Shown here: piece after piece, positions 1 to 64,000 of the stretch
Layout of the letters: each line of letters starts with the position of its first letter
Position numbering within the stretch: position 1 is the first letter of the stretch
DNA from: Longitalea arenae
GTDB lineage: Bacteria; Bacteroidota; Bacteroidia; Chitinophagales; Chitinophagaceae
Assembly (NCBI RefSeq): GCF_016924755.1
Contig: NZ_JAFFJX010000014.1
Coordinates: forward strand, 1 to 64,000
DNA: 64,000 bases
Direction: 5' to 3'
Program-made: the position numbers and the translations under genes
The notes under the pieces: model-generated
The model's database searches: none
Told to the model about the DNA's origin: nothing
Seen by the model: only the letters and a program-made list of their open reading frames with translations

Positions 1-218
1 GCAACAATGGCGCCTTTACGACCTTTGGCTTCTTTATTGGTGACCACGGTGTAGAGTTCATCATTGGACAATGCAGTCTCATCAATACTTAAATGAGTGC
101 CCATATTCTTCTCAAAAAGCATCCATTCTGTGGCATGCTCCCGTTGATCCCAATCTTTATAATCGCTAATGTGATGCTTATATTGTTGCTGAAGTTGCCT
201 GCCGTCCATCTGGTACAT
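1..218 (-). CDS. ISAon1-like transposase, catalytic part (partial, 3' end missing)
   Basis: This is the catalytic half of a DDE transposase of the ISAon1 type, which cuts and joins IS ends. The frame is open from 266 down to the window edge; the first ATG in it is at 218 and a stop codon (269-267) precedes the frame. Near the edge it reads SIDETALSNDELYTVVTNKE followed by AKGRKGAIVA, the typical block of these transposases that carries a catalytic aspartate. It is in a different frame from the upstream N-terminal part and overlaps its end at 238-266. The two may be made separately or joined by slippage at the T7A4 run at 265-275. Only about 72 residues are visible, so activity cannot be judged. 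Confidence 0.7.
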   Translation of the reverse strand, partial: MYQMDGRQLQQQYKHHISDYKDWDQREHATEWMLFEKNMGTHLSIDETALSNDELYTVVTNKEAKGRKGAIV

Positions 219-237
219 TCGGGCCAGTTGATGACAG

Positions 238-606
238 CTAATCGGATGCTCGTCCAAGTGTATCTTTTAAAAAAAGCGCGAACTCTTTGGTGAGTCGTGC
301 TCCTTTCATAACCAGATCCCAGTTACGAGATACAATTTCGCCGGTAGACAGAACTTCCCAACGGCGACGTTTTATGCTTAATTCTACTTTGTTCTCGCGA
401 ATCGGAAAGTCCTGTACACGAACTTCCGGATAAAACCCTTTGGAGTGAAGCGTTTGGCCTGCGTATTCGGCCGGAGGTAGGCTCTTTTCTTCTAAAAATA
501 AAACCAACCCTACTTTATCTTTTACAAAATGAGTTATATCAAAATATTCAAGTGTCCCTGCTGGTAAAAAATAGCCTAACAATTCTTTTTCCTGGTCCCT
601 TTCCAA
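238..606 (-). CDS. ISAon1-family transposase N-terminal region protein
   Basis: A 122-codon frame of the type annotated in Bacteroidota as the ISAon1-family transposase N-terminal region protein. It typically precedes the catalytic frame and is thought to contribute DNA binding. Recognisable parts are the central block with FPIRENKVELSIKRRRWE and the C-terminal KGARLTKEFALFLKD. The most upstream start is TTG at 606, so the real start is uncertain. The end overlaps the catalytic frame in another phase, and the overlap contains a T7A4 homopolymer run on this strand, a plausible slippage site. No regulatory signal is evident upstream. Confidence 0.65.
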   Translation of the reverse strand: MERDQEKELLGYFLPAGTLEYFDITHFVKDKVGLVLFLEEKSLPPAEYAGQTLHSKGFYPEVRVQDFPIRENKVELSIKRRRWEVLSTGEIVSRNWDLVMKGARLTKEFALFLKDTLGRASD

Positions 607-695
607 TGTTTCTTGTCAGTCCTGATCCCTAAATCCCCCAATTTTTCAACCTGATCCCTTACACCCTATAGCTTATAATCATGCTTGGCGCACAT

Positions 696-723
696 AAAAA
701 AGGTCCACCATTGCTGATGAACC
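696..723 (-). terminator. Intrinsic terminator after tRNA-Asp
   Basis: On the minus strand an 8-bp stem (arms 716-723 and 702-709, two G-T pairs, 6-base loop) is followed by six T residues at 701-696. It lies just 3' of the tRNA-Asp gene on the same strand. It has the same loop style as the terminator at 31862-31889. Confidence 0.7.
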
Positions 724-730
724 TCTTTTG

Positions 731-804
731 CGGACCGGACGGGACTCGAACCCGCGACCTCCGCCGTGACAGGGCGGCATTCTAACCAACTGAACTACCG
801 ATCC
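731..804 (-). tRNA. tRNA-Asp, anticodon GTC
   Basis: A complete 74-base cloverleaf on the minus strand. The 7-bp acceptor stem GGATCGG pairs with CCGGTCC and is followed by discriminator G, as usual for tRNA-Asp. The D arm is GTTCAGTTGGTTAGAAT, the anticodon arm CCGCC-CTGTCAC-GGCGG carries GTC (768-770), and the T arm contains GGTTCGAGTCC. The CCA end is not encoded. A terminator follows at 696-723. An IS lies just beyond, as often seen around tRNA genes. Confidence 0.97.
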
Positions 805-1639
805 ATTCGCCTAAGAACTTGTCCTTTAAACGTTTTCCGCTGAGGGTGTGTCGTTTTTGGGATGGCAAAGATAGTGGTTTTCAGATATCTCCAAAAAAAG
901 TTTTCAATTTTTTTTACAAAAATTGCGAAAAAGAGGATGCCTTTTTCAGGGTAAACTGTCCGGCGGAAACTATGGCGGCAATCAGATCTATCCAAGCTGA
1001 ATGGCAGCATGGCAACAGCCTTACTTCCTGGGACCCTGTCCGGCATTTATGGATTGTTTATTTTGCCCCCATACATCCGCTCCTCAAAAAACATTGACCG
1101 TTTGGGCAAGATCTTACTCGAGCATTAAAGCATTTTACGGCAGCCAAACATCGGGTCAAAGAGGTTCCAAATTATCTGCACAGAATCGCTCTTTAAACGC
1201 TACTACAAATAAACGCTGTCAATAGAGACAAAATATTGCATTTATGTACCTCCCTCCCATCGGCTTCATATATAGCAACCGATCATTTTTTGCACCGATA
1301 AATTATGGTTCGCATCCAGCGGTAAGTAGGAAAACTGGTCATGAATGGCTTTTTGATCCTGCATTCACTGACGAAAGTGGGTAATACATAACAGCATCTG
1401 GATAAAAAGAGATGGGATGGGGTTATCACGGATCGATGTTGAAATTGTTTTAAATACTCACAATACCATCGAATCTTCGTAACATACGTCAATTTTATCA
1501 GGCTTATGTTTGCACGAACCCTGGCAGTTATTGACTGCCAAACTACAAGACACCTCGTGGATCCAAGATAAATGCAGTATTATTGCGGCCTGGTAAATAT
1601 GCTGGTCTTCTTTTTACAGAATATAACGGAAAATAACAG
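805..1639. other. 835-base stretch without a convincing gene
   Basis: Between the tRNA and the nucleotidyltransferase gene I find only short frames with unlikely compositions on both strands, and no clear terminator, repeat or RNA gene. Around 1097-1210 one plus-strand phase has scattered residues vaguely like the linker of AraC-type regulators, but it is broken by stops and too weak to call. It may hold decayed sequence. Confidence 0.5.
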
Positions 1640-2521
1640 ATGAAAGCAAGGGACGAAAAGCTGCAACAAATTATCGATTGGGCCAAAAACAACAATGATA
1701 TCCGCGCTGCATTACTAACCAGTTCTCTGGTAAATCCACTGGCGCCTGTGGACGACTTCAGTGACATTGATATAGATTTCGTTTTTGAGAACATCGATCC
1801 GTATCAGTTTAATAACACATGGCTTTCGCATTTTGGCTCCCCGATAGCAATGGTTGAGGAAGATGAAACCTTTTTCGAGGGAAAGCATGCCATGAAAATG
1901 GTGCTTTATAACGACAATGTTAAAGTGGATTTTAAACTCTATAAAAAATCAGCGTTCATAAACGATGTTAAAGAACCTGAATTACCTGAAGATTGGGACG
2001 TAGGTTATACCATTCTGCTCGATAAAGACGGTATTACGAAGGGCATTAAACTGCCAACCTATCAATCGGTTCTGATCAAAAAACCCACTGAGAAAAGATA
2101 TCAGCAGCTGCTAAATGACTTTTGGTGGGATATGACTTATGTTGCGAAATGCCTGGCGAGGGACGAGCTGTTCTACGCCAAGTTTATGTCGGAGAACATG
2201 ATGAGAACCGATTATCTGGTACCCCTCATAGAATGGTATATTGCCAGCGCACATCAATGGAATATAACAACAAACAAACATGGAAGGCTTTTTAAAAAAT
2301 ATGTACCCTTAGATCTATGGAAAAGAATTGAAAGAACATTCTCAGGTAGTAATATGGAAGAAAACTGGAATGCGCTGTTTGTATATGCCGATATAGCTGC
2401 TGAATTAGGTGTTGAACTTGCGCAAAGATTAGACTATACGTACCCTGCAGGATTGGAAAAAAATGTACGCAAATACCTCGAAGCGGTAAAAGCGAAATAC
2501 GATTCACGCATTTCCATGTAA
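1640..2521 (+). CDS. Aminoglycoside 6-adenylyltransferase-like nucleotidyltransferase
   Basis: A 293-residue protein of the ANT(6)/AadE streptomycin-adenylyltransferase family, which transfers AMP from ATP to streptomycin. The length matches the family (about 280-300). The N-terminal nucleotidyltransferase domain has the acidic motif FSDIDIDF at about residues 39-46, giving the two metal-binding aspartates, then WLSHFG and the second strand VKVDFKLY. The C-terminal helical part has WWDMTYVAKCLARDEL and the Met-Met-Arg region typical of the family. The usual GSR of the first motif reads SSL here (about residues 28-31), so real resistance activity is uncertain. The gene stands alone. ATG at 1640 is the first start in a well-matching frame. 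Confidence 0.85.
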   Translation: MKARDEKLQQIIDWAKNNNDIRAALLTSSLVNPLAPVDDFSDIDIDFVFENIDPYQFNNTWLSHFGSPIAMVEEDETFFEGKHAMKMVLYNDNVKVDFKLYKKSAFINDVKEPELPEDWDVGYTILLDKDGITKGIKLPTYQSVLIKKPTEKRYQQLLNDFWWDMTYVAKCLARDELFYAKFMSENMMRTDYLVPLIEWYIASAHQWNITTNKHGRLFKKYVPLDLWKRIERTFSGSNMEENWNALFVYADIAAELGVELAQRLDYTYPAGLEKNVRKYLEAVKAKYDSRISM

Positions 2522-2620
2522 TTCTTAAAACAAAAGGCTATTGGGCAGCCGGCAACTGCTTAGTCTCACCGACTGAATAGCAAAATGATTTTCTGGCTGG
2601 ACAATTATAAGTTCCGGGGC

Positions 2621-3091
2621 TCAGCGTCTGTTGTCTGTGCTCACAAAACGAAGCCTGAAAAAATCCGGAATAAGCGTCTCGTTCGGCTTTAACCAACTTA
2701 GCAGCACAAACTCTTCCAGCTCCTCGATTCGATTACTATCCAACTCAAGATTTATCCTGTCGAGGAAGGCTCTTAACATCGTATAGCCCACGATCGTAGG
2801 GTTGGTGTCGGTTGACAAACCAGCTATGCTTTTTATGTGCACCGTCCAATAATTGTGATCTAAAGAGAATCCGTATTCCAATCCTGCCCTGGCTCCTGCC
2901 TTCCACAAGTCATAGCCTTCTTCAGGCACTTCTTCCAGCTGGCCCTGGCTGGTAAAGCCTTTTCCGCCATAATGTTCTTTGATCTCGTTTCTCCCATCCA
3001 GGTTTGGAATCACATCAATATTCACAACGGCTACATAGCCAATTCCATTTTTTAACTTCGTCCACCTATAGGATCTTGCTTCACGTGTCAT
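2621..3091 (-). CDS. Conserved-looking hypothetical protein, 156 aa
   Basis: I do not recognise this protein. It is soluble, with no signal peptide or membrane segment when started at ATG 3091. The frame is open to 3175, but the extra N-terminus would be a hydrophobic run unlike the rest. The middle has a Gly-rich acidic segment, HYGGKGFTSQGQLEEVPEEG, and the C-terminal half reads like a regular alpha/beta fold with DTNPTIVGYTMLRAFLDRI. Codon use looks native. It is convergent with the adenylyltransferase gene and divergent from the membrane protein gene at 3319, and no functional partner is evident. Confidence 0.6.
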   Translation of the reverse strand: MTREARSYRWTKLKNGIGYVAVVNIDVIPNLDGRNEIKEHYGGKGFTSQGQLEEVPEEGYDLWKAGARAGLEYGFSLDHNYWTVHIKSIAGLSTDTNPTIVGYTMLRAFLDRINLELDSNRIEELEEFVLLSWLKPNETLIPDFFRLRFVSTDNRR

Positions 3092-3278
3092 ATAAACGAG
3101 GTTTTGTCCAATTAAAAGAGCGATTCCGAAGTTAAGGCCAATTATGGAATTTAAGAGCGACGCAGGTGCTGACAAAAAAACGCAATCAAAAGCCTGCTAA
3201 ACAGCCTGCAAATGACAATTTTACATTTTAATTAATGTTTATTTGCGGCTTAAACCCCGGCAATACACATTTATCGGC

Positions 3279-3286
3279 TAAATTTG
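3279..3286 (+). promoter_or_regulatory. Candidate Bacteroidota -7 element (TAAATTTG)
   Basis: TAAATTTG matches the TAnnTTTG -7 consensus of the main Bacteroidota sigma factor. It lies 33 bases before the ATG at 3319 and supports that start over the one at 3235. No well-spaced -33 element is visible, so this is tentative. Confidence 0.3.
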
Positions 3287-3318
3287 CGCACCTTGAAAAA
3301 ATCAGGCCTTATAAAGAT

Positions 3319-3744
3319 ATGTTTTTGAAAACGCTGACCGTAGCCGGCCTCGCCACTTTTGAGATCTATGCTGCTATCCCTGCCGGGTTTGCCTTCGGTT
3401 TATCGCCCTGGACCATTTTTTTCGCCAGTGTTACGGGTGGTTTAATTGGCACTTTTGTCGCCGCTTTCCTGGGCGATAAGATCAGGGCTTTCTTTCATAA
3501 AAAGAAACCTGCCAAAGATGCTGCTGAAAAAAAGCATCCCATGATGCTCCGGCTCTGGAATAAGTATGGCATTATCGGCCTGGGATTTTTAGGCACCATG
3601 TCCGTCGGCGCACCCATCAGCCTGGCTGTTGGCATCGGACTAAACGCCAATATCAAAAAACTGGTCACCTGGTGCTGCATCGGGGTTATCACGCGTTGTA
3701 TCGTATTCACCCTGATCGGCTGGTATGGACTAAAATTGATTTAA
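3319..3744 (+). CDS. Small DedA/small-multidrug-export-like membrane protein
   Basis: A 141-residue integral membrane protein with about four hydrophobic segments, separated by a basic cytosolic loop (FHKKKPAKDAAEKKH) near residues 57-72. It resembles the small DedA-related 'small multi-drug export' family: an N-terminal half with EIYAAIPAGFAFGLSP, then KYGIIGLGFLGTMSVGAPIS in the second half. Substrate and role are unknown. The frame is open from ATG 3235, but ATG 3319 directly precedes the first membrane segment and follows a TAnnTTTG element, so I chose it. Its end is 5 bases from the end of the convergent outer-membrane barrel gene. Confidence 0.65.
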   Translation: MFLKTLTVAGLATFEIYAAIPAGFAFGLSPWTIFFASVTGGLIGTFVAAFLGDKIRAFFHKKKPAKDAAEKKHPMMLRLWNKYGIIGLGFLGTMSVGAPISLAVGIGLNANIKKLVTWCCIGVITRCIVFTLIGWYGLKLI

Positions 3745-3749
3745 TCAAA

Positions 3750-5993
3750 CTACAACCGCTCCTGCTCCTCGATACTACTGGCTTTCCGGGAAGATAATTT
3801 GCCGCCAATATGATAACGTACCGATAAACTGATGCGGTGCGCTTCGGGCCGGTCATTGTACCAATAATCAGTCGCGTTTGAGAGCGACGCGGCGCGCAAC
3901 CGGTAGGTTCGCAGGAAATCTGTAAACGTACACTGCACCACCAGATTATCTTTTAAAAATGATTTGCGCAACCCGGCATCCATATAGAACAATTCGTCTT
4001 TCAGATATACACCTAACAATTCACGGGAATAAATAAATGTGGCCAGCTCGAACCGCAAGCCGCCGGGTAATTTCAACTGCTGCTGCACCTGCGCATTCGC
4101 CGCCCAACGGGAAGCAGTAAGATCTTCAGTTGTTTGCGCAATGGGATAGCTTGCATAATTTAATCCGCCGGAGAACTGCATACTCCAGGGACCTGCATGA
4201 AAGGGAGCCGACAATAATACATCGAAGCGCTGCATATTGCGGAAATTCGCGGTCTGACTCTTAACGGCATTGGCCGCTTCGTCAATGCTCAATCTTTTGG
4301 TCATGTAATTATCCCTTAATCCATAGGTAGCCGTTAGTATGTATTTCTGCTGAAAGGTGAAAGCAGCCGATAATAACCAGGCCATCTCAGGTACAAGCCC
4401 GGGATTCCCGGAATAATAAAAATACTGATCCGTATACCAGCGCACCGGATTGAGATCTGAATAAGTAGGCCTGTTGATGCGCCGGCTGACCGACAGGTTA
4501 ACCTTATGCTCTTTCATCTGATGGTCAAGCGAAAGGCTGGGGAATATACGCGTATAGTTCCACCGGTTGCTGAAACCGCCTTTCACCGTATAGCCTTTTG
4601 CATCGGTATGCTCTATTCGCAATCCGGCCTGTACAGTAGTGCGTTTGAATGTCCTGCTGGCAGAGAGATAAGCCGCGGAGATCCGTTCATCGTACAGGAA
4701 GTGGTTCGACATACTTGCTGCTTCTTTATATACGTTATCAACCAGCGAATCGAAGCGATAGTTATTGTCATTCGATACCCAGGCATATTTCAGTCCGGCC
4801 TTCCACACCATGCTTTGATGCGGCCATTCCAGGTCGGTTTTGGCCGAACGGATCGTGATATAACCGGGCTGATGCGAGCGCAGCGCATTGACGGCGGTCT
4901 GCGCGCCGGTAGCGCCATCGGTGGTAATACTGGTCATCAGGGCGTCTGATAAATTACGGTAGCTGATATAATGCGTTTCCGTAGTGAGTTTTTTTGCGCT
5001 GCTATCTATTTGCCATGTCCAGGCCAGGTTAGCAGCATTGTAATGATAAGGCTCCACGATATTGTTGGTGGTGCTCACCGCGGAGTGAAGCCGGTCTGCC
5101 CCCGTATAACGGTTCACAAGTGCTTCTTTCGGTGCGGTAAAATCATCGAAATAGCCATGATAATGCGCACTGAGCTGGTGCCGCTCTGCCAAATGCCAGT
5201 CTGCCCCCAAACGCCAGGTGTAAAAATTGATATGGTAGTTACTGATGCTACTTCTTTGCAGCCGGTAGCTTGTATCATCCTCCACCACCGTGTTGCCGCT
5301 GCTGGCTTTTACTTTCCGGTTCGGCGTATTATAATCAAAGGAACCGTAGATACTCAATGAGCGGGTATTGATGCTGGCGCTGAGATTCTCATTATACATC
5401 CAGGTGCTGCCGCGGGTTAGCGTCGAGCGCAGATCGATGCCAAAGCCGCGAATGGTACGCCGGCGGGTAACAATATTGATAAAGCCTGCATTGCCTGCAG
5501 CATCGAACTCGGCGGTAGGTGCGGTGACCAGCTCTATCTTTGCCACATTATCACTGCTGAGGCCTTTTAAAAAATCAGACAGCTGCTTACCCGTGAGATA
5601 ATTCATCTTGCCGTCTATCAATACATTCACCCCTTCTGTTCCGCGCAAACTGATATTCTCGTCCTGGCTAATGCTGATGCCGGGCATTGTTTTCAAAAGG
5701 TCGAACACAGAAGAACCCGTAGCAAGCGTACTGTTGCTTACATTCATAGTAACGCGGCCATTCTCCACCTGCAGGTTATTCCTGGAAGCGGTCACGGTAA
5801 CCTGCCGTAAGGAATCGGTGCGCGGAAATACCAGGGTATCGACTGCAGCCTGCGCTTTTTTATGGAGGGCAGTATCAGCAGGCCGCTGTTGCGCCAATAC
5901 CGCCACCGGTAAGGCTGTCGTTAACAGGGTAATCAGAATAAACAGGATGATGGATCGTGATGCCTTTGATTCGTACATATATTTATAAAGCAT
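3750..5993 (-). CDS. Outer-membrane beta-barrel protein, TonB-receptor type (last gene of operon)
   Basis: A 747-residue outer-membrane protein with a signal peptide (hydrophobic to about residue 35, ending ALPVAVLAQ). A plug-like domain spans about residues 60-180 (SVFDLLKTMPGISISQDENI, VNVLIDGKMNYLTGKQLSDF, AGNAGFINIVT) and a long barrel follows. It resembles the Bacteroidota 'outer membrane beta-barrel family protein' group (OMP_b-brl_3) and lacks an N-terminal carboxypeptidase-like domain. It is the last gene of a run starting at 13796, 30 bases after the second permease. By context it probably moves the same ligand as the TonB receptor at 10076, or serves as a second receptor. The ligand cannot be read from sequence. 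Confidence 0.8.
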   Translation of the reverse strand: MLYKYMYESKASRSIILFILITLLTTALPVAVLAQQRPADTALHKKAQAAVDTLVFPRTDSLRQVTVTASRNNLQVENGRVTMNVSNSTLATGSSVFDLLKTMPGISISQDENISLRGTEGVNVLIDGKMNYLTGKQLSDFLKGLSSDNVAKIELVTAPTAEFDAAGNAGFINIVTRRRTIRGFGIDLRSTLTRGSTWMYNENLSASINTRSLSIYGSFDYNTPNRKVKASSGNTVVEDDTSYRLQRSSISNYHINFYTWRLGADWHLAERHQLSAHYHGYFDDFTAPKEALVNRYTGADRLHSAVSTTNNIVEPYHYNAANLAWTWQIDSSAKKLTTETHYISYRNLSDALMTSITTDGATGAQTAVNALRSHQPGYITIRSAKTDLEWPHQSMVWKAGLKYAWVSNDNNYRFDSLVDNVYKEAASMSNHFLYDERISAAYLSASRTFKRTTVQAGLRIEHTDAKGYTVKGGFSNRWNYTRIFPSLSLDHQMKEHKVNLSVSRRINRPTYSDLNPVRWYTDQYFYYSGNPGLVPEMAWLLSAAFTFQQKYILTATYGLRDNYMTKRLSIDEAANAVKSQTANFRNMQRFDVLLSAPFHAGPWSMQFSGGLNYASYPIAQTTEDLTASRWAANAQVQQQLKLPGGLRFELATFIYSRELLGVYLKDELFYMDAGLRKSFLKDNLVVQCTFTDFLRTYRLRAASLSNATDYWYNDRPEAHRISLSVRYHIGGKLSSRKASSIEEQERL

Positions 5994-6023
5994 TTTTAAA
6001 GGGGTAAGCGTGTATATTCCGGC

Positions 6024-7448
6024 TCAGGCAATGGTACGCAAGCGATTCCTGCCTATAAAAGCAGAGAAAACAGTGAGCAGCCAAAGCCATCCCAGTCCGC
6101 GCAACAATTTGCCGGTATTTACTGTGGGCGGCGCTGGTTCAAACACCGGCAGCTGCCTGAAATCGGCTTTCGTCATAAAGCGGCCGGCAAATAAGGGTTC
6201 AAAACAAAAATGAGATAGGCGGCGATGAAAAGCGGCTATGGATGCGCGGAAGGCAAAGGCATTCTCCAATCCGCTACTAGCCAGGGTATTCATTAGCTCC
6301 TGGGCATTCACCGCCGGATTGATCCCATGAAAGGCCGCCATTTGCGTATGCCGGCGCCTGATGCGTTGAAAGTAGGCGTCCACCGAGGGTTTTGCCTCGG
6401 CATCCGCCAATGTTACATATGCCGAATAGGCCTGAAACTCCAGGAAAGGGTTCGTGGCGGCCGTGTCGCGATGCCTGTATTGCGGATAGATCCGGTAAAA
6501 GCGTTCCAGTACTTCCTCTTTCTCCTGCTTCGATTCACCGAGGCCCTGCTGCCGGCGAATGTAGTCGGTCAATTTGGTAGGGTCTGCCTGGCTTTCATCG
6601 CTAAAGGCCAGGTTCAGCAAGGCCGGGATCACTACCAGGAACAGCAGCCAGGCGCCCAGGCTTGCCAATGCATTGATGGCGCTGCTCTGCTGAAATGAAT
6701 TGATGAGCAGCAATAAGGCAAACCAACACAATGCATAAGATCCGCTGATCAATAACCACCACAAGAAGTAACCGGCGTCTACGAGCGAAATATCCGCCCA
6801 GATAAAAGCGATGCAGGAGATCAGGCATAAAAGCGCCATGATGATGCCCAGCCAAAACAGCAGTTTGCATATAATGATGCGGTGCAAGGGCACTGGTTGG
6901 ATCCGCAGCAAAGGCAGGGTGCCCCGCTCCTGCTCATCGGATAAGAGGTTGTAAGTACAAGCAATGATGAGTAAGGGCAACAGGTAAATGATCACAAAGG
7001 AAAGATCGAAGTTACCTGCCAGCAGCTTACGCGGATTGGCGATCTCCGACCTGAAAAGCTGCAGGTATAAATTCTGCGCATTGAGCGGCAGGTAATATAC
7101 ATTTACATCGCGCTGGCCAATAGACAAAATCGCCAATGGCGCCGGCTCATCGATGGCATAACAGGTCAAAAAGAAACGCACCTTTGACGGGAAAGCCGCT
7201 TTTTCCCAGGCCGCGCGCCCTGCGGCCGTAGTCGTATCGGCATGCAGCCCCTTTATCAATTGCGCTTGCTCCTGTGCATTTTGCTGCCTAATGTATTGTA
7301 TGGTCTTTTCCTGCCGGTTTATTACAGCATTGCCATAATGAACCGCATAGAGGGCCGCGACTGCAAACAGCACAATGATACTTACCTGCAGGTAGTTCCT
7401 GGTAAAAAGTTTCCATTCGCGCCCACCTATCAGCAACAGCGTTTTCAT
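6024..7448 (-). CDS. ABC-2 type permease, DUF3526-like (second of pair)
   Basis: A 474-residue inner-membrane protein with the architecture of DUF3526 ABC-type permeases: one N-terminal membrane segment (about residues 20-38), a large periplasmic loop, five hydrophobic segments between about 155 and 290, a second periplasmic region and a final segment. The cytosolic motif DEQERGTLPLLRIQP near residue 170 matches the ABC-2 permease signature. Its ATG overlaps the stop of the preceding permease (ATGA, 7445-7448), so the two are translationally coupled and probably form a heterodimer. No ATP-binding subunit is encoded in this window, which is unusual for such a pair. Confidence 0.8.
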   Translation of the reverse strand: MKTLLLIGGREWKLFTRNYLQVSIIVLFAVAALYAVHYGNAVINRQEKTIQYIRQQNAQEQAQLIKGLHADTTTAAGRAAWEKAAFPSKVRFFLTCYAIDEPAPLAILSIGQRDVNVYYLPLNAQNLYLQLFRSEIANPRKLLAGNFDLSFVIIYLLPLLIIACTYNLLSDEQERGTLPLLRIQPVPLHRIIICKLLFWLGIIMALLCLISCIAFIWADISLVDAGYFLWWLLISGSYALCWFALLLLINSFQQSSAINALASLGAWLLFLVVIPALLNLAFSDESQADPTKLTDYIRRQQGLGESKQEKEEVLERFYRIYPQYRHRDTAATNPFLEFQAYSAYVTLADAEAKPSVDAYFQRIRRRHTQMAAFHGINPAVNAQELMNTLASSGLENAFAFRASIAAFHRRLSHFCFEPLFAGRFMTKADFRQLPVFEPAPPTVNTGKLLRGLGWLWLLTVFSAFIGRNRLRTIA

Positions 7449-8878
7449 AGGCGATTGATAATGGGTATTCTTTTGAGAATGACATAAAATAGTACGCAGG
7501 ACAGTACCAGCAGCGCTGCCAGTGAAATCAATTCCATCCGGTACAAGGCCAGCACCTGCCGTAAAGGCAATTGGTGGTACTGAAAGTCGGGCACCGAAGC
7601 ATACAGCGAGCGGGAGGCTTTATAAGTCCAGTCGCCCTGCCGCGAATGATACATCATGTCTTCATTCATCTTTTGCACAAAATGCCGCCGGTAATTTTCA
7701 GTTTTCTGCTGAAAGTCGATATGCGTATACAGATCCGTAGCTGCAAGTGCCATGGAAAGACCCTGTACGGCGAGATAAGGATCAACGACCCCAGCCAGGC
7801 GGCAGAAGCGGTCCTGCTGCAACAAGGTATTTTGCAGCTGGTGAAAGTGTTTATCGTAGACCATACTGCTGTACGCTTCGCCCGCCTGCATAATATATCC
7901 TTCAATATTAAATGGCAGCTCGGCCACCGTTTTAACCTGGTATTGTTGCAGGAGTTTGGCCTGCAGTTGCTGTGCACGCTCGTCCTGGGTATTGTGCCCG
8001 TCGATGCCCTGCCTGATATCGCGCTGAATGGCTTCGCGAAAATTATATTGGGCCGGCAGCGGGTAGCGGTCGCTGCTCATATTGGCAACTGCTTTTGGAA
8101 TGATAATACAAGTGAGTATCCACCCTGTAAGCAAAAGCAGCAAGGCATGGCCGCTGCTCTTTGCAATGGCAGAGACAAAGACCGTAAGCAGGGTGAACAA
8201 TAAAAAATAGCCGGCATAAACGGCCAGCAGCATCAGAACGCGCAAGCCCTGGCCGCTGCTGCCTTGCGCCATGGTGGCAAAGAACACACCGGTTAAACCC
8301 AGGGCTGGCAATAACAAAAGCAAAATCGCGCCATACTGACCCATTACTTTACCGGCGGCTATAGCGGGCAGTGAGATCCCGCTGCTGAACAGCAGTTTGA
8401 GCGTACCCTGCTCCCTTTCCCGGGTAACAGTAGAAAAGCCCATAAAGATGATGAGCAGCGGCACTAATAATTGCAGGACCAGCGCTACTGATAATTGACC
8501 AAAGCGGATGCCGGCGCCATGACCCTCTGCCGGTTTGAACAGGAAATCATTTTGCCGGTGAGGTTCCAGGTAGGCATAAGCGCCCGCATAATTGTCGAGG
8601 CCATCATCGAACATACTGAACCAGGTCTTTGGCTTGTAAGCGAAGGTGCCGAAATGGGCCGCTATATGCGGGTGTTTGGGATCCTGGTGCAGCCATTGCT
8701 CCCGCTTTTCCCGCTTTGCCTCGTCGCGGATCTGTTTTGCCGTTTGGTAATTGCGGTAAGCGCCTCCCGCCGCCACCAGTAAGAGCAGCAAGATGATAGC
8801 TGCCGTAAGCAGGATCAGCTTGCTGCGGTACACGGTGGTCAGTTCTTTCATGGCTAACTGTAAAAGCTGCTTGCGCAT
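7445..8878 (-). CDS. ABC-2 type permease, DUF3526-like (first of pair)
   Basis: A 477-residue inner-membrane permease. It has one N-terminal membrane segment (about residues 20-42), a periplasmic loop, then a cluster of hydrophobic segments from about 135 to 270 containing the cytosolic signature TREREQGTLKLLFSSGI, and a last segment near the C-terminus. It is related in layout to the next gene and overlaps it by four bases. It starts 2 bases after the end of the lipoprotein gene. The pair would form an ABC exporter or lipoprotein/peptide transporter core with an ATPase from elsewhere. Likely cargo, by context only, is the small His/Cys peptide or its ligand complex. Confidence 0.8.
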   Translation of the reverse strand: MRKQLLQLAMKELTTVYRSKLILLTAAIILLLLLVAAGGAYRNYQTAKQIRDEAKREKREQWLHQDPKHPHIAAHFGTFAYKPKTWFSMFDDGLDNYAGAYAYLEPHRQNDFLFKPAEGHGAGIRFGQLSVALVLQLLVPLLIIFMGFSTVTREREQGTLKLLFSSGISLPAIAAGKVMGQYGAILLLLLPALGLTGVFFATMAQGSSGQGLRVLMLLAVYAGYFLLFTLLTVFVSAIAKSSGHALLLLLTGWILTCIIIPKAVANMSSDRYPLPAQYNFREAIQRDIRQGIDGHNTQDERAQQLQAKLLQQYQVKTVAELPFNIEGYIMQAGEAYSSMVYDKHFHQLQNTLLQQDRFCRLAGVVDPYLAVQGLSMALAATDLYTHIDFQQKTENYRRHFVQKMNEDMMYHSRQGDWTYKASRSLYASVPDFQYHQLPLRQVLALYRMELISLAALLVLSCVLFYVILKRIPIINRL

Positions 8879-8880
8879 GT

Positions 8881-10062
8881 CTATGGAAGTTTATCGAAAC
8901 CGCTGCAGCGGCCTCCGGTAAGGCTTAGTTTTTTATTAACAGCGCCATTGGCCAGCTGGTAACTGTAGATGCTGTTTTCCGATCTGCCGGATACGGCAAA
9001 AAGCAACTGATCATTATCATAGCTGCGGATCACGGCGCCATTGGATCCGTATACATCGGGTAAAACAGGCAGCTTGCCAGCACTTGTTTTTTGCGCCAGG
9101 TCGATCCTGAAAAATTGATGGGCGGGCCCGTTGAGCTCATAGGCATCGGCGGGATTCACCAGCGCCAGCGTAAAAGCGAGTCCATTATCGAATAGCGATA
9201 AACCACGGCATTTATAACCGGTGGCAGCATCCAGATCGAGAAACCAGGTGGGATCAAAATCCGTTGCTCCTTTTTTAATGCGAAGGATACCGCTCGGCCG
9301 GTTGGTATACCCAAGGCCAGCCACATAGATATCGCCGTTTTTGTCCATGCTGAATGCATTATACGCATCGAACACACTCCCTGTACGGTGATCCTTTATC
9401 AGTTTCTCCAGTCTGGCAGTGGCCAGGTCTATCACGGCTACATAAGCGGTATCATTGTATTTCTCCACAAAACCGGCTCCTTCATAAAAGACACCCATGA
9501 ATAATTTACCATCCCGGGCTTTCATGCCCAGGTAGTACATCACCGGCGCCTCGGGGCGCAGGATCGCAGCCAGGTCGATCTCGCCGCTGCGCTCCATGGT
9601 GGTGGGGTTGAATTTGATCAGTTTGGCCAGTCCGCCCGCCACGGAAGCATAGGCTTCGGTGGGACTAACAAACGCTACTGTAGAGTAGGTCTTGGCGCCG
9701 GGCACCACCAGCTCGCCTGTTTTTACGGCTTTGCCGCTTTGGTCAAATGTATATTTGGTCATGGTGGCGGGGGAATTATACACGCTCACGTAGGCTGCGC
9801 CGTTATAGGTGATCAAACGGCCATTACCGGCCAGCTCTGTAGCATTGCCATTACCTAGGGAAGCGGTGTCGAAACCGGCCAGTCCCTGGATATAGGTCGT
9901 TTGCGCACTTCCCGTGCCCGCTACCAGCGCAATGGCATATACATTCGCGTCTTTTTGCTGCGGGCCGCCGCCATGGTCGTTTTTGTCGCAACCGCTTAAA
10001 CCCGCAAAAGCGATCAGGGCAGCATATCCGGGGATTCTTAACAGTGTGTTCTTGCTTTTCAT
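8881..10062 (-). CDS. DUF4374-like surface lipoprotein, beta-propeller type
   Basis: A 393-residue lipoprotein. The signal peptide ends in a lipobox with the lipidated cysteine in GLSGCDKND (about residue 25). The remainder looks like a seven-bladed-propeller type fold with regular strand patterns (YAIALVAGTG, ELAGNGRLITYNGAAYVSVY, AVIDLATARLEK). It resembles DUF4374 proteins, which in Bacteroidota usually sit beside TonB-dependent receptors of siderophore type. Here it lies 13 bases after the TonB receptor gene at 10076. It probably binds ligand at the surface or in the periplasm together with that receptor. Confidence 0.7.
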   Translation of the reverse strand: MKSKNTLLRIPGYAALIAFAGLSGCDKNDHGGGPQQKDANVYAIALVAGTGSAQTTYIQGLAGFDTASLGNGNATELAGNGRLITYNGAAYVSVYNSPATMTKYTFDQSGKAVKTGELVVPGAKTYSTVAFVSPTEAYASVAGGLAKLIKFNPTTMERSGEIDLAAILRPEAPVMYYLGMKARDGKLFMGVFYEGAGFVEKYNDTAYVAVIDLATARLEKLIKDHRTGSVFDAYNAFSMDKNGDIYVAGLGYTNRPSGILRIKKGATDFDPTWFLDLDAATGYKCRGLSLFDNGLAFTLALVNPADAYELNGPAHQFFRIDLAQKTSAGKLPVLPDVYGSNGAVIRSYDNDQLLFAVSGRSENSIYSYQLANGAVNKKLSLTGGRCSGFDKLP

Positions 10063-10075
10063 TTTGGAGTTGCTT

Positions 10076-12226
10076 TTATTGTTCTAAAAAGATCCTTGCT
10101 TTCAGGGTAAAGGCGCGGCCGGGCAACTGGACATTGTAATTGTCGTACACCCGTGCATTGCCAAGGTTGTGCACTTCAACACTCAGTGCTGCGCGGTTAT
10201 CGCGCAATGCATAACTGAGCCCTGCCTGCTGCACCCATTGCGTAGGGATCACCGCCTTGGTATCGCGCCGGCCGTCGTTCGACCAGTAGAGGTAAAACCA
10301 ATTCACATAGTTGATCCCATACCAACACTGCAGGGTATGCTGGCGGCGAAAGAGGTTTCGCCGGGTCCATTGCAGTTCGCTATTGGCAAAAAGGAATGGT
10401 TTATTGGGCAATCGCTGGTTATAATAGCGGTCATCGATATTGCCGGTATTCTCTTTCTTCGATCTGTTGATGATATGCTGAAAAGTACCGTTTGCCCAAA
10501 GCGACAAAGACGGTAAGAGCTGGCAGCTGGCTTCGGCTTCTACACCAGCGCTCCGGGCCTTTAAGAGGTTGCGGTATTGTGAGCTCCGGGGTGCGGCCTG
10601 CAGGAAAATAATATTATCAGTAAGCCGGAAAAAGCTGTTAACTGCTGCCGTGAAAACAGTGCGGCTGTACCGCGCCATGAGATTAACATTGTGACTCTTC
10701 TCCGGGAGAATGGAAGGGTTCGCTCTTACCAGGCTGAAATCGCCGAATACTTCCGGATCCTCGGGCAAACGGGTAGCGTATTCATATGATGCTTTGATCA
10801 GCCAGTGACGGTCAAGGTCAAATTTAAAAGCTTCGCTTAGTCCCAATTGTTGTTTTGTCTGACTGGCCGGATGGAAGACCATATTGTCGATAGTGAAACC
10901 GCTTGCATGGTACCAGTAGTATTTGACAGCCGTCGTGCTGGTCATACGTGGAGAAAAGCGGCGCTGCCAGGCAAGGCCCGCCGTATGTTTTTGCATCCGC
11001 ACCCGGTGGCCATAAACATCCTGGCCGTAATAGTTCTCTGCGATCGTGTCTTTGCCTTTACGGGTAAAGTAAGTGCTGGTAACTGAAAAGCTGAATGTAT
11101 TAGTGCTGTCTGCCGTATAATTCAATTGCAGCCGGCCCACCAGGTTCTGCGTGGTAAACAGCAGATCGGTGCGGGCGCTGGCGATCTCGCCATAGGCTAT
11201 TCTTCTTTCATATACTTTTCCATCCCAGGTATAGGCATTGTAGGAGGTATCGAGAAAATGTTCTTTGATGGCGCCTGCGTTGCCATAAAAAGTGATCCCA
11301 AGCCCTGGCAGCAATTCCTGTTTCACGTACCGTATGCCGGCATTAAAGGTTCGTTCATTGCGTGTAACGGCGCCATAGGGTTCCGTCATCACCAGGTTGT
11401 GCTGTACCTCTTTATCCATGCCATAATAGGAAGCATTGACACTGAACAGATCGGCCCATTTCCTTTGCCGGATGCCGGCCTCTACATTCAATTGATGGTC
11501 GCGGTAGCGGTCGTGGAAGCGTTTTATTTTTTGCGTCACCGGGTTGCCCAGCCGGTCGGGCACCTGGGCGGTGATGGGATAATTGTTATCGCTGTAGTTA
11601 ATAAAAGCCCCTGCCTGCAGAAAGAAGCGGTCATTAAAATTCCGGTAGGTATTCACAACGGCTTTATGGGTATTGAAAGAACCAATACTGTAAGCGGCAT
11701 CGGTATAATTATTCAATTGCTGGCGGGTGACAATGTTGATGGCGCCGCCGAGTGCATCGCTGCCCAGTTCGATGGGCACAACGCCTTTATACACTTCTAT
11801 GCGGTCGATGGCATTCACGGGAAAGATGTTGAGGCGATTACCGGCGCCCAGAAAATCGGCGGGGATCCCATTGATGAAATATTTCACCTGGCGGCCGCTG
11901 ATGCCATTGATCGAAAGATCGGCCTTACTGCCCAATCCACCTTCCTGGCGTATACGAACGCCGGGCGACTGGTTGAGAAGGGCCAGCGTGGTGACAGGCC
12001 TGTTATAATATTTCCTTGCGTCGATGACCGTAACGGCACGCGTGCTTTGTTGCAGGCTGCCGGCAGAGCTGGTGCGCACTTCAACTGCTTTCAGTTCCGC
12101 GGTCTTTTTTTTCAGCGTATCGGGCCCTTGCGAAAGGCTGGCGCCTGAGGAAGCAGGCAATTGCGCCTGCACGTTATAGATCATCAGCAGCTTTGCAAGG
12201 AATAATATGCCGGTCAATTGCTTCAT
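10076..12226 (-). CDS. TonB-dependent receptor
   Basis: A 716-residue outer-membrane receptor that would import a bulky ligand with energy from TonB. It has a signal peptide of about 21 residues (ending NVQAQ), then a plug domain (about 45-170: TLALLNQSPGVRIRQEGG, KYFINGIPADFL, NAIDRIEVYKGVVPIELG, DALGGAINIVT) and a barrel to the C-terminus. It lacks the N-terminal SusC-type domain, so it is of the siderophore/metal-receptor style. Its ATG overlaps the stop of the preceding gene by four bases (12223-12226). Position inside the small-peptide operon suggests that the ligand could be the processed peptide or a metal complex of it. Confidence 0.85.
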   Translation of the reverse strand: MKQLTGILFLAKLLMIYNVQAQLPASSGASLSQGPDTLKKKTAELKAVEVRTSSAGSLQQSTRAVTVIDARKYYNRPVTTLALLNQSPGVRIRQEGGLGSKADLSINGISGRQVKYFINGIPADFLGAGNRLNIFPVNAIDRIEVYKGVVPIELGSDALGGAINIVTRQQLNNYTDAAYSIGSFNTHKAVVNTYRNFNDRFFLQAGAFINYSDNNYPITAQVPDRLGNPVTQKIKRFHDRYRDHQLNVEAGIRQRKWADLFSVNASYYGMDKEVQHNLVMTEPYGAVTRNERTFNAGIRYVKQELLPGLGITFYGNAGAIKEHFLDTSYNAYTWDGKVYERRIAYGEIASARTDLLFTTQNLVGRLQLNYTADSTNTFSFSVTSTYFTRKGKDTIAENYYGQDVYGHRVRMQKHTAGLAWQRRFSPRMTSTTAVKYYWYHASGFTIDNMVFHPASQTKQQLGLSEAFKFDLDRHWLIKASYEYATRLPEDPEVFGDFSLVRANPSILPEKSHNVNLMARYSRTVFTAAVNSFFRLTDNIIFLQAAPRSSQYRNLLKARSAGVEAEASCQLLPSLSLWANGTFQHIINRSKKENTGNIDDRYYNQRLPNKPFLFANSELQWTRRNLFRRQHTLQCWYGINYVNWFYLYWSNDGRRDTKAVIPTQWVQQAGLSYALRDNRAALSVEVHNLGNARVYDNYNVQLPGRAFTLKARIFLEQ

Positions 12227-13143
12227 GGTATTTCTGTAATTAATCCTTCTGCGATCATTTCATCATAGGCTGCGCGGTATTTTTCCCGCAAACTGGCCGT
12301 GCTTAGGATGCCATCAGCCGCCTGCCATATTTCCCCTTGCAGGCCTGAAAGGCGCCAGGCAGCCTGCCCTTCGCGCGGCAGTACATACCGCTGTTCTACG
12401 CCATCTTTTGTTTTTTGCAGGAACAGGTGTTGTTGATTGCGCAGGCTACGGGGCTGCTGATAACAATGCAGGGGAATGGTGATCCGCTCTTCGTTGTACA
12501 GCAGGAAGATGCTTTTGCCGGCCGTGTTTACAGTAAGAGACCCGCCCGGCGCCATGTGTATTAGTTCCAGCTTTTCCGGGCGCTCGTGACGCTCAGCCGC
12601 GTACGTAATGAGTTTTGCCGGTACGGGTTCCGGACCGGGATTATGGATCAACAAGTGCTCACCCTCTTCCTGGGAGATGTTCAACTGTTCTATATAAAAA
12701 AAATCTTCGGTGGCAGTGCCTGAATATTTGACCGAACCATCGAGATAGATCTCAGACAAGAGCGTGTATTTGCCAGGAACCGCATCACGGGGTACGGCCC
12801 AGGTAAAATAGTAATGGCGGCCGTTTTGCATATTGGTCAGGAGCTCCACCAGTTTCTCCCGCTGTTGCGGCCCCGTTAAATAAGATGCAAGCACCAGCAG
12901 GGGCGTATATTTTTGGAGGTATTGACCAGTATCATTCGGTTTCAACGGCTCAGGCGCTGAGACCGCAGTGGAAGGCAGCAGCAATACATGCTCTTCAAAA
13001 AGCATATGCGTGTGCCCGTCAGGACTGTTTATACCTATCCGCACCAGGGGGCATACGGCTGCTTCCATACCGGCCGGCAAGGTAATGTTCCAGTGAATGG
13101 TTATCGCGCTGCCACGAATGGCCCGTTTTGGAAAAATGCTCAT
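12223..13143 (-). CDS. Unknown protein with a PqqD-like C-terminal tail, candidate peptide-recognition protein
   Basis: A 306-residue soluble protein without signal peptide; I do not recognise it as a whole. The N-terminal two thirds look like two beta-sandwich modules (IRGSAITIHWNIT; GKYTLLSEIYLDGSVKYSG). The last about 60 residues read like a PqqD-type winged helix or RiPP recognition element: QRYVLPREGQAAWRLSG, EIWQAADGILSTASLREKY, then a helix ending in AEGLITEIP. That pattern (Leu/Trp, IW..ADG, Leu at helix ends, GLI) is typical of PqqD-like domains, but the match is short. It lies between the GRDP-like gene (1-base gap) and the TonB receptor (4-base overlap). By context it could bind the leader of the small peptide. 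Alternative: an unrelated immunoglobulin-like carrier. Confidence 0.5.
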   Translation of the reverse strand: MSIFPKRAIRGSAITIHWNITLPAGMEAAVCPLVRIGINSPDGHTHMLFEEHVLLLPSTAVSAPEPLKPNDTGQYLQKYTPLLVLASYLTGPQQREKLVELLTNMQNGRHYYFTWAVPRDAVPGKYTLLSEIYLDGSVKYSGTATEDFFYIEQLNISQEEGEHLLIHNPGPEPVPAKLITYAAERHERPEKLELIHMAPGGSLTVNTAGKSIFLLYNEERITIPLHCYQQPRSLRNQQHLFLQKTKDGVEQRYVLPREGQAAWRLSGLQGEIWQAADGILSTASLREKYRAAYDEMIAEGLITEIP

Positions 13144-13144
13144 A

Positions 13145-13615
13145 TCAATGTTTGCGAAGGTTCCTGATGGCTTGTTTACTATATCGCTTTGGGTATTCCT
13201 GGAACCACCTGATCACCGTTTCCTGCCCCAGTTGGTCATAGGTAATGCTCATGAAGGTGGCCAGCTTTTCTTTAAATGCTTTTCTTGCGGCAGCGGCATC
13301 AAGGGCCAGCTGCTGCTGTTGTTGCCTCTTCTCCATTTTGCTGGCGGGCAGGTGATGCAGGTAAGCGCCAAAATACCGGTCACAGAACTCCTGATAGGTA
13401 GCCGTGAACAAAATGAAGTTGTGCCACATTTCGTCTATGATAAGCAGTTCATCGGGTATGAATACGCCGGGTTGCCGGCTTATATAAAGGAACTTCTTCG
13501 TTTCGGTAAATATGGCTTCCGCTTCGGTTTCGGATACATCAAACAGATCGGTGAATCGGGCAATCACATCTTCGTTCTGATATTGCAGCAGGGCTGCCAG
13601 GGTAGTGCTTTGCAT
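13145..13615 (-). CDS. GRDP-like (glycine-rich-domain-like) protein, candidate maturation factor
   Basis: A 156-residue soluble protein with no signal peptide. The core block DEMWHNFILFTATYQEFCDR followed by YFGAYLHHLP (about residues 66-95) strongly resembles the conserved motif of the GRDP-like family, with the ordered residues Trp-His, Cys and His-His that could bind a metal. A Gln/Ala-rich helix and a basic C-terminus follow. The frame stays open to a GTG at 13711 inside the peptide gene, but ATG 13615 is better, because it leaves the peptide gene and its hairpin as a normal leader. It is the first large gene after the 39-residue peptide, so it may modify or carry the peptide. The family has no settled biochemical function that I can cite. 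Confidence 0.65.
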   Translation of the reverse strand: MQSTTLAALLQYQNEDVIARFTDLFDVSETEAEAIFTETKKFLYISRQPGVFIPDELLIIDEMWHNFILFTATYQEFCDRYFGAYLHHLPASKMEKRQQQQQLALDAAAARKAFKEKLATFMSITYDQLGQETVIRWFQEYPKRYSKQAIRNLRKH

Positions 13616-13636
13616 GGCAATTGGTTTTAAGTATAG

Positions 13637-13663
13637 GAACAGCGGGGCGATCCCCCGCTGTTC
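13637..13663 (-). promoter_or_regulatory. Strong perfect hairpin between peptide gene and downstream operon
   Basis: A perfect 11-bp inverted repeat, GAACAGCGGGG / CCCCGCTGTTC, with a 5-base loop (13648-13652). It lies 14 bases after the stop codon of the small peptide gene and 22 bases before ATG 13615. No T-tract follows on the minus strand (TATACTTAAAA), so it is not a typical full terminator. A hairpin in this place between a peptide gene and its partner genes usually limits read-through or protects the peptide mRNA, giving excess precursor over enzymes. Confidence 0.75.
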
Positions 13664-13676
13664 TTCTTCATTCAAA

Positions 13677-13796
13677 CTAATCGGGTGTAACGCAGCAATG
13701 GCTGCCGCCACAGCAATGCGTGCTAGATCCGGTCCATGCGTTTTCTCTTTGTTCCAGCAGCGATGCGATCAATACATCCTTGTTGATGATTTCCAT
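13677..13796 (-). CDS. 39-residue His/Cys peptide, candidate RiPP or metallopeptide precursor
   Basis: A small gene on the minus strand, ATG 13796 to TAG 13677. The first 25 residues are a leader-like amphipathic segment (MEIINKDVLIASLLEQRE, then NAWTGSS). The last 14 residues, THCCGGSHCCVTPD, hold all four cysteines and both histidines in an internal repeat, HCC-GGS-HCC. The leader/core split, a Gly-Ser boundary, a hairpin just after the stop and a tight operon with transport genes resemble ribosomally made modified peptides, including copper-binding ones such as methanobactin. The core itself is not methanobactin-like, and no DUF692-type, LanB/LanM, YcaO or radical-SAM maturase is present in the window. 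It could equally be an unmodified metal-binding peptide. The frame is supported by codon pattern and context only. Confidence 0.7.
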   Translation of the reverse strand: MEIINKDVLIASLLEQRENAWTGSSTHCCGGSHCCVTPD

Positions 13797-14032
13797 AATT
13801 AAAGTGTTTAATAGTTAATGCCTACTTTTTTAAAAGAGGTGTTCGGCAGGTGCCTCTATGCCCGGCCGCCGGGTACCACGTGCCGCCAGGCAATTCGGTA
13901 TACCATGGGTTGGTCTATCTTGTTAATAGAAGATGTAAATAAAGTACAGTCATTGTCTGCATGCGTGAAACAGCTATGCAGCCAATACCCGCCTGTCATG
14001 CAACAGGGCAATAGATGTGTTCTGAAAAGTAT

Positions 14033-14368
14033 TTATGCTTGTGGGGGTCCGCGACTATCTGAAACAAATAAGCGATCGGGATTGATGGCCGTGATCAGCC
14101 GGCTGTAGGTTGGCCCGGTGTATACAGGTGCTATCACCAATATTAATTCGCCGGTGAAGGGAGTGTCTTTGGCAAGCTGGAATTCACATATGGAACATTC
14201 GGCGTGTGATAAAGCTCCCTTGATGAATATATTTTCCTGTTTGCAGGAATGGGATGTATTGTAAGAAGCATGGGAGTGGAACGCTTTGGCAAGATGCACC
14301 AGGGTCATTACTGCGACAAGCAGTAAGGCGATCAGTTGTCTGGTATATGCAAGCCTGCGATACATCAA
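14033..14368 (-). CDS. Small His/Cys-rich membrane-anchored protein
   Basis: A 111-residue protein with an N-terminal membrane segment or signal (LIALLLVAVMTLVHLAKAFHSH). An extracytoplasmic part follows with clustered potential metal ligands: HSHASYNTSHSC and HAECSICEFQL. This is the layout of small proteins often found immediately before TonB-dependent metal receptors in Bacteroidota, loosely like DUF2946. It is on the same strand as the peptide operon and ends 236 bases before the peptide ATG, so it may share a transcript. A promoter lies directly at its start (14371-14400). The start codon could be the first or second ATG. Confidence 0.6.
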   Translation of the reverse strand: MMYRRLAYTRQLIALLLVAVMTLVHLAKAFHSHASYNTSHSCKQENIFIKGALSHAECSICEFQLAKDTPFTGELILVIAPVYTGPTYSRLITAINPDRLFVSDSRGPPQA

Positions 14369-14370
14369 AA

Positions 14371-14400
14371 CAAAGATAGGGGAATTTCTATTAAATGCAA
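14371..14400 (-). promoter_or_regulatory. Bacteroidota-type promoter (TTG-N19-TATCTTTG)
   Basis: On the minus strand TATCTTTG (14378-14371) is a perfect TAnnTTTG -7 element, with TTG at 14400-14398 at a 19-base spacing, as expected for the primary sigma factor. It ends only 2 bases before the ATG at 14368, so the transcript would have almost no leader or translation would start slightly downstream. It could drive both the 111-residue gene and the peptide operon. Confidence 0.55.
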
Positions 14401-14500
14401 CAGTGTTGTATTTTCATTTTACCGGAAATCTGACATAAAAAAAGAACTAAGATGAACGGCTTTGATTATGAACCAGCTGTTACCGTTGCCGCTATGCGAA

Positions 14501-14544
14501 ACCGCCTCAACAACCCGGTCGTCACACCAGGCTGTTGAAGCGGT
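14501..14544 (-). terminator. Hairpin downstream of the TcA gene
   Basis: Inverted repeat with arms 14501-14512 and 14533-14544: ACCGC/GCGGT plus TCAACA/TGTTGA around one mismatch. It lies 24 bases after the stop codon of the TcA gene. The T-tract on the minus strand is short (TTT), so termination efficiency is uncertain. Confidence 0.5.
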
Positions 14545-14567
14545 CTTGAAACGTTATAACAATGCTG

Positions 14568-17500
14568 TTACACCACTTTGTATTTCACCACCAGCAAAAT
14601 GTCGTCGATCTTGGTTGCATCGAGGGAATTGCTGGTAGACGCCATCGTCCAGGTGCGCACGAAAATTCCGCTTTGTGCAGAGGATCCCTGCTTCAGTTCG
14701 CCCAATACTGCCACTGGTTCAAAATCAACGGCTTCACCGTTGAGCTGCAGATTCAGCGAACTGAGGTCTACCGTTTGACCGGTTTTCAACTTCAGCAAAA
14801 CGGTCACCGGAACCAATTCGTCAATATCGAGGTTCTTGGCGCTAAGCCAGTAAGGCAGATGGTTGCTGGTGATCTTGAAGTTGACCTGCTGCGTATCGGC
14901 ATGTAATAATTTATGGAACTCAGTAGAGAAATCGGCCTTCATACTGATCAGTTTAAAGAAGCCGGTTCCGTTCTCCTGCGTTTTAATGATATCGTCGAAA
15001 TGACTGTTCAGTTCCGATTTCACTTTAGTGCCTAATACCGCCCCACCCTGCCGCGCAGTATAACGTACATGCAGGATCACATCGCCGATGCTATTGAAAT
15101 CGAAATTTTTGAAATCCTTGTTCAGTTCCAGTTTCCATTCGCTCACAGCGCCATGTCCTTCGAAAGGTAAATAGCGTTCGTCGCGCAGGTTTACATCAAA
15201 CAGACCACTATCATTCTGGCCCGAGCTGGTGACTATTTGCTGAATAGAAGAATAATTGAAGGTAAAGCGGCTGTCATCTTCCACGGGACCGGCCGGCATA
15301 TAATTACCGGAAGCATCGGCCGTTACCCGGGTGCGGCTCTTCAGCAAGGTAAGCGTACAGTTCACGTTGCTGTATGGACCAACAATACAAGGTATGCTGA
15401 TCGCTACCGATTTAATGCGGCGGAAATAATGACCCGGGTAATCGATATCGAAGATCTCTTCAGGCAGGGCTATAAAACAAACCCCGTTTTGTTTCAGCTT
15501 CAATAATGCCACCGGATCGATCTGGTTCAATGAAATATGCTTTGATAATTCAAACTCGCGTTTGTTCTTATCATAGTAAGAAGCGTCGAGCCGTTTGAGA
15601 TCCAGCGCCAGTTTTTCGCCGGCCACCAAGCCTTTCTTCAAACTGTCCCAATAGGTAGATTGTATGAAGGTGGAATCGGGAATACCCAGTTCGTAGCGGT
15701 AACATCTTTCTGCCCGTTTCGACATATCGAATGCCAGCTGATAACTTTGGAAATAAATGCCCGATACCTGGGTGATCATCCATTCGTACAATTGCTGGTT
15801 GGTGAACTTTCTGCGCATGTACTGGTGCGTTTCCTTCGACTGCTCGATCTGCAATTGCTGGTTATCCAGTTCTTTCTGGGCGATATCGCGCCGGATCTCT
15901 GCCACCACGATCTGCTGGTCTATTTGTGCGATCTCCTTGTTGGCGGAGCGCACCTGGAAATCCCAGTCTTCCTGGCGTCTTTGATAAGACCCCTGCGTGG
16001 AGGCCAGGCCTGCGCCTTTGTCGAGGGCCGCCGCAATGGCCGACATGGTCTTGGTTGCGATCTCGGCTGCATCGCCGAACTGCACGCCACCGATATCGAC
16101 GGTCACGTGGGGGGAACCGCCAAAACCCGAGGCGCCGGCCACAAATTGCGGGATCGCTTTTAACCCACCTGCCAGGATATAACCGGCTGCAATAGCCGCA
16201 TCGAGCACCGTGCTGGCAGTGGACAGGGAGAATGCGACGATCTCGGCCGGGTTCATATAATCGAGTGAAGAATAATAATCCAGTTTCTCCTGTACCACCG
16301 CCTTCGTTTTATTCAGCTGTTCTATATTGGCGATGGCTTCAGTTACCTGCGTCTGGCGAACGGCTTTTACGGCTTCGTGCATGCGGATCTCCTGGGCGGA
16401 GCGCAATAAGGCCATTTCTTCGGCATCCCGTTTTTCCAGAGCGCTCAGCAATGCACCACCCAGTGATTTCACCTCACTGCAGAACTCGTTGGCTTTTTGC
16501 AAACAGGTACTGAAGCGGTAGTATGGCAATGGCGCATTCAATCCGGAGATAGCTGCTCCCAGGTTCACCCCCGATGCCACGGCTTTTACCAGCAGACCCG
16601 GATCGATCGGCGGGTCGAACAAGGCCAGGGATCTTTCTATACCATCGATATTCATCGAGTGCCTGATCTTGAACAGGCGATCGGCGATGGTACTGCGATA
16701 ACCGAGCAGTTTTTCATTCGAAGGCAAACAGAAATAAAAGACGTCAATATCGGGCAAATTGCCGCTGCCGCCATTATTGAATTCCTGCACATCGTCGGTG
16801 AAATAAGGGATAAAATTCTCCACTTCAATCAATGCATTCGAGAAGGTATCCAGCTTCGTCTCCAACTGGTTGTAATTCATCACCGGCACTTCGAAGAAAT
16901 TGGGGATGGTTTTCGGTTTGGGCCCCAGTATTACGGCAGCCAGGATGTATAACTGGGAAGCTGCCGTGATATTCTCCCGCGTATCTGTTCTGAACAAATT
17001 GTCGCCCCAGGCAATCAGGTTTTCCAGGTATTTCATCACCGTGGATTTCTGGTAAGCCACAGTTCTGAACTGGGCAATACGGTGGGGCTGGAAGGGATTT
17101 CGCCGCCAGTCGTCCACATCCTTGATGAGGTCGGCATCGCCGCCATTGATCATATTCAGGATCTGGTCGATGCGCTGGTTGATATAGTCCTGGTTCGAGC
17201 GCACAAAGAAGGGTTTGGTATTCCAGAACCGTTGGGGTGAGCTATGGGAAGAAGCGTCCGTCGGGTTGAAGATATAATGATACCAGCGCATGGCCTCTTC
17301 GAACTGTTGGTTATTGCTGAGCTTTTGCGCGATCATCATGGGTGCATGATAAAACAGTTCCCAGTTGTATTGGCCATAACTGCCCCAGGCATTGAAATCC
17401 ATGGTCTCTTTGGGATAACCGGGACTGGTAAGCGTATCGGGATCGAGCGGGTTAGGCACTACCCTGGTATCTTCCGAATTTACCAATGCAGTAGGTGTAT

Positions 17501-20500
17501 AGGTTGTTGCAAAGTCAAAGGAAGGCAATTCGGGATATTTCGTTTTATCGAGCAACTGCACTTCGCGTTTTAACATACCATCGATCCCTTTCATGTACAA
17601 CTGTTTGATCATAAAACAAACATAGGGATGATAGAAATTATTGAACTTCAACTTGTACTCGATGGCAGGCCATTTACCATCTTCAAAGAAAGGCTTTAAG
17701 ATATCGGGCAATTTGCCGGTGCGCAGGATCTCCTGCAGGATCTTCAGGAGATCGGAATAGAACAATTCTGCCTTTAATGGTTCCTCGTTGCTATCGGGCT
17801 TGCGTTTGGTCAATATGATCTCCTGCGGTACAAAGAAGGTGCGTCCTTTGTCTTCATAAAAGAATGGCAGGAAAGTGCCAACCGGGAATGGCCACCTGAA
17901 ATCGGAAATATAATGGCCATTGGCGCTATTGGCCGCATTGATGTACAGGGAAAAGATCTTCAGGATCAACTTATCGAAGAAAGAAAGCTGCGATGACTGC
18001 GGTGTTCTGAACCTGCCCGGTGTTTTTTGCAGGATGGGCAGGTGATTGATGAAGAGGTTGCCCTGCTGGAAGGCCAGCACATCATTTGTTTTGACATTCG
18101 CCTCATGGCTTTCCAGGAATTTGAGCTCACTTCTTTCGAATTGCGGAATGATGGGATTACTGATGAGCAGCCTTACTGCCGGATCATCCAGCACTTCGGG
18201 GGTGCCATGACAGCTTCCGAGATCGAAATAATCAACGGCTTCCGTGTAATAGTAACTGGCATCATCCGGGGAAGTATTGCGGCAACAACCGATCAGGTAC
18301 CTTCCGGCCAGATCGATGAGATCGAGCGGAACAAAGGTGAAGTCTTCCTTTGCATAATCCCTGTACAGGTATTGCGATCCCCAGGTTTTGCCCGGACTGG
18401 CAATCGCTGTTTTCGAGATCTTCTTGGGCGTCCATTTATTATTCCTCAATTCCGACACCGAGAGGTGAATGTCCCAGTATTTACGCGGCAGATCGAGCGG
18501 CACCGATGAGGCGGAATTGCCAGGAAGAGCGGGCATGGTCGTATTGGCCACTTCAATGGTCTGTTCCCTGAATTCAGGCCAGTATAGATAGAGGCGACGG
18601 TTGATCACCACCGGTATTACATGTGTTGCATTGATCTCGAGATCCACTTTTTCCCAGGGCGTCCAATAGCGGTCTTCTACCCATTTGCGGTAGTAATAAA
18701 TATGCGGATCGTCGTAGGTGCGGGCAAACACGTGCAGGGTGTAGGTGTCTTCTTCATAATAAAAGCCGCTTACATCCAGCCTGGCTACATTATCCAGTTT
18801 TTCGAGGTAAGAGAGATAGGCATTCTCCACATTCTGTTTATTCACCTCGTTCTGCATCAGGTCATTTTCCAGTTCCTGGAAGAAGGAAGATTTGTCGAGC
18901 CTGAGTTCAGGCTCTATCCAGTTTTCCGGCGTTATAAACACTTTGCGGTTGGCCGCCCATACCTGGTAGTATTTCATCCAATCCCATTGTTCCCAGCCAT
19001 CGTCTTCCGCAGCATCGGCAACGATCTCGGCTTCGAGGCTCATCAGGCATCGTTGCACAAAGAGCTGGATCGATAAATTGGCCTGCAGAATGCGGGTGGT
19101 CACTTCTTTCGAGCCCATTTCGGTATCGAGTAAATAATAGCTGAAGAGAGCATCCGCATCGGCAAACGTATTGCCATTAACGGTATGATGCGTAAAATAG
19201 GTCACGAGCGCATCGCGTTTTCTTTCGCGGATCACGGCCTGGATATTCGCAGATGTATTCAGCCATTGTTCATTCTCGTATTTGGATTTCACCAGTTGTT
19301 TTACGCCGATGGCATCGGCAGCAATAGGCGCGGGATTGATAACCAACGGAATTTGCGCAGCCTGGATCCCGGCGGTGACCAGGAGGTTCATACAGCCATC
19401 CAGGCGCAGATATGTTTCTGTTTTCAGGTAATCGGCCGGATAGGTAAGGCCAATGCGCGTTTTTAGTTCAGTAAGCTCATTGGGATCCCACAGGGTGAGG
19501 TTTGCCAATGCCTGCAGGAAATTGGCTTCCGTATCCACTACAGGCAGCAGTTTTTGTAAAGCAGCAACCAGGGTACCCGACTCTGTATCCGGATAGTTGG
19601 CTGCAAACTGGTTCAGCTGCACATAACTCTTCCACTTATTGAAATGACTGTTGAGTGTACCTGGCGCTACAGGCAATTCATCAAAACGCAGCACCCCAAA
19701 ATCGCCGGCATTGGTGATGAGCAGTTGGATCACCTCCACCTTGAAGGGCAGTTTGGCCTGCAGCAAAGCGATCTTTTTCAGCAACTGGTAACTCTGGAAC
19801 AGTTCGGGAAAATTGGCGACGTCGATGGTATTGATATAATGGCCGTTATTGTCTTTGGCCAACAGGTCTTTATCGAACCAATACGATAATAATGGATCGG
19901 TGAGGCCGGGCAGGTGTACTGTATCAAGCACCAGTTGGTTGATATCGGCCGCCAGTTTGAACTGGTCTTCATGCAACTGGTACAGGGCCTGTTTCGACAG
20001 GTCGGTGGCCAGGAAGGCCAGCAGCAGGTCAACAAAGGTTTGATAAGCTTCCAGGGTACGCTGGTCGCGGTCCAAGGCCGGCGCCCCATCGCGCGTATTC
20101 AGGGCCGTTTTAAGGGTTGTTGTATTGATCATGGATCCGTATACCGTATCCAGGAATGTATTCCTTGCTGCCTGCGTACCGGTATATGTGCCATTGAAGA
20201 TCTGGATGGTATCATTGGCGGCAGTTTCATCGACCGAAGCGATCTTCCCGATCAGGGCTTTTGCTTTTTCATCGGGCAGGCCGGTAAGGCTGTGTAAATC
20301 GTCTTTCAGTTTCTGTAAAACATCCCTTCCCCTGGTAATAAAGGCAGTGATTATTTCTGTTGTTGGAATAAAAGCGCGCGGGCCTTCGTTCACCTGCAAC
20401 AAGAGATAAGCCAGCTCATAAATACTGAACCTGGAAGCACGGATGATGGAAACCAGTTCAATGAATTGACTGGTAGCGGCCGGATCGGCAAATACATCGA

Positions 20501-23500
20501 AGGCGGCGCCTGTGTTCAGGATCTGCAGGAGCAAATAATACTCGGCGGTGCTTATGCGTAATTTGCGGGTAAGCGAAGCGATCCGGTAGAAGGTGCTGAT
20601 ATTCGATAGAGACAAAAGGTCGGCAGCAGCAGATTTCGCTTGTATTTGCAGGGCCTCCTCCTCTTTCAGCTTCAATACGGCGGCCAGGGATTTTAATTGT
20701 GCCGTAATCGTTCTGAGGCTGCCATCCGCTGCAGGTGGCGCCGGATTGGGGAATGGATTTTCCGTCACCAGCGCTACCTTAAATGCATCGGGCAATGGAT
20801 TCAGGATAACCTTATTCTGGAACAAGGCATTGTACAAAGGTTTTGCACCGCTAATGCTCAGATCGCCATACCAGGCTACCAGGTCCTGTACCGGTTTGTT
20901 CATGGCCGTTTTCAGCTTCATGAAATGCTGCAGCTTTATGAGGAAGGCTTCATCCAATACCGTATTGCCGATCCTGCTATTCATCAACACCATGTCCAGT
21001 TCCCACATCTGCCAACCGGTTTTACGCCATAAACGCAGGAAGCGATGGATGCGGTCGAGCTTGTTATTGTCAAGGTTTGAAATGTTCTTATTATTCAGGT
21101 CGGCGGTAGCATCATTGTGCACCACTTTGGAATCGTAAGCAGGGTTGATAAAACGCTGTTCCAGTAAGGTAAGCAGCTGGGTATATTCAAGACCCGATTT
21201 TGCCAGGAATACCGCCACCACATCGATATTCGCCAATCCATCCCAGCAGCTGGCTTGTCCGGCCGCATCAGCCGTAGTGATCAAAAGCCGTTCCGTAGGC
21301 GAGATACCCAGGAACTCACCTGCGATCTGGATATTGGTGGGCGCCGGCCCGCTTTTGTTTTGAAAAGATTCCATCCACGATGCCCTGTTAATACCCAGCT
21401 TGTCGAGATAACTCCTGCTTTCTTCCCAGCTCAGATCAAATGGCAGGGTATGCGGATATTTTTGTGTTTTAAGTATGGTATCGTATACGGTATAATTGAT
21501 GTATTCGGGTATAGCATTGCGTTCGGCCGCTGTTCCATGCGTTTGCTTAACCAGGCTGAGCTCCAACTGGCCGGCTTTCTTTTCAATTTTATAGGTATGC
21601 AGGCTGTCGCGAATAAACCAGCTAGTGGCATTGCCAAGGGTTACAGCCGCTTTTGCATCTATGTCCTGGTTCTTTGCCTTGAGCTCAGTAAATACGGCCG
21701 GGTGTATAAGCCCTTCGGTGAGTTGTGCTTCTATCGCCGGGTTCAGGATCACCGTCGTGAAGGACAGCGTGTCTTCAAGTACTTCGCATACCAGGTCGAT
21801 ATAGGGAATGGCAGTATTGCTGTTTTCGCAATTCAGGTCTATTTCACCAATATCGGGCCGGCGTTTGAACAATACCTTTTTGGCAGATTGCATTGGCGTT
21901 GTAGAGCCGCGCTTATCCAGGTATTTGATAAGATCAGTAAGGTAGGCCGCGGGGCTATAGATATTCTTACAATCCTTGCATTCAAAATTATCGGTTGAGA
22001 AGAACAGGGTTTTAAGGTCGGGCAGTTCTGTCATCTCCAGGGCTTCATAGGCTTCGTAAACATTAGGAAGCACGGCCAGGCCGGAACCCGTTTGCAAAGA
22101 TTTCAATTCACCGATGATGGCAAGTGAGGCTGCATATGAGCGTTCGGCTTTTTTATAGATCTCCCTGGCTTTTTCTTTCGGAATTTTTGCCGCTACCTTT
22201 TCGGTAAATTGTTTCTTGCCGAGTTTGTATACTGATTGGGAAGAGGTGATATTTTCTTCCAGCAGCGCTTTTGACGTCTCATAATCAGGCGCCAGTTTGA
22301 ATACGCGCTGGATCTTTTTCAGGTCTGCTTTCAGCGCCGCCTTATTGTTGAATTTGCTGTTGATGGCCTCCTTGTTCTCTTTGAAAAAGGTCTCGATATT
22401 CGTCTTATGCAATTCAAGGTTCGGATAGGCATCAAAGAAATTCAGGAGCGGTTCCTTCTCCCCCACCGGGCCTTTATCATCTGCTTTCAGTTTCCCGGCA
22501 AAAGCAGCTGTGGGATATTGTTTCTCCAGTAATCCCCGGATCTCTTTGATCCGGTCGGTGGTCAACTTACCGGCGGGATTGCCATTGAAGGATTTCCAGT
22601 CTTTTTCCGACAGCATGGCCAGGCGGGGCAGGTCTTCCGGGCGGGTGATATTCAGTTTTTCTTTTACGGTAGCCGTGGTATTTGCATCATTCACCAGCTG
22701 GTGAATGGCGATCAGGGCCTGTAACTCTTTGGATGATCCTTCACCGAATGATCCCTTATCGAGCGAGGAAGACAAACGACGGATGTCGTGGCCATGTACT
22801 TCAAACAAAGCTTCCGCTGCTTTTTTACGTTCTTCATTCAAACTGGTGCTGTTCAGCAAACGCCGGAAATCGTCTTTGCTGTTCCTGCGGCGTTGATCAA
22901 CGATCTCTTTCCATTGCTTCAGCAGTTCCTGGCGATCGGCTGCCATCTGTGCAGGAACGACCTGGTTCCTGATGGCATAGTCGAATGCATTGGGCACTGC
23001 ATCTTCGGGTAATAAGGCCAGGGCATTCAGCATGGCCTCGGGTTCCTGCGACATTTTGATAAAGGGCTCGCCGATATTCTCGTTCTTTTGAAGCGCCTGC
23101 AGGAGCCCGATCAGGTCCTGGGAATCCTTGCCTACCAGGGTGACTGCACCGGTCACATATTCAGGGATCAGTTGTGCGCGCATGAGGGCGTAACAAAAGG
23201 CCGGCGGCATTTTGGTGACCTGCGCTACCTGCTGTGCATTGATCAGCCATTTTACCTGCTGTTCGCGGCTTCCTGTTTTTTCGGCCAGCAGCCGGTAAGG
23301 ATTATTCCTGTCCTCCTGCCTGATCTCGGCCACCGGTACTTCGCGCAATAAGCCGGCAAGTTTTCTCTGGTGTATCTCAAATTCCGATTCCCGGGGAAAG
23401 CGCTCACCACCGATCACTATATTGAATTCGGTATGTGCAGATGCATTGTAGGTGACCTCTGAAGTATATTCAAGTCCTTTTCCATTGAAGATCCGCAGGA

Positions 23501-24029
23501 AGAGGTCGGGCGAATCTTTGCCGGCTTTGTTAATGACCTCGTTTGAGAACTCGGTTTCAAAACGACCGCTCTCATCGGTACGAAGGCGGGTGATGACATT
23601 CTCTTTCAGGATACCCTTATCAGCGATCTCCACTTCGTAGCCGGCAGCCGGGCGAAAATCTTTTTGCAGGATGCGGCCACTTACTTTATAGGAAATATCT
23701 TTTGGCGCAGCGGGTGCATTGTAATCGATGGCAATGACGATATCATTGTTATTGCCGCGCAGGTTCACCAGCTGGCTGTTATCGGTATTGGCCAGCAGCG
23801 TGGTGCCGGCGTATACTTTGAAGTAGATATCGGGATAGCGGTCTTTGTATAATTCAGCGGTGTACTGTTCGTCGAACAGCAGGACGAATGAGCCATCGGA
23901 ACTGGTAACGGTGCTTACCAGCGGTTCTTTACGTTCCGGGTTCTTGTCCCAACCTTCGACATATAATTTGGCAATCGGTTGTAAGTTGGACCGGCGAATG
24001 ACTTTACCGGCGATTGTCAGGGTGTTCAT
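14568..24029 (-). CDS. Tc toxin subunit A (TcA-like, 3,153 aa)
   Basis: The giant pore-forming and injecting subunit of an ABC (Tc) toxin. Start is ATG 24029. Two N-terminal beta-sandwich modules (about residues 1-105 and 110-210, with SSDGSFVLLF and DESGRFETEF) look like carboxypeptidase-regulatory-like domains. A VRP1/SpvA-type block follows near 686-705 (CKNIYSPAAYLTDLIKYL). The neuraminidase-like block is at about 1680-1750 (WAANRKVFITPENWIEPELR, DKSSFFQELENDL), then EEAMRWYHYIFNPT near 2235. Next come a long helical, coiled-coil region (about 2450-2750) matching the pore channel and a C-terminal TcB-binding-like region near 2945 (RYLPFEGHGAVSEWKLEL). It lies 34 bases downstream of the TcB-TcC gene. 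No signal peptide is seen. A five-fold assembly is known for the family and inferred here. Confidence 0.93.
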   Translation of the reverse strand: MNTLTIAGKVIRRSNLQPIAKLYVEGWDKNPERKEPLVSTVTSSDGSFVLLFDEQYTAELYKDRYPDIYFKVYAGTTLLANTDNSQLVNLRGNNNDIVIAIDYNAPAAPKDISYKVSGRILQKDFRPAAGYEVEIADKGILKENVITRLRTDESGRFETEFSNEVINKAGKDSPDLFLRIFNGKGLEYTSEVTYNASAHTEFNIVIGGERFPRESEFEIHQRKLAGLLREVPVAEIRQEDRNNPYRLLAEKTGSREQQVKWLINAQQVAQVTKMPPAFCYALMRAQLIPEYVTGAVTLVGKDSQDLIGLLQALQKNENIGEPFIKMSQEPEAMLNALALLPEDAVPNAFDYAIRNQVVPAQMAADRQELLKQWKEIVDQRRRNSKDDFRRLLNSTSLNEERKKAAEALFEVHGHDIRRLSSSLDKGSFGEGSSKELQALIAIHQLVNDANTTATVKEKLNITRPEDLPRLAMLSEKDWKSFNGNPAGKLTTDRIKEIRGLLEKQYPTAAFAGKLKADDKGPVGEKEPLLNFFDAYPNLELHKTNIETFFKENKEAINSKFNNKAALKADLKKIQRVFKLAPDYETSKALLEENITSSQSVYKLGKKQFTEKVAAKIPKEKAREIYKKAERSYAASLAIIGELKSLQTGSGLAVLPNVYEAYEALEMTELPDLKTLFFSTDNFECKDCKNIYSPAAYLTDLIKYLDKRGSTTPMQSAKKVLFKRRPDIGEIDLNCENSNTAIPYIDLVCEVLEDTLSFTTVILNPAIEAQLTEGLIHPAVFTELKAKNQDIDAKAAVTLGNATSWFIRDSLHTYKIEKKAGQLELSLVKQTHGTAAERNAIPEYINYTVYDTILKTQKYPHTLPFDLSWEESRSYLDKLGINRASWMESFQNKSGPAPTNIQIAGEFLGISPTERLLITTADAAGQASCWDGLANIDVVAVFLAKSGLEYTQLLTLLEQRFINPAYDSKVVHNDATADLNNKNISNLDNNKLDRIHRFLRLWRKTGWQMWELDMVLMNSRIGNTVLDEAFLIKLQHFMKLKTAMNKPVQDLVAWYGDLSISGAKPLYNALFQNKVILNPLPDAFKVALVTENPFPNPAPPAADGSLRTITAQLKSLAAVLKLKEEEALQIQAKSAAADLLSLSNISTFYRIASLTRKLRISTAEYYLLLQILNTGAAFDVFADPAATSQFIELVSIIRASRFSIYELAYLLLQVNEGPRAFIPTTEIITAFITRGRDVLQKLKDDLHSLTGLPDEKAKALIGKIASVDETAANDTIQIFNGTYTGTQAARNTFLDTVYGSMINTTTLKTALNTRDGAPALDRDQRTLEAYQTFVDLLLAFLATDLSKQALYQLHEDQFKLAADINQLVLDTVHLPGLTDPLLSYWFDKDLLAKDNNGHYINTIDVANFPELFQSYQLLKKIALLQAKLPFKVEVIQLLITNAGDFGVLRFDELPVAPGTLNSHFNKWKSYVQLNQFAANYPDTESGTLVAALQKLLPVVDTEANFLQALANLTLWDPNELTELKTRIGLTYPADYLKTETYLRLDGCMNLLVTAGIQAAQIPLVINPAPIAADAIGVKQLVKSKYENEQWLNTSANIQAVIRERKRDALVTYFTHHTVNGNTFADADALFSYYLLDTEMGSKEVTTRILQANLSIQLFVQRCLMSLEAEIVADAAEDDGWEQWDWMKYYQVWAANRKVFITPENWIEPELRLDKSSFFQELENDLMQNEVNKQNVENAYLSYLEKLDNVARLDVSGFYYEEDTYTLHVFARTYDDPHIYYYRKWVEDRYWTPWEKVDLEINATHVIPVVINRRLYLYWPEFREQTIEVANTTMPALPGNSASSVPLDLPRKYWDIHLSVSELRNNKWTPKKISKTAIASPGKTWGSQYLYRDYAKEDFTFVPLDLIDLAGRYLIGCCRNTSPDDASYYYTEAVDYFDLGSCHGTPEVLDDPAVRLLISNPIIPQFERSELKFLESHEANVKTNDVLAFQQGNLFINHLPILQKTPGRFRTPQSSQLSFFDKLILKIFSLYINAANSANGHYISDFRWPFPVGTFLPFFYEDKGRTFFVPQEIILTKRKPDSNEEPLKAELFYSDLLKILQEILRTGKLPDILKPFFEDGKWPAIEYKLKFNNFYHPYVCFMIKQLYMKGIDGMLKREVQLLDKTKYPELPSFDFATTYTPTALVNSEDTRVVPNPLDPDTLTSPGYPKETMDFNAWGSYGQYNWELFYHAPMMIAQKLSNNQQFEEAMRWYHYIFNPTDASSHSSPQRFWNTKPFFVRSNQDYINQRIDQILNMINGGDADLIKDVDDWRRNPFQPHRIAQFRTVAYQKSTVMKYLENLIAWGDNLFRTDTRENITAASQLYILAAVILGPKPKTIPNFFEVPVMNYNQLETKLDTFSNALIEVENFIPYFTDDVQEFNNGGSGNLPDIDVFYFCLPSNEKLLGYRSTIADRLFKIRHSMNIDGIERSLALFDPPIDPGLLVKAVASGVNLGAAISGLNAPLPYYRFSTCLQKANEFCSEVKSLGGALLSALEKRDAEEMALLRSAQEIRMHEAVKAVRQTQVTEAIANIEQLNKTKAVVQEKLDYYSSLDYMNPAEIVAFSLSTASTVLDAAIAAGYILAGGLKAIPQFVAGASGFGGSPHVTVDIGGVQFGDAAEIATKTMSAIAAALDKGAGLASTQGSYQRRQEDWDFQVRSANKEIAQIDQQIVVAEIRRDIAQKELDNQQLQIEQSKETHQYMRRKFTNQQLYEWMITQVSGIYFQSYQLAFDMSKRAERCYRYELGIPDSTFIQSTYWDSLKKGLVAGEKLALDLKRLDASYYDKNKREFELSKHISLNQIDPVALLKLKQNGVCFIALPEEIFDIDYPGHYFRRIKSVAISIPCIVGPYSNVNCTLTLLKSRTRVTADASGNYMPAGPVEDDSRFTFNYSSIQQIVTSSGQNDSGLFDVNLRDERYLPFEGHGAVSEWKLELNKDFKNFDFNSIGDVILHVRYTARQGGAVLGTKVKSELNSHFDDIIKTQENGTGFFKLISMKADFSTEFHKLLHADTQQVNFKITSNHLPYWLSAKNLDIDELVPVTVLLKLKTGQTVDLSSLNLQLNGEAVDFEPVAVLGELKQGSSAQSGIFVRTWTMASTSNSLDATKIDDILLVVKYKVV

Positions 24030-24063
24030 AATTTTTCTTTTTATTTGAATGAATTCATGTTGT

Positions 24064-27000
24064 TTAAAATGAGATCTGCCCGGTAATTCCAAAGCGTGGA
24101 TTGGTGAAAAGATTGCTACCCAGATCGGGCATAAATCCTCCCGAGATATAATTGAAGGCGCCGCGATTGTACTGGAAAAAGGATGCGCCTATGGTTAAGC
24201 CGCCCGGGTTCCATGGGGTAATTTCACCGCCGGGACCTGTTGGGCGTGCAGCCGGCATACCGGGTATCGCAGGTGGGGTTAAACTAACCGATGGCGTATA
24301 GGTCAGTCCAAAGACACCTGCCTGTGCGGAAATGCCCCTTGATGTACTTAAATTAAAGCCGCCGGTGATATAGGAAGTATACAAAGGACCGGGACCGGAG
24401 AAAGTACCTGCAAACTCGGCACCTGAGGATGAGAGTGAGCCTGCGCCCTGGATCCGCAGCGGATGGTAGGTAAGCAAGCGCAGATCGGCGCTGGCTGTTA
24501 CCGATACACTTCCATCAGCGTTACCGGTGCCGCTGGCGCGGGCTTCCAGGCCCAAGCCAGGAATGCCGGCCCGAAGGTTTGCATTGGCCGAATCCAGTCT
24601 AAGCTGACCATTCGCACCCACAGAGCCCGTAGCATCCAGGTGCAGCCTGCCCAGGTTTAAAAAGGTAGTTGCATCAAAGCGGCCGCTAAACCGGCCCGCG
24701 TCCAGAGAGCCGCTGCCCGTGAATTCACCTAAGGTAAAACTGCCTGTGCGCAGGGCGCCATGCAGGTTGAAATCACCCTGTGCCTGTGGTAAACCGGCCA
24801 GTAATGTTCCTGAAAAATTGCTTAGTGGTATTTGGGAAGGAACCGGGAACCTGAAACGCCCTTCTCCACTGGCCACCAGATTAAATCCGGCGCCTGGTGT
24901 ACCCAGTACCAGTCCTGCTGTTGCCGATACACCTGCCCGGCCTAAAGAAGTGTCTACAGCCGCCGTAGCATTTACATCCAGCAATCCGGAAGTATGTACG
25001 TTTAAAGGCGGCAGGTCGAGCAAAAAGGAAGAGCGCCCATGCACGCCCAGGATCCCGCTTCCGGATACGCTTCTGTTAGCAGAAAAAAGATTATGGAACT
25101 GAAAATTTCCGCTAACCCCGGTTGGTCCTACATCCGTTATCAGTGGCGTTACTTCTACGGGCGGATCATGCGGTGGGTCCATGCCATTGGGATCGCTGAG
25201 CTTAATGGGATTGTTCCGGCAATAGCGATATAAGTTGGGTCCGTCAACCAGTCCCGCCGGGTCAGCTGCTGTCCACCGGCACAACCACATGGCATAATAC
25301 CGGGCGCCATGGTAGTTCAGGCCCGACTCTTCATCCCTTTCTTTTCCCGTATATCGATATCTTTTTGCCGCTACTTCCCTGGTGGCATCAACGGCCGTAT
25401 AAGAAGTAGTGCCGAAAGGAAAATATTCTTCATAAGAGATCAATTGTGCAAGGTCATCGAGTTCAATGCAAGCCGAACCAAGGTGATTGTCGTATTGATA
25501 GCGGATCAATTGGGTTTCGGTGCTGTCAACCGGTTTTATCACCGGCGTATCGATCATTGCAATTCTTTTCTGATCATCTGTTACGTGTATCGTTTCACGT
25601 TCAAGTACAATAGTATCTGCGTTATTGTACTCGCGGTAAATTTCTACAGATCCCAGGTAGAGGCGCTCTTTCCTGGTACCATCCAGGCGTTCGATCACTT
25701 TGCGCACCCGCTGGCCTGCCGCATTGTACACATAATAAGCGGTGCCACCGCCACCCAGATCGGCTTCTTTGAACTGGTCGAGAAAATTCCACGATTCGCT
25801 GAGCAATGTTTCCAGGCCAGTCATATTCCCATGCGCGTCGTAGGTGTAATGGAATGTATCTGCGCCAAGGGTCGTTGCCGTCAGGTGATTATTCCCGTTA
25901 TTGCCATTATCGTATTCGAAGCTGCGGGTCCAACTGCTGTTCTTAGCTGTGTGTTGTTGCAACAACATATTATTTGCCTGGTCATACTGGAACTGTTCTA
26001 CATAATTCCGGAATGCCTGTGCATCGTTGGGGTTGATGGCGCCTGACCGGCTGAAAGGAAAATCGCGGTAACTGGGTGGAGTGCCTGCACCGCTATGGCT
26101 GATGTCGTTTTGCCCTGCATGTTTTCTGCCGCTTGCCTTTTTCAAGCGATAAAAAGCATCGTATTCATATTTGTTCAGGGCCTTCACCAGTTCGCCGTCG
26201 AAGTTGAGATCCGGCTGGGCTGCATCGCGCTGCTCAGTAATATTTCCGGCCGGGTCGAATGTATAATGGAGGTCCTGCAGAACGGTAGCGCCGTTATTGC
26301 GGGTAGTAAGCAAGCGGATCAGGCGGAAAGTGTCTTTTTCGTAGGTATAAGCCGTTTTGGTGCCGTTGCCATAATAGATCTCTTCCCGCTGGCCTTTCGC
26401 ATTATAGTTTATGTTAGTGACAAATGGCGTGGTGGCAGCAGCGCCGCGAATGGCAAGATCCACTTTCTCCAATAACCCGGCTTCGTTATAGGTGGGTATA
26501 TAGGCGGTCTGCGGGGAAGCAGCCAGGTGCGGGGTCACGGAGCGGGTCACCCGGTTCAATGCATCAAATTCATTACTGCTTTCATATAGCTCGGTCTCCA
26601 GGTAAACATCGGCAGGCACCGTCCAATCGATCGTATACACATAATCGCGGACCAGTTGCCGGCTGCTGCGCAGCAGGTTTCCCTTGAAGTCATATTGCAG
26701 GTTGCTGGTGATGCCTGATTGATCGTATTGTATAGCGGTTTTTTGCCGGAGGTTGTTCGCTTTGGCAGTTACAAGGGGCAGCGTTTCACCATAATCTGTT
26801 TTATGGAGTAACACAGTGCTGCCGCTTTCCTCCATATACAGCGCGACCGGCCGCTGCAGCGCATCATAGTGGGTAGTGAAAGTACAGCCGCGGTCATTAA
26901 AACCCAGCAATTGTTTGCCAGCTGCATCGGAAATGCTCCAGCGGCTGCCGGTATCCATACTTATTTGTTCCAGGCTATTACCGAGCATGTCATAGCGGTG

Positions 27001-30000
27001 CTGCATAACGGACCTGTTGAGCCCGTCTGTTACGCGGATGATATTCCCTTCTATGTCGAGTATGTTCTTATTTTCAATATTTACGGCGCCATCTGTGTTC
27101 ACGGTTAAAAATGGTCTGCCCAGGCTATCGAGGTGTTGAACAGCAGGCGTATTATGGTGTTTGGCAGCCAGCCAGGCAGCGCGCACAGCCGGGTTAGCTG
27201 GTTCCGGATCGAGCGGGTTGGGACTGCCCAGGCTGAGATACCACACACTGTTGCGTACGGTATCATTAGGATCAAAATCAGTTTGCTGCCAGGCCGTGAA
27301 TGTAATACTGGTAAAAGTCTTATTGGGCAGGTCGGTTCTTACCACCCTGCCTAGGGGATCGTAATGTTTAACCGGTGTTACGCCTAATTGCACCATGTCT
27401 TTTTCATCGTCAAAGGAAGGCGCGATACTGAAATAGGGCTCGTATTCTTTTACCGCATTTCCTTTATTGTTCAGGATCGTTCTGCCATTGCCGGTCCAGC
27501 GCAGGTTTGGAAAGGTATCAGGAACAGGGGTAACGGTGCCATCGGCATTCACCTGCAGGGCAGGCCCGGGTTCAGCCTGTGTTTTGCGCAACACCACCTG
27601 ACCGGAACCGTTGGTATACTCGTATGACTCCTGCCATTTTGTTTGATGCAGGATATGGGCATGGTAATGTGTTTCCCTGGTTTGGGTTCTGGCATAATTG
27701 GGCTGCGGCTTGTAATTGCCAGGATCAAAGCCCGGCAATTGGGTTTGATCGTACCAGGATGATAGATGGTACTGCATCATTACACCCGGAAAATCATTGG
27801 CGCCCTGGAGCTCGGTTTTAGTGGTATCGAATTCATCGCCCGCATCAACACCTGGTTTACCGATAATGAAAGAGCTGACCACCATACCCAGTTCATCAAA
27901 ACGAACCGCAGATAGATTGTCGTTCGCATCTTTTATCATAGCCGGGCTTAGCACGCGGTAATTGTATTGTTCTACGCTCGTTATATTATTCAGAGCATCC
28001 GTAAGCTGTTGCGGGAACAGAAAAAACGCATCGTATTGTAGATGGGCCGTATTACCGAAAGGATCGGTGAACTGAGCAGGTAAATAAAAATGGGCAGTAT
28101 CGTAATGAACAGTGCCGCTGGGTATCCAGAAATAATTATCAGCAAACAGGTAGCCGCCCCTGGCGGCATCGGTTAACAGACTGGTAAGTGCGGGCAATGT
28201 TATCTTTGAACTGAAAATACTGCTGAGCAGCGCATTGTTGAATGCCGCTTTTGAAACCTGGTGCATCAGTGCTTTCGACTCAAGGGTACCAAAAGGCAAT
28301 ACGGCGAGCCCATCATTGGCCCGGTATTGTGTTCTTACCCATTCTATCAGCCTTTTTTGCAAACTGCCATCGGGTATTACCTCGTAGTCAATTACCCCCG
28401 CATTATTGCAATGCGTGCGCAACTCATCCAGCTCAAAATAGGTGGGCGGGGCAGACAAACCGGTGAGCTCATAAGTTTTGGTTTCAAACGGCGCCGGCAG
28501 GCGTTGTTCCAGGCTTTGCTGCACCTTGTTGGTAAATCTGTTTTGGGTAAAAGTAACGTGCAGCTGCACCTGCTCTGCCAAAGCAAGTGGATTAGTCCTT
28601 CTGGGATACACTACACTGGCGCTTTGCAGCACATTGCCAAACTCATCGGTTTCAAAGACCAGCGAATGTGTGGTACGCGGGTCTGCCGGATTCCGTTCAT
28701 ATTGATACGTAAGGTGCTCGCTGGATTCGGTTAGAAAAACAGCATTCTTATGATTACCGGCCGGTTGCAACAAACGGATGGCGCAATTATGCTGTTCGGC
28801 GGTATAAGGTTTAGCCGCATCAGCGGAGCCATCGAGGGCATAGATCTCTTTGCGCAGCAGTCTCCCTTTGCAGGCCCGCAGGGCTTCAACAGATTCGGCG
28901 GCAGTGAAAGACGCTGATAGTTCCGGTTCGGGCAATCGTTTTTCAGGTACGATCGTATTTTGATAGTATTCGTGCGAGAACTGGTTCAGTACGGTTTGGC
29001 CATTGAGATAAGCGCCGGTATGAAACCAGGTCTTTGTAAGTACCGGAGGCTGGTGAAGATCCTGTTCAAGACTTACATTGGCGCCACCCTGCATTATAAA
29101 ATGCGCAATTGATTCCGAGTCGAGCTGGTCTACCCGGGCGAACCCACGGAATTCCTTTTCATAATGATCGTAATAACCATGGTGATAAGTATACTCACTG
29201 GCAAAACGGGTCTTCATGATACGGTCATACATGATCACCTTTGCGATGCAATAAACGGGAAAATGTAATTTGGTGATCCAGGGTGTACCCGCCGCTTTAT
29301 CTGCTAAATAATATTTTGTAGAAGGCTGGTACTGCAGTTCGATCTCTTTGCCCATATTGTTTTTGTAACCAATAAGTATATGGGGCTTCTTACTGCTCAT
29401 GAGGTCGATGTATTTCAATGGGAGCCCGCTGCTGGCAGGAAGCGGGCTGGTCCACACGATGCAGCTGAGGCCGGTGCCAAGCAGATCGAGCACATTTACC
29501 CTGGTGAATGCATTATTGTCGGGAAAAGCGTCAATGATCACAGGGGTTTGCAGGAAAGCATTGCCCTGCTGGTTCAGCCAGATGGTGCACCGGTTGGCAC
29601 TTAGATAAATAATATCGGTAGTGCCGGAGCCATCGATATCGGCGAGTTTAATGCGCGAAGCGTTGAACTGATCATTTACATCAAACAAAGGCGCATGGTC
29701 CATATTCACTTTTGCGCCAAAGCGGCCATAACCGAGGTTTGGCCAATAGCAAACATTGCCATTGCGAATGCGAACAAGATCCTGCAGGCCGTCACCGCTC
29801 ATATCGGCCAGGAAAATGGTTTGTTCAGGATCTGCAAAGACCAGGGCCGGTCCTTTTTCCTCATCGTAAGATTTCGTCACGCGTTTTGAAGCTTCATAAC
29901 CTTTTTTTCCTTTGGAAGGATACCAGGTGAGCACTTCCTCTTCCGTTATCAGTACATCGGCCAAACCATCGCCATTCAGATCGATCAAACGGGTATTGGC

Positions 30001-31632
30001 GCCATTGAGGTCCAGATCGGGCATCGACTCGAAAGCGGTGAATGGTTGCCATTCTTCATTATCCTGCAATTCAAAAAAACCTTTTATATCGCCCTGTCCC
30101 TTCACTACCTGTTTGGCGCCATTGGCTTCCAGTTCCAGCACCTGTAACTGCCCGGGTAAACCGCTGAAAGAAGGTTTCGATAGCACGGGCCGGGCAGCGG
30201 AGAACCTGCCTTCACCCAGGTTGTTCTTATAGAACCAGGCATCTGCCTGTTCAGTGAGGATGCCGCTCATCCCTTCGTTGTAGAGGTCTACAAAAAGGTA
30301 TTTCGAATCATCAAAACCCAGGGGCAAACCGGCTGCTGCTTCGGGTGTTATCGTATCTACCTGGGTATTCCATTGGTGTGTTTGGTACTCGAAGCTTTGT
30401 GGCGGGGTTGACCGTTGCGTATATGCGCCGTTATCGTGTTTCGTATACCCGGTCATAACAGCCTGCTTCAAAAAACTAAAGCCGTCCTGGCCATTATTAT
30501 CGTATTGCAGCGCCAAAGCCTTCACCACGGCTGAACCACCCGGCAATTCGTTGAAATGATGATACAACAAGACCCGTTTGCAGACACGGCAGGTACGTAT
30601 TTCAAAGCCGGCACGGTATTGCGAGAAAGCATCTGCGCGGAACTGCCAGGACCCTGTTTCATGGAACGGAATGTTTACGGGATCATGTTCACCATAATCA
30701 AACACCGTTTCAAAGAAGAATTCACTGGTGGCGGGAAAAACATCGCCCTGGTTAGCGTAGGGAGTGGCGTTACCATACCATACGCGCTTCAGATAAGTAT
30801 TGGCAAAAGCCGCATTGCCATTGGTGCGGTTTGCATTATGCAGTTTAAGCGGATCGAGGCCTGCTGCATCTTCCTGCTTATACTCATATAATATACATTT
30901 ACCTTTATCATCGTATGTAAATTCGGGCAGCCATTCAAAGATGCGCAGCTCGTTCAATGGATCGGCCACGCGGGCGGCAGCTGATCTGCCATATAAGGTA
31001 GTAAGATTGCCGGCGGAGATGACCCGCCAATGCGTATGACCAGTGTTTGTATCTGTCCATCTTTCTATCCGGGAGAATCCGCCTTCGATCCGCGGCCGGT
31101 AGCTTTTAACGCGGTAGTTGATGCCTGCCAGGGTATGGTTGTATTCATTTGGAATATAGTCACCGTTACCATCTGTAATAAAATGGCCGGCATTGTCTTT
31201 TTGATATTCCGGCACCAGGTCTTCAGCATCTGACAAAAGGAAAGTATCGGAGCCGGTCTCATCCATGTATTGCGGCAGCTCGCTCTCTGTTTTTCGTTTC
31301 ACGGCACCGATGCCCAGCTGCCAGCCTAAACCAAACGGTCCATTACCTGCTCCTGAATTGTAATTGAGCTGTAGTGAAGGCGCCAGTCCGCGGGCATCTG
31401 AAACCGGCACCGGTATTGAAATGGCGGCCGTTCCGTTGACGGCATTTACCTGGAACTTTTCATCAATGCCTTTAATGGCGCCGCCTCCTTTAGGCAATGT
31501 TATGGATGGGGCCTGGGCAAAAGACGCCTGCTTATCTTTAACGGCATTATCCGTTGTACGTAAGGTAGAAGGTGATGGCCAGGCATGTTGCGCCCCACCC
31601 TGGTCATTTTTATGCAAAGGGGTATCGCTCAT
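24064..31632 (-). CDS. Fused TcB-TcC toxin cocoon with RHS core and novel repetitive C-terminus (2,522 aa)
   Basis: The cocoon and cargo protein of a Tc toxin. An SpvB domain lies at about 45-150 (AVNGTAAISIPVPVSDARGL, GAGNGPFGLGWQLG). FG-GAP/propeller repeats (LIDLNGDGLADVLI) and TcB middle domains follow, then RHS repeats from about 1500. The RHS-associated core sits near 2105-2150 (YHGARYYAMWLCRWTAADPAG, NLYRYCRNNPIKLSDPNG), where autoproteolysis normally releases the cargo. The region after the core (about 2151-2522) is not an evident enzyme: it is Gly/Ser/Leu-rich with short alternating strands (SGSLDAGRFSGRFDATTF, GSVGANGQLRLDS). It precedes TcA by 34 bases. No immunity gene is evident. 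The upstream 229 bases to the DinB terminator contain no clear promoter motif. Confidence 0.93.
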   Translation of the reverse strand: MSDTPLHKNDQGGAQHAWPSPSTLRTTDNAVKDKQASFAQAPSITLPKGGGAIKGIDEKFQVNAVNGTAAISIPVPVSDARGLAPSLQLNYNSGAGNGPFGLGWQLGIGAVKRKTESELPQYMDETGSDTFLLSDAEDLVPEYQKDNAGHFITDGNGDYIPNEYNHTLAGINYRVKSYRPRIEGGFSRIERWTDTNTGHTHWRVISAGNLTTLYGRSAAARVADPLNELRIFEWLPEFTYDDKGKCILYEYKQEDAAGLDPLKLHNANRTNGNAAFANTYLKRVWYGNATPYANQGDVFPATSEFFFETVFDYGEHDPVNIPFHETGSWQFRADAFSQYRAGFEIRTCRVCKRVLLYHHFNELPGGSAVVKALALQYDNNGQDGFSFLKQAVMTGYTKHDNGAYTQRSTPPQSFEYQTHQWNTQVDTITPEAAAGLPLGFDDSKYLFVDLYNEGMSGILTEQADAWFYKNNLGEGRFSAARPVLSKPSFSGLPGQLQVLELEANGAKQVVKGQGDIKGFFELQDNEEWQPFTAFESMPDLDLNGANTRLIDLNGDGLADVLITEEEVLTWYPSKGKKGYEASKRVTKSYDEEKGPALVFADPEQTIFLADMSGDGLQDLVRIRNGNVCYWPNLGYGRFGAKVNMDHAPLFDVNDQFNASRIKLADIDGSGTTDIIYLSANRCTIWLNQQGNAFLQTPVIIDAFPDNNAFTRVNVLDLLGTGLSCIVWTSPLPASSGLPLKYIDLMSSKKPHILIGYKNNMGKEIELQYQPSTKYYLADKAAGTPWITKLHFPVYCIAKVIMYDRIMKTRFASEYTYHHGYYDHYEKEFRGFARVDQLDSESIAHFIMQGGANVSLEQDLHQPPVLTKTWFHTGAYLNGQTVLNQFSHEYYQNTIVPEKRLPEPELSASFTAAESVEALRACKGRLLRKEIYALDGSADAAKPYTAEQHNCAIRLLQPAGNHKNAVFLTESSEHLTYQYERNPADPRTTHSLVFETDEFGNVLQSASVVYPRRTNPLALAEQVQLHVTFTQNRFTNKVQQSLEQRLPAPFETKTYELTGLSAPPTYFELDELRTHCNNAGVIDYEVIPDGSLQKRLIEWVRTQYRANDGLAVLPFGTLESKALMHQVSKAAFNNALLSSIFSSKITLPALTSLLTDAARGGYLFADNYFWIPSGTVHYDTAHFYLPAQFTDPFGNTAHLQYDAFFLFPQQLTDALNNITSVEQYNYRVLSPAMIKDANDNLSAVRFDELGMVVSSFIIGKPGVDAGDEFDTTKTELQGANDFPGVMMQYHLSSWYDQTQLPGFDPGNYKPQPNYARTQTRETHYHAHILHQTKWQESYEYTNGSGQVVLRKTQAEPGPALQVNADGTVTPVPDTFPNLRWTGNGRTILNNKGNAVKEYEPYFSIAPSFDDEKDMVQLGVTPVKHYDPLGRVVRTDLPNKTFTSITFTAWQQTDFDPNDTVRNSVWYLSLGSPNPLDPEPANPAVRAAWLAAKHHNTPAVQHLDSLGRPFLTVNTDGAVNIENKNILDIEGNIIRVTDGLNRSVMQHRYDMLGNSLEQISMDTGSRWSISDAAGKQLLGFNDRGCTFTTHYDALQRPVALYMEESGSTVLLHKTDYGETLPLVTAKANNLRQKTAIQYDQSGITSNLQYDFKGNLLRSSRQLVRDYVYTIDWTVPADVYLETELYESSNEFDALNRVTRSVTPHLAASPQTAYIPTYNEAGLLEKVDLAIRGAAATTPFVTNINYNAKGQREEIYYGNGTKTAYTYEKDTFRLIRLLTTRNNGATVLQDLHYTFDPAGNITEQRDAAQPDLNFDGELVKALNKYEYDAFYRLKKASGRKHAGQNDISHSGAGTPPSYRDFPFSRSGAINPNDAQAFRNYVEQFQYDQANNMLLQQHTAKNSSWTRSFEYDNGNNGNNHLTATTLGADTFHYTYDAHGNMTGLETLLSESWNFLDQFKEADLGGGGTAYYVYNAAGQRVRKVIERLDGTRKERLYLGSVEIYREYNNADTIVLERETIHVTDDQKRIAMIDTPVIKPVDSTETQLIRYQYDNHLGSACIELDDLAQLISYEEYFPFGTTSYTAVDATREVAAKRYRYTGKERDEESGLNYHGARYYAMWLCRWTAADPAGLVDGPNLYRYCRNNPIKLSDPNGMDPPHDPPVEVTPLITDVGPTGVSGNFQFHNLFSANRSVSGSGILGVHGRSSFLLDLPPLNVHTSGLLDVNATAAVDTSLGRAGVSATAGLVLGTPGAGFNLVASGEGRFRFPVPSQIPLSNFSGTLLAGLPQAQGDFNLHGALRTGSFTLGEFTGSGSLDAGRFSGRFDATTFLNLGRLHLDATGSVGANGQLRLDSANANLRAGIPGLGLEARASGTGNADGSVSVTASADLRLLTYHPLRIQGAGSLSSSGAEFAGTFSGPGPLYTSYITGGFNLSTSRGISAQAGVFGLTYTPSVSLTPPAIPGMPAARPTGPGGEITPWNPGGLTIGASFFQYNRGAFNYISGGFMPDLGSNLFTNPRFGITGQISF

Positions 31633-31861
31633 AAAGAATGCGTTTATGAATTAAATAAGAGTCATACCAAAACCCTTCGGTTTTGTGTTAGATGTGCCTG
31701 CTGTGAGTCCGGGAAATAGGGTATAACAGAATGTTAGTCGTAACAAGAAGACATGTTAAAAGTAGACCCTTTTTACATACGGGACAATGCCACAAAGAGG
31801 GTATTTTAAAAAATATTAATCGATATAGCGAGACACTATTGAACTCTCATGAGAGCACTAT

Positions 31862-31889
31862 AAAAAAGGGGCACCATTGATGATGCCCC
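31862..31889 (-). terminator. Intrinsic terminator after the DinB-like gene
   Basis: On the minus strand an 8-bp stem (GGGGCATC with GGTGCCCC, one G-T pair, 6-base loop) at 31889-31868 is followed by six T residues at 31867-31862. It lies about 30 bases after the stop codon of the DinB-like gene, so the Tc genes beyond it need their own promoter. Confidence 0.8.
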
Positions 31890-31921
31890 GCATGGAACTA
31901 CAGTAATATTAATAACAACGC

Positions 31922-32563
31922 TTAATCTGCTCCGCCTGTTGCGCCCGGTAAGCGGCCCTTGATATACTTGATCTGTCCGTTATGATTCGATTCATGCTCC
32001 ACCACATGAAACCACTTGCAATAATTGTTTGTGGGCTGGCCACCAAAGAATTTCGGGTCTACGGTCATCAGCCATTTATCATCCCGCTTGCGTAGTTCAG
32101 ACAAGGTCTTCTCGCGGGTTTCAGTAAGGATGTTCACATAATAGGCGAGGTCATGTCCTTTAATGGTCTTACGCCCCTGTTCACCCAGGCCCATGGGAAT
32201 TGACCAGGTGGCTTTGTCTTTAAAATCCCGCAAACCCTCAAAGGTATTGCCCTGATAAAACACTTCCGTAGCAGCGAGGTGTAATAACATGGCGCCGATG
32301 GTATTTGATCTGGGATCATGCAGGTAATCCAGCTCTTCTTGTTTCAATCCTTTTACCGAACGCAATACGGTATCGCGCATCCAGTTCATCATTGATACCA
32401 GGGTGCCTACCTGGGGAGAAAAACCTTCTTTGGGTCCTATAATATGGATCCCTTCATCGACTGTCGGACTGGCCATCATGAGCGTTGGGAAACTTATGCC
32501 GGCAGTAAGGGCGGCAGTCGTTTTAAGGAATGCCCGGCGGTTGGTGGTAAGGTCGTTTTTCAT
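31922..32563 (-). CDS. DinB-family protein with Tat signal
   Basis: A 213-residue protein. Start ATG 32563 places a twin-arginine signal at the N-terminus (NRRAFLKTTAALTAGISF), so it is probably exported folded. The mature part is a DinB-like four-helix bundle: MNWMRDTVLRSVKGLKQEEL, then LLHLAATEVFYQ and the late motif VEHESNHNGQIKYIKGRLPG, which supply the histidines that normally hold a divalent metal. DinB-family proteins include thiol-dependent transferases, but the substrate is unknown. It is followed by a strong terminator. The frame extends upstream to 32698 but would overlap the DoxX gene and hide the Tat signal. Confidence 0.8.
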   Translation of the reverse strand: MKNDLTTNRRAFLKTTAALTAGISFPTLMMASPTVDEGIHIIGPKEGFSPQVGTLVSMMNWMRDTVLRSVKGLKQEELDYLHDPRSNTIGAMLLHLAATEVFYQGNTFEGLRDFKDKATWSIPMGLGEQGRKTIKGHDLAYYVNILTETREKTLSELRKRDDKWLMTVDPKFFGGQPTNNYCKWFHVVEHESNHNGQIKYIKGRLPGATGGAD

Positions 32564-32673
32564 GTCGCAAATTTTGTTACCACTGAAGTTAGCACGATTT
32601 CCTGAAACGGTAATACCACAAAGTGGTAGCCGGCTGATGGCCGGCCGGGAGACCTGCAAGCTCCCGAATGGTT

Positions 32674-33141
32674 TTATTTTAGCATTGCAGCTATCCACTT
32701 GTCAACAGAAAAGCGGCCGCCGCCTTCGATGAAAATAGCAATACATAAACCAAGCACCAATAGATGGTATTCAAAGCCTTCCTTGCCTGACGGCAGTTTG
32801 CCAAACCAGTTCATGAAAAAACCATGCGGGTGATGCCAGGTCGCTATCATACCAATAAATAACCCGAAAATGCCCAGGGCCGCCAGCCTGGCACCCGTAC
32901 CCGTTAGTAACATAAAGGTTCCTGCACATTCTATAAGAATTGCAAGTGCTGCAGTAATCACCGACAGGCCCACCTGCGTTGTCATAAAATTCATTTCACC
33001 CGTTAACCCCGGGCCATTAAACCAGCCGAATAATTTTTGAGCAACATGCGGAAACAAAACACCACCCAGCGTGAGCCGCAAAATAAAAGCAGTAAAACCA
33101 CTGTCTGTAGCAATGATGGATTGAATCAGTTCTTTGTACAT
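32674..33141 (-). CDS. DoxX-family membrane protein
   Basis: A 155-residue inner-membrane protein with four hydrophobic segments, matching the length and pattern of the DoxX family: FILRLTLGGVLFPHVAQKLFGWF at the first segment, then AILIECAGTFMLLTG and GFEYHLLVLGLCIAIFIEGGGRFSVDKW at the end. Such proteins are linked to redox or thiol stress, but the exact role is unclear. It lies between a Crp/Fnr gene (upstream, 89-base gap) and the DinB-like gene (110-base gap), all on the minus strand. The Crp/Fnr protein could control it. Confidence 0.85.
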   Translation of the reverse strand: MYKELIQSIIATDSGFTAFILRLTLGGVLFPHVAQKLFGWFNGPGLTGEMNFMTTQVGLSVITAALAILIECAGTFMLLTGTGARLAALGIFGLFIGMIATWHHPHGFFMNWFGKLPSGKEGFEYHLLVLGLCIAIFIEGGGRFSVDKWIAAMLK

Positions 33142-33230
33142 TGTCTATAATTTAGAGCACAAAGATGCAGACAGCCTTAGCAATGAGGTGGTGACATTTG
33201 GTAATAAATTGTTGTGACAATTATCACAAT

Positions 33231-33812
33231 TTATTTGCCGGGTTGGGCCACCTGGGCCCTTAAGCGGCTAAGGCTTTCACGGGTTATGCCCAGGTAGGAG
33301 GCGATATGGTGTTGCGATAATCTTTGTTCAAGGTGGCCGTAAAGCTTGCGAAAATGCAGATACCTTTCCAGAGCAGGCTTTTGTAAAACCAGAATGCGTT
33401 CCTGCCAGTAAGCAAACGTATGTTGCAAAACGATATGAAAATACCTTTCAAGCGGCGGGATGGTCATAAACAATTGATCAAGGGTATCTTTATCAATTTG
33501 CAGCAGTTCGGTATCTTCCAGTGCCTGGATATTATAGATGGAAGGCAAACCGGTTAACCAGCTATAGCGATCGGTGATCCACCAATCCTGAAAACCAAAA
33601 TGAATGACTTTTTCGCGTCCCTTGTTATCCACTTCGTATTGCCGTACGCCACCCTTTATAACGAAATTGTCATGCCGGCAGATCATTCCTTCCTGCAACA
33701 GGTATTGATGCCGCCGCAGCTTTACCAGTTTCAGCGCTGTGAAAAAAGTTTGCAGGTCCGATTCATGAAGCGACACATGCCGGGCTATATGATTTGTTAA
33801 AAGTTCATACAT
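33231..33812 (-). CDS. Crp/Fnr-family transcriptional regulator
   Basis: A 193-residue regulator. The N-terminal cyclic-nucleotide-binding-like beta roll spans about residues 20-115 (LRRHQYLLQEGMICRHDNFV, IKGGVRQYEVDNKGREKVIHF). The C-terminal part has a helix-turn-helix, RLSQHHIASYLGITRESLSR. The length is typical of Bacteroidota one-component regulators of this group, which mostly lack a true cAMP site. Start ATG 33812 matches the usual N-terminus MYELLxxHI; the frame remains open to 33950 but would run across the divergent sigma promoter. It is divergent from the ECF sigma gene with a 121-base shared region. Confidence 0.88.
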   Translation of the reverse strand: MYELLTNHIARHVSLHESDLQTFFTALKLVKLRRHQYLLQEGMICRHDNFVIKGGVRQYEVDNKGREKVIHFGFQDWWITDRYSWLTGLPSIYNIQALEDTELLQIDKDTLDQLFMTIPPLERYFHIVLQHTFAYWQERILVLQKPALERYLHFRKLYGHLEQRLSQHHIASYLGITRESLSRLRAQVAQPGK

Positions 33813-33816
33813 GGCC

Positions 33817-33824
33817 CAAAGATA
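33817..33824 (-). promoter_or_regulatory. Candidate -7 element of the Crp/Fnr gene (TATCTTTG)
   Basis: TATCTTTG on the minus strand matches TAnnTTTG exactly and ends 4 bases before ATG 33812, which would give a near-leaderless mRNA. The nearest possible TTG (33851-33849) is at 24 bases, which is too far, so confidence is limited. Confidence 0.35.
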
Positions 33825-33854
33825 AATGAGCTCCCTTATTCGCCCCTGCAAATA

Positions 33855-33882
33855 TTTGACGTCATATAAGCAGCTATATTTG
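33855..33882 (+). promoter_or_regulatory. Bacteroidota-type promoter of the ECF sigma gene (TTTG-N16-TATATTTG)
   Basis: TATATTTG at 33875-33882 is a perfect TAnnTTTG element with TTTG at 33855-33858 upstream. The spacing of 16 bases is slightly short. It lies 51 bases before the ATG at 33934 and faces away from the Crp/Fnr gene. Confidence 0.5.
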
Positions 33883-33933
33883 CATACTGAAAACAGGAGT
33901 GGATCCTGAGAAGCGTGATGACAGCTCAGTAAA

Positions 33934-34785
33934 ATGAAAGTAATGGACATTTCAGCCGATTACCAGCGAAAATTATTCCCGTACGCGTATAATATACTTG
34001 GCAGTGTGGATGATGCCAAAGATATCGTTCAGGACGTGATCGTAGACTATTTTGAAAGCAAGCGCGACAATATAAACAATACACCCGCCTATCTCATTAA
34101 AAGTGTTATTAATAAATCCATCAATTTAAAAAAAAGAAATCAAAAGATCGCCGGCGCCATCAGTTGGCTGCCCGATCCCATAGCTGCCGACAATGCCGAC
34201 GCAGGGATCAACCGCCGGGAAATTATATCTTACTCCCTGCTCGTTCTGCTGGAATACCTGAACCCAAAGGAGCGGGCCGTTTTTATCTTAAAACAAGCTT
34301 TTGACTATTCGCACCAGGAAATTGCCGAGGTTTTTTCCATTTCCATTGAAAATTCCAAGCAACTGTTGAGCCGGGCAAAGAAGACCTTACAGGAAAAAGG
34401 CGCTGATCTCAAAGTAGAAAAAACAAGCGCTGACCATTTCCTGTTAAAATATGTCGATGTGATCAAAAGCGGCGACATTAAGATGCTGGAAGAAATGCTG
34501 GCCGAGCAGATCACGCTTTGGACAGGCGGCGGCGGTGGCAAGGGCCTGGGGCTCATCAAATCAATTGGCGGCATCAACGCTGTTGCGCAGTTGGTTGCCA
34601 GCGCCTATGACCTGCACCTGAAAAAATTCCGCATCGAATGTACAAGCCTTACCAATTCCCCTGCCCTGCTGTTTTACAAAGGCGAAAGACTGCTTTGCTG
34701 CCAGGTGTTTGATGTGGATACAGATACCGGAAAGATCAACAAGATGTACTTTATTGCCGGCCGCGAAAAACTGAAACACCTTTAA
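33934..34785 (+). CDS. ECF41-type RNA polymerase sigma factor (SigJ-like) with SnoaL-like tail
   Basis: A 283-residue extracytoplasmic-function sigma factor. Region 2 lies at about residues 10-70 (YAYNILGSVDDAKDIVQDVI) and region 4 at about 105-160 (YLNPKERAVFILKQAFDYSH, QEIAEVFSISIENSKQLLSR). A C-terminal SnoaL-like extension of about 115 residues follows. The extension carries the ECF41 hallmarks: a Gly-rich LWTGGGGGKGLG near residue 195 and a terminal REKLKHL like the NPDKL motif. In this group the tail, not an anti-sigma factor, tunes activity. The known partner type, a carboxymuconolactone decarboxylase, follows 72 bases downstream. A second ATG three codons in is possible. Confidence 0.9.
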   Translation: MKVMDISADYQRKLFPYAYNILGSVDDAKDIVQDVIVDYFESKRDNINNTPAYLIKSVINKSINLKKRNQKIAGAISWLPDPIAADNADAGINRREIISYSLLVLLEYLNPKERAVFILKQAFDYSHQEIAEVFSISIENSKQLLSRAKKTLQEKGADLKVEKTSADHFLLKYVDVIKSGDIKMLEEMLAEQITLWTGGGGGKGLGLIKSIGGINAVAQLVASAYDLHLKKFRIECTSLTNSPALLFYKGERLLCCQVFDVDTDTGKINKMYFIAGREKLKHL

Positions 34786-34801
34786 AAAAAACTGATTTTT
34801 T

Positions 34802-34824
34802 TGTCACCTTTTATCACACTCGTT
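34802..34824 (+). promoter_or_regulatory. Candidate ECF41-dependent promoter (TGTCACC-N12-CGTT)
   Basis: TGTCACC at 34802-34808 and CGTT at 34821-34824 resemble the TGTCACA / CGTC elements described for ECF41 promoters. They lie 33 bases before ATG 34858 of the carboxymuconolactone decarboxylase gene. Spacing is somewhat short and the -10 has one mismatch. Confidence 0.4.
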
Positions 34825-34857
34825 TGCCTATTACCTGAAACCTTAAAAAAAAATAAA

Positions 34858-35328
34858 ATGAAGCAACGAGTAAATCTTATTGAAAAAGGCGGCAATATGA
34901 TGAAGTCGATTATGGTCATTAAAAAACATCTGGATCAATCTTCTGTTGACAATCAACTGATAGAACTGCTGTCCTTCAGGGTGTCACAGATCAACGGTTG
35001 CGCCGTTTGTTTGGAGATGCATGGCAAGGAGCTGGTGGCCAAGGGAGAATCGGTTGAACGATTGCTTGTATTGGATGCCTGGCGGGAAACACCCTTCTTT
35101 TCAGCAAAGGAACGTGCGGTGCTGGAGTGGGCGGAAGCGCTGACCATCCTGGATGGCAACCATGTGCCCGATGCGCTCTATGAAGAAGTAGCTAAACATT
35201 TTAATGAAACGGAGTTGATAGACCTGACCCTTGCTGTGGGCTTTATCAATACGGCTAACCGCCTCAATATCGCGTTTGGCACTCCTGTAGGGAATTATAA
35301 AGCAGGTCAGATCCATCAGTTCAATTGA
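34858..35328 (+). CDS. Carboxymuconolactone decarboxylase family (AhpD-like) protein
   Basis: A 156-residue all-helical protein of the CMD/AhpD group. The CxxC redox motif with its downstream histidine is present as NGCAVCLEMHGKEL at about residues 43-56. The other family blocks are LLVLDAWRETPFFSAKERAV, LEWAEALT, and LTLAVGFINTANRLNIAFGTP. Such proteins act as peroxidase or disulfide reductase partners. Start ATG 34858 is chosen because the open frame upstream (from 34801) covers the candidate ECF41 promoter. It is the classic partner of the sigma factor encoded before it, so regulation by that factor is likely. Confidence 0.9.
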   Translation: MKQRVNLIEKGGNMMKSIMVIKKHLDQSSVDNQLIELLSFRVSQINGCAVCLEMHGKELVAKGESVERLLVLDAWRETPFFSAKERAVLEWAEALTILDGNHVPDALYEEVAKHFNETELIDLTLAVGFINTANRLNIAFGTPVGNYKAGQIHQFN

Positions 35329-35344
35329 TCCTTTTACAGATCTT

Positions 35345-35382
35345 ACAAGTGTTCCTGTTGCCCTGGAACAGGGAACACTTGT
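35345..35382. terminator. Long hairpin between convergent genes
   Basis: A 15-bp stem with a single bulged base and a 7-base loop: arm 35345-35359 (ACAAGTGTTCCTGTT) pairs with 35367-35382. It is 16 bases after the CMD stop codon and 68 bases beyond the end of the convergent gene. It has no clean T-tract, so it may act as a bidirectional terminator or mRNA 3' stabiliser. Confidence 0.5.
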
Positions 35383-35450
35383 TGTATACAAATATTTTAT
35401 TGAAATGAGGGACTAACGCAAACCTTACAGCGCCCGGGGGACTTTGCAGA

Positions 35451-36470
35451 TCACCTTTCAAACAGGTGAAGAGTATCATTACTGTCTTTAACCCCAACGT
35501 ATTTTTCGCTGGCCTGGGGCTGGCCTGTGAAGAAATGATTTTTATTGTCAGCCGGCAATGAATGATACCATTCAATCTCCAGGGTTTCGGTATTGAAAAT
35601 TCCTGCGGTAATATTACCGATCACCTTTCCATGCAAAGGATAATCTGCGGTAAAATACGCTCTTGCATCGCCGTGATAGAAGCGCCCGACACCGATGCTC
35701 CAACCGGCATCATGCTGTTTCCTGATCGTGGCCGTATGGCTTGCCAGGTCTATTTCAACATAACGTGAATAAGCAAGGATCCTGATCCTGCCTTTCTGCT
35801 CATCCAAATAGGCTTCGCCTATTGAAAAATAGGGCAATGCCAGCTGCTCCTGTATATTAAAGTGAGCGATTATTGGTTTGCCTGTACGGGCATCCAGCAC
35901 GGTGAGCGTTTTTTTATCTGGCTGCATCCACAATTCATTATTATATATGCCGATGATCTTTGTAGGGTCTTCGTGATCCAGTTGGGGATCCGCTGCGGCA
36001 GGTTTATATTGCCAGCGCAGTTCACCGTTCAGGGTATAACAGTGCAGCACACCGTTCAGGATGGTCAACGCGTTGTCTTGTACAATGAAAAAAGGTCTTT
36101 CGGATTCCAGTTTGACCTTGTTCTCACTCCAGTCAAATACTTTATACTTTTGCGCTTCGAAATTACTATTATCAAAAAAAACAAAGTACCTGGGATCCTG
36201 TTCCTGCACCAGAATTCCACCGATCGCACGCATATCAAGGGGTTCAACGCTGCTACCGGTATAGATCGACAAAGGCTCATAGACATCATCAACCAGCACC
36301 AGCCGGTTACCAGGAATATGATAAAAGAAAGTGGGAGAAAAATCTACCGGATGTTTTTCAATCGCGCCGGTGCTCAATGTTTCTATACAAAACTGCTTGT
36401 TTATTTCGTCTGTGTAGATCAGCCTGTCACCGGTCAGTTCCCAGGATAACACATTATTTCTTTTTATCAT
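35451..36470 (-). CDS. Candidate immunity protein of the nuclease toxin, beta-propeller-like
   Basis: A 339-residue cytosolic protein without signal peptide or membrane segment; I do not recognise a named family. The sequence is a string of short beta-strand repeats, as in a WD40/PQQ-type propeller (DRLIYTDEINKQFCIETLST, RLVLVDDVYEPLSIYTGS, NALTILNGVLHCYTLNGE, KTLTVLDARTGKPI). Its ATG (36470) overlaps the stop of the preceding toxin gene in TGATG, so translation is coupled. Being the last gene, cytosolic, and directly after a secreted nuclease-like toxin is the usual position for an immunity protein. This role is an inference from context. Confidence 0.55.
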   Translation of the reverse strand: MIKRNNVLSWELTGDRLIYTDEINKQFCIETLSTGAIEKHPVDFSPTFFYHIPGNRLVLVDDVYEPLSIYTGSSVEPLDMRAIGGILVQEQDPRYFVFFDNSNFEAQKYKVFDWSENKVKLESERPFFIVQDNALTILNGVLHCYTLNGELRWQYKPAAADPQLDHEDPTKIIGIYNNELWMQPDKKTLTVLDARTGKPIIAHFNIQEQLALPYFSIGEAYLDEQKGRIRILAYSRYVEIDLASHTATIRKQHDAGWSIGVGRFYHGDARAYFTADYPLHGKVIGNITAGIFNTETLEIEWYHSLPADNKNHFFTGQPQASEKYVGVKDSNDTLHLFER

Positions 36471-37453
36471 CAATAAACCTTTACGAAATTAAATAATGAC
36501 GAATTTATGAAATCCGCATTACCGGCAAGGTTTTCCAACTGTTTATAAGTTGTAATATTTATTGTTTTTCCGTTATAAGTGATGTTTTTAAATAATGGGG
36601 AGGCCGGATCGAAAACAACCTTGGCGTTATCTTTAAAGATCTTTAAAAACTGGTTCTTGACCAATTCGGCCGGATTAGGCACCTCGCTCAATTTAGCGAC
36701 GTTTGCAAAATATTCAAATTTCTGATTGCTCTTGATGTAAGCGGCAAATTGACGGACGTTCTTATCGGCATAACTAAACCCCTCCCAGCTGGTAGAAGTA
36801 TAACTTTTGAACTCCGACAAATGCGTCTGGTCGCCTACGGTACGAAATACATCCGCTTCAAAACTTCCGTCGTCGAGGTACTGGTATTCGAATTTGGTAA
36901 TGGAGCTTATGTAATCGGCATCCTGCGCTGCGTTGGTCTTTAACACATTCAGCATATAAGCGCCGCCGTCGGCCTTGGTATAATTAAGGCCGCCCTGGGT
37001 CGCCATCTCGGTAAATACTTTCTGAATATCAACGTTCTTGTTCTTGAACGCAGTCAATGCCCAGTCCATATCGTCGATGATCACGTTCAATGCAGGGATG
37101 CCTTTATTTACGCCACTGACGCAGGTATTACATCTTACGCCCACCCGCCGCAGATTACTGATGATATTCTCGAACTTGCCCGGGTGTGCGGTCATAAAAT
37201 CGGCATGCCTCGACAGGAACTTTGAAGTAGCGTTCAACACTTCTGCATCTTTCCTGATCTGGGGATAAACAGACAGCTTCTTATAGGCCATCATGCCTTC
37301 GCTATTGCCCTTGATAAAGTCTTTAAAGCTCTGGGGCGTTTTTGCATCGTTCAGGTCTTTTACCAGATCGTCGATAATACACTGCCCATGCGCATACTGC
37401 AGCAGGCAGCAGCTGAACAATAGAGCCAACAAGCGAATGATCCTTTTTTGCAT
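36470..37453 (-). CDS. Secreted toxin with PD-(D/E)XK-like nuclease domain
   Basis: A 327-residue protein with a signal peptide of about 23 residues (MQKRIIRLLALLFSCC, ending YAHG). Residues 25-150 look like the helical linker seen in Bacteroidota polymorphic toxins (SFKDFIKGNSEGMMAYKKLS). The C-terminal domain has the order of a PD-(D/E)XK nuclease: FEADVFR (Asp near 201), then HLSEFKSY with Glu 214 and Lys 216, then a helix NVRQFAAYIKS. DNA or RNA cleavage is inferred. It starts 12 bases after the TANFOR carrier ends and overlaps the next gene by one base. A start at 37474 is possible but overlaps the carrier gene. Confidence 0.65.
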   Translation of the reverse strand: MQKRIIRLLALLFSCCLLQYAHGQCIIDDLVKDLNDAKTPQSFKDFIKGNSEGMMAYKKLSVYPQIRKDAEVLNATSKFLSRHADFMTAHPGKFENIISNLRRVGVRCNTCVSGVNKGIPALNVIIDDMDWALTAFKNKNVDIQKVFTEMATQGGLNYTKADGGAYMLNVLKTNAAQDADYISSITKFEYQYLDDGSFEADVFRTVGDQTHLSEFKSYTSTSWEGFSYADKNVRQFAAYIKSNQKFEYFANVAKLSEVPNPAELVKNQFLKIFKDNAKVVFDPASPLFKNITYNGKTINITTYKQLENLAGNADFINSSLFNFVKVY

Positions 37454-37464
37454 AATACAATGAA

Positions 37465-40400
37465 TTAGTTGCATAGGATTTCATTTGGATATTTTTGGCG
37501 GAAAGCTTTCCAGCTTTGCATCAATTCAGAATTTTCTTTATTCAGGGCTTTCAGCACATCATCACTGGCATTGGTGAAGTCATCCATGAAGCGGGCCTTT
37601 TCAGCCTGTTTCATGGCTTTGAACTCATTGGCCAGTTTACCGAATCCTTTCTGCACCAGTTTTTCAGCCATGGCAGCTTCCGTTGTTACATTGGCAAACC
37701 TGCCCAGCTTCAGGTTATCGGGCATCGCATCATCAAAATGAGTGAGGTCTGATTCTATTTTACCCATGAGGCCTACTTCATCATTAACCGCACCACTAAG
37801 CGATCTCATTTCTGCGGCAGACCCTCTTACCGATTTGTAAATGCTGTACATGCCTTCACCCATGGCGCCGAGATTTACAAAAGTGGTAAAGGTGTTATAG
37901 TTATCAATGAAGTTCTGCGCCTTTTTACGCCGCGCCTCCACTACTGAATCGGGGATACCGGTATCGTATACACCATAATACCGGTTGACGGTCCTGATGC
38001 CGGCTTCTGTTTTCATGAGCTCACTGGCGAGCGGAACGGCGATCTTGGCGCTTATCCAGATATACTGCAGGGCTCCCTTGGCGGCCGCATATTCACCGGC
38101 GCTCAGCGCAATCAATGCGATATCTATTCCCAGCTGAATTTTGTCATTGGTGGTTTTGTTGATCATCCAGGCAGCGGAGATGGCCGGTATCTGGATCGTA
38201 TAAGGGAATTTAGTAGCATCTTTCAGCTCGGGCCAGTACTTCTCACTTGGCTCCGGTATCACCAGGTTCACTACATCCAGGGGATCAACCGGTTTGCTTT
38301 GATCGAGGGAAACGCCCAGCAGGGTTGCTGCCGGTAAGAGCATGGGGATGATGATATTTTTGGCATTCAATTTATAGTTCACGTGGTTGAACACCATCTT
38401 ACCATCACTGGTAAAGCTTACTCCTTTGATGATATCTACCGCATTGCTTATGCTCCATACAATAGTAGGCGCATTGTCATTCGGCTTTGCCTGTTTGGCC
38501 GCCAGGTATACTGCATTGGCAATGATCAGTTCCCTGATGAAATTGTCGAAGTTCTTATCATCAATAATGCCTTTATTGTCGATCAGTTTATACAGACGCG
38601 GCAAGACTTCTTTGTTCCTGTTGAAGTAACCGATAATGGCGGCTTTGTCGGGGTTCGGCGCATATTTCAGCAGGGCAATGACGGTTTCCTCCCCGAAGTT
38701 GGTAAGGAAACAGTTGTAGCCGCTTTGGTTCCAGGCCGTCGTGTTCAGGTCGGGCGATTCGTACATCATCTGCAGCAGATCGAGCCTGAGCTGCTGGCCT
38801 AACTTTTCAAAAATGCCCAGGGAGGCTCTTTCTGCATTGTATTTCACGGCCGTCACATTCCAGCTTTCCAGTTCTTTGGTGATCTTACAACGCGCATCGT
38901 CCAACTCCGGCACAATGCCGGCTGACAATATTTGCAATATCTCCGGTTTGCGGTCGCCTTTTGCTATTTTATAGGCGTCGATCAGCGCCTGCATTCGCTT
39001 TACAGCGCTTTCTATACTGTTGAGTTGTTGCTTCAGGTGATCCCTGAGTTGTATAAGGTCGAAGAACTGAATATAGTTCGGGTCTTTTTCGATCCTGAAC
39101 ACGGCATCCGGTAATTGTTTCACCAGTTCCAGGATCTCCTTCCTTAATTCGGGTGTATTATTCTTCAGGATCTTTCCTTTGTCGAACAGATGCTGCACCA
39201 TTTTCACTTTGTCGGCATTCCGCTCCTGCAGTTCCCAGTTCTTCTCTATATCGAACATATAGCCGTTGGCTTTTGCGGTAGCATAACTGAAGAAGCCGTC
39301 TTTGTCGCCCATCGCTTTGGCCTTCTCCAGGATCACATAGCCGGCAAAACCGGTACGAACATTCGTTTTGCGGTCGTACGTGTAAGCGGCCACATAGGCA
39401 TTGCCATTGTGGGTAAAGGCCGACAGGGCGCCGTTCACGTCGATGGTGTAATTAACGATGGTTCCTTTGATCTTGTATTCTTTCGCATCCGGGGTGTAAA
39501 CGACCGCATCGGTGAGCGAATTGGTGATAACGAGTTCATCGATCACCAGGTCATCGTCACTGTCGAAAAGATTGTTCTTTGAAGTCTCAAACACCTTATC
39601 GATCACATCGTACTGGGCATTGCCGAGGGCAACATAGCAGCTGTAATCGTTCAGCACATCGTCGAACCAATAAGGCCCTTTGGGCGCCTGGCTTATATCA
39701 GGCGTGTTACAGGTTGTGGCGTTCTCCAGGGCGAGCCAGGCGGGTGCGGCTGCCTGGCTTGCTTTGTTCAGTGAATCGAGCAGGCTGTTGGGCACATTTT
39801 TGCTTTGCATCAATACGGCTACCAGGCTATCGGTTGTTTTATGCCATTGGGCGGCCTGCTGTTTATCTGACTCCGTTCCCCGGTATCCTTTCAGGAATTC
39901 GCGAACACTATTGAACCATTTGCTGACGACGGATTGCAGCCCCTTACCTACCGTTTCACCCAGTTTTTCAACAATGGGTGCGGCTTGCTTCACGGCATCG
40001 CGCAGTTTTTGCTCGGCGGCCGCCTTTTGCTCAGGGGTAGCGTTTTTATCTTCCAGTACTTCCCTGGCTTCGTTCATGGCGGCAATATTTTGCTTCAGCT
40101 GGGTTTTTTCTGCCGGTGTCAGGGCCAGGGCATTGTCGATGGTGTTTGGTGAAACGTCGGCCAGCTTTTCAGCAAATTGCAGGAGATCATCGAGCGGCGC
40201 GGTAGCCGGATCGGGTATATGATCCTTAATATCGCGAAGAATCGCCACACTTTTCGGATCGCCAGTGAAATCAGTGACGTCAACGATCTGTTTCGATTCT
40301 TTATCGTAGGTAGTTTCAATAACGCCGCCGATCAGTTGTTTATCGGTATTGACGGTAATACCGCTGAAACGCACTTTAACCGCCACTTTGCCTAAGAAGG

Positions 40401-41757
40401 GAATGGTAATGTAACCGGTTCCCGAAAAATTGCTTTGTCCCTGTACGGTTATAAGCCTGACCGGGAAATCACCGGCAGTGATCACGTCGCCGCTCATCAG
40501 GGTTTGTATAGGATTGCGGTTGGCGATCTTCAGTTCCGGCTGCAGGATATTACAACCTGCTTCCAGGTCTACACTGCTGCCATCGATATAAAAGCTTTTT
40601 ATGTCGCTGTATACCGCGCCATTGGCAGGGAATGTGGCGCCCAGGTTCACATCGCAATAAGCACCTACGCGATATTCATACTGTTTATCTTTTTTAAGAT
40701 CGTATAACATCACCCGGTTGGTGCTGCTGTTTACGGTGTACCATTGGTTGGCGGTCTGTCCTTTCTCGCGGTAGTCTACGCTGAAACGGGTTTGTTGTAA
40801 AGCGGCATTCCAGGTAATGGTGGCCCGGCCCCCGCTAACTTCGCTTTGAACGTTAAAGGGCATGGGGCAATCGCGCTGGTAAGTGAACCAGAAGATTTCA
40901 CTGTAGCCATTGTTGCGGTAAGCGTCTGTGTTCTGACTGCCATTGGAATTCTGGGCCCTGATACGCCAGCCATAGCGTTTGCCCGGGATCAGCAGCGGCT
41001 CTGCAGGCCCATATAATAACGTAGTAGCTTGCGTGGTGGTACGGTACAATGGCTGCATGGTACCGAAGGCTGCCTCCGGCGAAATCCCATTATCCCATAA
41101 CTCTACTAACGTAAATTCATATTCGGTGTTAAAGGCAGCGGTTGGACTGCCCATATTACGGGGCGTCCATTGAAAAATAATATTGGAAGGATCTTTAAAG
41201 GCAATACTTTCTGTTTTTCTCGGGAGATTAAGCAATGGCGGATCCAACAGCGAGATCCAGGCCATGGCGCAGTGGCTGCGGCCTACCAGCCGGTTGGTAT
41301 TATATTCATAAGCCTCAAAGCAGAACTGGTAAAAACCTTCGGGAAGTTTTTGACTTTGCTGGAACTGGCTGCGCGTAATACCTTCCAGCTCCAGGTTGTT
41401 GAGATTGAAATAGGGCGCCAGATCGGCCAGGGTGATGCGTTGGGGCACACCGGCATCTAGGGTGATCGGCGGGTAATAAACACCGTCACGGCTTCTGAGC
41501 TTTGCGTTTTGTCCCTGGATGCTCATTTTAAGCCGCACCTGTAAAGCCGGCTTGGTAAGGTCGGTATTGGTAAGAAGCACTACCAGTCTCTCCTGGTTGC
41601 CCTGGTAGTATTCACTAATATTAAGTGTATAGGGTGGCAGCAATTGCGAGACCACCTGTACCGGGTACACCTGCGCATGCAGCGGCAACTGCATCAGCAA
41701 GAGCAAAATAGTCAGTTGTACTAAGCGAAGGGCGCGAATCATTAAACTTGTTTTCAC
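37465..41757 (-). CDS. TANFOR-domain polymorphic-toxin carrier protein (1,430 aa)
   Basis: A large secreted protein. The signal peptide ends at about residue 29 (LQLPLHAQ style, GTG start at 41757 or ATG at 41742). A TANFOR-type domain follows (about 30-190: SQLLPPYTLNISEYYQGNQE, LVVLLTNTDLTKPALQVRLK, EGFYQFCFEAYEY), a domain known from Bacteroidota polymorphic toxins. Two Fn3-like modules come next (about 195-390), then a charged helical stretch near 545-600 and a long mixed region. The C-terminal pretoxin-like helical part ends in ELMQSWKAFRQKYPNEILCN. No toxin domain is fused; the candidate toxin is the next gene. It probably serves as surface scaffold or trafficking platform, an inference from context. 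Confidence 0.75.
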   Translation of the reverse strand: MKTSLMIRALRLVQLTILLLLMQLPLHAQVYPVQVVSQLLPPYTLNISEYYQGNQERLVVLLTNTDLTKPALQVRLKMSIQGQNAKLRSRDGVYYPPITLDAGVPQRITLADLAPYFNLNNLELEGITRSQFQQSQKLPEGFYQFCFEAYEYNTNRLVGRSHCAMAWISLLDPPLLNLPRKTESIAFKDPSNIIFQWTPRNMGSPTAAFNTEYEFTLVELWDNGISPEAAFGTMQPLYRTTTQATTLLYGPAEPLLIPGKRYGWRIRAQNSNGSQNTDAYRNNGYSEIFWFTYQRDCPMPFNVQSEVSGGRATITWNAALQQTRFSVDYREKGQTANQWYTVNSSTNRVMLYDLKKDKQYEYRVGAYCDVNLGATFPANGAVYSDIKSFYIDGSSVDLEAGCNILQPELKIANRNPIQTLMSGDVITAGDFPVRLITVQGQSNFSGTGYITIPFLGKVAVKVRFSGITVNTDKQLIGGVIETTYDKESKQIVDVTDFTGDPKSVAILRDIKDHIPDPATAPLDDLLQFAEKLADVSPNTIDNALALTPAEKTQLKQNIAAMNEAREVLEDKNATPEQKAAAEQKLRDAVKQAAPIVEKLGETVGKGLQSVVSKWFNSVREFLKGYRGTESDKQQAAQWHKTTDSLVAVLMQSKNVPNSLLDSLNKASQAAAPAWLALENATTCNTPDISQAPKGPYWFDDVLNDYSCYVALGNAQYDVIDKVFETSKNNLFDSDDDLVIDELVITNSLTDAVVYTPDAKEYKIKGTIVNYTIDVNGALSAFTHNGNAYVAAYTYDRKTNVRTGFAGYVILEKAKAMGDKDGFFSYATAKANGYMFDIEKNWELQERNADKVKMVQHLFDKGKILKNNTPELRKEILELVKQLPDAVFRIEKDPNYIQFFDLIQLRDHLKQQLNSIESAVKRMQALIDAYKIAKGDRKPEILQILSAGIVPELDDARCKITKELESWNVTAVKYNAERASLGIFEKLGQQLRLDLLQMMYESPDLNTTAWNQSGYNCFLTNFGEETVIALLKYAPNPDKAAIIGYFNRNKEVLPRLYKLIDNKGIIDDKNFDNFIRELIIANAVYLAAKQAKPNDNAPTIVWSISNAVDIIKGVSFTSDGKMVFNHVNYKLNAKNIIIPMLLPAATLLGVSLDQSKPVDPLDVVNLVIPEPSEKYWPELKDATKFPYTIQIPAISAAWMINKTTNDKIQLGIDIALIALSAGEYAAAKGALQYIWISAKIAVPLASELMKTEAGIRTVNRYYGVYDTGIPDSVVEARRKKAQNFIDNYNTFTTFVNLGAMGEGMYSIYKSVRGSAAEMRSLSGAVNDEVGLMGKIESDLTHFDDAMPDNLKLGRFANVTTEAAMAEKLVQKGFGKLANEFKAMKQAEKARFMDDFTNASDDVLKALNKENSELMQSWKAFRQKYPNEILCN

Positions 41758-41823
41758 AGAAAAGATTTGGAGTGCTTCTTCAATAAAAATGTTCAGGAAA
41801 GGAACTGTTCGGCTGAATGCATG

Positions 41824-42246
41824 TTATTTCTTCAGCGAATAGGTCGTTTCCCAAAGCTTGTTAGCGTCTTGTTCCTGCAGGATGAACGACAGGCTGTCGT
41901 TGGTCAGTTTGCTGATCAACATAGAATCATCCTCGATGATCAGGTAGGTCCTGCTAAACTGGTACGTCAATGTATCATGCGGATCATAGCCAGGCCCTTC
42001 TGAAGGATCGGTGGTCCGGCGGTACAGTTTACCATCGCTGCGAAAATCGAGGTAATCGCCCTGGTAAACGGGTTTGTTGCTGGTAGTGGTACCGCCATTC
42101 TGTATATCGGTCACCTTTACGGTGGTTGATACCGGCGTCCATTTGCCCTGGATCATTTTCTCCGGCGACCCATTGTCGTTGTCTTTTGAACATCCTGCAA
42201 CAATCACTGCCGTTAATGCTACCAGGCTAAAAACTGTCTTTTTCAT
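41824..42246 (-). CDS. Small lipoprotein, lipocalin-like
   Basis: A 140-residue lipoprotein with a clear lipobox (ALTAVIVAGCSKD, Cys at residue 19). The remainder has the pattern of Bacteroidota lipocalin-like lipoproteins: IQGKWTPVSTTVKV, DYLDFRSDGKLYRR, TYLIIEDDSMLISKLTNDSL. The function is unknown. It sits between the SprB/T9SS protein (30-base gap) and the TANFOR protein (66-base gap), on the same strand and probably in the same transcript. Confidence 0.75.
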   Translation of the reverse strand: MKKTVFSLVALTAVIVAGCSKDNDNGSPEKMIQGKWTPVSTTVKVTDIQNGGTTTSNKPVYQGDYLDFRSDGKLYRRTTDPSEGPGYDPHDTLTYQFSRTYLIIEDDSMLISKLTNDSLSFILQEQDANKLWETTYSLKK

Positions 42247-42276
42247 TTTTCTTGGATTTTTATAACTGATCGGTAT

Positions 42277-45200
42277 TTATTGGATCATTATCTTAATGAT
42301 CCGGTATTCTTTGGCTGTTTCGAGCACCAGGGAATAAACGCCGCCGGTAAGGTGTACGTTATAAGGTAACTGGTATACCTTACTGCCGCTTTGTTGTTGC
42401 TGGTGTACAACTACACCCGTATTTAACTGGATCAACCGGAGTTTAATACTTGCCGCTTCCTCCAGACCGATCCTGACGGTAAATTGTCCGTTCGATGGAT
42501 TCGGCGCAACGCTAAATTCCCTGATGAATGGTGCGGTGGTGGCGCCGGGTTGATCAAACTGCTGTGCCTGCACAATGGTGATCGGTTGTTTAACGGTTTT
42601 TTCGCAGGCGCCCACCATGGTCCTCATGCCAATGATATAGAGACCTGTATCGGTAAATTTCACCTGGGCTTCCTGGTCATTCTTACTTACTATCACTACA
42701 TTGGAAGATGGCAATAACCACTCTACTTTTTCAGGAGCGGGCCGGCTGATATTTACCAGGGTCACCGCCTCATTGGTAAATGCCTGGGTGGTGGCCAGCA
42801 TTTCGGCAGCTACCGCCGCATTGCTGCGAGCAATGGCAATCGTGTCTTTACCTGTACAGCCGTTTATATCCGTAGCTGTTACATAGTAGCTTCCTTCATT
42901 CGTGAGTTTTACTTTGGCTGCAACTGCCGCAAAGCCATTGGCGCCGGTCCACTCATACCGGAAGCCTTTGGGGATCGTGGCATCGGCTTCATAAACCTGA
43001 TCAACACATAATGTAATGGCCGCGGGCAAATGGATCGTAACGGGCGCAGGTTCATTCACGGTAAATGTATGCTCCAGCGGACAACCCTTACTATCGGTCA
43101 GGCGCAACTTATAGTTACCGGAAGATAAATTGCTTTGGGTGGCAGTGGTGGAACCATTACTCCATTTATAGGTATATGGCAAAGTTCCGCCCCTAGCCGT
43201 ATAACTGATGGCCCCATCACTTCCCCCGTAACAGGTTGGGTCTTTCACCACTTCGTTGCTGATCTCAACGGGGTCGGGGGCGGTAACCCTGATCTGCTGT
43301 TCTGTTTGGCAGCGCCGGGCATCGGTCACGAAAGCTTTATAGTTACCCTGTGCAAGTCCTGATATAGTGGTGGTCGTTTCACCGGTGGTCCATTGCAGCT
43401 TATAAGGTGCGGTGCCACCATTGATCACCGCACTGGCCGATCCATTGTTGCTGCCATTGCAATTCAGCGGTGTGCTGCTCAAGGTAAGAGTGAGCAGGTC
43501 TGGCTCTACCAGGGTGAATGGCGCCGATTCTTTGGTAATATTGTTTCGATCGGTAATAATGATCTTGTACTCCCCGGTTTTAAGGTTTATGGCAATACTG
43601 TCTGATTGTTGAATGTCGGTCCATACGCCATTGTCGTTCCTGAACCATTGGTATTGATAGCGGAATAAGGGAATTTCAATACCGCCCCGGGCTTTTGCAT
43701 ATAATTTTCCATCAGCCGCATTTTTGCAGGAAACATAGCGGTATTGTTCAACCGTCACTACCAGCGGTGGCGGTTCGGTTAGCGTAAAAGTGTCTTTTAC
43801 CATACAACCCGCTGCGTCGGCCCCTGTTGTGAGCGCATAGTTGGCATCGGCAGCAAAGAAGATGTATTTGCCATCGCCAATGTTCTTCAGCAGACTGGTG
43901 AAGGGGTTCGTGGTCGCCGGCTCGGGGGTTAGCACGGTATTGGCCGCCGTGGTCCATTGCAGGGTATAGCTGTCGCCGCCCACCGGGGTACCGCCGGAGA
44001 GAATGACCCTGATACTTCCATCTGTATATCCAAAGGCCAGCGGGTTGATAGGCTGTGCATTGTCGATACGCAGCGCTTCGGTGGGCTGGCTGATGGTTAC
44101 GGTGCGGATCACTTCATTGCCATTGGCATCTTTCATCATACAATCATTGCCGTCACGTACGCTGATAACATAAGCACCGGTATCGAGGCCCGCAATGGTA
44201 TGCGTTCCTGCTGAAGAGAAGGAAGCCCAGTGATAGCTGCTTTCCTGCAGCTTCCGGTACCCTACCCGGAAATTGCCAACACCACCCGAAGCATTTATCG
44301 TAATGGTTGCATCAGATCCGCCATGGCAATACACATCTCTTTTAGTGGTTGTAAAGCTCACGGCTGATGGCCCCGCAAAACCGAAACGGCCCACATGCCC
44401 CGGCCCATCCGTATAAGTAGATGTGCTGCTGTTAGGATATTTACCCAACAGGGTGATCTTGTAAGCGCCGGGCGGCAATTCTGCCGGCCAGGTATAAGAG
44501 TTATCAGCAGCCAGGCTGGCTGCGGTAAGATTGAGGGCAGAACTGTTGTATCCATTGGGGTTGCTCGTGTCTTCCAAAAAGATGTTCAAGGTTTCATTTC
44601 TAATGATGGCCCTGTCGAATGTGATCTTTACATGGCCATTCGATTCACCAAAACATTTGTTGGGTGCAACATCCAGCCGGGTGATCTTGGGTGAAGACAA
44701 CCTGTTGCTGAGGGTGATCATATTTGAGGAGACCGTGGGACAGGTCTTTACCATGAAAAAGGTATTCTGGGTAATGCTGCTGAGGGCGTTTCCCTGCAAA
44801 ATATCTGTGAGTGAAACATCCACGGTCGACTGCCCGGTGCTGTTGAGCGCAGCCGGAAAAGGCAACCAGCCATTGGCCGATGACCAATACTGCCAGTTGT
44901 ATACGCTGGCCGGAAAGCCGGTCGTTGCCCGCAGGGTGATCTTATCGTTGTCGGGCAGGATCGTTGAATTGGCGCTGATCGTTAAATTGGGCGTTACCCG
45001 CACGTAATAGGTAATGGACGTCATGCGGGGTGAACCGGAAGGAATATCAAGGTAATTGCGGGAACAGAAATCGATGTCTGTATAAATATCATAATCAGCA
45101 TCGGTACCCGACCGGAAGTTCACAAAACCTTCCGTGTGCATTTGTACGGGCCGGCTGTTCACCGTGATAGGCGCATCCAGGCGCCAGCCATCTTCTCTGT

Positions 45201-45405
45201 CGCCTTCTTCGCCCAAATGCCTGCTATAGAGCCGGCGCCTGTTACCATCTTCCAGGATCAGGTCGATATTAAGGTGGGAACTGGTGCTGTTTTTCACCCC
45301 TTCCTTCACCAGAAAGGTCAGGCCGGTGAGATCAACAGTATAGGTCTGTGCCTTTGCGGCATACCCTGCGATCAGCAAACACAGTATAATCAGGTATTTT
45401 CTCAT
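42277..45405 (-). CDS. SprB-repeat protein with T9SS C-terminal sorting domain
   Basis: A 1,042-residue secreted protein. Signal peptide is about 19 residues (LIILCLLIAGYAAKAQ). The middle has at least five SprB-type repeats of about 75-90 residues with the cycle CxGxxDGxxxxxxxGGxxPYxYxW(S/T)xG (for example PTCYGGSDGAISYTARGGT). The last about 80 residues form a type A T9SS sorting domain (REFSVAPNPSNGQFTVRI, ending GGVYSLVLETAKEYRIIKI), directing export by the type IX system and cell-surface attachment. Relatives include gliding adhesins. It lies 32 bases after the Fn3 protein gene. It shows that products of this operon reach the cell surface. Confidence 0.9.
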   Translation of the reverse strand: MRKYLIILCLLIAGYAAKAQTYTVDLTGLTFLVKEGVKNSTSSHLNIDLILEDGNRRRLYSRHLGEEGDREDGWRLDAPITVNSRPVQMHTEGFVNFRSGTDADYDIYTDIDFCSRNYLDIPSGSPRMTSITYYVRVTPNLTISANSTILPDNDKITLRATTGFPASVYNWQYWSSANGWLPFPAALNSTGQSTVDVSLTDILQGNALSSITQNTFFMVKTCPTVSSNMITLSNRLSSPKITRLDVAPNKCFGESNGHVKITFDRAIIRNETLNIFLEDTSNPNGYNSSALNLTAASLAADNSYTWPAELPPGAYKITLLGKYPNSSTSTYTDGPGHVGRFGFAGPSAVSFTTTKRDVYCHGGSDATITINASGGVGNFRVGYRKLQESSYHWASFSSAGTHTIAGLDTGAYVISVRDGNDCMMKDANGNEVIRTVTISQPTEALRIDNAQPINPLAFGYTDGSIRVILSGGTPVGGDSYTLQWTTAANTVLTPEPATTNPFTSLLKNIGDGKYIFFAADANYALTTGADAAGCMVKDTFTLTEPPPLVVTVEQYRYVSCKNAADGKLYAKARGGIEIPLFRYQYQWFRNDNGVWTDIQQSDSIAINLKTGEYKIIITDRNNITKESAPFTLVEPDLLTLTLSSTPLNCNGSNNGSASAVINGGTAPYKLQWTTGETTTTISGLAQGNYKAFVTDARRCQTEQQIRVTAPDPVEISNEVVKDPTCYGGSDGAISYTARGGTLPYTYKWSNGSTTATQSNLSSGNYKLRLTDSKGCPLEHTFTVNEPAPVTIHLPAAITLCVDQVYEADATIPKGFRYEWTGANGFAAVAAKVKLTNEGSYYVTATDINGCTGKDTIAIARSNAAVAAEMLATTQAFTNEAVTLVNISRPAPEKVEWLLPSSNVVIVSKNDQEAQVKFTDTGLYIIGMRTMVGACEKTVKQPITIVQAQQFDQPGATTAPFIREFSVAPNPSNGQFTVRIGLEEAASIKLRLIQLNTGVVVHQQQQSGSKVYQLPYNVHLTGGVYSLVLETAKEYRIIKIMIQ

Positions 45406-45437
45406 GACGTTGGTCTTATTGAAAGAATTAGCCAGGC

Positions 45438-47528
45438 TTAATAATTTGTTGTTACGGTTTTCATACTACTGAAAGCCCCTGTTTTAAATACAGCCATCAC
45501 TCCGTACTGGTAAGCGGTATTGGTTTGCACATTTGTATCGTAGATACCTTTTCCATCGGCCGGCAGCACTTTCCACAATACCAGTTGTTTGCCACGCTCC
45601 GCCCGGTATACGCGCAGTTCCGCCACCTCTTGCATGGTATGGTCCCAGCTTATTTCAATGCGCCTTTTTTCGGGCTGGGTGTAGGCATACATCCTGGTGA
45701 ATTGTGCATCGGCCGAACTGGCCTGTTGCACAGTGGCTACGGTCAACTCCTCAGAAGGCGTTGTTAAGCCGCCTTCGCTTTTGGCCACCACATAATAGAT
45801 ATAGGTGCTTCCGCCTGAAAGCTCCCTATCGGTATAGCTGGTAGTGTCACGGCCCTGGAAAGTTCTCACGGCGATGGGCGAAAGGCTATCACCGGCCAGT
45901 TTTCTGTACAGGGTATGTGATACCACATCGGCATCTGAGCTGGAGATCCATTGAATGGTGATGCTGCTTCCTTCTACTTTGAATTTCGAGATAACGGCCG
46001 GGGATGGCGGGATCACTTCGGGTTTCTTAACTTCCACCAGGGCGCTTTTTGCAGACTGATTAAAACGTGTATCCAGCGCTGTTATAGCGTAGTATGACTT
46101 CTTATTCAACATTTTCAGGCTGAGCGTATCCCTGAAGCTGGTGCCATACCATACAGAGTCTACCAGGGGCACCAGTTCCTCGCCTATTTTCTGCGCCCTG
46201 AAGACTTTATAACCCATAAGGTCTTTCTCGCTGTTCTTATTCCAGCTAATGGTAACCACGCCATTGGTGTCGATGAGGGCTTTGAGCCCCGATGGAATGG
46301 CCGGCGCAATGGAATCTTCGGGTTGCACAAGGAAGGGAAAAGAGGTACTGCTTTCGCCCTCTTTTGCCAGTGCTGTAATGGTAAAGTAGTTCGACGCCGC
46401 CAATTCTTTTTTGATGGCTGCGGTTCTGCTTGCTACCGACAGGGTATCGCTGAAATTCTCATAAGGCCCTTTGATATTATCGGCCCGCTTTAATTGGAAG
46501 CCGCTGATGGCTTTGTTTGCTTTTTCATCAAAGACCCAGTTCACCTGCAAAACGCCTTTTTTATCTACATAGGCATTGCGGATATTCGGTACGGTCATGA
46601 GCATTTCCCTGCCCATGCCTTTTACGATGGCTGATGGTGGTCCCGGCTGGCCGAAGGGGTTCAACCCAACTACCCGGTACTGGTATTCTTTTCCATTCTC
46701 CTTTAAAGAATCCATGAAGAACATCCGGGTTTGTTTAGCCGCGCCATTGTCGAAATTACTTACCGGCAATCCATTTACTTTTTTGAAACTGGCGCCTCCG
46801 TCTTCCGACTTTTCTACATAATAAGAAGCGAAATAGTGTGCAAGCATTTGAACATCCCAGGCCAATACCACACCCTTGTTGCCAAAGCGGGCGATCACTT
46901 CCTGTACGGCAGGCAGGGGCTCATATTCTGAGGGACTGATAAAAACGCTGATGGAATCGGGGATTAGTAATTTGGCGGGGGCAGCTGTTTTAAGCCTGTA
47001 CAAATATTTTTCATCCGGCTTTACATTTCTATCTACAAAAGCCCAGCCGGCCATCAGGGCGCCTTCAAATGAATTATCTGCTGCATACAGGGAGAAAGAA
47101 AAACGTTGCTCCTGCTCCTGGCTCTGCGCGAGGATCTTTGCTGCGCCTTTTTCGTTGATGCTTACATCGAAATCGGTTCCATACAGGGCCTGTGCGATCA
47201 CGGCGGCATTGTTATCTTTTTTCGCCAGTGTTTCCCACTCTTCCAGGGGGCGGGGCTTTAGCGGCGATGCGCTCAACAGCACTTTCTCCGGAACAGGTAA
47301 CATTTGTTTGTTGCGGATCACGGTGTAGCGTTCCAGGATAAATCCATATTTGTTGTTGATCTTCCAGGACAGTGGCGTTCCGGATGCCCATCGCAGATAA
47401 ATAGCATTCTTTGTGCTGTCGGCCCTGCCGATCATACGAAGCGCCGGCTCCTTTTTCTTAGCCGGAGGCTGGGCCAGCAGCAGCAGCGGCATCAGCAGCA
47501 GACCTGTGAAAGTATATAAAGTCTTCAT
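45438..47528 (-). CDS. Secreted fibronectin type III repeat protein
   Basis: A 696-residue secreted protein with a signal peptide (MKTLYTFTGLLLMPLLLLAQ, start ATG 47528). An N-terminal unknown domain of about 200 residues is followed by at least four Fn3-like modules (VIARFGNKGVVLAWDVQML; SGLKALIDTNGVVTISWNKN; SSITIQWISSSDADVVSHTL; RRIEISWDHTMQEVAELRVY). It has no lipobox and no obvious T9SS tail. The frame is open to 47591 but that would overlap the upstream gene. By position between the giant beta-rich protein and the SprB protein it is likely part of the same surface assembly. Confidence 0.8.
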   Translation of the reverse strand: MKTLYTFTGLLLMPLLLLAQPPAKKKEPALRMIGRADSTKNAIYLRWASGTPLSWKINNKYGFILERYTVIRNKQMLPVPEKVLLSASPLKPRPLEEWETLAKKDNNAAVIAQALYGTDFDVSINEKGAAKILAQSQEQEQRFSFSLYAADNSFEGALMAGWAFVDRNVKPDEKYLYRLKTAAPAKLLIPDSISVFISPSEYEPLPAVQEVIARFGNKGVVLAWDVQMLAHYFASYYVEKSEDGGASFKKVNGLPVSNFDNGAAKQTRMFFMDSLKENGKEYQYRVVGLNPFGQPGPPSAIVKGMGREMLMTVPNIRNAYVDKKGVLQVNWVFDEKANKAISGFQLKRADNIKGPYENFSDTLSVASRTAAIKKELAASNYFTITALAKEGESSTSFPFLVQPEDSIAPAIPSGLKALIDTNGVVTISWNKNSEKDLMGYKVFRAQKIGEELVPLVDSVWYGTSFRDTLSLKMLNKKSYYAITALDTRFNQSAKSALVEVKKPEVIPPSPAVISKFKVEGSSITIQWISSSDADVVSHTLYRKLAGDSLSPIAVRTFQGRDTTSYTDRELSGGSTYIYYVVAKSEGGLTTPSEELTVATVQQASSADAQFTRMYAYTQPEKRRIEISWDHTMQEVAELRVYRAERGKQLVLWKVLPADGKGIYDTNVQTNTAYQYGVMAVFKTGAFSSMKTVTTNY

Positions 47529-47559
47529 TGTTACTGTTTCGTTTTTCATAGGTTCGTCA

Positions 47560-50500
47560 TTACCTGATCTCGTTTTCATAACGCACCACACTGGCGCTTC
47601 CTTTGGTTCCGCCGGGCAGTACGAACTGGTAGTTCACTTCGTATAAACCCTGCCTGATAAACGGATAGTAGCCGTTAATGATCTTTTCAAAATCTTTTTG
47701 CCTGGGGGTTCCAAGATACCTGTTCACCAACTGGTTCTGGATGTCCTGGAAGTCGGCTTTGTAAATGGATGGCAGATCATAGATATAAGGCAGCCATTGC
47801 GTAACCTGCTGATCGCTGTAATTGCCATTTTCTACCAGCGACTGGTATCCCAGTGAAATGGGCAGCGCTTTGCGCGGTATAAAGCCCAATTCAGCTGTAT
47901 CGCGCCCGCTGATCGTAATATCTTCATAAGGCAGGTCTGCATAGAACAATGGGTTGATGTCCTGCATAAAATAGGCATCGTTCACCATGGCATAAGGCTG
48001 CACCAGGGGCATACCGGCCGTATATTCGGTACCGGCCAGCTCGGGAAGATCAAAAGCCTCGCCATTGCTCACCCCTTGCGTGAAGTTGATGAGGTCAGAA
48101 CCAAGCCTTCGTACCCGCGTGGCCGTGGGCGTAAAACTGTTGATCCTGTCGGAGAATTTACCAAATCGGCTGCTGAAGAAAGAATAGTCCAGGATCACTT
48201 TACCAAGATCAGTACGACCCACTTCAGCGGCATTTTTGGTGGTCAGCTCGAGGCCGTTCTCGTCGCTCGTGGTCGTTTGAGCCGGTGTGGCTGCCTTTGT
48301 ATTTGCACCAATGGGATAACTGCTGAGCAGGAATTTATACTGAACGCCACCTTTCAGCTTGATCACATTGAAGCTTAGCTTGCGGTTTAGAGAGTCATAC
48401 TGGAATGGTACTGTAATGGGCGCTGCACCGTCAGGCGGAACAAAGGAGAGTTCCTGCCGGTATCCCGGAACCCGGAACAAGTAGGTTTGCCCGCGTTTCA
48501 GCTGCACATAGCCAATCGGCGTTTCTTCGCGGTAAAAATTCCGCTGATCCACTACCGGCCATGCATAGTCAATATTGTTTAAAGGAATAGCTTCCGGCGC
48601 TGAACCTGTTGTAAAACTAAGCACCTTGCTTTCTTCTGCTTTTTGTCCGTCTGTATAAACGGTTTGCCAGCTTCCGTTCTTCAGTTCTTTAAAGCTTACT
48701 TTCACGATCGCTTTTACGGTAGCATTGGGTGGAAGAATTTCATTGCTATAGAAGGTAGCGACATCCTTATTGACATTCCACCTTATTACTCCGGGAATGG
48801 TCTTACCATTGCTCACGAGGTCAAACTGGTCGAGTTGGGTACGGAATGTTTTGTCACCTTCATCATCCTGGATCGGAATGTCTTTATCCATGGCAAAATT
48901 GAATGCGACCTGTGGGGCGGTGAACACATCGGCATTGGCTGTATCCTTTGGCGTTAGATCGGAGATAACGGCCATTCCTACTACAGCTTCCTTCCCATCG
49001 CTGCTTACGATCTTACACTCTTTACCTACCTGCAGCTTGAAGCGCATATTGCCTTTCACCAGGCCGCCGAGGATATTGAACTTCACCCCCAGGTAACCGG
49101 CAAACCAGGAAGGGTTGGGCAGTTTGGCCTGTAACAAGGTTGCCGCAGCCCCCTGGATAATGGGAAAGCGGAATTTCAGGAATTTGAGATTCACTTTTAC
49201 GCCCAGTTCACCCTGCAGGTATACATAGGCCTGGGCATTGCCATACCAGCCGTTGATACCGATCGGTTCACTGCTTCCTTCGCAATGTGCATCTTTATAT
49301 TGTTTCAGCATGAGGTCGAAGCCCAGCCCTGCTTTAAAATTGGCGTAGAGGATTAGGAAGGTAAGATCACCTGTTTGTACTTTTAAGCGGGCGCCTGTTG
49401 CAAAGCCGCGGCCATCGCCCAGGGCATTGAGATCACGCATGTAATCCAGTTGCTGCATGTCCATGCCAAGGATATCGGCCACTTCCTGGGGCGGTGGCGG
49501 CGAACCCGGAATTTTGGTACCCATCATGAAATAGGAATTGGTCTCCAGGCTAAAGCCGCCCAGGCCAAACCTGATACCTACGGGATTGGTGGGCGTGCCC
49601 ATATATACATGCCATTCATCGGGCGAGAAATACATTTCAGACCAACCGGCGCAATAGTTCTGCCCCACGCCGGTAAGCACATTTGCAATGTTCAGGTATA
49701 TTTCGAAATTCGACTGGAAGACCTTGTTCTGAAAATCATAAGACATGCCCACGAATGCAGAAAGACCTTTGAAATTGGGTCCGCCAATTGAACAGGGGAT
49801 CTCAGCGGCAGCTGCCTGCGGATCATTGGCCCTTTGCTCCTGTTCGGCGGCAATGGCATTTCTTTTTTGTTCTTCGGTCATGCCTTCCATTTCTTTTGCT
49901 TCCTTGGCGCTGCCATTGGCAAAGATCTGTTTGGCCTGTTCCAGCTCATCGCCCAACTGATCGGTAACGCCTTTCATAATATCAGCATTACCGAAGAAAC
50001 CTACATAGCGGATACCGCCGCCATTATTAAAGGCAACTTCAAACTCTGCCCGGCCATTCACCACTTCGGGACTGGTAACACAGAACAATACACCTGCTTT
50101 GATGCCCAGCCCTAATGCTTTATCAGGTTTATACTCCGGAATAAGGCTTTTGCTGATGCCGGCAAAAGGGTTCATTTTGCTCATACGGTAATAAGCGCCA
50201 CCGCAAAAGCCATTCAGCATAACGGGCCCTACAACCGGTGTACCCGGCGACCAGCGCACCATCCCGTCTACAAACCAGTAGCGGAAACTAGTATTACCAA
50301 AGATGGCGCGTACCTGCACTTCTATGTCGAGCGAAGTGAATGTGGCGTTGATACCGCCGGCAAAACCATCGCCATAAATGGGATCGTCCTGCATGAACCG
50401 GGCTTCGCCGTTCAGTATAAGTCCACCCAGTTTTGCATTATCTATGCGGATGCTTTCCAGCCTTACCTTATCGAATTTCCATTTATGTGAACCATTTTCA

Positions 50501-52116
50501 TTCTCAAAATCGCAGCCGATGTTCAACCGGGTGGTCGCTTTAAAAGCATTATCCTGCAAGGTGAGTTTCAAACCAAAGGAGAGGTCTGCATGGGTGTTGT
50601 TCACCGTCAGCGCGATCTTATCAATGGATACCGGGAAATTTCCCACTTTCACTTCGCCCTCATAGCCGAAATAGTCAACCGAAAAGTAAGGGCTTCGCGT
50701 GCGCAGCCTTAAACCGCGGAAAGTAACACCGTTGAATTTAGCAATGCTTTTTGAACCATCGGGATTGGTGGAGGCATTGATGGTAAGCCGTCCATACAGG
50801 TTTGCCTCCGGCATGAATTTGCCGTCTTCTACCAATAATTTTACATATGAGTTGGAATCGAGGGTACAGGTAGCCTGCCAGAGTTTGAAATCCATCTGGC
50901 CTTTCGGGCTTACTGTGAGCCAGTATTTATTATCCTGGGTAATTACCGCTTCATATTTCAGGGAGTCCTTGTCTGCAACAGGCAAACCGATATTGCCTTT
51001 AAAGCCGGCGGCCACCAGCCTGTTGGCTTCAATACCAATATTAAATTCATCTACCGAAAATTTCCAGCCTGATGCGGAACCACTATTGTAGGGTAAGATA
51101 TTTTTGCCATAGAAGAGTCCGCTCACGCCGTTATTGTCAACAATGAGGTCGTGGGCGCCAAATGAGATTCTTTCGTTGCTGTTATTTCTTTTAAAGGTCT
51201 TCGGCAGCATTACGTCTACCAGCTGCACATAAACGCCGCGCCACATGGAAGGATTGGGATAATTCATATGCCTGAGCTCATACCCCTGCGGAAAAATAAT
51301 GCTGGAGCTGTTGCGGATATCACTGAAGTCGAATACGGCGTTGGTAACGGTGAATACGAAACCGTCGAGCCCGCTGATCTGGAATCGCGGCAATGTGATG
51401 CCCACCAGCATGTCGTTCCAGTCGTCCACAATGGTCTTGAAACTACCTTTTACTTTCGCGTTAGCGTCGGGCAAAACTTCGCCATGATCATCGCAAGGTA
51501 TCAGCAGTGACCTGGGGAAGACCACATCGGCTGCCAGGCCGAGTTCCTTGAACCCGTTACAATCCATGCTCAGGTAGGTAAGCCCATCTGTTGCCTGCCC
51601 GTTGCCGAGGTTAAAACCGCCTTTGAGGATCACCTGGCTATTGCCTCCATTGATATTAATGGGTACATCACCGAGCAGACTGAGCCTTGCATCTCCGATG
51701 ATGCCGCCCTTATACGATAACTTTAGTCCGCTGATGCCGAAGAACAGTTGACCCGGGTTTTGCGGGATCTCCACTTTGGCAAATACCGTCAGCTCGGCAA
51801 AGGTCTCATGAAAAACGGCGCTGCTGATGGCCAGCTTATAGGTGACGTTGCTGATGGTCTTCTTCAGACCAACAGGAAGTTCATTGAGGTCATCGGGCTG
51901 TAAAGATTCGAGCCAGTGATCCATTTCTTCTACTCTTTGCACAGCGGCATTGGCCACTTCCTTCACCTTTACGGAATCTGCGATCGTATATGGTAGATGA
52001 CCGGCCATCACACTATCGGGCAGTAAAGGCCTTTGCGCTATATGCAGGGTATCATTCGCCAGCAGGGATGATGCGGTAAAGAGGAAGAGTATGATATATA
52101 TGATCCTTTGATTCAT
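47560..52116 (-). CDS. Giant secreted beta-rich protein of unknown function (1,518 aa)
   Basis: I do not recognise a named family. It has a signal peptide of about 20 residues (IIYIILFLFTASSLLA). Residues 60-700 are dominated by long alternating strands (FAELTVFAKVEIPQNPGQLF, GISGLKLSYKGGIIGDARLS), resembling a translocated or barrel-associated beta structure. An acidic, helical, Ala/Glu/Gln-rich stretch lies at about 755-795 (EGMTEEQKRNAIAAEQEQR). After it comes another beta region, with GELGVKVNLKFLKFRFPIIQ and a stretch rich in Gly, then Ig-like modules after about 1080. It lies 19 bases after the barrel gene and 31 bases before the Fn3 gene. A role in surface display or export of the toxin is an inference. 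Confidence 0.65.
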   Translation of the reverse strand: MNQRIIYIILFLFTASSLLANDTLHIAQRPLLPDSVMAGHLPYTIADSVKVKEVANAAVQRVEEMDHWLESLQPDDLNELPVGLKKTISNVTYKLAISSAVFHETFAELTVFAKVEIPQNPGQLFFGISGLKLSYKGGIIGDARLSLLGDVPININGGNSQVILKGGFNLGNGQATDGLTYLSMDCNGFKELGLAADVVFPRSLLIPCDDHGEVLPDANAKVKGSFKTIVDDWNDMLVGITLPRFQISGLDGFVFTVTNAVFDFSDIRNSSSIIFPQGYELRHMNYPNPSMWRGVYVQLVDVMLPKTFKRNNSNERISFGAHDLIVDNNGVSGLFYGKNILPYNSGSASGWKFSVDEFNIGIEANRLVAAGFKGNIGLPVADKDSLKYEAVITQDNKYWLTVSPKGQMDFKLWQATCTLDSNSYVKLLVEDGKFMPEANLYGRLTINASTNPDGSKSIAKFNGVTFRGLRLRTRSPYFSVDYFGYEGEVKVGNFPVSIDKIALTVNNTHADLSFGLKLTLQDNAFKATTRLNIGCDFENENGSHKWKFDKVRLESIRIDNAKLGGLILNGEARFMQDDPIYGDGFAGGINATFTSLDIEVQVRAIFGNTSFRYWFVDGMVRWSPGTPVVGPVMLNGFCGGAYYRMSKMNPFAGISKSLIPEYKPDKALGLGIKAGVLFCVTSPEVVNGRAEFEVAFNNGGGIRYVGFFGNADIMKGVTDQLGDELEQAKQIFANGSAKEAKEMEGMTEEQKRNAIAAEQEQRANDPQAAAAEIPCSIGGPNFKGLSAFVGMSYDFQNKVFQSNFEIYLNIANVLTGVGQNYCAGWSEMYFSPDEWHVYMGTPTNPVGIRFGLGGFSLETNSYFMMGTKIPGSPPPPQEVADILGMDMQQLDYMRDLNALGDGRGFATGARLKVQTGDLTFLILYANFKAGLGFDLMLKQYKDAHCEGSSEPIGINGWYGNAQAYVYLQGELGVKVNLKFLKFRFPIIQGAAATLLQAKLPNPSWFAGYLGVKFNILGGLVKGNMRFKLQVGKECKIVSSDGKEAVVGMAVISDLTPKDTANADVFTAPQVAFNFAMDKDIPIQDDEGDKTFRTQLDQFDLVSNGKTIPGVIRWNVNKDVATFYSNEILPPNATVKAIVKVSFKELKNGSWQTVYTDGQKAEESKVLSFTTGSAPEAIPLNNIDYAWPVVDQRNFYREETPIGYVQLKRGQTYLFRVPGYRQELSFVPPDGAAPITVPFQYDSLNRKLSFNVIKLKGGVQYKFLLSSYPIGANTKAATPAQTTTSDENGLELTTKNAAEVGRTDLGKVILDYSFFSSRFGKFSDRINSFTPTATRVRRLGSDLINFTQGVSNGEAFDLPELAGTEYTAGMPLVQPYAMVNDAYFMQDINPLFYADLPYEDITISGRDTAELGFIPRKALPISLGYQSLVENGNYSDQQVTQWLPYIYDLPSIYKADFQDIQNQLVNRYLGTPRQKDFEKIINGYYPFIRQGLYEVNYQFVLPGGTKGSASVVRYENEIR

Positions 52117-52135
52117 GTGCGCTTCGTTAATTGTT

Positions 52136-53857
52136 TTAAAAAGCAAAGCTGTAACCCAGCGTGCCGGTAAGGTCTTTTGTATGCTCCTTGTTTACCACTG
52201 TTCGGTACTGGTTGATAAGGCTGCAATTGATATTATGTTTCTTCAGCAGGGTGTAGGCTGCATTGAACCGCACACTGAGCACACTGTTCTGCCTGTTGCC
52301 CTGGGCCGCACTGGTATTGTAAGAAGAAGAAAAACCAGTGGTCAGTTTCTTCTGAAACAGTTTCGCATTGGCAGAGACCGTAGGTCCCTGCGTAATGAAA
52401 TCGTTGCGGGCGATCGTGTTATAACTTACGTTGTAGGCGAGGGTTACACTCAGGCCTTTTTGCAGGAAGAGGAAACCATAGGCCGTTGCGAGGTTATAAA
52501 ACTGGGAACTGTTGCCCTTGCCTACTACCCCACCCTGTTCATCGGATGCATCCTGGAAGGTGGCATTCACATTGAGGTATTGATTCTGCACCTCATCTCT
52601 TCGGGTAATGTAATTGACGTTTAATGAAGCATTTTGTGAAAGCTGCGTGAAGTTGAGCGTGTCAAAATTCTGAATAGGTGACACATTATTGATATAATCA
52701 AACTGCGGTCTGATATTCATATAGGTTTGAAAACTGGAATAACTGGCGCTGGTCTGCAATCTTTCAACGGGCATATAGTTCAGATTCACTGAACCCACCA
52801 GCCGCCTGGTGGCGCTTTCTTTCTGGCCATTGAGGTTATCGCGCTGTGAACCCACGTTCACCGCGATATTCGCCTTATTGCTGAACAGGCTTTGCGCCAG
52901 ATTGACGGTTATATTTTCGAGGTCGCTGTTGAAATAATAAGCACCCAGGGTTGTGTAGCCGGGATTTACCCGTTCGTAACCCACCCCGATGGTACTTTTT
53001 AAAAACGTATAATTTAACTGGCCTTTGAATGCCTGGTAAACAGTGGTGGATGAATTACCATTGATGAGCTTTTTCATGAGTCCATCACCGGTGGCAACTT
53101 CTTCTTTAATATTGTTAGTTCTCGTATCGCGGGTGATGGCCGAGCTGGCCAGTTCGGCACTGAGCTCCATGCCTTTTACCGGCTTAAGGCCAAGCTCATA
53201 GGCAATGGCCAGGTTCTGCTGCGGATAGATCTGCAAACTGTCGGGCTGGTAAGCAAGGCTGTTCGCATTATCTTTTGCATAAAATGCGTTGATGCCTGCT
53301 TTCCACCATTTTTTTTCATACACCGTTTTGATCCCATACCCCATGCGCTTGTAAGCCGGCAGGGCATTTTTATTGGCGCTGTCGTATGCTACGGCTTTTT
53401 GCAATCTGCCCGCCATGGCGCTCAGTTTCAGCGGTCCGTTAAAGGAAAGGTCTACCCCGCCGCCCCTGAACTGATGACCATTTAATGTGTAGGGGGAGAA
53501 ACTCATGTTCACATCGCCGATATGCGCACTGATCCATTTATAGGTCGGGTGCAGGCTTAAGCGGTTAGGCATTACCGGGTAGGAAAAACCAGCGCCCGCA
53601 TTGGTGAAGTTGAAGCTGAAAGGTAAATTCACTTTGCCCAGGATATTGGCGTTGGCATTGCCCTGCAGGTACCACGTAAATGGCTGGCGGCCTGTATTGC
53701 CGCTGCCATTATAGTACATGGAACCGGCCGAAATGCCGCCATTGAACTTTACAGGCTTTGCTTTAAATACATCCTTCAGGCCATCGATATCTACCTGTTG
53801 TGCATTTGCCAATGCAGCTAGAAACAGGAATAAGGTTATCAGGCACAATGTTTTCAT
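52136..53857 (-). CDS. Outer-membrane beta-barrel protein
   Basis: A 573-residue outer-membrane protein. It has a signal peptide of about 19 residues (CLITLFLFLAALANA) and no plug domain. Regular amphipathic strands alternate with short turns through to the C-terminal LTGTLGYSFAF, ending in phenylalanine as most barrels do. Early residues (SFNFTNAGAGFSYPVMPNRL, WISAHIGDVNMSFSPYTLNG) recall the tubular region of large export barrels. It is the second gene of the toxin operon, between the PKD lipoprotein (38-base gap) and the giant protein. It may be the outer-membrane anchor or channel for the giant protein or the toxin; this is not shown by the sequence itself. Confidence 0.7.
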   Translation of the reverse strand: MKTLCLITLFLFLAALANAQQVDIDGLKDVFKAKPVKFNGGISAGSMYYNGSGNTGRQPFTWYLQGNANANILGKVNLPFSFNFTNAGAGFSYPVMPNRLSLHPTYKWISAHIGDVNMSFSPYTLNGHQFRGGGVDLSFNGPLKLSAMAGRLQKAVAYDSANKNALPAYKRMGYGIKTVYEKKWWKAGINAFYAKDNANSLAYQPDSLQIYPQQNLAIAYELGLKPVKGMELSAELASSAITRDTRTNNIKEEVATGDGLMKKLINGNSSTTVYQAFKGQLNYTFLKSTIGVGYERVNPGYTTLGAYYFNSDLENITVNLAQSLFSNKANIAVNVGSQRDNLNGQKESATRRLVGSVNLNYMPVERLQTSASYSSFQTYMNIRPQFDYINNVSPIQNFDTLNFTQLSQNASLNVNYITRRDEVQNQYLNVNATFQDASDEQGGVVGKGNSSQFYNLATAYGFLFLQKGLSVTLAYNVSYNTIARNDFITQGPTVSANAKLFQKKLTTGFSSSYNTSAAQGNRQNSVLSVRFNAAYTLLKKHNINCSLINQYRTVVNKEHTKDLTGTLGYSFAF

Positions 53858-53895
53858 AAGATGGGGTTTTCAACAAATGGGTTAGCCATTTATTG

Positions 53896-55254
53896 TTAAG
53901 GCTCTTTCTGCACTTTTATATCCACGATTATATAGGATTGCGTTTCACCGGCAACAAATTCATTGATCCTGATCGCGCCTTTGATGCCATTGCTTTTTTT
54001 GAACAAAACGATCCTGGGCACTACGGCAGCATCGAATTGCTGCCATGCTGCTTCACTTTTCTCTATAGGGATCGCCCTCAGGGCGGCATCGGTTGTCATT
54101 GCATCAAAAACAGCGGGCGTCATGAGGGAGGCGTATGGTGAGCTTTCAATCGAATTGATGATGGTCACATTGGCTGCACCCGGAATGGGATCGAATACAT
54201 ATGTAGCGGCGGAATCGGGGCTGGTAAATCTGTTGTACACAAAGTTCTTGTTCAGGCCAAAGAACACAATGTCCACTTCCTTACCATCGGCCGAAAGATC
54301 ATCGCCTGCTTTAAACTTTTTTCTCAGGCTGGTAGAAAAGAAACTTCCCATACTGCCATGGGCAGTGTTAATGCCTAGTTTTACCCCCGAAAAGGTACGC
54401 AGGTTGGTATTCGGCAATACAGTAATGGTATGCGAAACAGTTCTTGTTTCCTTTTTATTATCTGCTGTAAGTGTTACCGTATAAGTGCCCGGTGCGTCAA
54501 AACGGATCTGCGGAGTACTGTCGGTGGGGTTACTGATCGTTCCTCCGGTTGTTGTCCATTTCCAGCTGAGGCCGCTGATGGAAGTATTCTTCAGGGTGGC
54601 TGTCAGCGGCGCCTGGTAATCTTCATCATCAAAAGAGGGCTCAATGGAGAAAGCCGGCGCCAATACCGGTTTCAGTGTAATGGTCTTTGAAAGGGTAAAT
54701 TCTTTGCGGCCATTGTTTACCGTGAGTGTTATCACATGGTCACCGGCCGCTGCAAAGCTAATGGTGCCCGGATCCTGTGATGAGGCCGTAGCAGGTGAAC
54801 CGCCGGCGAAAGTCCAGCGCCAGGAAGAGGCGCCCACCGTCTTATTATGTATTTTCACCTGGGCAGGCGCAAATTCGTTCACCAGGACCTCGGGCATAAA
54901 ATCAATGGTTACCGAACTGTCCCATGCCAGAAGAACCGTTTTTTCTTCGCGGCTGTCAGCATTCCATGTTTCCAGTTTTATATGGTAGGAACCGGCCTGG
55001 TTAAAGACCACTTCGCCCGGATCGCGTTTATCGGAGGTAGCAGGGCTTCCGCCCTCGAATGTCCATTTGTATTGATTTCCGCCGGATGAGAGATTGGTCA
55101 GCCGGATCTTTACCGGAACGGTAAAATTATTATTCACGATCTCATAACTGAAATCAGCATGTGCAGGAATCACCTGTTCCCTTTTACAGGAACAGATCAT
55201 TACAGCCGATACATACAATGATATAAACGGCCATAGCAGTTTATGCAAGTTCAT
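53896..55254 (-). CDS. PKD-domain surface lipoprotein
   Basis: A 452-residue lipoprotein. The lipobox places Cys at about residue 23 (SAVMICSCKREQ). Three PKD domains follow with the typical cores YKWTFEGGSPATSDKRDPGE, WRWTFAGGSPATASSQDPGT and WKWTTTGGTISNPTDSTPQI. Then comes a unique C-terminal domain of about 160 residues (LRTFSGVKLGINTAHGSMGS) that I do not recognise. It is the first gene of the 20-kb minus-strand toxin operon. PKD modules are common in Bacteroidota surface adhesins and T9SS partners. Confidence 0.85.
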   Translation of the reverse strand: MNLHKLLWPFISLYVSAVMICSCKREQVIPAHADFSYEIVNNNFTVPVKIRLTNLSSGGNQYKWTFEGGSPATSDKRDPGEVVFNQAGSYHIKLETWNADSREEKTVLLAWDSSVTIDFMPEVLVNEFAPAQVKIHNKTVGASSWRWTFAGGSPATASSQDPGTISFAAAGDHVITLTVNNGRKEFTLSKTITLKPVLAPAFSIEPSFDDEDYQAPLTATLKNTSISGLSWKWTTTGGTISNPTDSTPQIRFDAPGTYTVTLTADNKKETRTVSHTITVLPNTNLRTFSGVKLGINTAHGSMGSFFSTSLRKKFKAGDDLSADGKEVDIVFFGLNKNFVYNRFTSPDSAATYVFDPIPGAANVTIINSIESSPYASLMTPAVFDAMTTDAALRAIPIEKSEAAWQQFDAAVVPRIVLFKKSNGIKGAIRINEFVAGETQSYIIVDIKVQKEP

Positions 55255-55629
55255 GTGACAGGTTTAGGGTATCTGATTAGTTAGTGCAAATGGAAAAAGA
55301 CCTGTTCAAACTATTGCAATGCGGCTATGGTATAACTTTCGGCGAAAGCATGATCTGGCAGGAAATGGTGCGGATACGTGTACAAATTTTTCATAGAGGA
55401 TGGGGGTTAATGATATTTACGACAAAGTAATAACAATTTTTGACTTGTTCAATATGCAGTGAAAAAATGCCCAGAAACAGGGAGTGTGTTGGTTACCGGC
55501 AGATATACTTCAAGCTGTTTCGGGCGCCTGTAACGTCTTCTAACGTTCGAGATTACAGTTATAATAAAAAGATCATGTCTTATCAATGTTATCGTTATCA
55601 AATTATTATGTCAACGGCTTAGTCACGGG
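55255..55629. other. 375-base gap upstream of the toxin operon
   Basis: No gene, RNA or repeat is apparent. On the minus strand it should carry the promoter of the nine-gene operon, but I see no exact TAnnTTTG match; near-matches lie around 55311 and 55421. The region is AT-rich on the right side. Confidence 0.4.
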
Positions 55630-56178
55630 TCATGCACGTCTCTCTTTTATGTACTGCATATATTTCTTTAATGCAATGATCCGGCCGGCCAGGTGGCTAT
55701 AAGAAGCACCCCGTATAGTGTTATAGGTTATATTCGCGCCAAAAATCACCGCCGGCTGGTTCGTGGTTTGCGGTATCCCGGCAGTTGCAATGCCATCAGC
55801 CTGCTCATAATAACGGCATTGTTCTTTGCACTTTGCCATAAACTCGCTGCAACGCTGGTATTCAAGTTCCCAGTACGCCCATCTTTCTACTCCTTCATCG
55901 GGCTGGAACAAAACAGATTTGTACAGTAAGGTGAGGTAATCGATCAGGCCGAGGAACTGAGGTTGTAAGCTTTTATAAAAGTGGTCCTCTTCCTGTTGAT
56001 CGGCAAAGCGGTAATTTTTTACCAGTTCTTCGATATTTAACCAGGCATGCATGGCGATGCGAAATGCACGCTCGATCCATTTCCCTTCATCATTGGTTTG
56101 GCAGGCGCCGGTCTTCAAGTGGAGCTGCGCGGTTCTATACGCCAGCCTGCATTGTTTCCATAAATATGAATTTTCCAT
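55630..56178 (-). CDS. RteC-like helical protein, apparently short
   Basis: A 182-residue helical protein. The central pattern EEDHFYKSLQPQFLGLIDYL and the tyrosine/leucine-rich helices that follow resemble the RteC domain of Bacteroidota, known as a regulator of excision of conjugative elements. RteC proteins are usually longer (about 220-280 residues) and carry a second half with a conserved helical DNA-binding region, which is not recognisable here. No conjugation gene is nearby, so this may be a relic or an independent member. The match is by motif only. Confidence 0.5.
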   Translation of the reverse strand: MENSYLWKQCRLAYRTAQLHLKTGACQTNDEGKWIERAFRIAMHAWLNIEELVKNYRFADQQEEDHFYKSLQPQFLGLIDYLTLLYKSVLFQPDEGVERWAYWELEYQRCSEFMAKCKEQCRYYEQADGIATAGIPQTTNQPAVIFGANITYNTIRGASYSHLAGRIIALKKYMQYIKERRA

Positions 56179-56367
56179 ACAGCAGTTATATAAGGGTCCA
56201 AAACTGATTTTGAACAGTCGCCGTAACCGGCCTCCTACTTAATACGATCGACCGGCGCCGGAATACTAAGTGGTTTCAAAAAAAATTTTAAACAGGCGCC
56301 CGAAGGCGCTAAAGAATGTCGTTTATTATTGGGCCCATTGATATCACAATTCCAGCCACTTATATTC

Positions 56368-56402
56368 AAAAAAAGGGCTGACCCGTTCTACCGGGTCAGC
56401 CC
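56368..56402 (-). terminator. Strong intrinsic terminator, no intact gene before it
   Basis: A perfect 11-bp stem, GGGCTGACCCG / CGGGTCAGCCC (56375-56385 with 56392-56402), with a 6-base loop. It is followed on the minus strand by seven T residues (56374-56368). It lies 23 bases after the end of a decayed reading frame (56425) and almost 1 kb after the hydrolase gene, suggesting that the decayed region was a transcribed gene. Confidence 0.8.
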
Positions 56403-56424
56403 GCATGATATTAATCAAGATCTT

Positions 56425-57190
56425 TTATTTCTCTTTCTGCACTTTTATTCTTTTATGATGATCGGCGCTTCTTAGATCCGGAAGATATACTCCCTGAAGG
56501 AGTTTGCTTCCATCCGGTAAGCGCTGGCCGATTGCAATTCACTATTGACCATTGACCATTGACCATTGACCGGTGGAGATATTTCTTTCTTTCCCGGATC
56601 TAGCGCAAGTTTTTCGGCGATGATCCCTTTTTCGCCGGAGATTGTTTTTATCTGGCGGGAAATAGATTGTTTTGCCGGAAAATAATCATGCGCTTTCATT
56701 CGGAGGATCCCTTATTTCCCACAATGATCGTTTTTCCCTGGTGCGAAACCTTTTTTCCCCGGCAGTAAGTTTTACTTTTTCCGGTTATGATCAATTTTTT
56801 TCCAGAACCAATTCACTTATCCTTAAAACAAGGCGTTTAGTTGCGAATAATAGCTTAGCCGCACCTGCTGACAGCTTTAAACAGCTCAGTACATGATTAC
56901 TTTTTCTCGTTTCCTGATCCTTTTACCGGAATTGTAAGCTTTAGATTGCCGATAGTAGGCTGTTGACCATCGATGACCTGCTGCTGACTGTCGAAACCCG
57001 GTTATTTATCACTGATAGTAAGTCGTTTATTGCCAACAGTAAACTTATTACTGTCGATAGTAGACTATTAATTAAGAATACTAAACTTGATTTTTACAAT
57101 ATCAAGTTTAAAAAGCCTGCGTAGATCCTTTTTGTTATGATCAATCCGCTTTTTGCTGCGATCATTTCCCTTTTTAACGGAATGAAAACG
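56425..57190 (-). pseudogene. Decayed minus-strand coding region with 7-residue repeats
   Basis: On the minus strand the sequence reads as heptad units in alternating phases broken by stops and shifts: for example STIDSNK-FTVGNKR-LTISDK, then PTIGNLK-LTIPVKG, and further on SISRQIK-TISGEKG. The last part has a coding-like tail (DGSKLLQGVYLPDLRSADHH) running to a TAA at 56425-56427, just before the terminator. The tail ends in IKVQKEK, similar to the IKVQKEP end of the PKD lipoprotein at 53896. No phase is open throughout, so I call it a pseudogene. The original function is unknown. It could also be a non-coding repeat that only appears coding by periodicity. Confidence 0.4.
56544..56571. repeat. 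Heptanucleotide tandem repeat, ATTGACC x 4
   Basis: Four perfect head-to-tail copies of ATTGACC. Short heptamer arrays of this kind are variable-number repeats in many bacteria. It lies inside the ~21-base periodic region, whose unit is three times seven. Confidence 0.9.
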
Positions 57191-57195
57191 GTTTT
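56609..57195. repeat. Degenerate ~21-base periodic array with phased T-tracts
   Basis: T-rich tracts recur about every 20-22 bases for nearly 600 bases, for example near 56630, 56647, 56671, 56694, 56714, 56732, 56753, 56775 and 56798, and again at 57092, 57110, 57129, 57150, 57170 and 57190. Units often read GAT-C-nnTTTTTn-CCGG. The middle has variants with GATAGTA (56951, 57014, 57056). Conservation between units is low, so the array is old. Confidence 0.6.
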
Positions 57196-57358
57196 TGGCG
57201 CCGTTTGTACATTAAAAACTGGCAAAACGAGCTTATTGAACCCGATATTTAATTTATGAACAGGAAAAATAATGTTATCAGTGAGTGAAAAGTAATTATC
57301 CTGCCCGTATTTTACTTACTGTACCCAGTTTCATCGAAAACGACTTTAGCGGCTATTC

Positions 57359-59368
57359 TTAGTCTTTCCCCTCTACCAAAAACTTATTCAGGTTTTGCAA
57401 CAACGGATCCGAGGTATTTGAATTGGTAAATATGGCATAGCCCATTTTCAGGTCTTTATATACTTCAAAGCGGCATTTAAAATCGCCATTATTGCCGCCA
57501 TGGCCAAACGATCTACCCCAGGGCGTTTCCCGTATTTCCAGGCTCATGCCCATGTAGGTGGGCACCTTGGGCTTCTTAGACGAGTCGTCAAAATTATATT
57601 CAGAATGTTTCGACAAAATGGTATCATAGGTTTGCGGTTTCAACCCTTTTTGCTCCAGCAGGTTCAGCATAAAGCGCGTGAAAATTTTTGCTTCGGTATG
57701 CATGGAATAAGCCATGCCCGGCTGCTCAGGCAGGTCATTCTTACTTGGACGGCCATCATAGTGGCCATAGGCTACCATGCGCTGTAAAGAATCATTTTTG
57801 GAAAAAAATGTATGGTATAAACCGATGGGCTCAATCACTTCTTCCTGCAATACCTGTTCTACTTTTTTACCGGTTATTTTTTCCACTACCAGTTTAAGGT
57901 ATTCGAAGCCTTCGCCCGAGTAGCCAAAGGAAGTGCCCGGGGTGAAGGTGATGTTCAGTTTCTGATCTGCATTCATCCAGCGCCAGTTGGGAAAACCAGT
58001 GCGATGGGTTAACACATGCCGGCCGGTGATCAGCTTGTACCGCTCGTCATGCTCAATATCCTTGTAAGGAAGATATTGATATAAAGGTTTATCCAGGTCT
58101 ATAACACCTCGTTCAGCCAGCCGCTCCACGGCATACGCAAATACCGGCTTGGTGATAGAAGCGGCTTCAAACAGGGTGTTCTCAGTTACCTTTTCACCGG
58201 TGATGGCATTGCTAACCCCGTAGGTTTTATGGTAAACGAGTTTACCATCTTTGATCAATGCCAGTGACACACCGGGTATTTTATAATAGCGGCGATAGGT
58301 TTCTATAAAACGATCAACCTGATCAGTAGTGGCGCTCGTAAAATCCAGTAACACGCCTTTGTCAGGAACCAGGTCGGGCGCCGGTGCCACCGGAATCAGC
58401 AGCGGAGGCGCGATGGTTTTTTGCCCCGGTTTTGCCACCACGATCACCGGCGCTTTTACCGTGGCCATATATAGTTTCTCGTCATTTTTAAAATAAGGCT
58501 CCGCCAAGCTGATCCCATACTTGCCGGCAGGAACAGCTACCGAATAATTTCCCAGGCTGTCTAATGCGGCTTCGATCCAAAGGTTTTTATTGTCTACTGC
58601 GCTCAGGCGTACGTGCGCGGGTAACTTGACGGCAGCTCCTTTATCCCAATTGAATTTTCCTGAAATGGTTGACAGCTTTGCGGTCACTGGTAATAAGATA
58701 ATATCACCAAGGCTTTTTGGGTCCATATATTTGGAACCGCCCCTGCCCCAGCCTGAATAGCTGAAACTGCCATCGCCATCTTTATCGAATACATGAAAAT
58801 CAAAGCCGATCGATTTACCAACTACCATTTCTTTTCCCAATTTTATGCGCCATTCATAGATGCGGGTGCTGCCCTGCCGTGCAACAGCGATCTCAGTAAT
58901 ATCCCAGGATGCTGCGCTGGCAAAGGGATCGAAAAAAGCGTTGTTCGTATATTTCAGATGTTTGGTATACAGGAAGGAAACAACACCCGAACCAGTGAGC
59001 AGGTGACGGGCATCCAAACTCAGTTCCAGTCCATCCTGGGTATTCCATCGTACGCTTTTAGCCGTGTCTTCAATAAAATCATCGTCTGTTATAGTAAATG
59101 CGATATATAATGATTGATCTTCCAGCCGGTAGCCCAGCTGAAAAAAGCCGGAAAAATCAGCATCGTCTTTTGGTTTTGTATCAGAGGGATGCATGGCAAT
59201 GAAATACTTTGCAGCATCTTTCGGCCAGTCGGTCAACTGGCCGTCAATGGTGATCTTTCCCAGCGGATAGGCATGGGCCACGCTGCCGTTATGGGCCAGC
59301 GCCTGAACAGTTAATAAGATAATGGCAGCGAACATGAAAATTGTCCTGATCAATGATCTTAATGGCAT
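57359..59368 (-). CDS. Serine hydrolase of the beta-lactamase/class C family with N-terminal CBM9-like domain
   Basis: A 669-residue secreted protein; signal peptide about 25 residues (IRTIFMFAAIILLTVQALA, start ATG 59368). Residues 30-240 form a CBM9-like carbohydrate-binding-type domain (GKITIDGQLTDWPKDAAKYF, DDADFSGFFQLGYRLEDQSL, WNTQDGLELSLDARH). A linker and beta-sandwich segment follow. The C-terminal part (about 345-669) is a beta-lactamase-fold serine hydrolase: catalytic SITK near 406, tyrosine motif GYSGEG near 490 and HGGN near 628. Such enzymes act on peptides or esters in the periplasm; true beta-lactam hydrolysis is not implied. The domain pairing suggests action near cell-wall or glycan material. 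Confidence 0.88.
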   Translation of the reverse strand: MPLRSLIRTIFMFAAIILLTVQALAHNGSVAHAYPLGKITIDGQLTDWPKDAAKYFIAMHPSDTKPKDDADFSGFFQLGYRLEDQSLYIAFTITDDDFIEDTAKSVRWNTQDGLELSLDARHLLTGSGVVSFLYTKHLKYTNNAFFDPFASAASWDITEIAVARQGSTRIYEWRIKLGKEMVVGKSIGFDFHVFDKDGDGSFSYSGWGRGGSKYMDPKSLGDIILLPVTAKLSTISGKFNWDKGAAVKLPAHVRLSAVDNKNLWIEAALDSLGNYSVAVPAGKYGISLAEPYFKNDEKLYMATVKAPVIVVAKPGQKTIAPPLLIPVAPAPDLVPDKGVLLDFTSATTDQVDRFIETYRRYYKIPGVSLALIKDGKLVYHKTYGVSNAITGEKVTENTLFEAASITKPVFAYAVERLAERGVIDLDKPLYQYLPYKDIEHDERYKLITGRHVLTHRTGFPNWRWMNADQKLNITFTPGTSFGYSGEGFEYLKLVVEKITGKKVEQVLQEEVIEPIGLYHTFFSKNDSLQRMVAYGHYDGRPSKNDLPEQPGMAYSMHTEAKIFTRFMLNLLEQKGLKPQTYDTILSKHSEYNFDDSSKKPKVPTYMGMSLEIRETPWGRSFGHGGNNGDFKCRFEVYKDLKMGYAIFTNSNTSDPLLQNLNKFLVEGKD

Positions 59369-59701
59369 ATTCAACGTTTAAAAAGTGAAGGATAACAAGT
59401 ATGAAAAACACCTGAGACGAACCGGCGAATAAATAAGTTACAACAATGGCCGGTAATAACTCTTTTTTAATGTAGCTTCTCCTGGCTAAATGTTGCATGT
59501 GTGCGGCCGGCCGGTATTTTCGTTGCAGGTACCGTTAGTAAACGGTTATGTTCGCTTTGTATTGGAACCGTTCACTAATGTATCAAAACCGTACAGTACC
59601 AGGAAATGCTGATCTGTAATCAATTTGTTCTTATGTGGTTGTAAACTGGCACCTGATTAGTAAAAGGTTTCAGATCAATACTGATTCAATAATTCAAAGC
59701 T
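59369..59701. other. Divergent intergenic region, 333 bases
   Basis: It separates the divergent hydrolase and permease genes and must contain both promoters. I found no exact TAnnTTTG element on either strand, no hairpin and no further gene. Confidence 0.4.
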
Positions 59702-62083
59702 ATGCTTAAGAGCTATTTCAAGATCGCCTGGCGTAATCTTTTCAAGAGCAAAACATCCTCTATTATTAATATCAGTGGTTTGGCTGTCGGTTTAACGGTA
59801 ACCATTCTCATTGCGCTCTGGATAAAAGATGAAGTGAGTTATAATACCTATCATAAAAATTACGATCGTATCGTACAGGTACTGCAGCATCAGCTCTTCA
59901 ATGGCAAATGGCAAACGCAGGAAGCGAATCCGGCCGCCATGGGCCCCGAGCTCCGCCGGCTCTACGGCAATGACTTTAAGTATGTAGTGCAATCGTCATG
60001 GAACGGTCCGCTGGGACTTGCCTATGGCGATCAATTATTTCTGAAACCAGGCAGGTATGCCGAGCCCGAGATCGTGGATATGCTAAGCCTTCAGATCCTG
60101 AAAGGCTCAAAAAACGGATTGAAGGAAATGAATGCGATTATGCTTTCCCAATCTGTGGCTACCGCCATCTTTGGTAAAGAAGACCCTATCGGCAAGATCC
60201 TTCGGGTTGAAAATGCTGCCGATGTTAAAGTCACCGGCGTTTATACAGACCTGCCGCACAATACCAGTTTCCGGACCATGGAGATCATTCTCCCCTGGCA
60301 ATTGTATCTCAGCCAGAATCCATGGATCGCCAAAATGGAAAATCCCTGGGGCAGCAATTTCACCCAAACCTATGCGCAGGTAGCCAATGATGTGAACATA
60401 GATAAGCTGTCGAAAAAGATCAAAGATGTAAAATTGAACAAAGCGGATGAATGGGGTAAGCGGTATAAACCTGTCGTATTTCTGCATCCGATGCGCAAAT
60501 GGCATTTGTATGGCGATTTTAAGGATGGCATCAACCGGGGCGGGCGTATTGAAACGGTATGGTTGTTTGGGATCATCGGCATTTTTGTCTTGCTGCTGGC
60601 CTGCATCAACTTTATGAACCTGAGCACCGCGCGGTCTGAAAAAAGAGCCAAGGAAGTGGGTATCCGTAAAACGGTTGGTTCAGCAAGAACCCAACTGATC
60701 GCACAATTCTTTAGTGAGTCGGTACTCACGGCATTGATCGCATTTTTTATTTCCTTATTACTCGCCAGTTTGATAATGCCATTTTTCAATTCGGTGGCCG
60801 AAAAGAAAATGGTCATTCCCTGGGCGAACCCGCTGTTCTGGCTTGCAGGTGTAGCCCTTAGTATACTTACCGGTTTACTGGCAGGATTATATCCGGCATT
60901 GTTCCTTTCTTCCTTTCAACCGGTAAAAGTGCTTAAAGGCACTTACCGGGCCGGGCGATATGCTTCGCTGCCAAGAAAAGTGCTGGTGGTAGCGCAATTC
61001 ACCATTTCTATCGTACTCATCATCGGCACTATTGTAGTATACAAACAGATCAACCTGGGCATGAACCGGCCGATCGGTTACAACCGCGATGGACTGATCA
61101 TGCACCGGGTCTCTGAAGCCCTGCATAAACATTTTGACGCCATAAGAACAGATCTGAAAACGGCCGGCGCTATTATTGAGATGACGGAATCTAACAGTCC
61201 GACAACCGGAGTATGGAGCACCAATGGCGGTTTCGACTGGCCAGGCAAGGACCCGAACCTGGGCGTAGATTTTCCCAATAATGGCGTGACGCACGAGTAT
61301 GGGAAAACGATAGGCTGGAAGATAAAACAGGGCCGCGATTTTTCGAGGGACTTTGCAACGGATACCTCGGCCTTTATTTTAAACGAGTCGGCAGCTGCTT
61401 ATATTGGGATCAAAGATCCGGTAGGCAAAGTCATTCGCTGGGATGAGAAACCATTCACCATTATTGGTGTGGTGGAAGACATCCTGGTAGAGTCGCCATA
61501 TAAGCCGGTGCGTGCAGCGCTTTGGCATATCTCGCCTGAACAGCAGAACTTATTTATCCTGCGGATCAACCCTACATGGAGTGCAAAAGATGCATTGAAC
61601 AAAATAGAAGCTGTTTTTAAAAAACACGATCCTGCAACGCCTTTCAAGGCGGATTTTACCGATGAAGAATTTGCCAAAAAATTCGGTAATGAAAAACGCA
61701 TCAGCACACTGGCTACTTTTTTTGCGTTGCTGGCGGTTTTTATTTCCTGTCTGGGTTTATTTGGATTAACCTCGTTCATGGCCGAACAACGGGTAAAGGA
61801 GATCGGTATCCGCAATGTATTAGGCGCCTCTATTTTAAATATCTGGCAATTGCTGTCGAAAGATTTTATACTGCTTGTGCTATTGTCCTGCGTGATCGCT
61901 ATTCCGCTGGCCTTTTTCTATATGAGCAGCTGGCTGCAGAAATATGATTTCAGAACCAATTTATCGTGGTGGGTATTTGGCGTGGCAGCCATAAGCGCTT
62001 TGGTCATTACGATGATCACTGTAAGTTTCCAGGCTATAAAAGCCGCACTGGCCAATCCGGTGAAAAGTTTGCGTACTGAATAA
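59702..62083 (+). CDS. MacB/FtsX-type ABC transporter permease
   Basis: A 793-residue inner-membrane protein of the large Bacteroidota permease family with two FtsX modules. The N-terminus is the typical YFKIAWRNLFKSKTSSIINI with a membrane segment, then a periplasmic MacB-like domain (residues about 45-270). Three segments of the first FtsX module follow (about 285-425, with AKEVGIRKTVGSARTQL), then a second periplasmic domain and a second FtsX module (about 670-790, with EIGIRNVLGASILNIWQLL). Such proteins mostly work in stress or lipoprotein/antibiotic efflux with a MacB-type ATPase. No ATPase gene is adjacent. Confidence 0.9.
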   Translation: MLKSYFKIAWRNLFKSKTSSIINISGLAVGLTVTILIALWIKDEVSYNTYHKNYDRIVQVLQHQLFNGKWQTQEANPAAMGPELRRLYGNDFKYVVQSSWNGPLGLAYGDQLFLKPGRYAEPEIVDMLSLQILKGSKNGLKEMNAIMLSQSVATAIFGKEDPIGKILRVENAADVKVTGVYTDLPHNTSFRTMEIILPWQLYLSQNPWIAKMENPWGSNFTQTYAQVANDVNIDKLSKKIKDVKLNKADEWGKRYKPVVFLHPMRKWHLYGDFKDGINRGGRIETVWLFGIIGIFVLLLACINFMNLSTARSEKRAKEVGIRKTVGSARTQLIAQFFSESVLTALIAFFISLLLASLIMPFFNSVAEKKMVIPWANPLFWLAGVALSILTGLLAGLYPALFLSSFQPVKVLKGTYRAGRYASLPRKVLVVAQFTISIVLIIGTIVVYKQINLGMNRPIGYNRDGLIMHRVSEALHKHFDAIRTDLKTAGAIIEMTESNSPTTGVWSTNGGFDWPGKDPNLGVDFPNNGVTHEYGKTIGWKIKQGRDFSRDFATDTSAFILNESAAAYIGIKDPVGKVIRWDEKPFTIIGVVEDILVESPYKPVRAALWHISPEQQNLFILRINPTWSAKDALNKIEAVFKKHDPATPFKADFTDEEFAKKFGNEKRISTLATFFALLAVFISCLGLFGLTSFMAEQRVKEIGIRNVLGASILNIWQLLSKDFILLVLLSCVIAIPLAFFYMSSWLQKYDFRTNLSWWVFGVAAISALVITMITVSFQAIKAALANPVKSLRTE

Positions 62084-62093
62084 CCGGCTACAT

Positions 62094-62125
62094 AAAAAAG
62101 CCCTTCCGGGCTGCACCGGGAGGGC
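62094..62125 (-). terminator. Intrinsic terminator between convergent genes
   Basis: A 10-bp stem (62100-62109 with 62116-62125, one mismatch-type T-G pair) and a 6-base loop, followed on the minus strand by six T residues (62099-62094). It ends the acyltransferase transcript. On the plus strand it lies just after the permease stop codon but lacks a T-tract. Confidence 0.8.
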
Positions 62126-62177
62126 CTGATGTATAACTTTATCGTACCTGCGACGTTTATCGGCGCCACGATCCGTT

Positions 62178-63905
62178 TTATTCCTGTTGGAAGCCAACCG
62201 CTTCCAGCGCCAGGTTAAACACCTGATCATTCGAAATAAGCACTTGGCCCCTGCCTTCTTTCACAACAGCAGCTATTACACTGTATAAAAAGAACTGCAA
62301 ATGATTTTTGCCTGCGGCATGGCAATAAAGATTTTTGAGTTCAATGGCATTACTATTAGCGGCCTCATTATTTTCATCGGCCTTGGGGAAAGTGAACCAG
62401 GCACATGTTAATAAGCGATCGTTTTCGACCCAGGTAAAACAATGCTGACCGGTCTCCAACCGAAACATCGCATTGGCCACAAAATCCCATCTGGTTATGC
62501 CGGTCCCTTTTTCAGCCCTGAATTGCAGCAAATGATCGAGATTGTCTTTTTCCAATGCTATTGTTGCCCCTGGCATCAATTCGTTGGCTGGTATTACATA
62601 ACGCCTGGCAACAGCTTCTTTTTGTAAGCCTTTGCCCATCTTTTTTATTAGCGCCCTAATACTTAGGTGCCGGAGCCGGTAAAAAAATTTCCTGTATGTA
62701 AGTTCAGCCGTCATGGGCCTTATGCCTGCCGCAAGGAGGCGGGTATGGATATATTTACGTACACGCTTTTTTATTTGATATAACGGATCGTTGCTGACCA
62801 TCAATTCATGCACTTCATCATGCTGGTTAGCCAGCTTGTCTTTATAAGAATCATAACCTGGTGTAAGATCAAAATACTGCCTCTTTTCTTCATGTAACTT
62901 CTTCGCTAAAAATGAAAAGTGTAAAAGACCCGGTGAATAGGCCCTGGCTTCAAAGGGTGAATGACAGCTGAACCCTGACAGGTACACCCACTCATTACCT
63001 GATACACCAACGACCCCCGCAAATGTTTTTCCGTTCACTTTTAATATGGTTACATGCAGTAATTGCCGGCGGAACAATTCCAGCAGTAATTCCTTCCTGG
63101 CCGGGTCGTCCCTGAAGTGGTGCTTGTTAAACAAAGCGCTAAACCGGAAATCATACAAAATGGCCAGTTCATCCAATATAGTTTTAAAACTGGCTATATC
63201 CGTGATGCACTCGAGCTGTACCTCACCCAATCTTTTCAGGCGGTTTAACTTGTTCCTGAACTGCCTGCTCTTTAATAATTTGGCATGATCTGGCTGATCC
63301 AAATTTATCAATGGCCGCGTATAGGTCTGCAGGGTGCCATACCGGCGCCAGATTTTATCGTTCTTCAGCCAATGCAGGGGAGTGCCCGGAGGTAAATATC
63401 TGAAAGTGATGGGGTGGCCCGGAAACATTTTCAGGAGTTTGGCAAGCGCATCCTTTATGAACGATTCACCATAAGCAGGTACTGCCAACCAGGACTGGTA
63501 TTCAGCATCATAATGCCCTGCACCTGTGATCCTTTTCCCTTTTTTCGGCCGGTCTCCTGGCTGCGTATCCAATAAAGCCATTGGTAATACCCCAGCAAGT
63601 TGTCCATTTTCTACGGCTATTACCAGTACAGGAAGATGTTTGTTGCAATAGACCTGATACCAGGCTGTAATGTAAGGCCTGCCCTGAAATACAGTAGCCC
63701 AGGTACAGGTTTCAAAAAGCGCATCCAGACTTTTCTGAAATTCCGGTTTCTGTAATAATTCAATGACTGCAGAACCGGTAAGTAACTCAATGGTGTAGGT
63801 ATTTTTAAAGTGGGTGTCTGGTACATCAGCAACCGTTGATGTAGGAAGTAATGCTGGTATTTGATCTTCACGCAGTTCGTTTTGGGAATCCATAGCTACT
63901 TGCAT
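62178..63905 (-). CDS. CelD/BcsL-type GNAT acyltransferase
   Basis: A 575-residue soluble protein. The middle part (about residues 90-385) matches the CelD-type acetyltransferase fold: TCTWATVFQGRPYITAWYQV, ITGAGHYDAEYQSWL, RNKLNRLKRLGEVQLECITD, FAGVVGVSGNEWVYLSGFSC and the terminal QYFDLTPGYDSYKDKLANQH. This group acylates sugars or peptides during exopolysaccharide or cell-envelope biosynthesis. A second module of about 150 residues follows (ELMPGATIALEKDNLDHLLQ), of unclear role. A second ATG four codons in is possible. No polysaccharide genes are visible next to it inside the window. Confidence 0.8.
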   Translation of the reverse strand: MQVAMDSQNELREDQIPALLPTSTVADVPDTHFKNTYTIELLTGSAVIELLQKPEFQKSLDALFETCTWATVFQGRPYITAWYQVYCNKHLPVLVIAVENGQLAGVLPMALLDTQPGDRPKKGKRITGAGHYDAEYQSWLAVPAYGESFIKDALAKLLKMFPGHPITFRYLPPGTPLHWLKNDKIWRRYGTLQTYTRPLINLDQPDHAKLLKSRQFRNKLNRLKRLGEVQLECITDIASFKTILDELAILYDFRFSALFNKHHFRDDPARKELLLELFRRQLLHVTILKVNGKTFAGVVGVSGNEWVYLSGFSCHSPFEARAYSPGLLHFSFLAKKLHEEKRQYFDLTPGYDSYKDKLANQHDEVHELMVSNDPLYQIKKRVRKYIHTRLLAAGIRPMTAELTYRKFFYRLRHLSIRALIKKMGKGLQKEAVARRYVIPANELMPGATIALEKDNLDHLLQFRAEKGTGITRWDFVANAMFRLETGQHCFTWVENDRLLTCAWFTFPKADENNEAANSNAIELKNLYCHAAGKNHLQFFLYSVIAAVVKEGRGQVLISNDQVFNLALEAVGFQQE

Positions 63906-63972
63906 CGTTAGTTATTTTCTGTTGGGGGAATTATAGTTGAATTTGTCCTGGTTAATTTGTTCAGCCTGTTGC

Positions 63973-63980
63973 CAAACGTA
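63973..63980 (-). promoter_or_regulatory. Candidate -7 element of the acyltransferase gene (TACGTTTG)
   Basis: TACGTTTG on the minus strand fits TAnnTTTG and lies 67 bases before ATG 63905. The -33 position falls at or beyond the window edge, so the promoter cannot be completed. Confidence 0.35.
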
Positions 63981-64000
63981 TCGTACGATGATCACTGTTA

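Follow-up and report, generated by a model that had tools for sequence, protein, structure and literature searches.

A gene of 39 codons at the head of an eight-gene receptor and ABC transport operon in Longitalea arenae encodes a peptide with a conserved leader and a conserved Cys/His core. We read this peptide, with a probability of roughly one in two, as the precursor of a RiPP-like metallophore that would be exported and recaptured by a TonB/DUF4374 pair, its metal most likely being zinc. The analysis started from a stretch of 64,000 nucleotides of one contig, here called the window, and from an earlier note on it whose interpretation is partly supported. New beyond that note are the link between GRDP-related domains and Cys-rich sequences across phyla, the DUF805b leader of the relatives, a palindrome shared with CobW/COG0523 genes, and a MATE cluster in 26 of the 34 loci compared.

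The peptide gene and its operon

The peptide gene lies at 13677-13796 on the minus strand (13796 to 13677) and translates to MEIINKDVLIASLLEQRENAWTGSSTHCCGGSHCCVTPD, followed by a stop codon; translation of the plus strand of 13677-13796 gave no such peptide. The earlier note had described, without the strand, a 39-codon gene in which HCC-GGS-HCC carries every Cys and His, and the motif does hold all 4 Cys and both His of the 39-aa product. In this precursor-like peptide residues 1 to about 25 form the leader and THCCGGSHCCVTPD the core. No Pfam or NCBIfam model matched the peptide up to E=1.

The gene is the first of eight on the minus strand from 13796 to 3750, with intergenic gaps of 61, 1, -4, 13, 2, -4, and 30 nt. 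It is followed by an all-helical GRDP-related protein of 156 aa (13145-13615; motif DEMWHNFILFT..Y...C..FG...HHLP), the proposed maturation or handling factor, where "GRDP-related" means linked to PF07173 via intermediates, and by a 306-aa protein with no signal peptide by eye (12223-13143). Next come a TonB-dependent receptor (10076-12226), MxcH-like at 521 bits where the model cut-off is 925, and a lipoprotein with the Pfam domain DUF4374 (8881-10062), the family of XusB. Two ABC permeases with a DUF3526 domain (DUF3526/ABC2 by Pfam; 7445-8878 and 6024-7448) and a second TonB-type beta barrel (OMP_b-brl_3 by Pfam; 3750-5993), present as a full-length homologue only in some relatives, complete the run; the eight-gene run of the earlier note is real. 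Known maturase families were not found among the operon proteins with Pfam and NCBIfam. The window operon, in which the peptide is accompanied by receptor and permeases, encodes no protease, ATPase or MATE exporter, and neither ATPase nor MATE lies nearby.

Upstream, 14033-14365 on the minus strand encodes a small membrane-anchored His/Cys protein with a CSICEF motif; its cluster occurs in 4 loci of the window's family, the window included, and a look-alike with CxICDHA forms its own cluster in 7 other loci. A single ORF of 3174 aa (14568-24092, minus strand), Tc-toxin-like by eye, also adjoins the operon. In genome G000 a CC-GG-CC-like codon pattern was matched 5 times in total versus 2 in the reversed control, and two further such patterns stand about 730 bases apart on contig C33 (85982-86734; L027, L028).

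The conservation of the peptide was followed in 31 loci that the 306-aa alignment returned from named GTDB genomes, in a scan which used two exact peptide patterns and therefore samples genomes that keep those patterns. A like peptide of 33-39 aa lies directly upstream of the GRDP-related gene in 30 of the 31; in the remaining locus (L050) the contig ends before the peptide position, and one locus (L039) has two copies. Beyond these loci the peptide was found in G000, G214, G085 and Aureibacter, whose plasmid pAT2 carries MEKKETIIENLLAERKDLGLGHCSNCGHCSASF upstream of its operon copy. The place is the same in Niastella, Aquimarina, Tenacibaculum, Pedobacter, Mucilaginibacter, Reichenbachiella, Flavobacterium and Aureibacter. 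The Aureibacter operon copy (L095, 1-9160) adjoins a TonB/HmuY/CobN/ExbB-like locus on its plasmid. One operon-bearing contig (L057) is titled Thalassovita, which we take to be an alphaproteobacterial name; its operon is Bacteroidota-like and it may come from a misbinned MAG. In 294 genomes of the window's family the peptide search gave 19 matches at E<=0.05, of which 5 were accepted as real (window, G150, G214, G085, and G185), the other 14 being judged, as a group, to be at chance level. The operon is patchy, with the 306-aa gene in 4 of 195 genomes of the family and the peptide in all 4. Loss of the peptide from an operon otherwise kept, named beforehand as evidence against the idea of a precursor gene, was seen neither in these 4 genomes nor in the 31 loci (30 with the peptide, 1 contig end), and the peptide does head the receptor/ABC operon, with leader and core conserved.

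From the 35 peptides found, 28 were aligned. K6 in the leader is invariant, as are H27, C28, H33, and C34, which make two HC dipeptides; the other Cys vary. The leader consensus is ..KEALIxxILAEK.. and the prevailing core THCSNCGHCTSTL, often after Gly-Gly, with variants such as HCC..HCC in the window's lineage (HCCGGSHCC), HCSGGGHC in Reichenbachiella and HCGGHC in a Chryseobacterium MAG. By this alignment the exact HCC duplication, present in the window as the earlier note had seen, is a variant of the window's lineage, and what is conserved is the pair of HC dipeptides plus the leader. The short homologous frames that it had proposed to look for upstream of GRDP-like genes do exist, but they keep HC...HC and not HCC...HCC exactly, and they keep the leader. 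Codon changes among close homologues were 274 synonymous versus 233 nonsynonymous, whereas single changes would be expected to be synonymous in about 20% of cases; the sums run over pairs of related sequences and so are not independent. Conservation above chance confirms, at the level of sequence, that the peptide gene is real. Leader and HC...HC core are as in a RiPP precursor, from which the core would be cleaved.

DUF4374 and both permeases occur in 29 of the 31 loci and TonB in 30; a contig end cuts the operon in L043, and L059 holds only the peptide, GRDP and a split 306-aa gene. Among the 34 loci compared, 27 have an ABC ATPase cluster, 8 a methyltransferase and 26 a MATE cluster, in some cases as a fragment at the edge of the locus. 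In Flavobacterium (L060) the peptide, GRDP, 306-aa, MATE and methyltransferase genes stand together, the last two assigned by Pfam (MatE for the MATE gene), and the transport genes lie separately on the other strand, which suggests a module for biosynthesis and export and another for uptake.

RNA element and palindrome upstream of the peptide

A divergent DUF805b-like 5'-UTR pseudoknot element lies at 13819-13856 on the minus strand, upstream of the peptide; it scores 11.8 bits at 13819-13843, below the gathering score of 35.6 of Rfam RF02914, and its 5' arm to 13856 was placed by eye. Its second helix is still able to pair. At the same place before the ATG the relatives carry DUF805b at 39.6 bits (L033) and 45.1 bits (L044), and 4 of the 6 loci scanned over their full length exceeded the gathering score. 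In 31 of 31 distinct leaders (from 34) the second helix forms its three inner pairs, a count biased towards pairing by the anchoring of the arms on short sequence patterns, with two-sided changes at each inner pair (G-C to A-U, C-G to U-A); the outer fourth pair forms in 8 of the 31 only, and for the first helix the assessment was visual. Between the GTAGG-type element and the ATG there are 26-30 nt in 33 of the 34 leaders and 36 nt in L048, and this near-constancy supports the start codon of the peptide.

With matches in 90 of 247 Bacteroidota genomes, 51 over the cut-off, DUF805b is by sequence a generic 5'-UTR element of that phylum. Many small or secreted genes have such an RNA about 24-63 nt upstream of their ATG (L120-L149; 28 of 30 loci anchored), among them double-glycine Cys peptides (L127, L143, L149) and, in L136, a leader that we take to be NHLP-like.

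An operon that opens with tandem Cys codons and has a conserved RNA upstream might also begin with a regulatory leader peptide, that is a Cys-codon attenuator whose product has no function. We regard this as highly improbable, since the RNA element is upstream of the ATG and not after it, residues beyond the Cys are conserved with synonymous changes in excess, and no terminator-like site was found in the window from 13000 to 14500.

The palindrome TTGCAACANTGTTGCAA occurs with up to 3 mismatches in 22 of the 34 peptide leaders; in 20 of the 22 it stands 75-85 nt upstream of the ATG, and each of the 22 leaders beats 100 single-base shuffles. It is absent from the other 12, namely those of the window, L030, L022, L023, L031, and seven loci of Tenacibaculum, Flavivirga, Algibacter and Allomuricauda, these seven having at most a half-site. 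With 1 mismatch allowed, 12 sites were found over 9 operon-bearing genomes (7 with a match) and 0 in the reversed control. Five of the sites are in the operon leader, 1 is inside the operon before TonB, and 6 are elsewhere: 2 of these precede cobW/COG0523 genes, one with merC in between, and the other 4 a secreted subtilase, a peptidase-like protein, a GntR regulator, and an unnamed lipoprotein. Many COG0523 genes lie downstream of putative Zur sites (PMC2770081); the main text of that paper contains neither "bacteroid" nor "flavobact".

Two His with two Cys form a zinc ligand set. Together with the putative operator that the peptide leader shares with CobW/COG0523 genes in many relatives, they suggest zinc rather than copper as the most likely metal. 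For the window operon zinc would be transferred by orthology, since its own leader has no palindrome. The known DUF4374/TonB pairs, which take up iron siderophores and not zinc, count against this assignment.

GRDP-related proteins and Cys-rich sequences

PF07173 did not match the 33 members of the operon's GRDP-related family up to E=1, nor anything in the window's genome, and its gathering score was not reached. A GRDP-related profile matched 11 of 395 Bacteroidota genomes, the window's included, and reached proteins that PF07173 also matches (2 of the 395 genomes over its cut-off). The matches include proteins of 450-476 aa with tails such as SSCGSSCGSSCGGCGGD and weak scores for PF07173 and TIGR04222, as well as the stand-alone protein of L069. 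Compared by hhalign with a profile of three bacterial GRDP-related domains, from proteins with CGSSCGSSC tails, the window's family gave a probability of 95.7%. Similar to the PF07173 GRDP-like proteins, it has the motif D..WH...T..Y...H.P. An alignment of 26 sequences, 6 from the operon family and 20 from GRDP loci (that of Aureibacter among them), shows conservation of 90% or more at D, W, H, T, Y, H, and P; D..WH, the anchor used for placing the sequences, is present in 26 of 26. Unlike them, the window protein is a stand-alone domain that PF07173 itself does not match. Homology was found via intermediates and a shared motif. PF07173 GRDP-like sequences also occur in plant glycine-rich domain proteins.

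A tblastn search with the window's GRDP-related protein returned 47 plasmid records, 25 from E. coli, and a second query 17; 26 regions were fetched from about 60 distinct plasmid records. The GRDP-related loci come from at least six phyla (Bacteroidota, Pseudomonadota, Actinomycetota, Bacillota, Cyanobacteriota, and Deinococcota). After eight alike loci (L071-L077, L079) and one tandem pair were collapsed, and Aureibacter (same operon) and L114, L118, and L119 (no motif frame) left out, 26 independent GRDP proteins remained. A Cys-rich tail, defined as 3 or more Cys among the final 40 residues, is present in 14 of the 26 versus 12 of 162 control frames (Fisher p 8.5e-8), the controls being the remaining open frames of 100 aa or more in these loci, which were called mechanically and are neither annotated genes nor collapsed. 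One of the 14 tails, that of L117, contains 3 Cys without being rich in Gly/Ser. In five further loci a Cys peptide or protein lies no more than two genes away (L069, L096, L097, L100, L106), such neighbours having been picked by eye without formal control, and seven have neither tail nor peptide (L098, L102, L107, L109, L111, L112, L116). In L069 a Gly-Gly Cys peptide precedes a stand-alone GRDP-related protein, and L106 adjoins a TonB gene. Two of the five have a GGGHCQGGG-type peptide. In Halomonas a peptide ending in GGGHCQGGGSW is followed by the GRDP gene and a transporter-like protein (MatE at 20.2 bits, below the cut-off), and in P. savastanoi a peptide ending in GGGGHCQGGGGW is followed by the same two kinds of gene, the transporter-like protein being named by eye with no Pfam match. 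This order resembles the peptide, GRDP and MATE genes of L060, where the 306-aa gene lies between. From the association with Cys-rich tails and peptides we infer that the GRDP-related protein has a role in maturation or handling.

GRDP-related genes were seen in other settings. On a Rhizobium gallicum plasmid (L110) one with the tail ASCKGCNGCAAGCVS stands with a glycosyltransferase between nifW and nifS; among actinobacterial loci one is near a radical SAM protein (L099) and another has as neighbours an AlkB-type protein and what may be an ATP-grasp protein (L098; the latter without Pfam match and named by eye). The E. coli plasmid pHUSEC41-3 (L094, 376-3592) has a microcin-like cassette of a GRDP-related protein with the Cys tail VCGCSGKGCGAGCSCNSR, an ABC exporter and a JmjC protein. 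At least 80% of the three genes was found in 29 of 5,426 complete E. coli genomes and any match in 88; all 100 places found are plasmid-borne.

The GRDP loci of such 7.9-kb E. coli plasmids, with their Cys tail, ABC exporter and JmjC protein, as well as the DUF805b RNAs before double-glycine peptides, would fit a secreted antimicrobial or signalling peptide, the operon then being a receptor with ABC export or immunity. We consider this a distinctly unlikely reading: the core is nearly constant across families, unlike most bacteriocins, TonB and DUF4374 are missing only in L059 (DUF4374 also at the L043 contig end), and the palindromic operator is common to cobW genes in relatives. Somewhat less improbable, though still unlikely, is an unmodified metallothionein-like buffer or metal chaperone, for which the GRDP-related and 306-aa proteins would handle metal and the transporter would import a foreign metallophore. 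The Cys/His core and the absence of a known maturase from the operon agree with such a peptide, and piracy of foreign siderophores is what DUF4374/TonB pairs of known function do (PMC13142918). Against it speak the division into leader and core, with a Gly-Gly ahead of the core in many homologues, and the GRDP-related genes elsewhere, which often have low-complexity Cys tails or lie beside exporters, although L106 adjoins a TonB gene. The precursor reading remains the one that we prefer.

A structure model of the GRDP-related protein is all-helical at pLDDT 89 and had no convincing PDB match by sequence or by fold, so that catalysis by this protein is a guess. In the AlphaFold model of the 306-aa protein (pLDDT 83.5) an FnIII/arrestin-like domain is followed by a second beta sandwich and a small winged-helix-like end of beta strands and three helices. 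This end may, from the model, be RRE-like and bind the leader; sequence comparison does not support that reading, with an hhalign probability of 1.2 (E 0.019) against a profile of four PqqD-like proteins and a PqqD match at E 0.096 in 1 of 24 family members. Weak matches to PF25334, the C2 domain of GRDP, in 2 of 33 homologues of the 306-aa protein (E 0.11) hint that GRDP and a beta-sandwich partner recur together.

The GRDP-related protein may instead be a partner protein, like PME/DUF2063 of MNIO clusters, with a maturase that is unlinked or of another kind not yet known. We hold this to be possible but doubtful, and it is compatible with a metallophore. The protein is small and all-helical, with no known catalytic fold; according to the main text of PMC12452194, the N-terminal domains of PME-type 2 partners are rich in helices as well, and some of them precede RRE-type domains. 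TIGR04222 proteins, partly MNIO-linked in the same text, contain a GRDP-related domain (L105, and weakly scored L071, L072, and L079). The conserved motif residues argue against a mere partner, as does the distribution of MNIO: of 21 operon-bearing genomes searched, 16, among them the window's, gave no match to PF05114 (E<=0.001), and in the other 5 it lies outside the operon. The earlier idea of a peptide made without the standard maturases fits the 16 genomes.

Proposed function and known systems

In the pathway that we propose, the helical leader would be recognised in the cytosol by the 306-aa protein, the GRDP-related protein or both, and the latter, whose D..WH...T..Y...H.P residues resemble a metal or catalytic site, would modify or load the HC...HC core. 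The core would then be cut off, often after Gly-Gly, and exported, possibly by the MATE exporter where one is encoded; once loaded, it would be caught by the DUF4374/TonB pair, arranged like XusAB, with the DUF3526 ABC system acting at the inner membrane. We infer each of these steps, that is recognition, modification, cleavage, export, metal, and uptake. More tentatively, and with lower odds than the metallophore itself, the GRDP-related domain could be a widespread enzyme, so far overlooked, that matures Cys/His/Gly-rich sequences, both C-terminal tails (in cis) and small precursor peptides (in trans), and the window operon the first ribosomally encoded zincophore known. If so, the 39-aa peptide and two small proteins would be a testable substrate set for a domain family of unknown function, and there would be a ribosomal route to zinc scavenging. 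The E. coli plasmid cassette makes the GRDP/Cys-tail idea testable in a common laboratory species.

Methanobactin genes include MbnA, MbnB, and MbnC, MbnB being an MNIO. As there, a short ribosomal Cys peptide, here a proposed metallophore, heads an operon with a TonB receptor; in contrast, the window has GRDP-related and 306-aa proteins instead of an MNIO, and an HC...HC core that would probably bind zinc rather than copper. By analogy, the likeness is one of logic, not of family. In XusABC, the xenosiderophore uptake system of Bacteroides, the DUF4374 protein XusB binds siderophores with XusA (PMC13142918), and in the window, too, a TonB transporter adjoins a DUF4374 lipoprotein; the likeness to XusA is by gene arrangement, not by sequence comparison. 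Unlike XusABC, the window operon encodes its own peptide and has DUF3526 ABC permeases in place of the PepSY protein XusC. The TIGR04222 and bufferin-type MNIO substrates share a Cys/Gly/Ser-rich stretch (main text of PMC12452194), and TIGR04222-like proteins with such tails have GRDP-related domains fused to them, whereas the proposed substrate in the window is a free leader peptide in trans. The main text of PMC12452194 reports TIGR04222 clusters without MNIO and mentions neither GRDP nor PF07173; for these clusters the GRDP-related protein is a candidate partner and, if the wider proposal is true, a candidate for the maturase itself.
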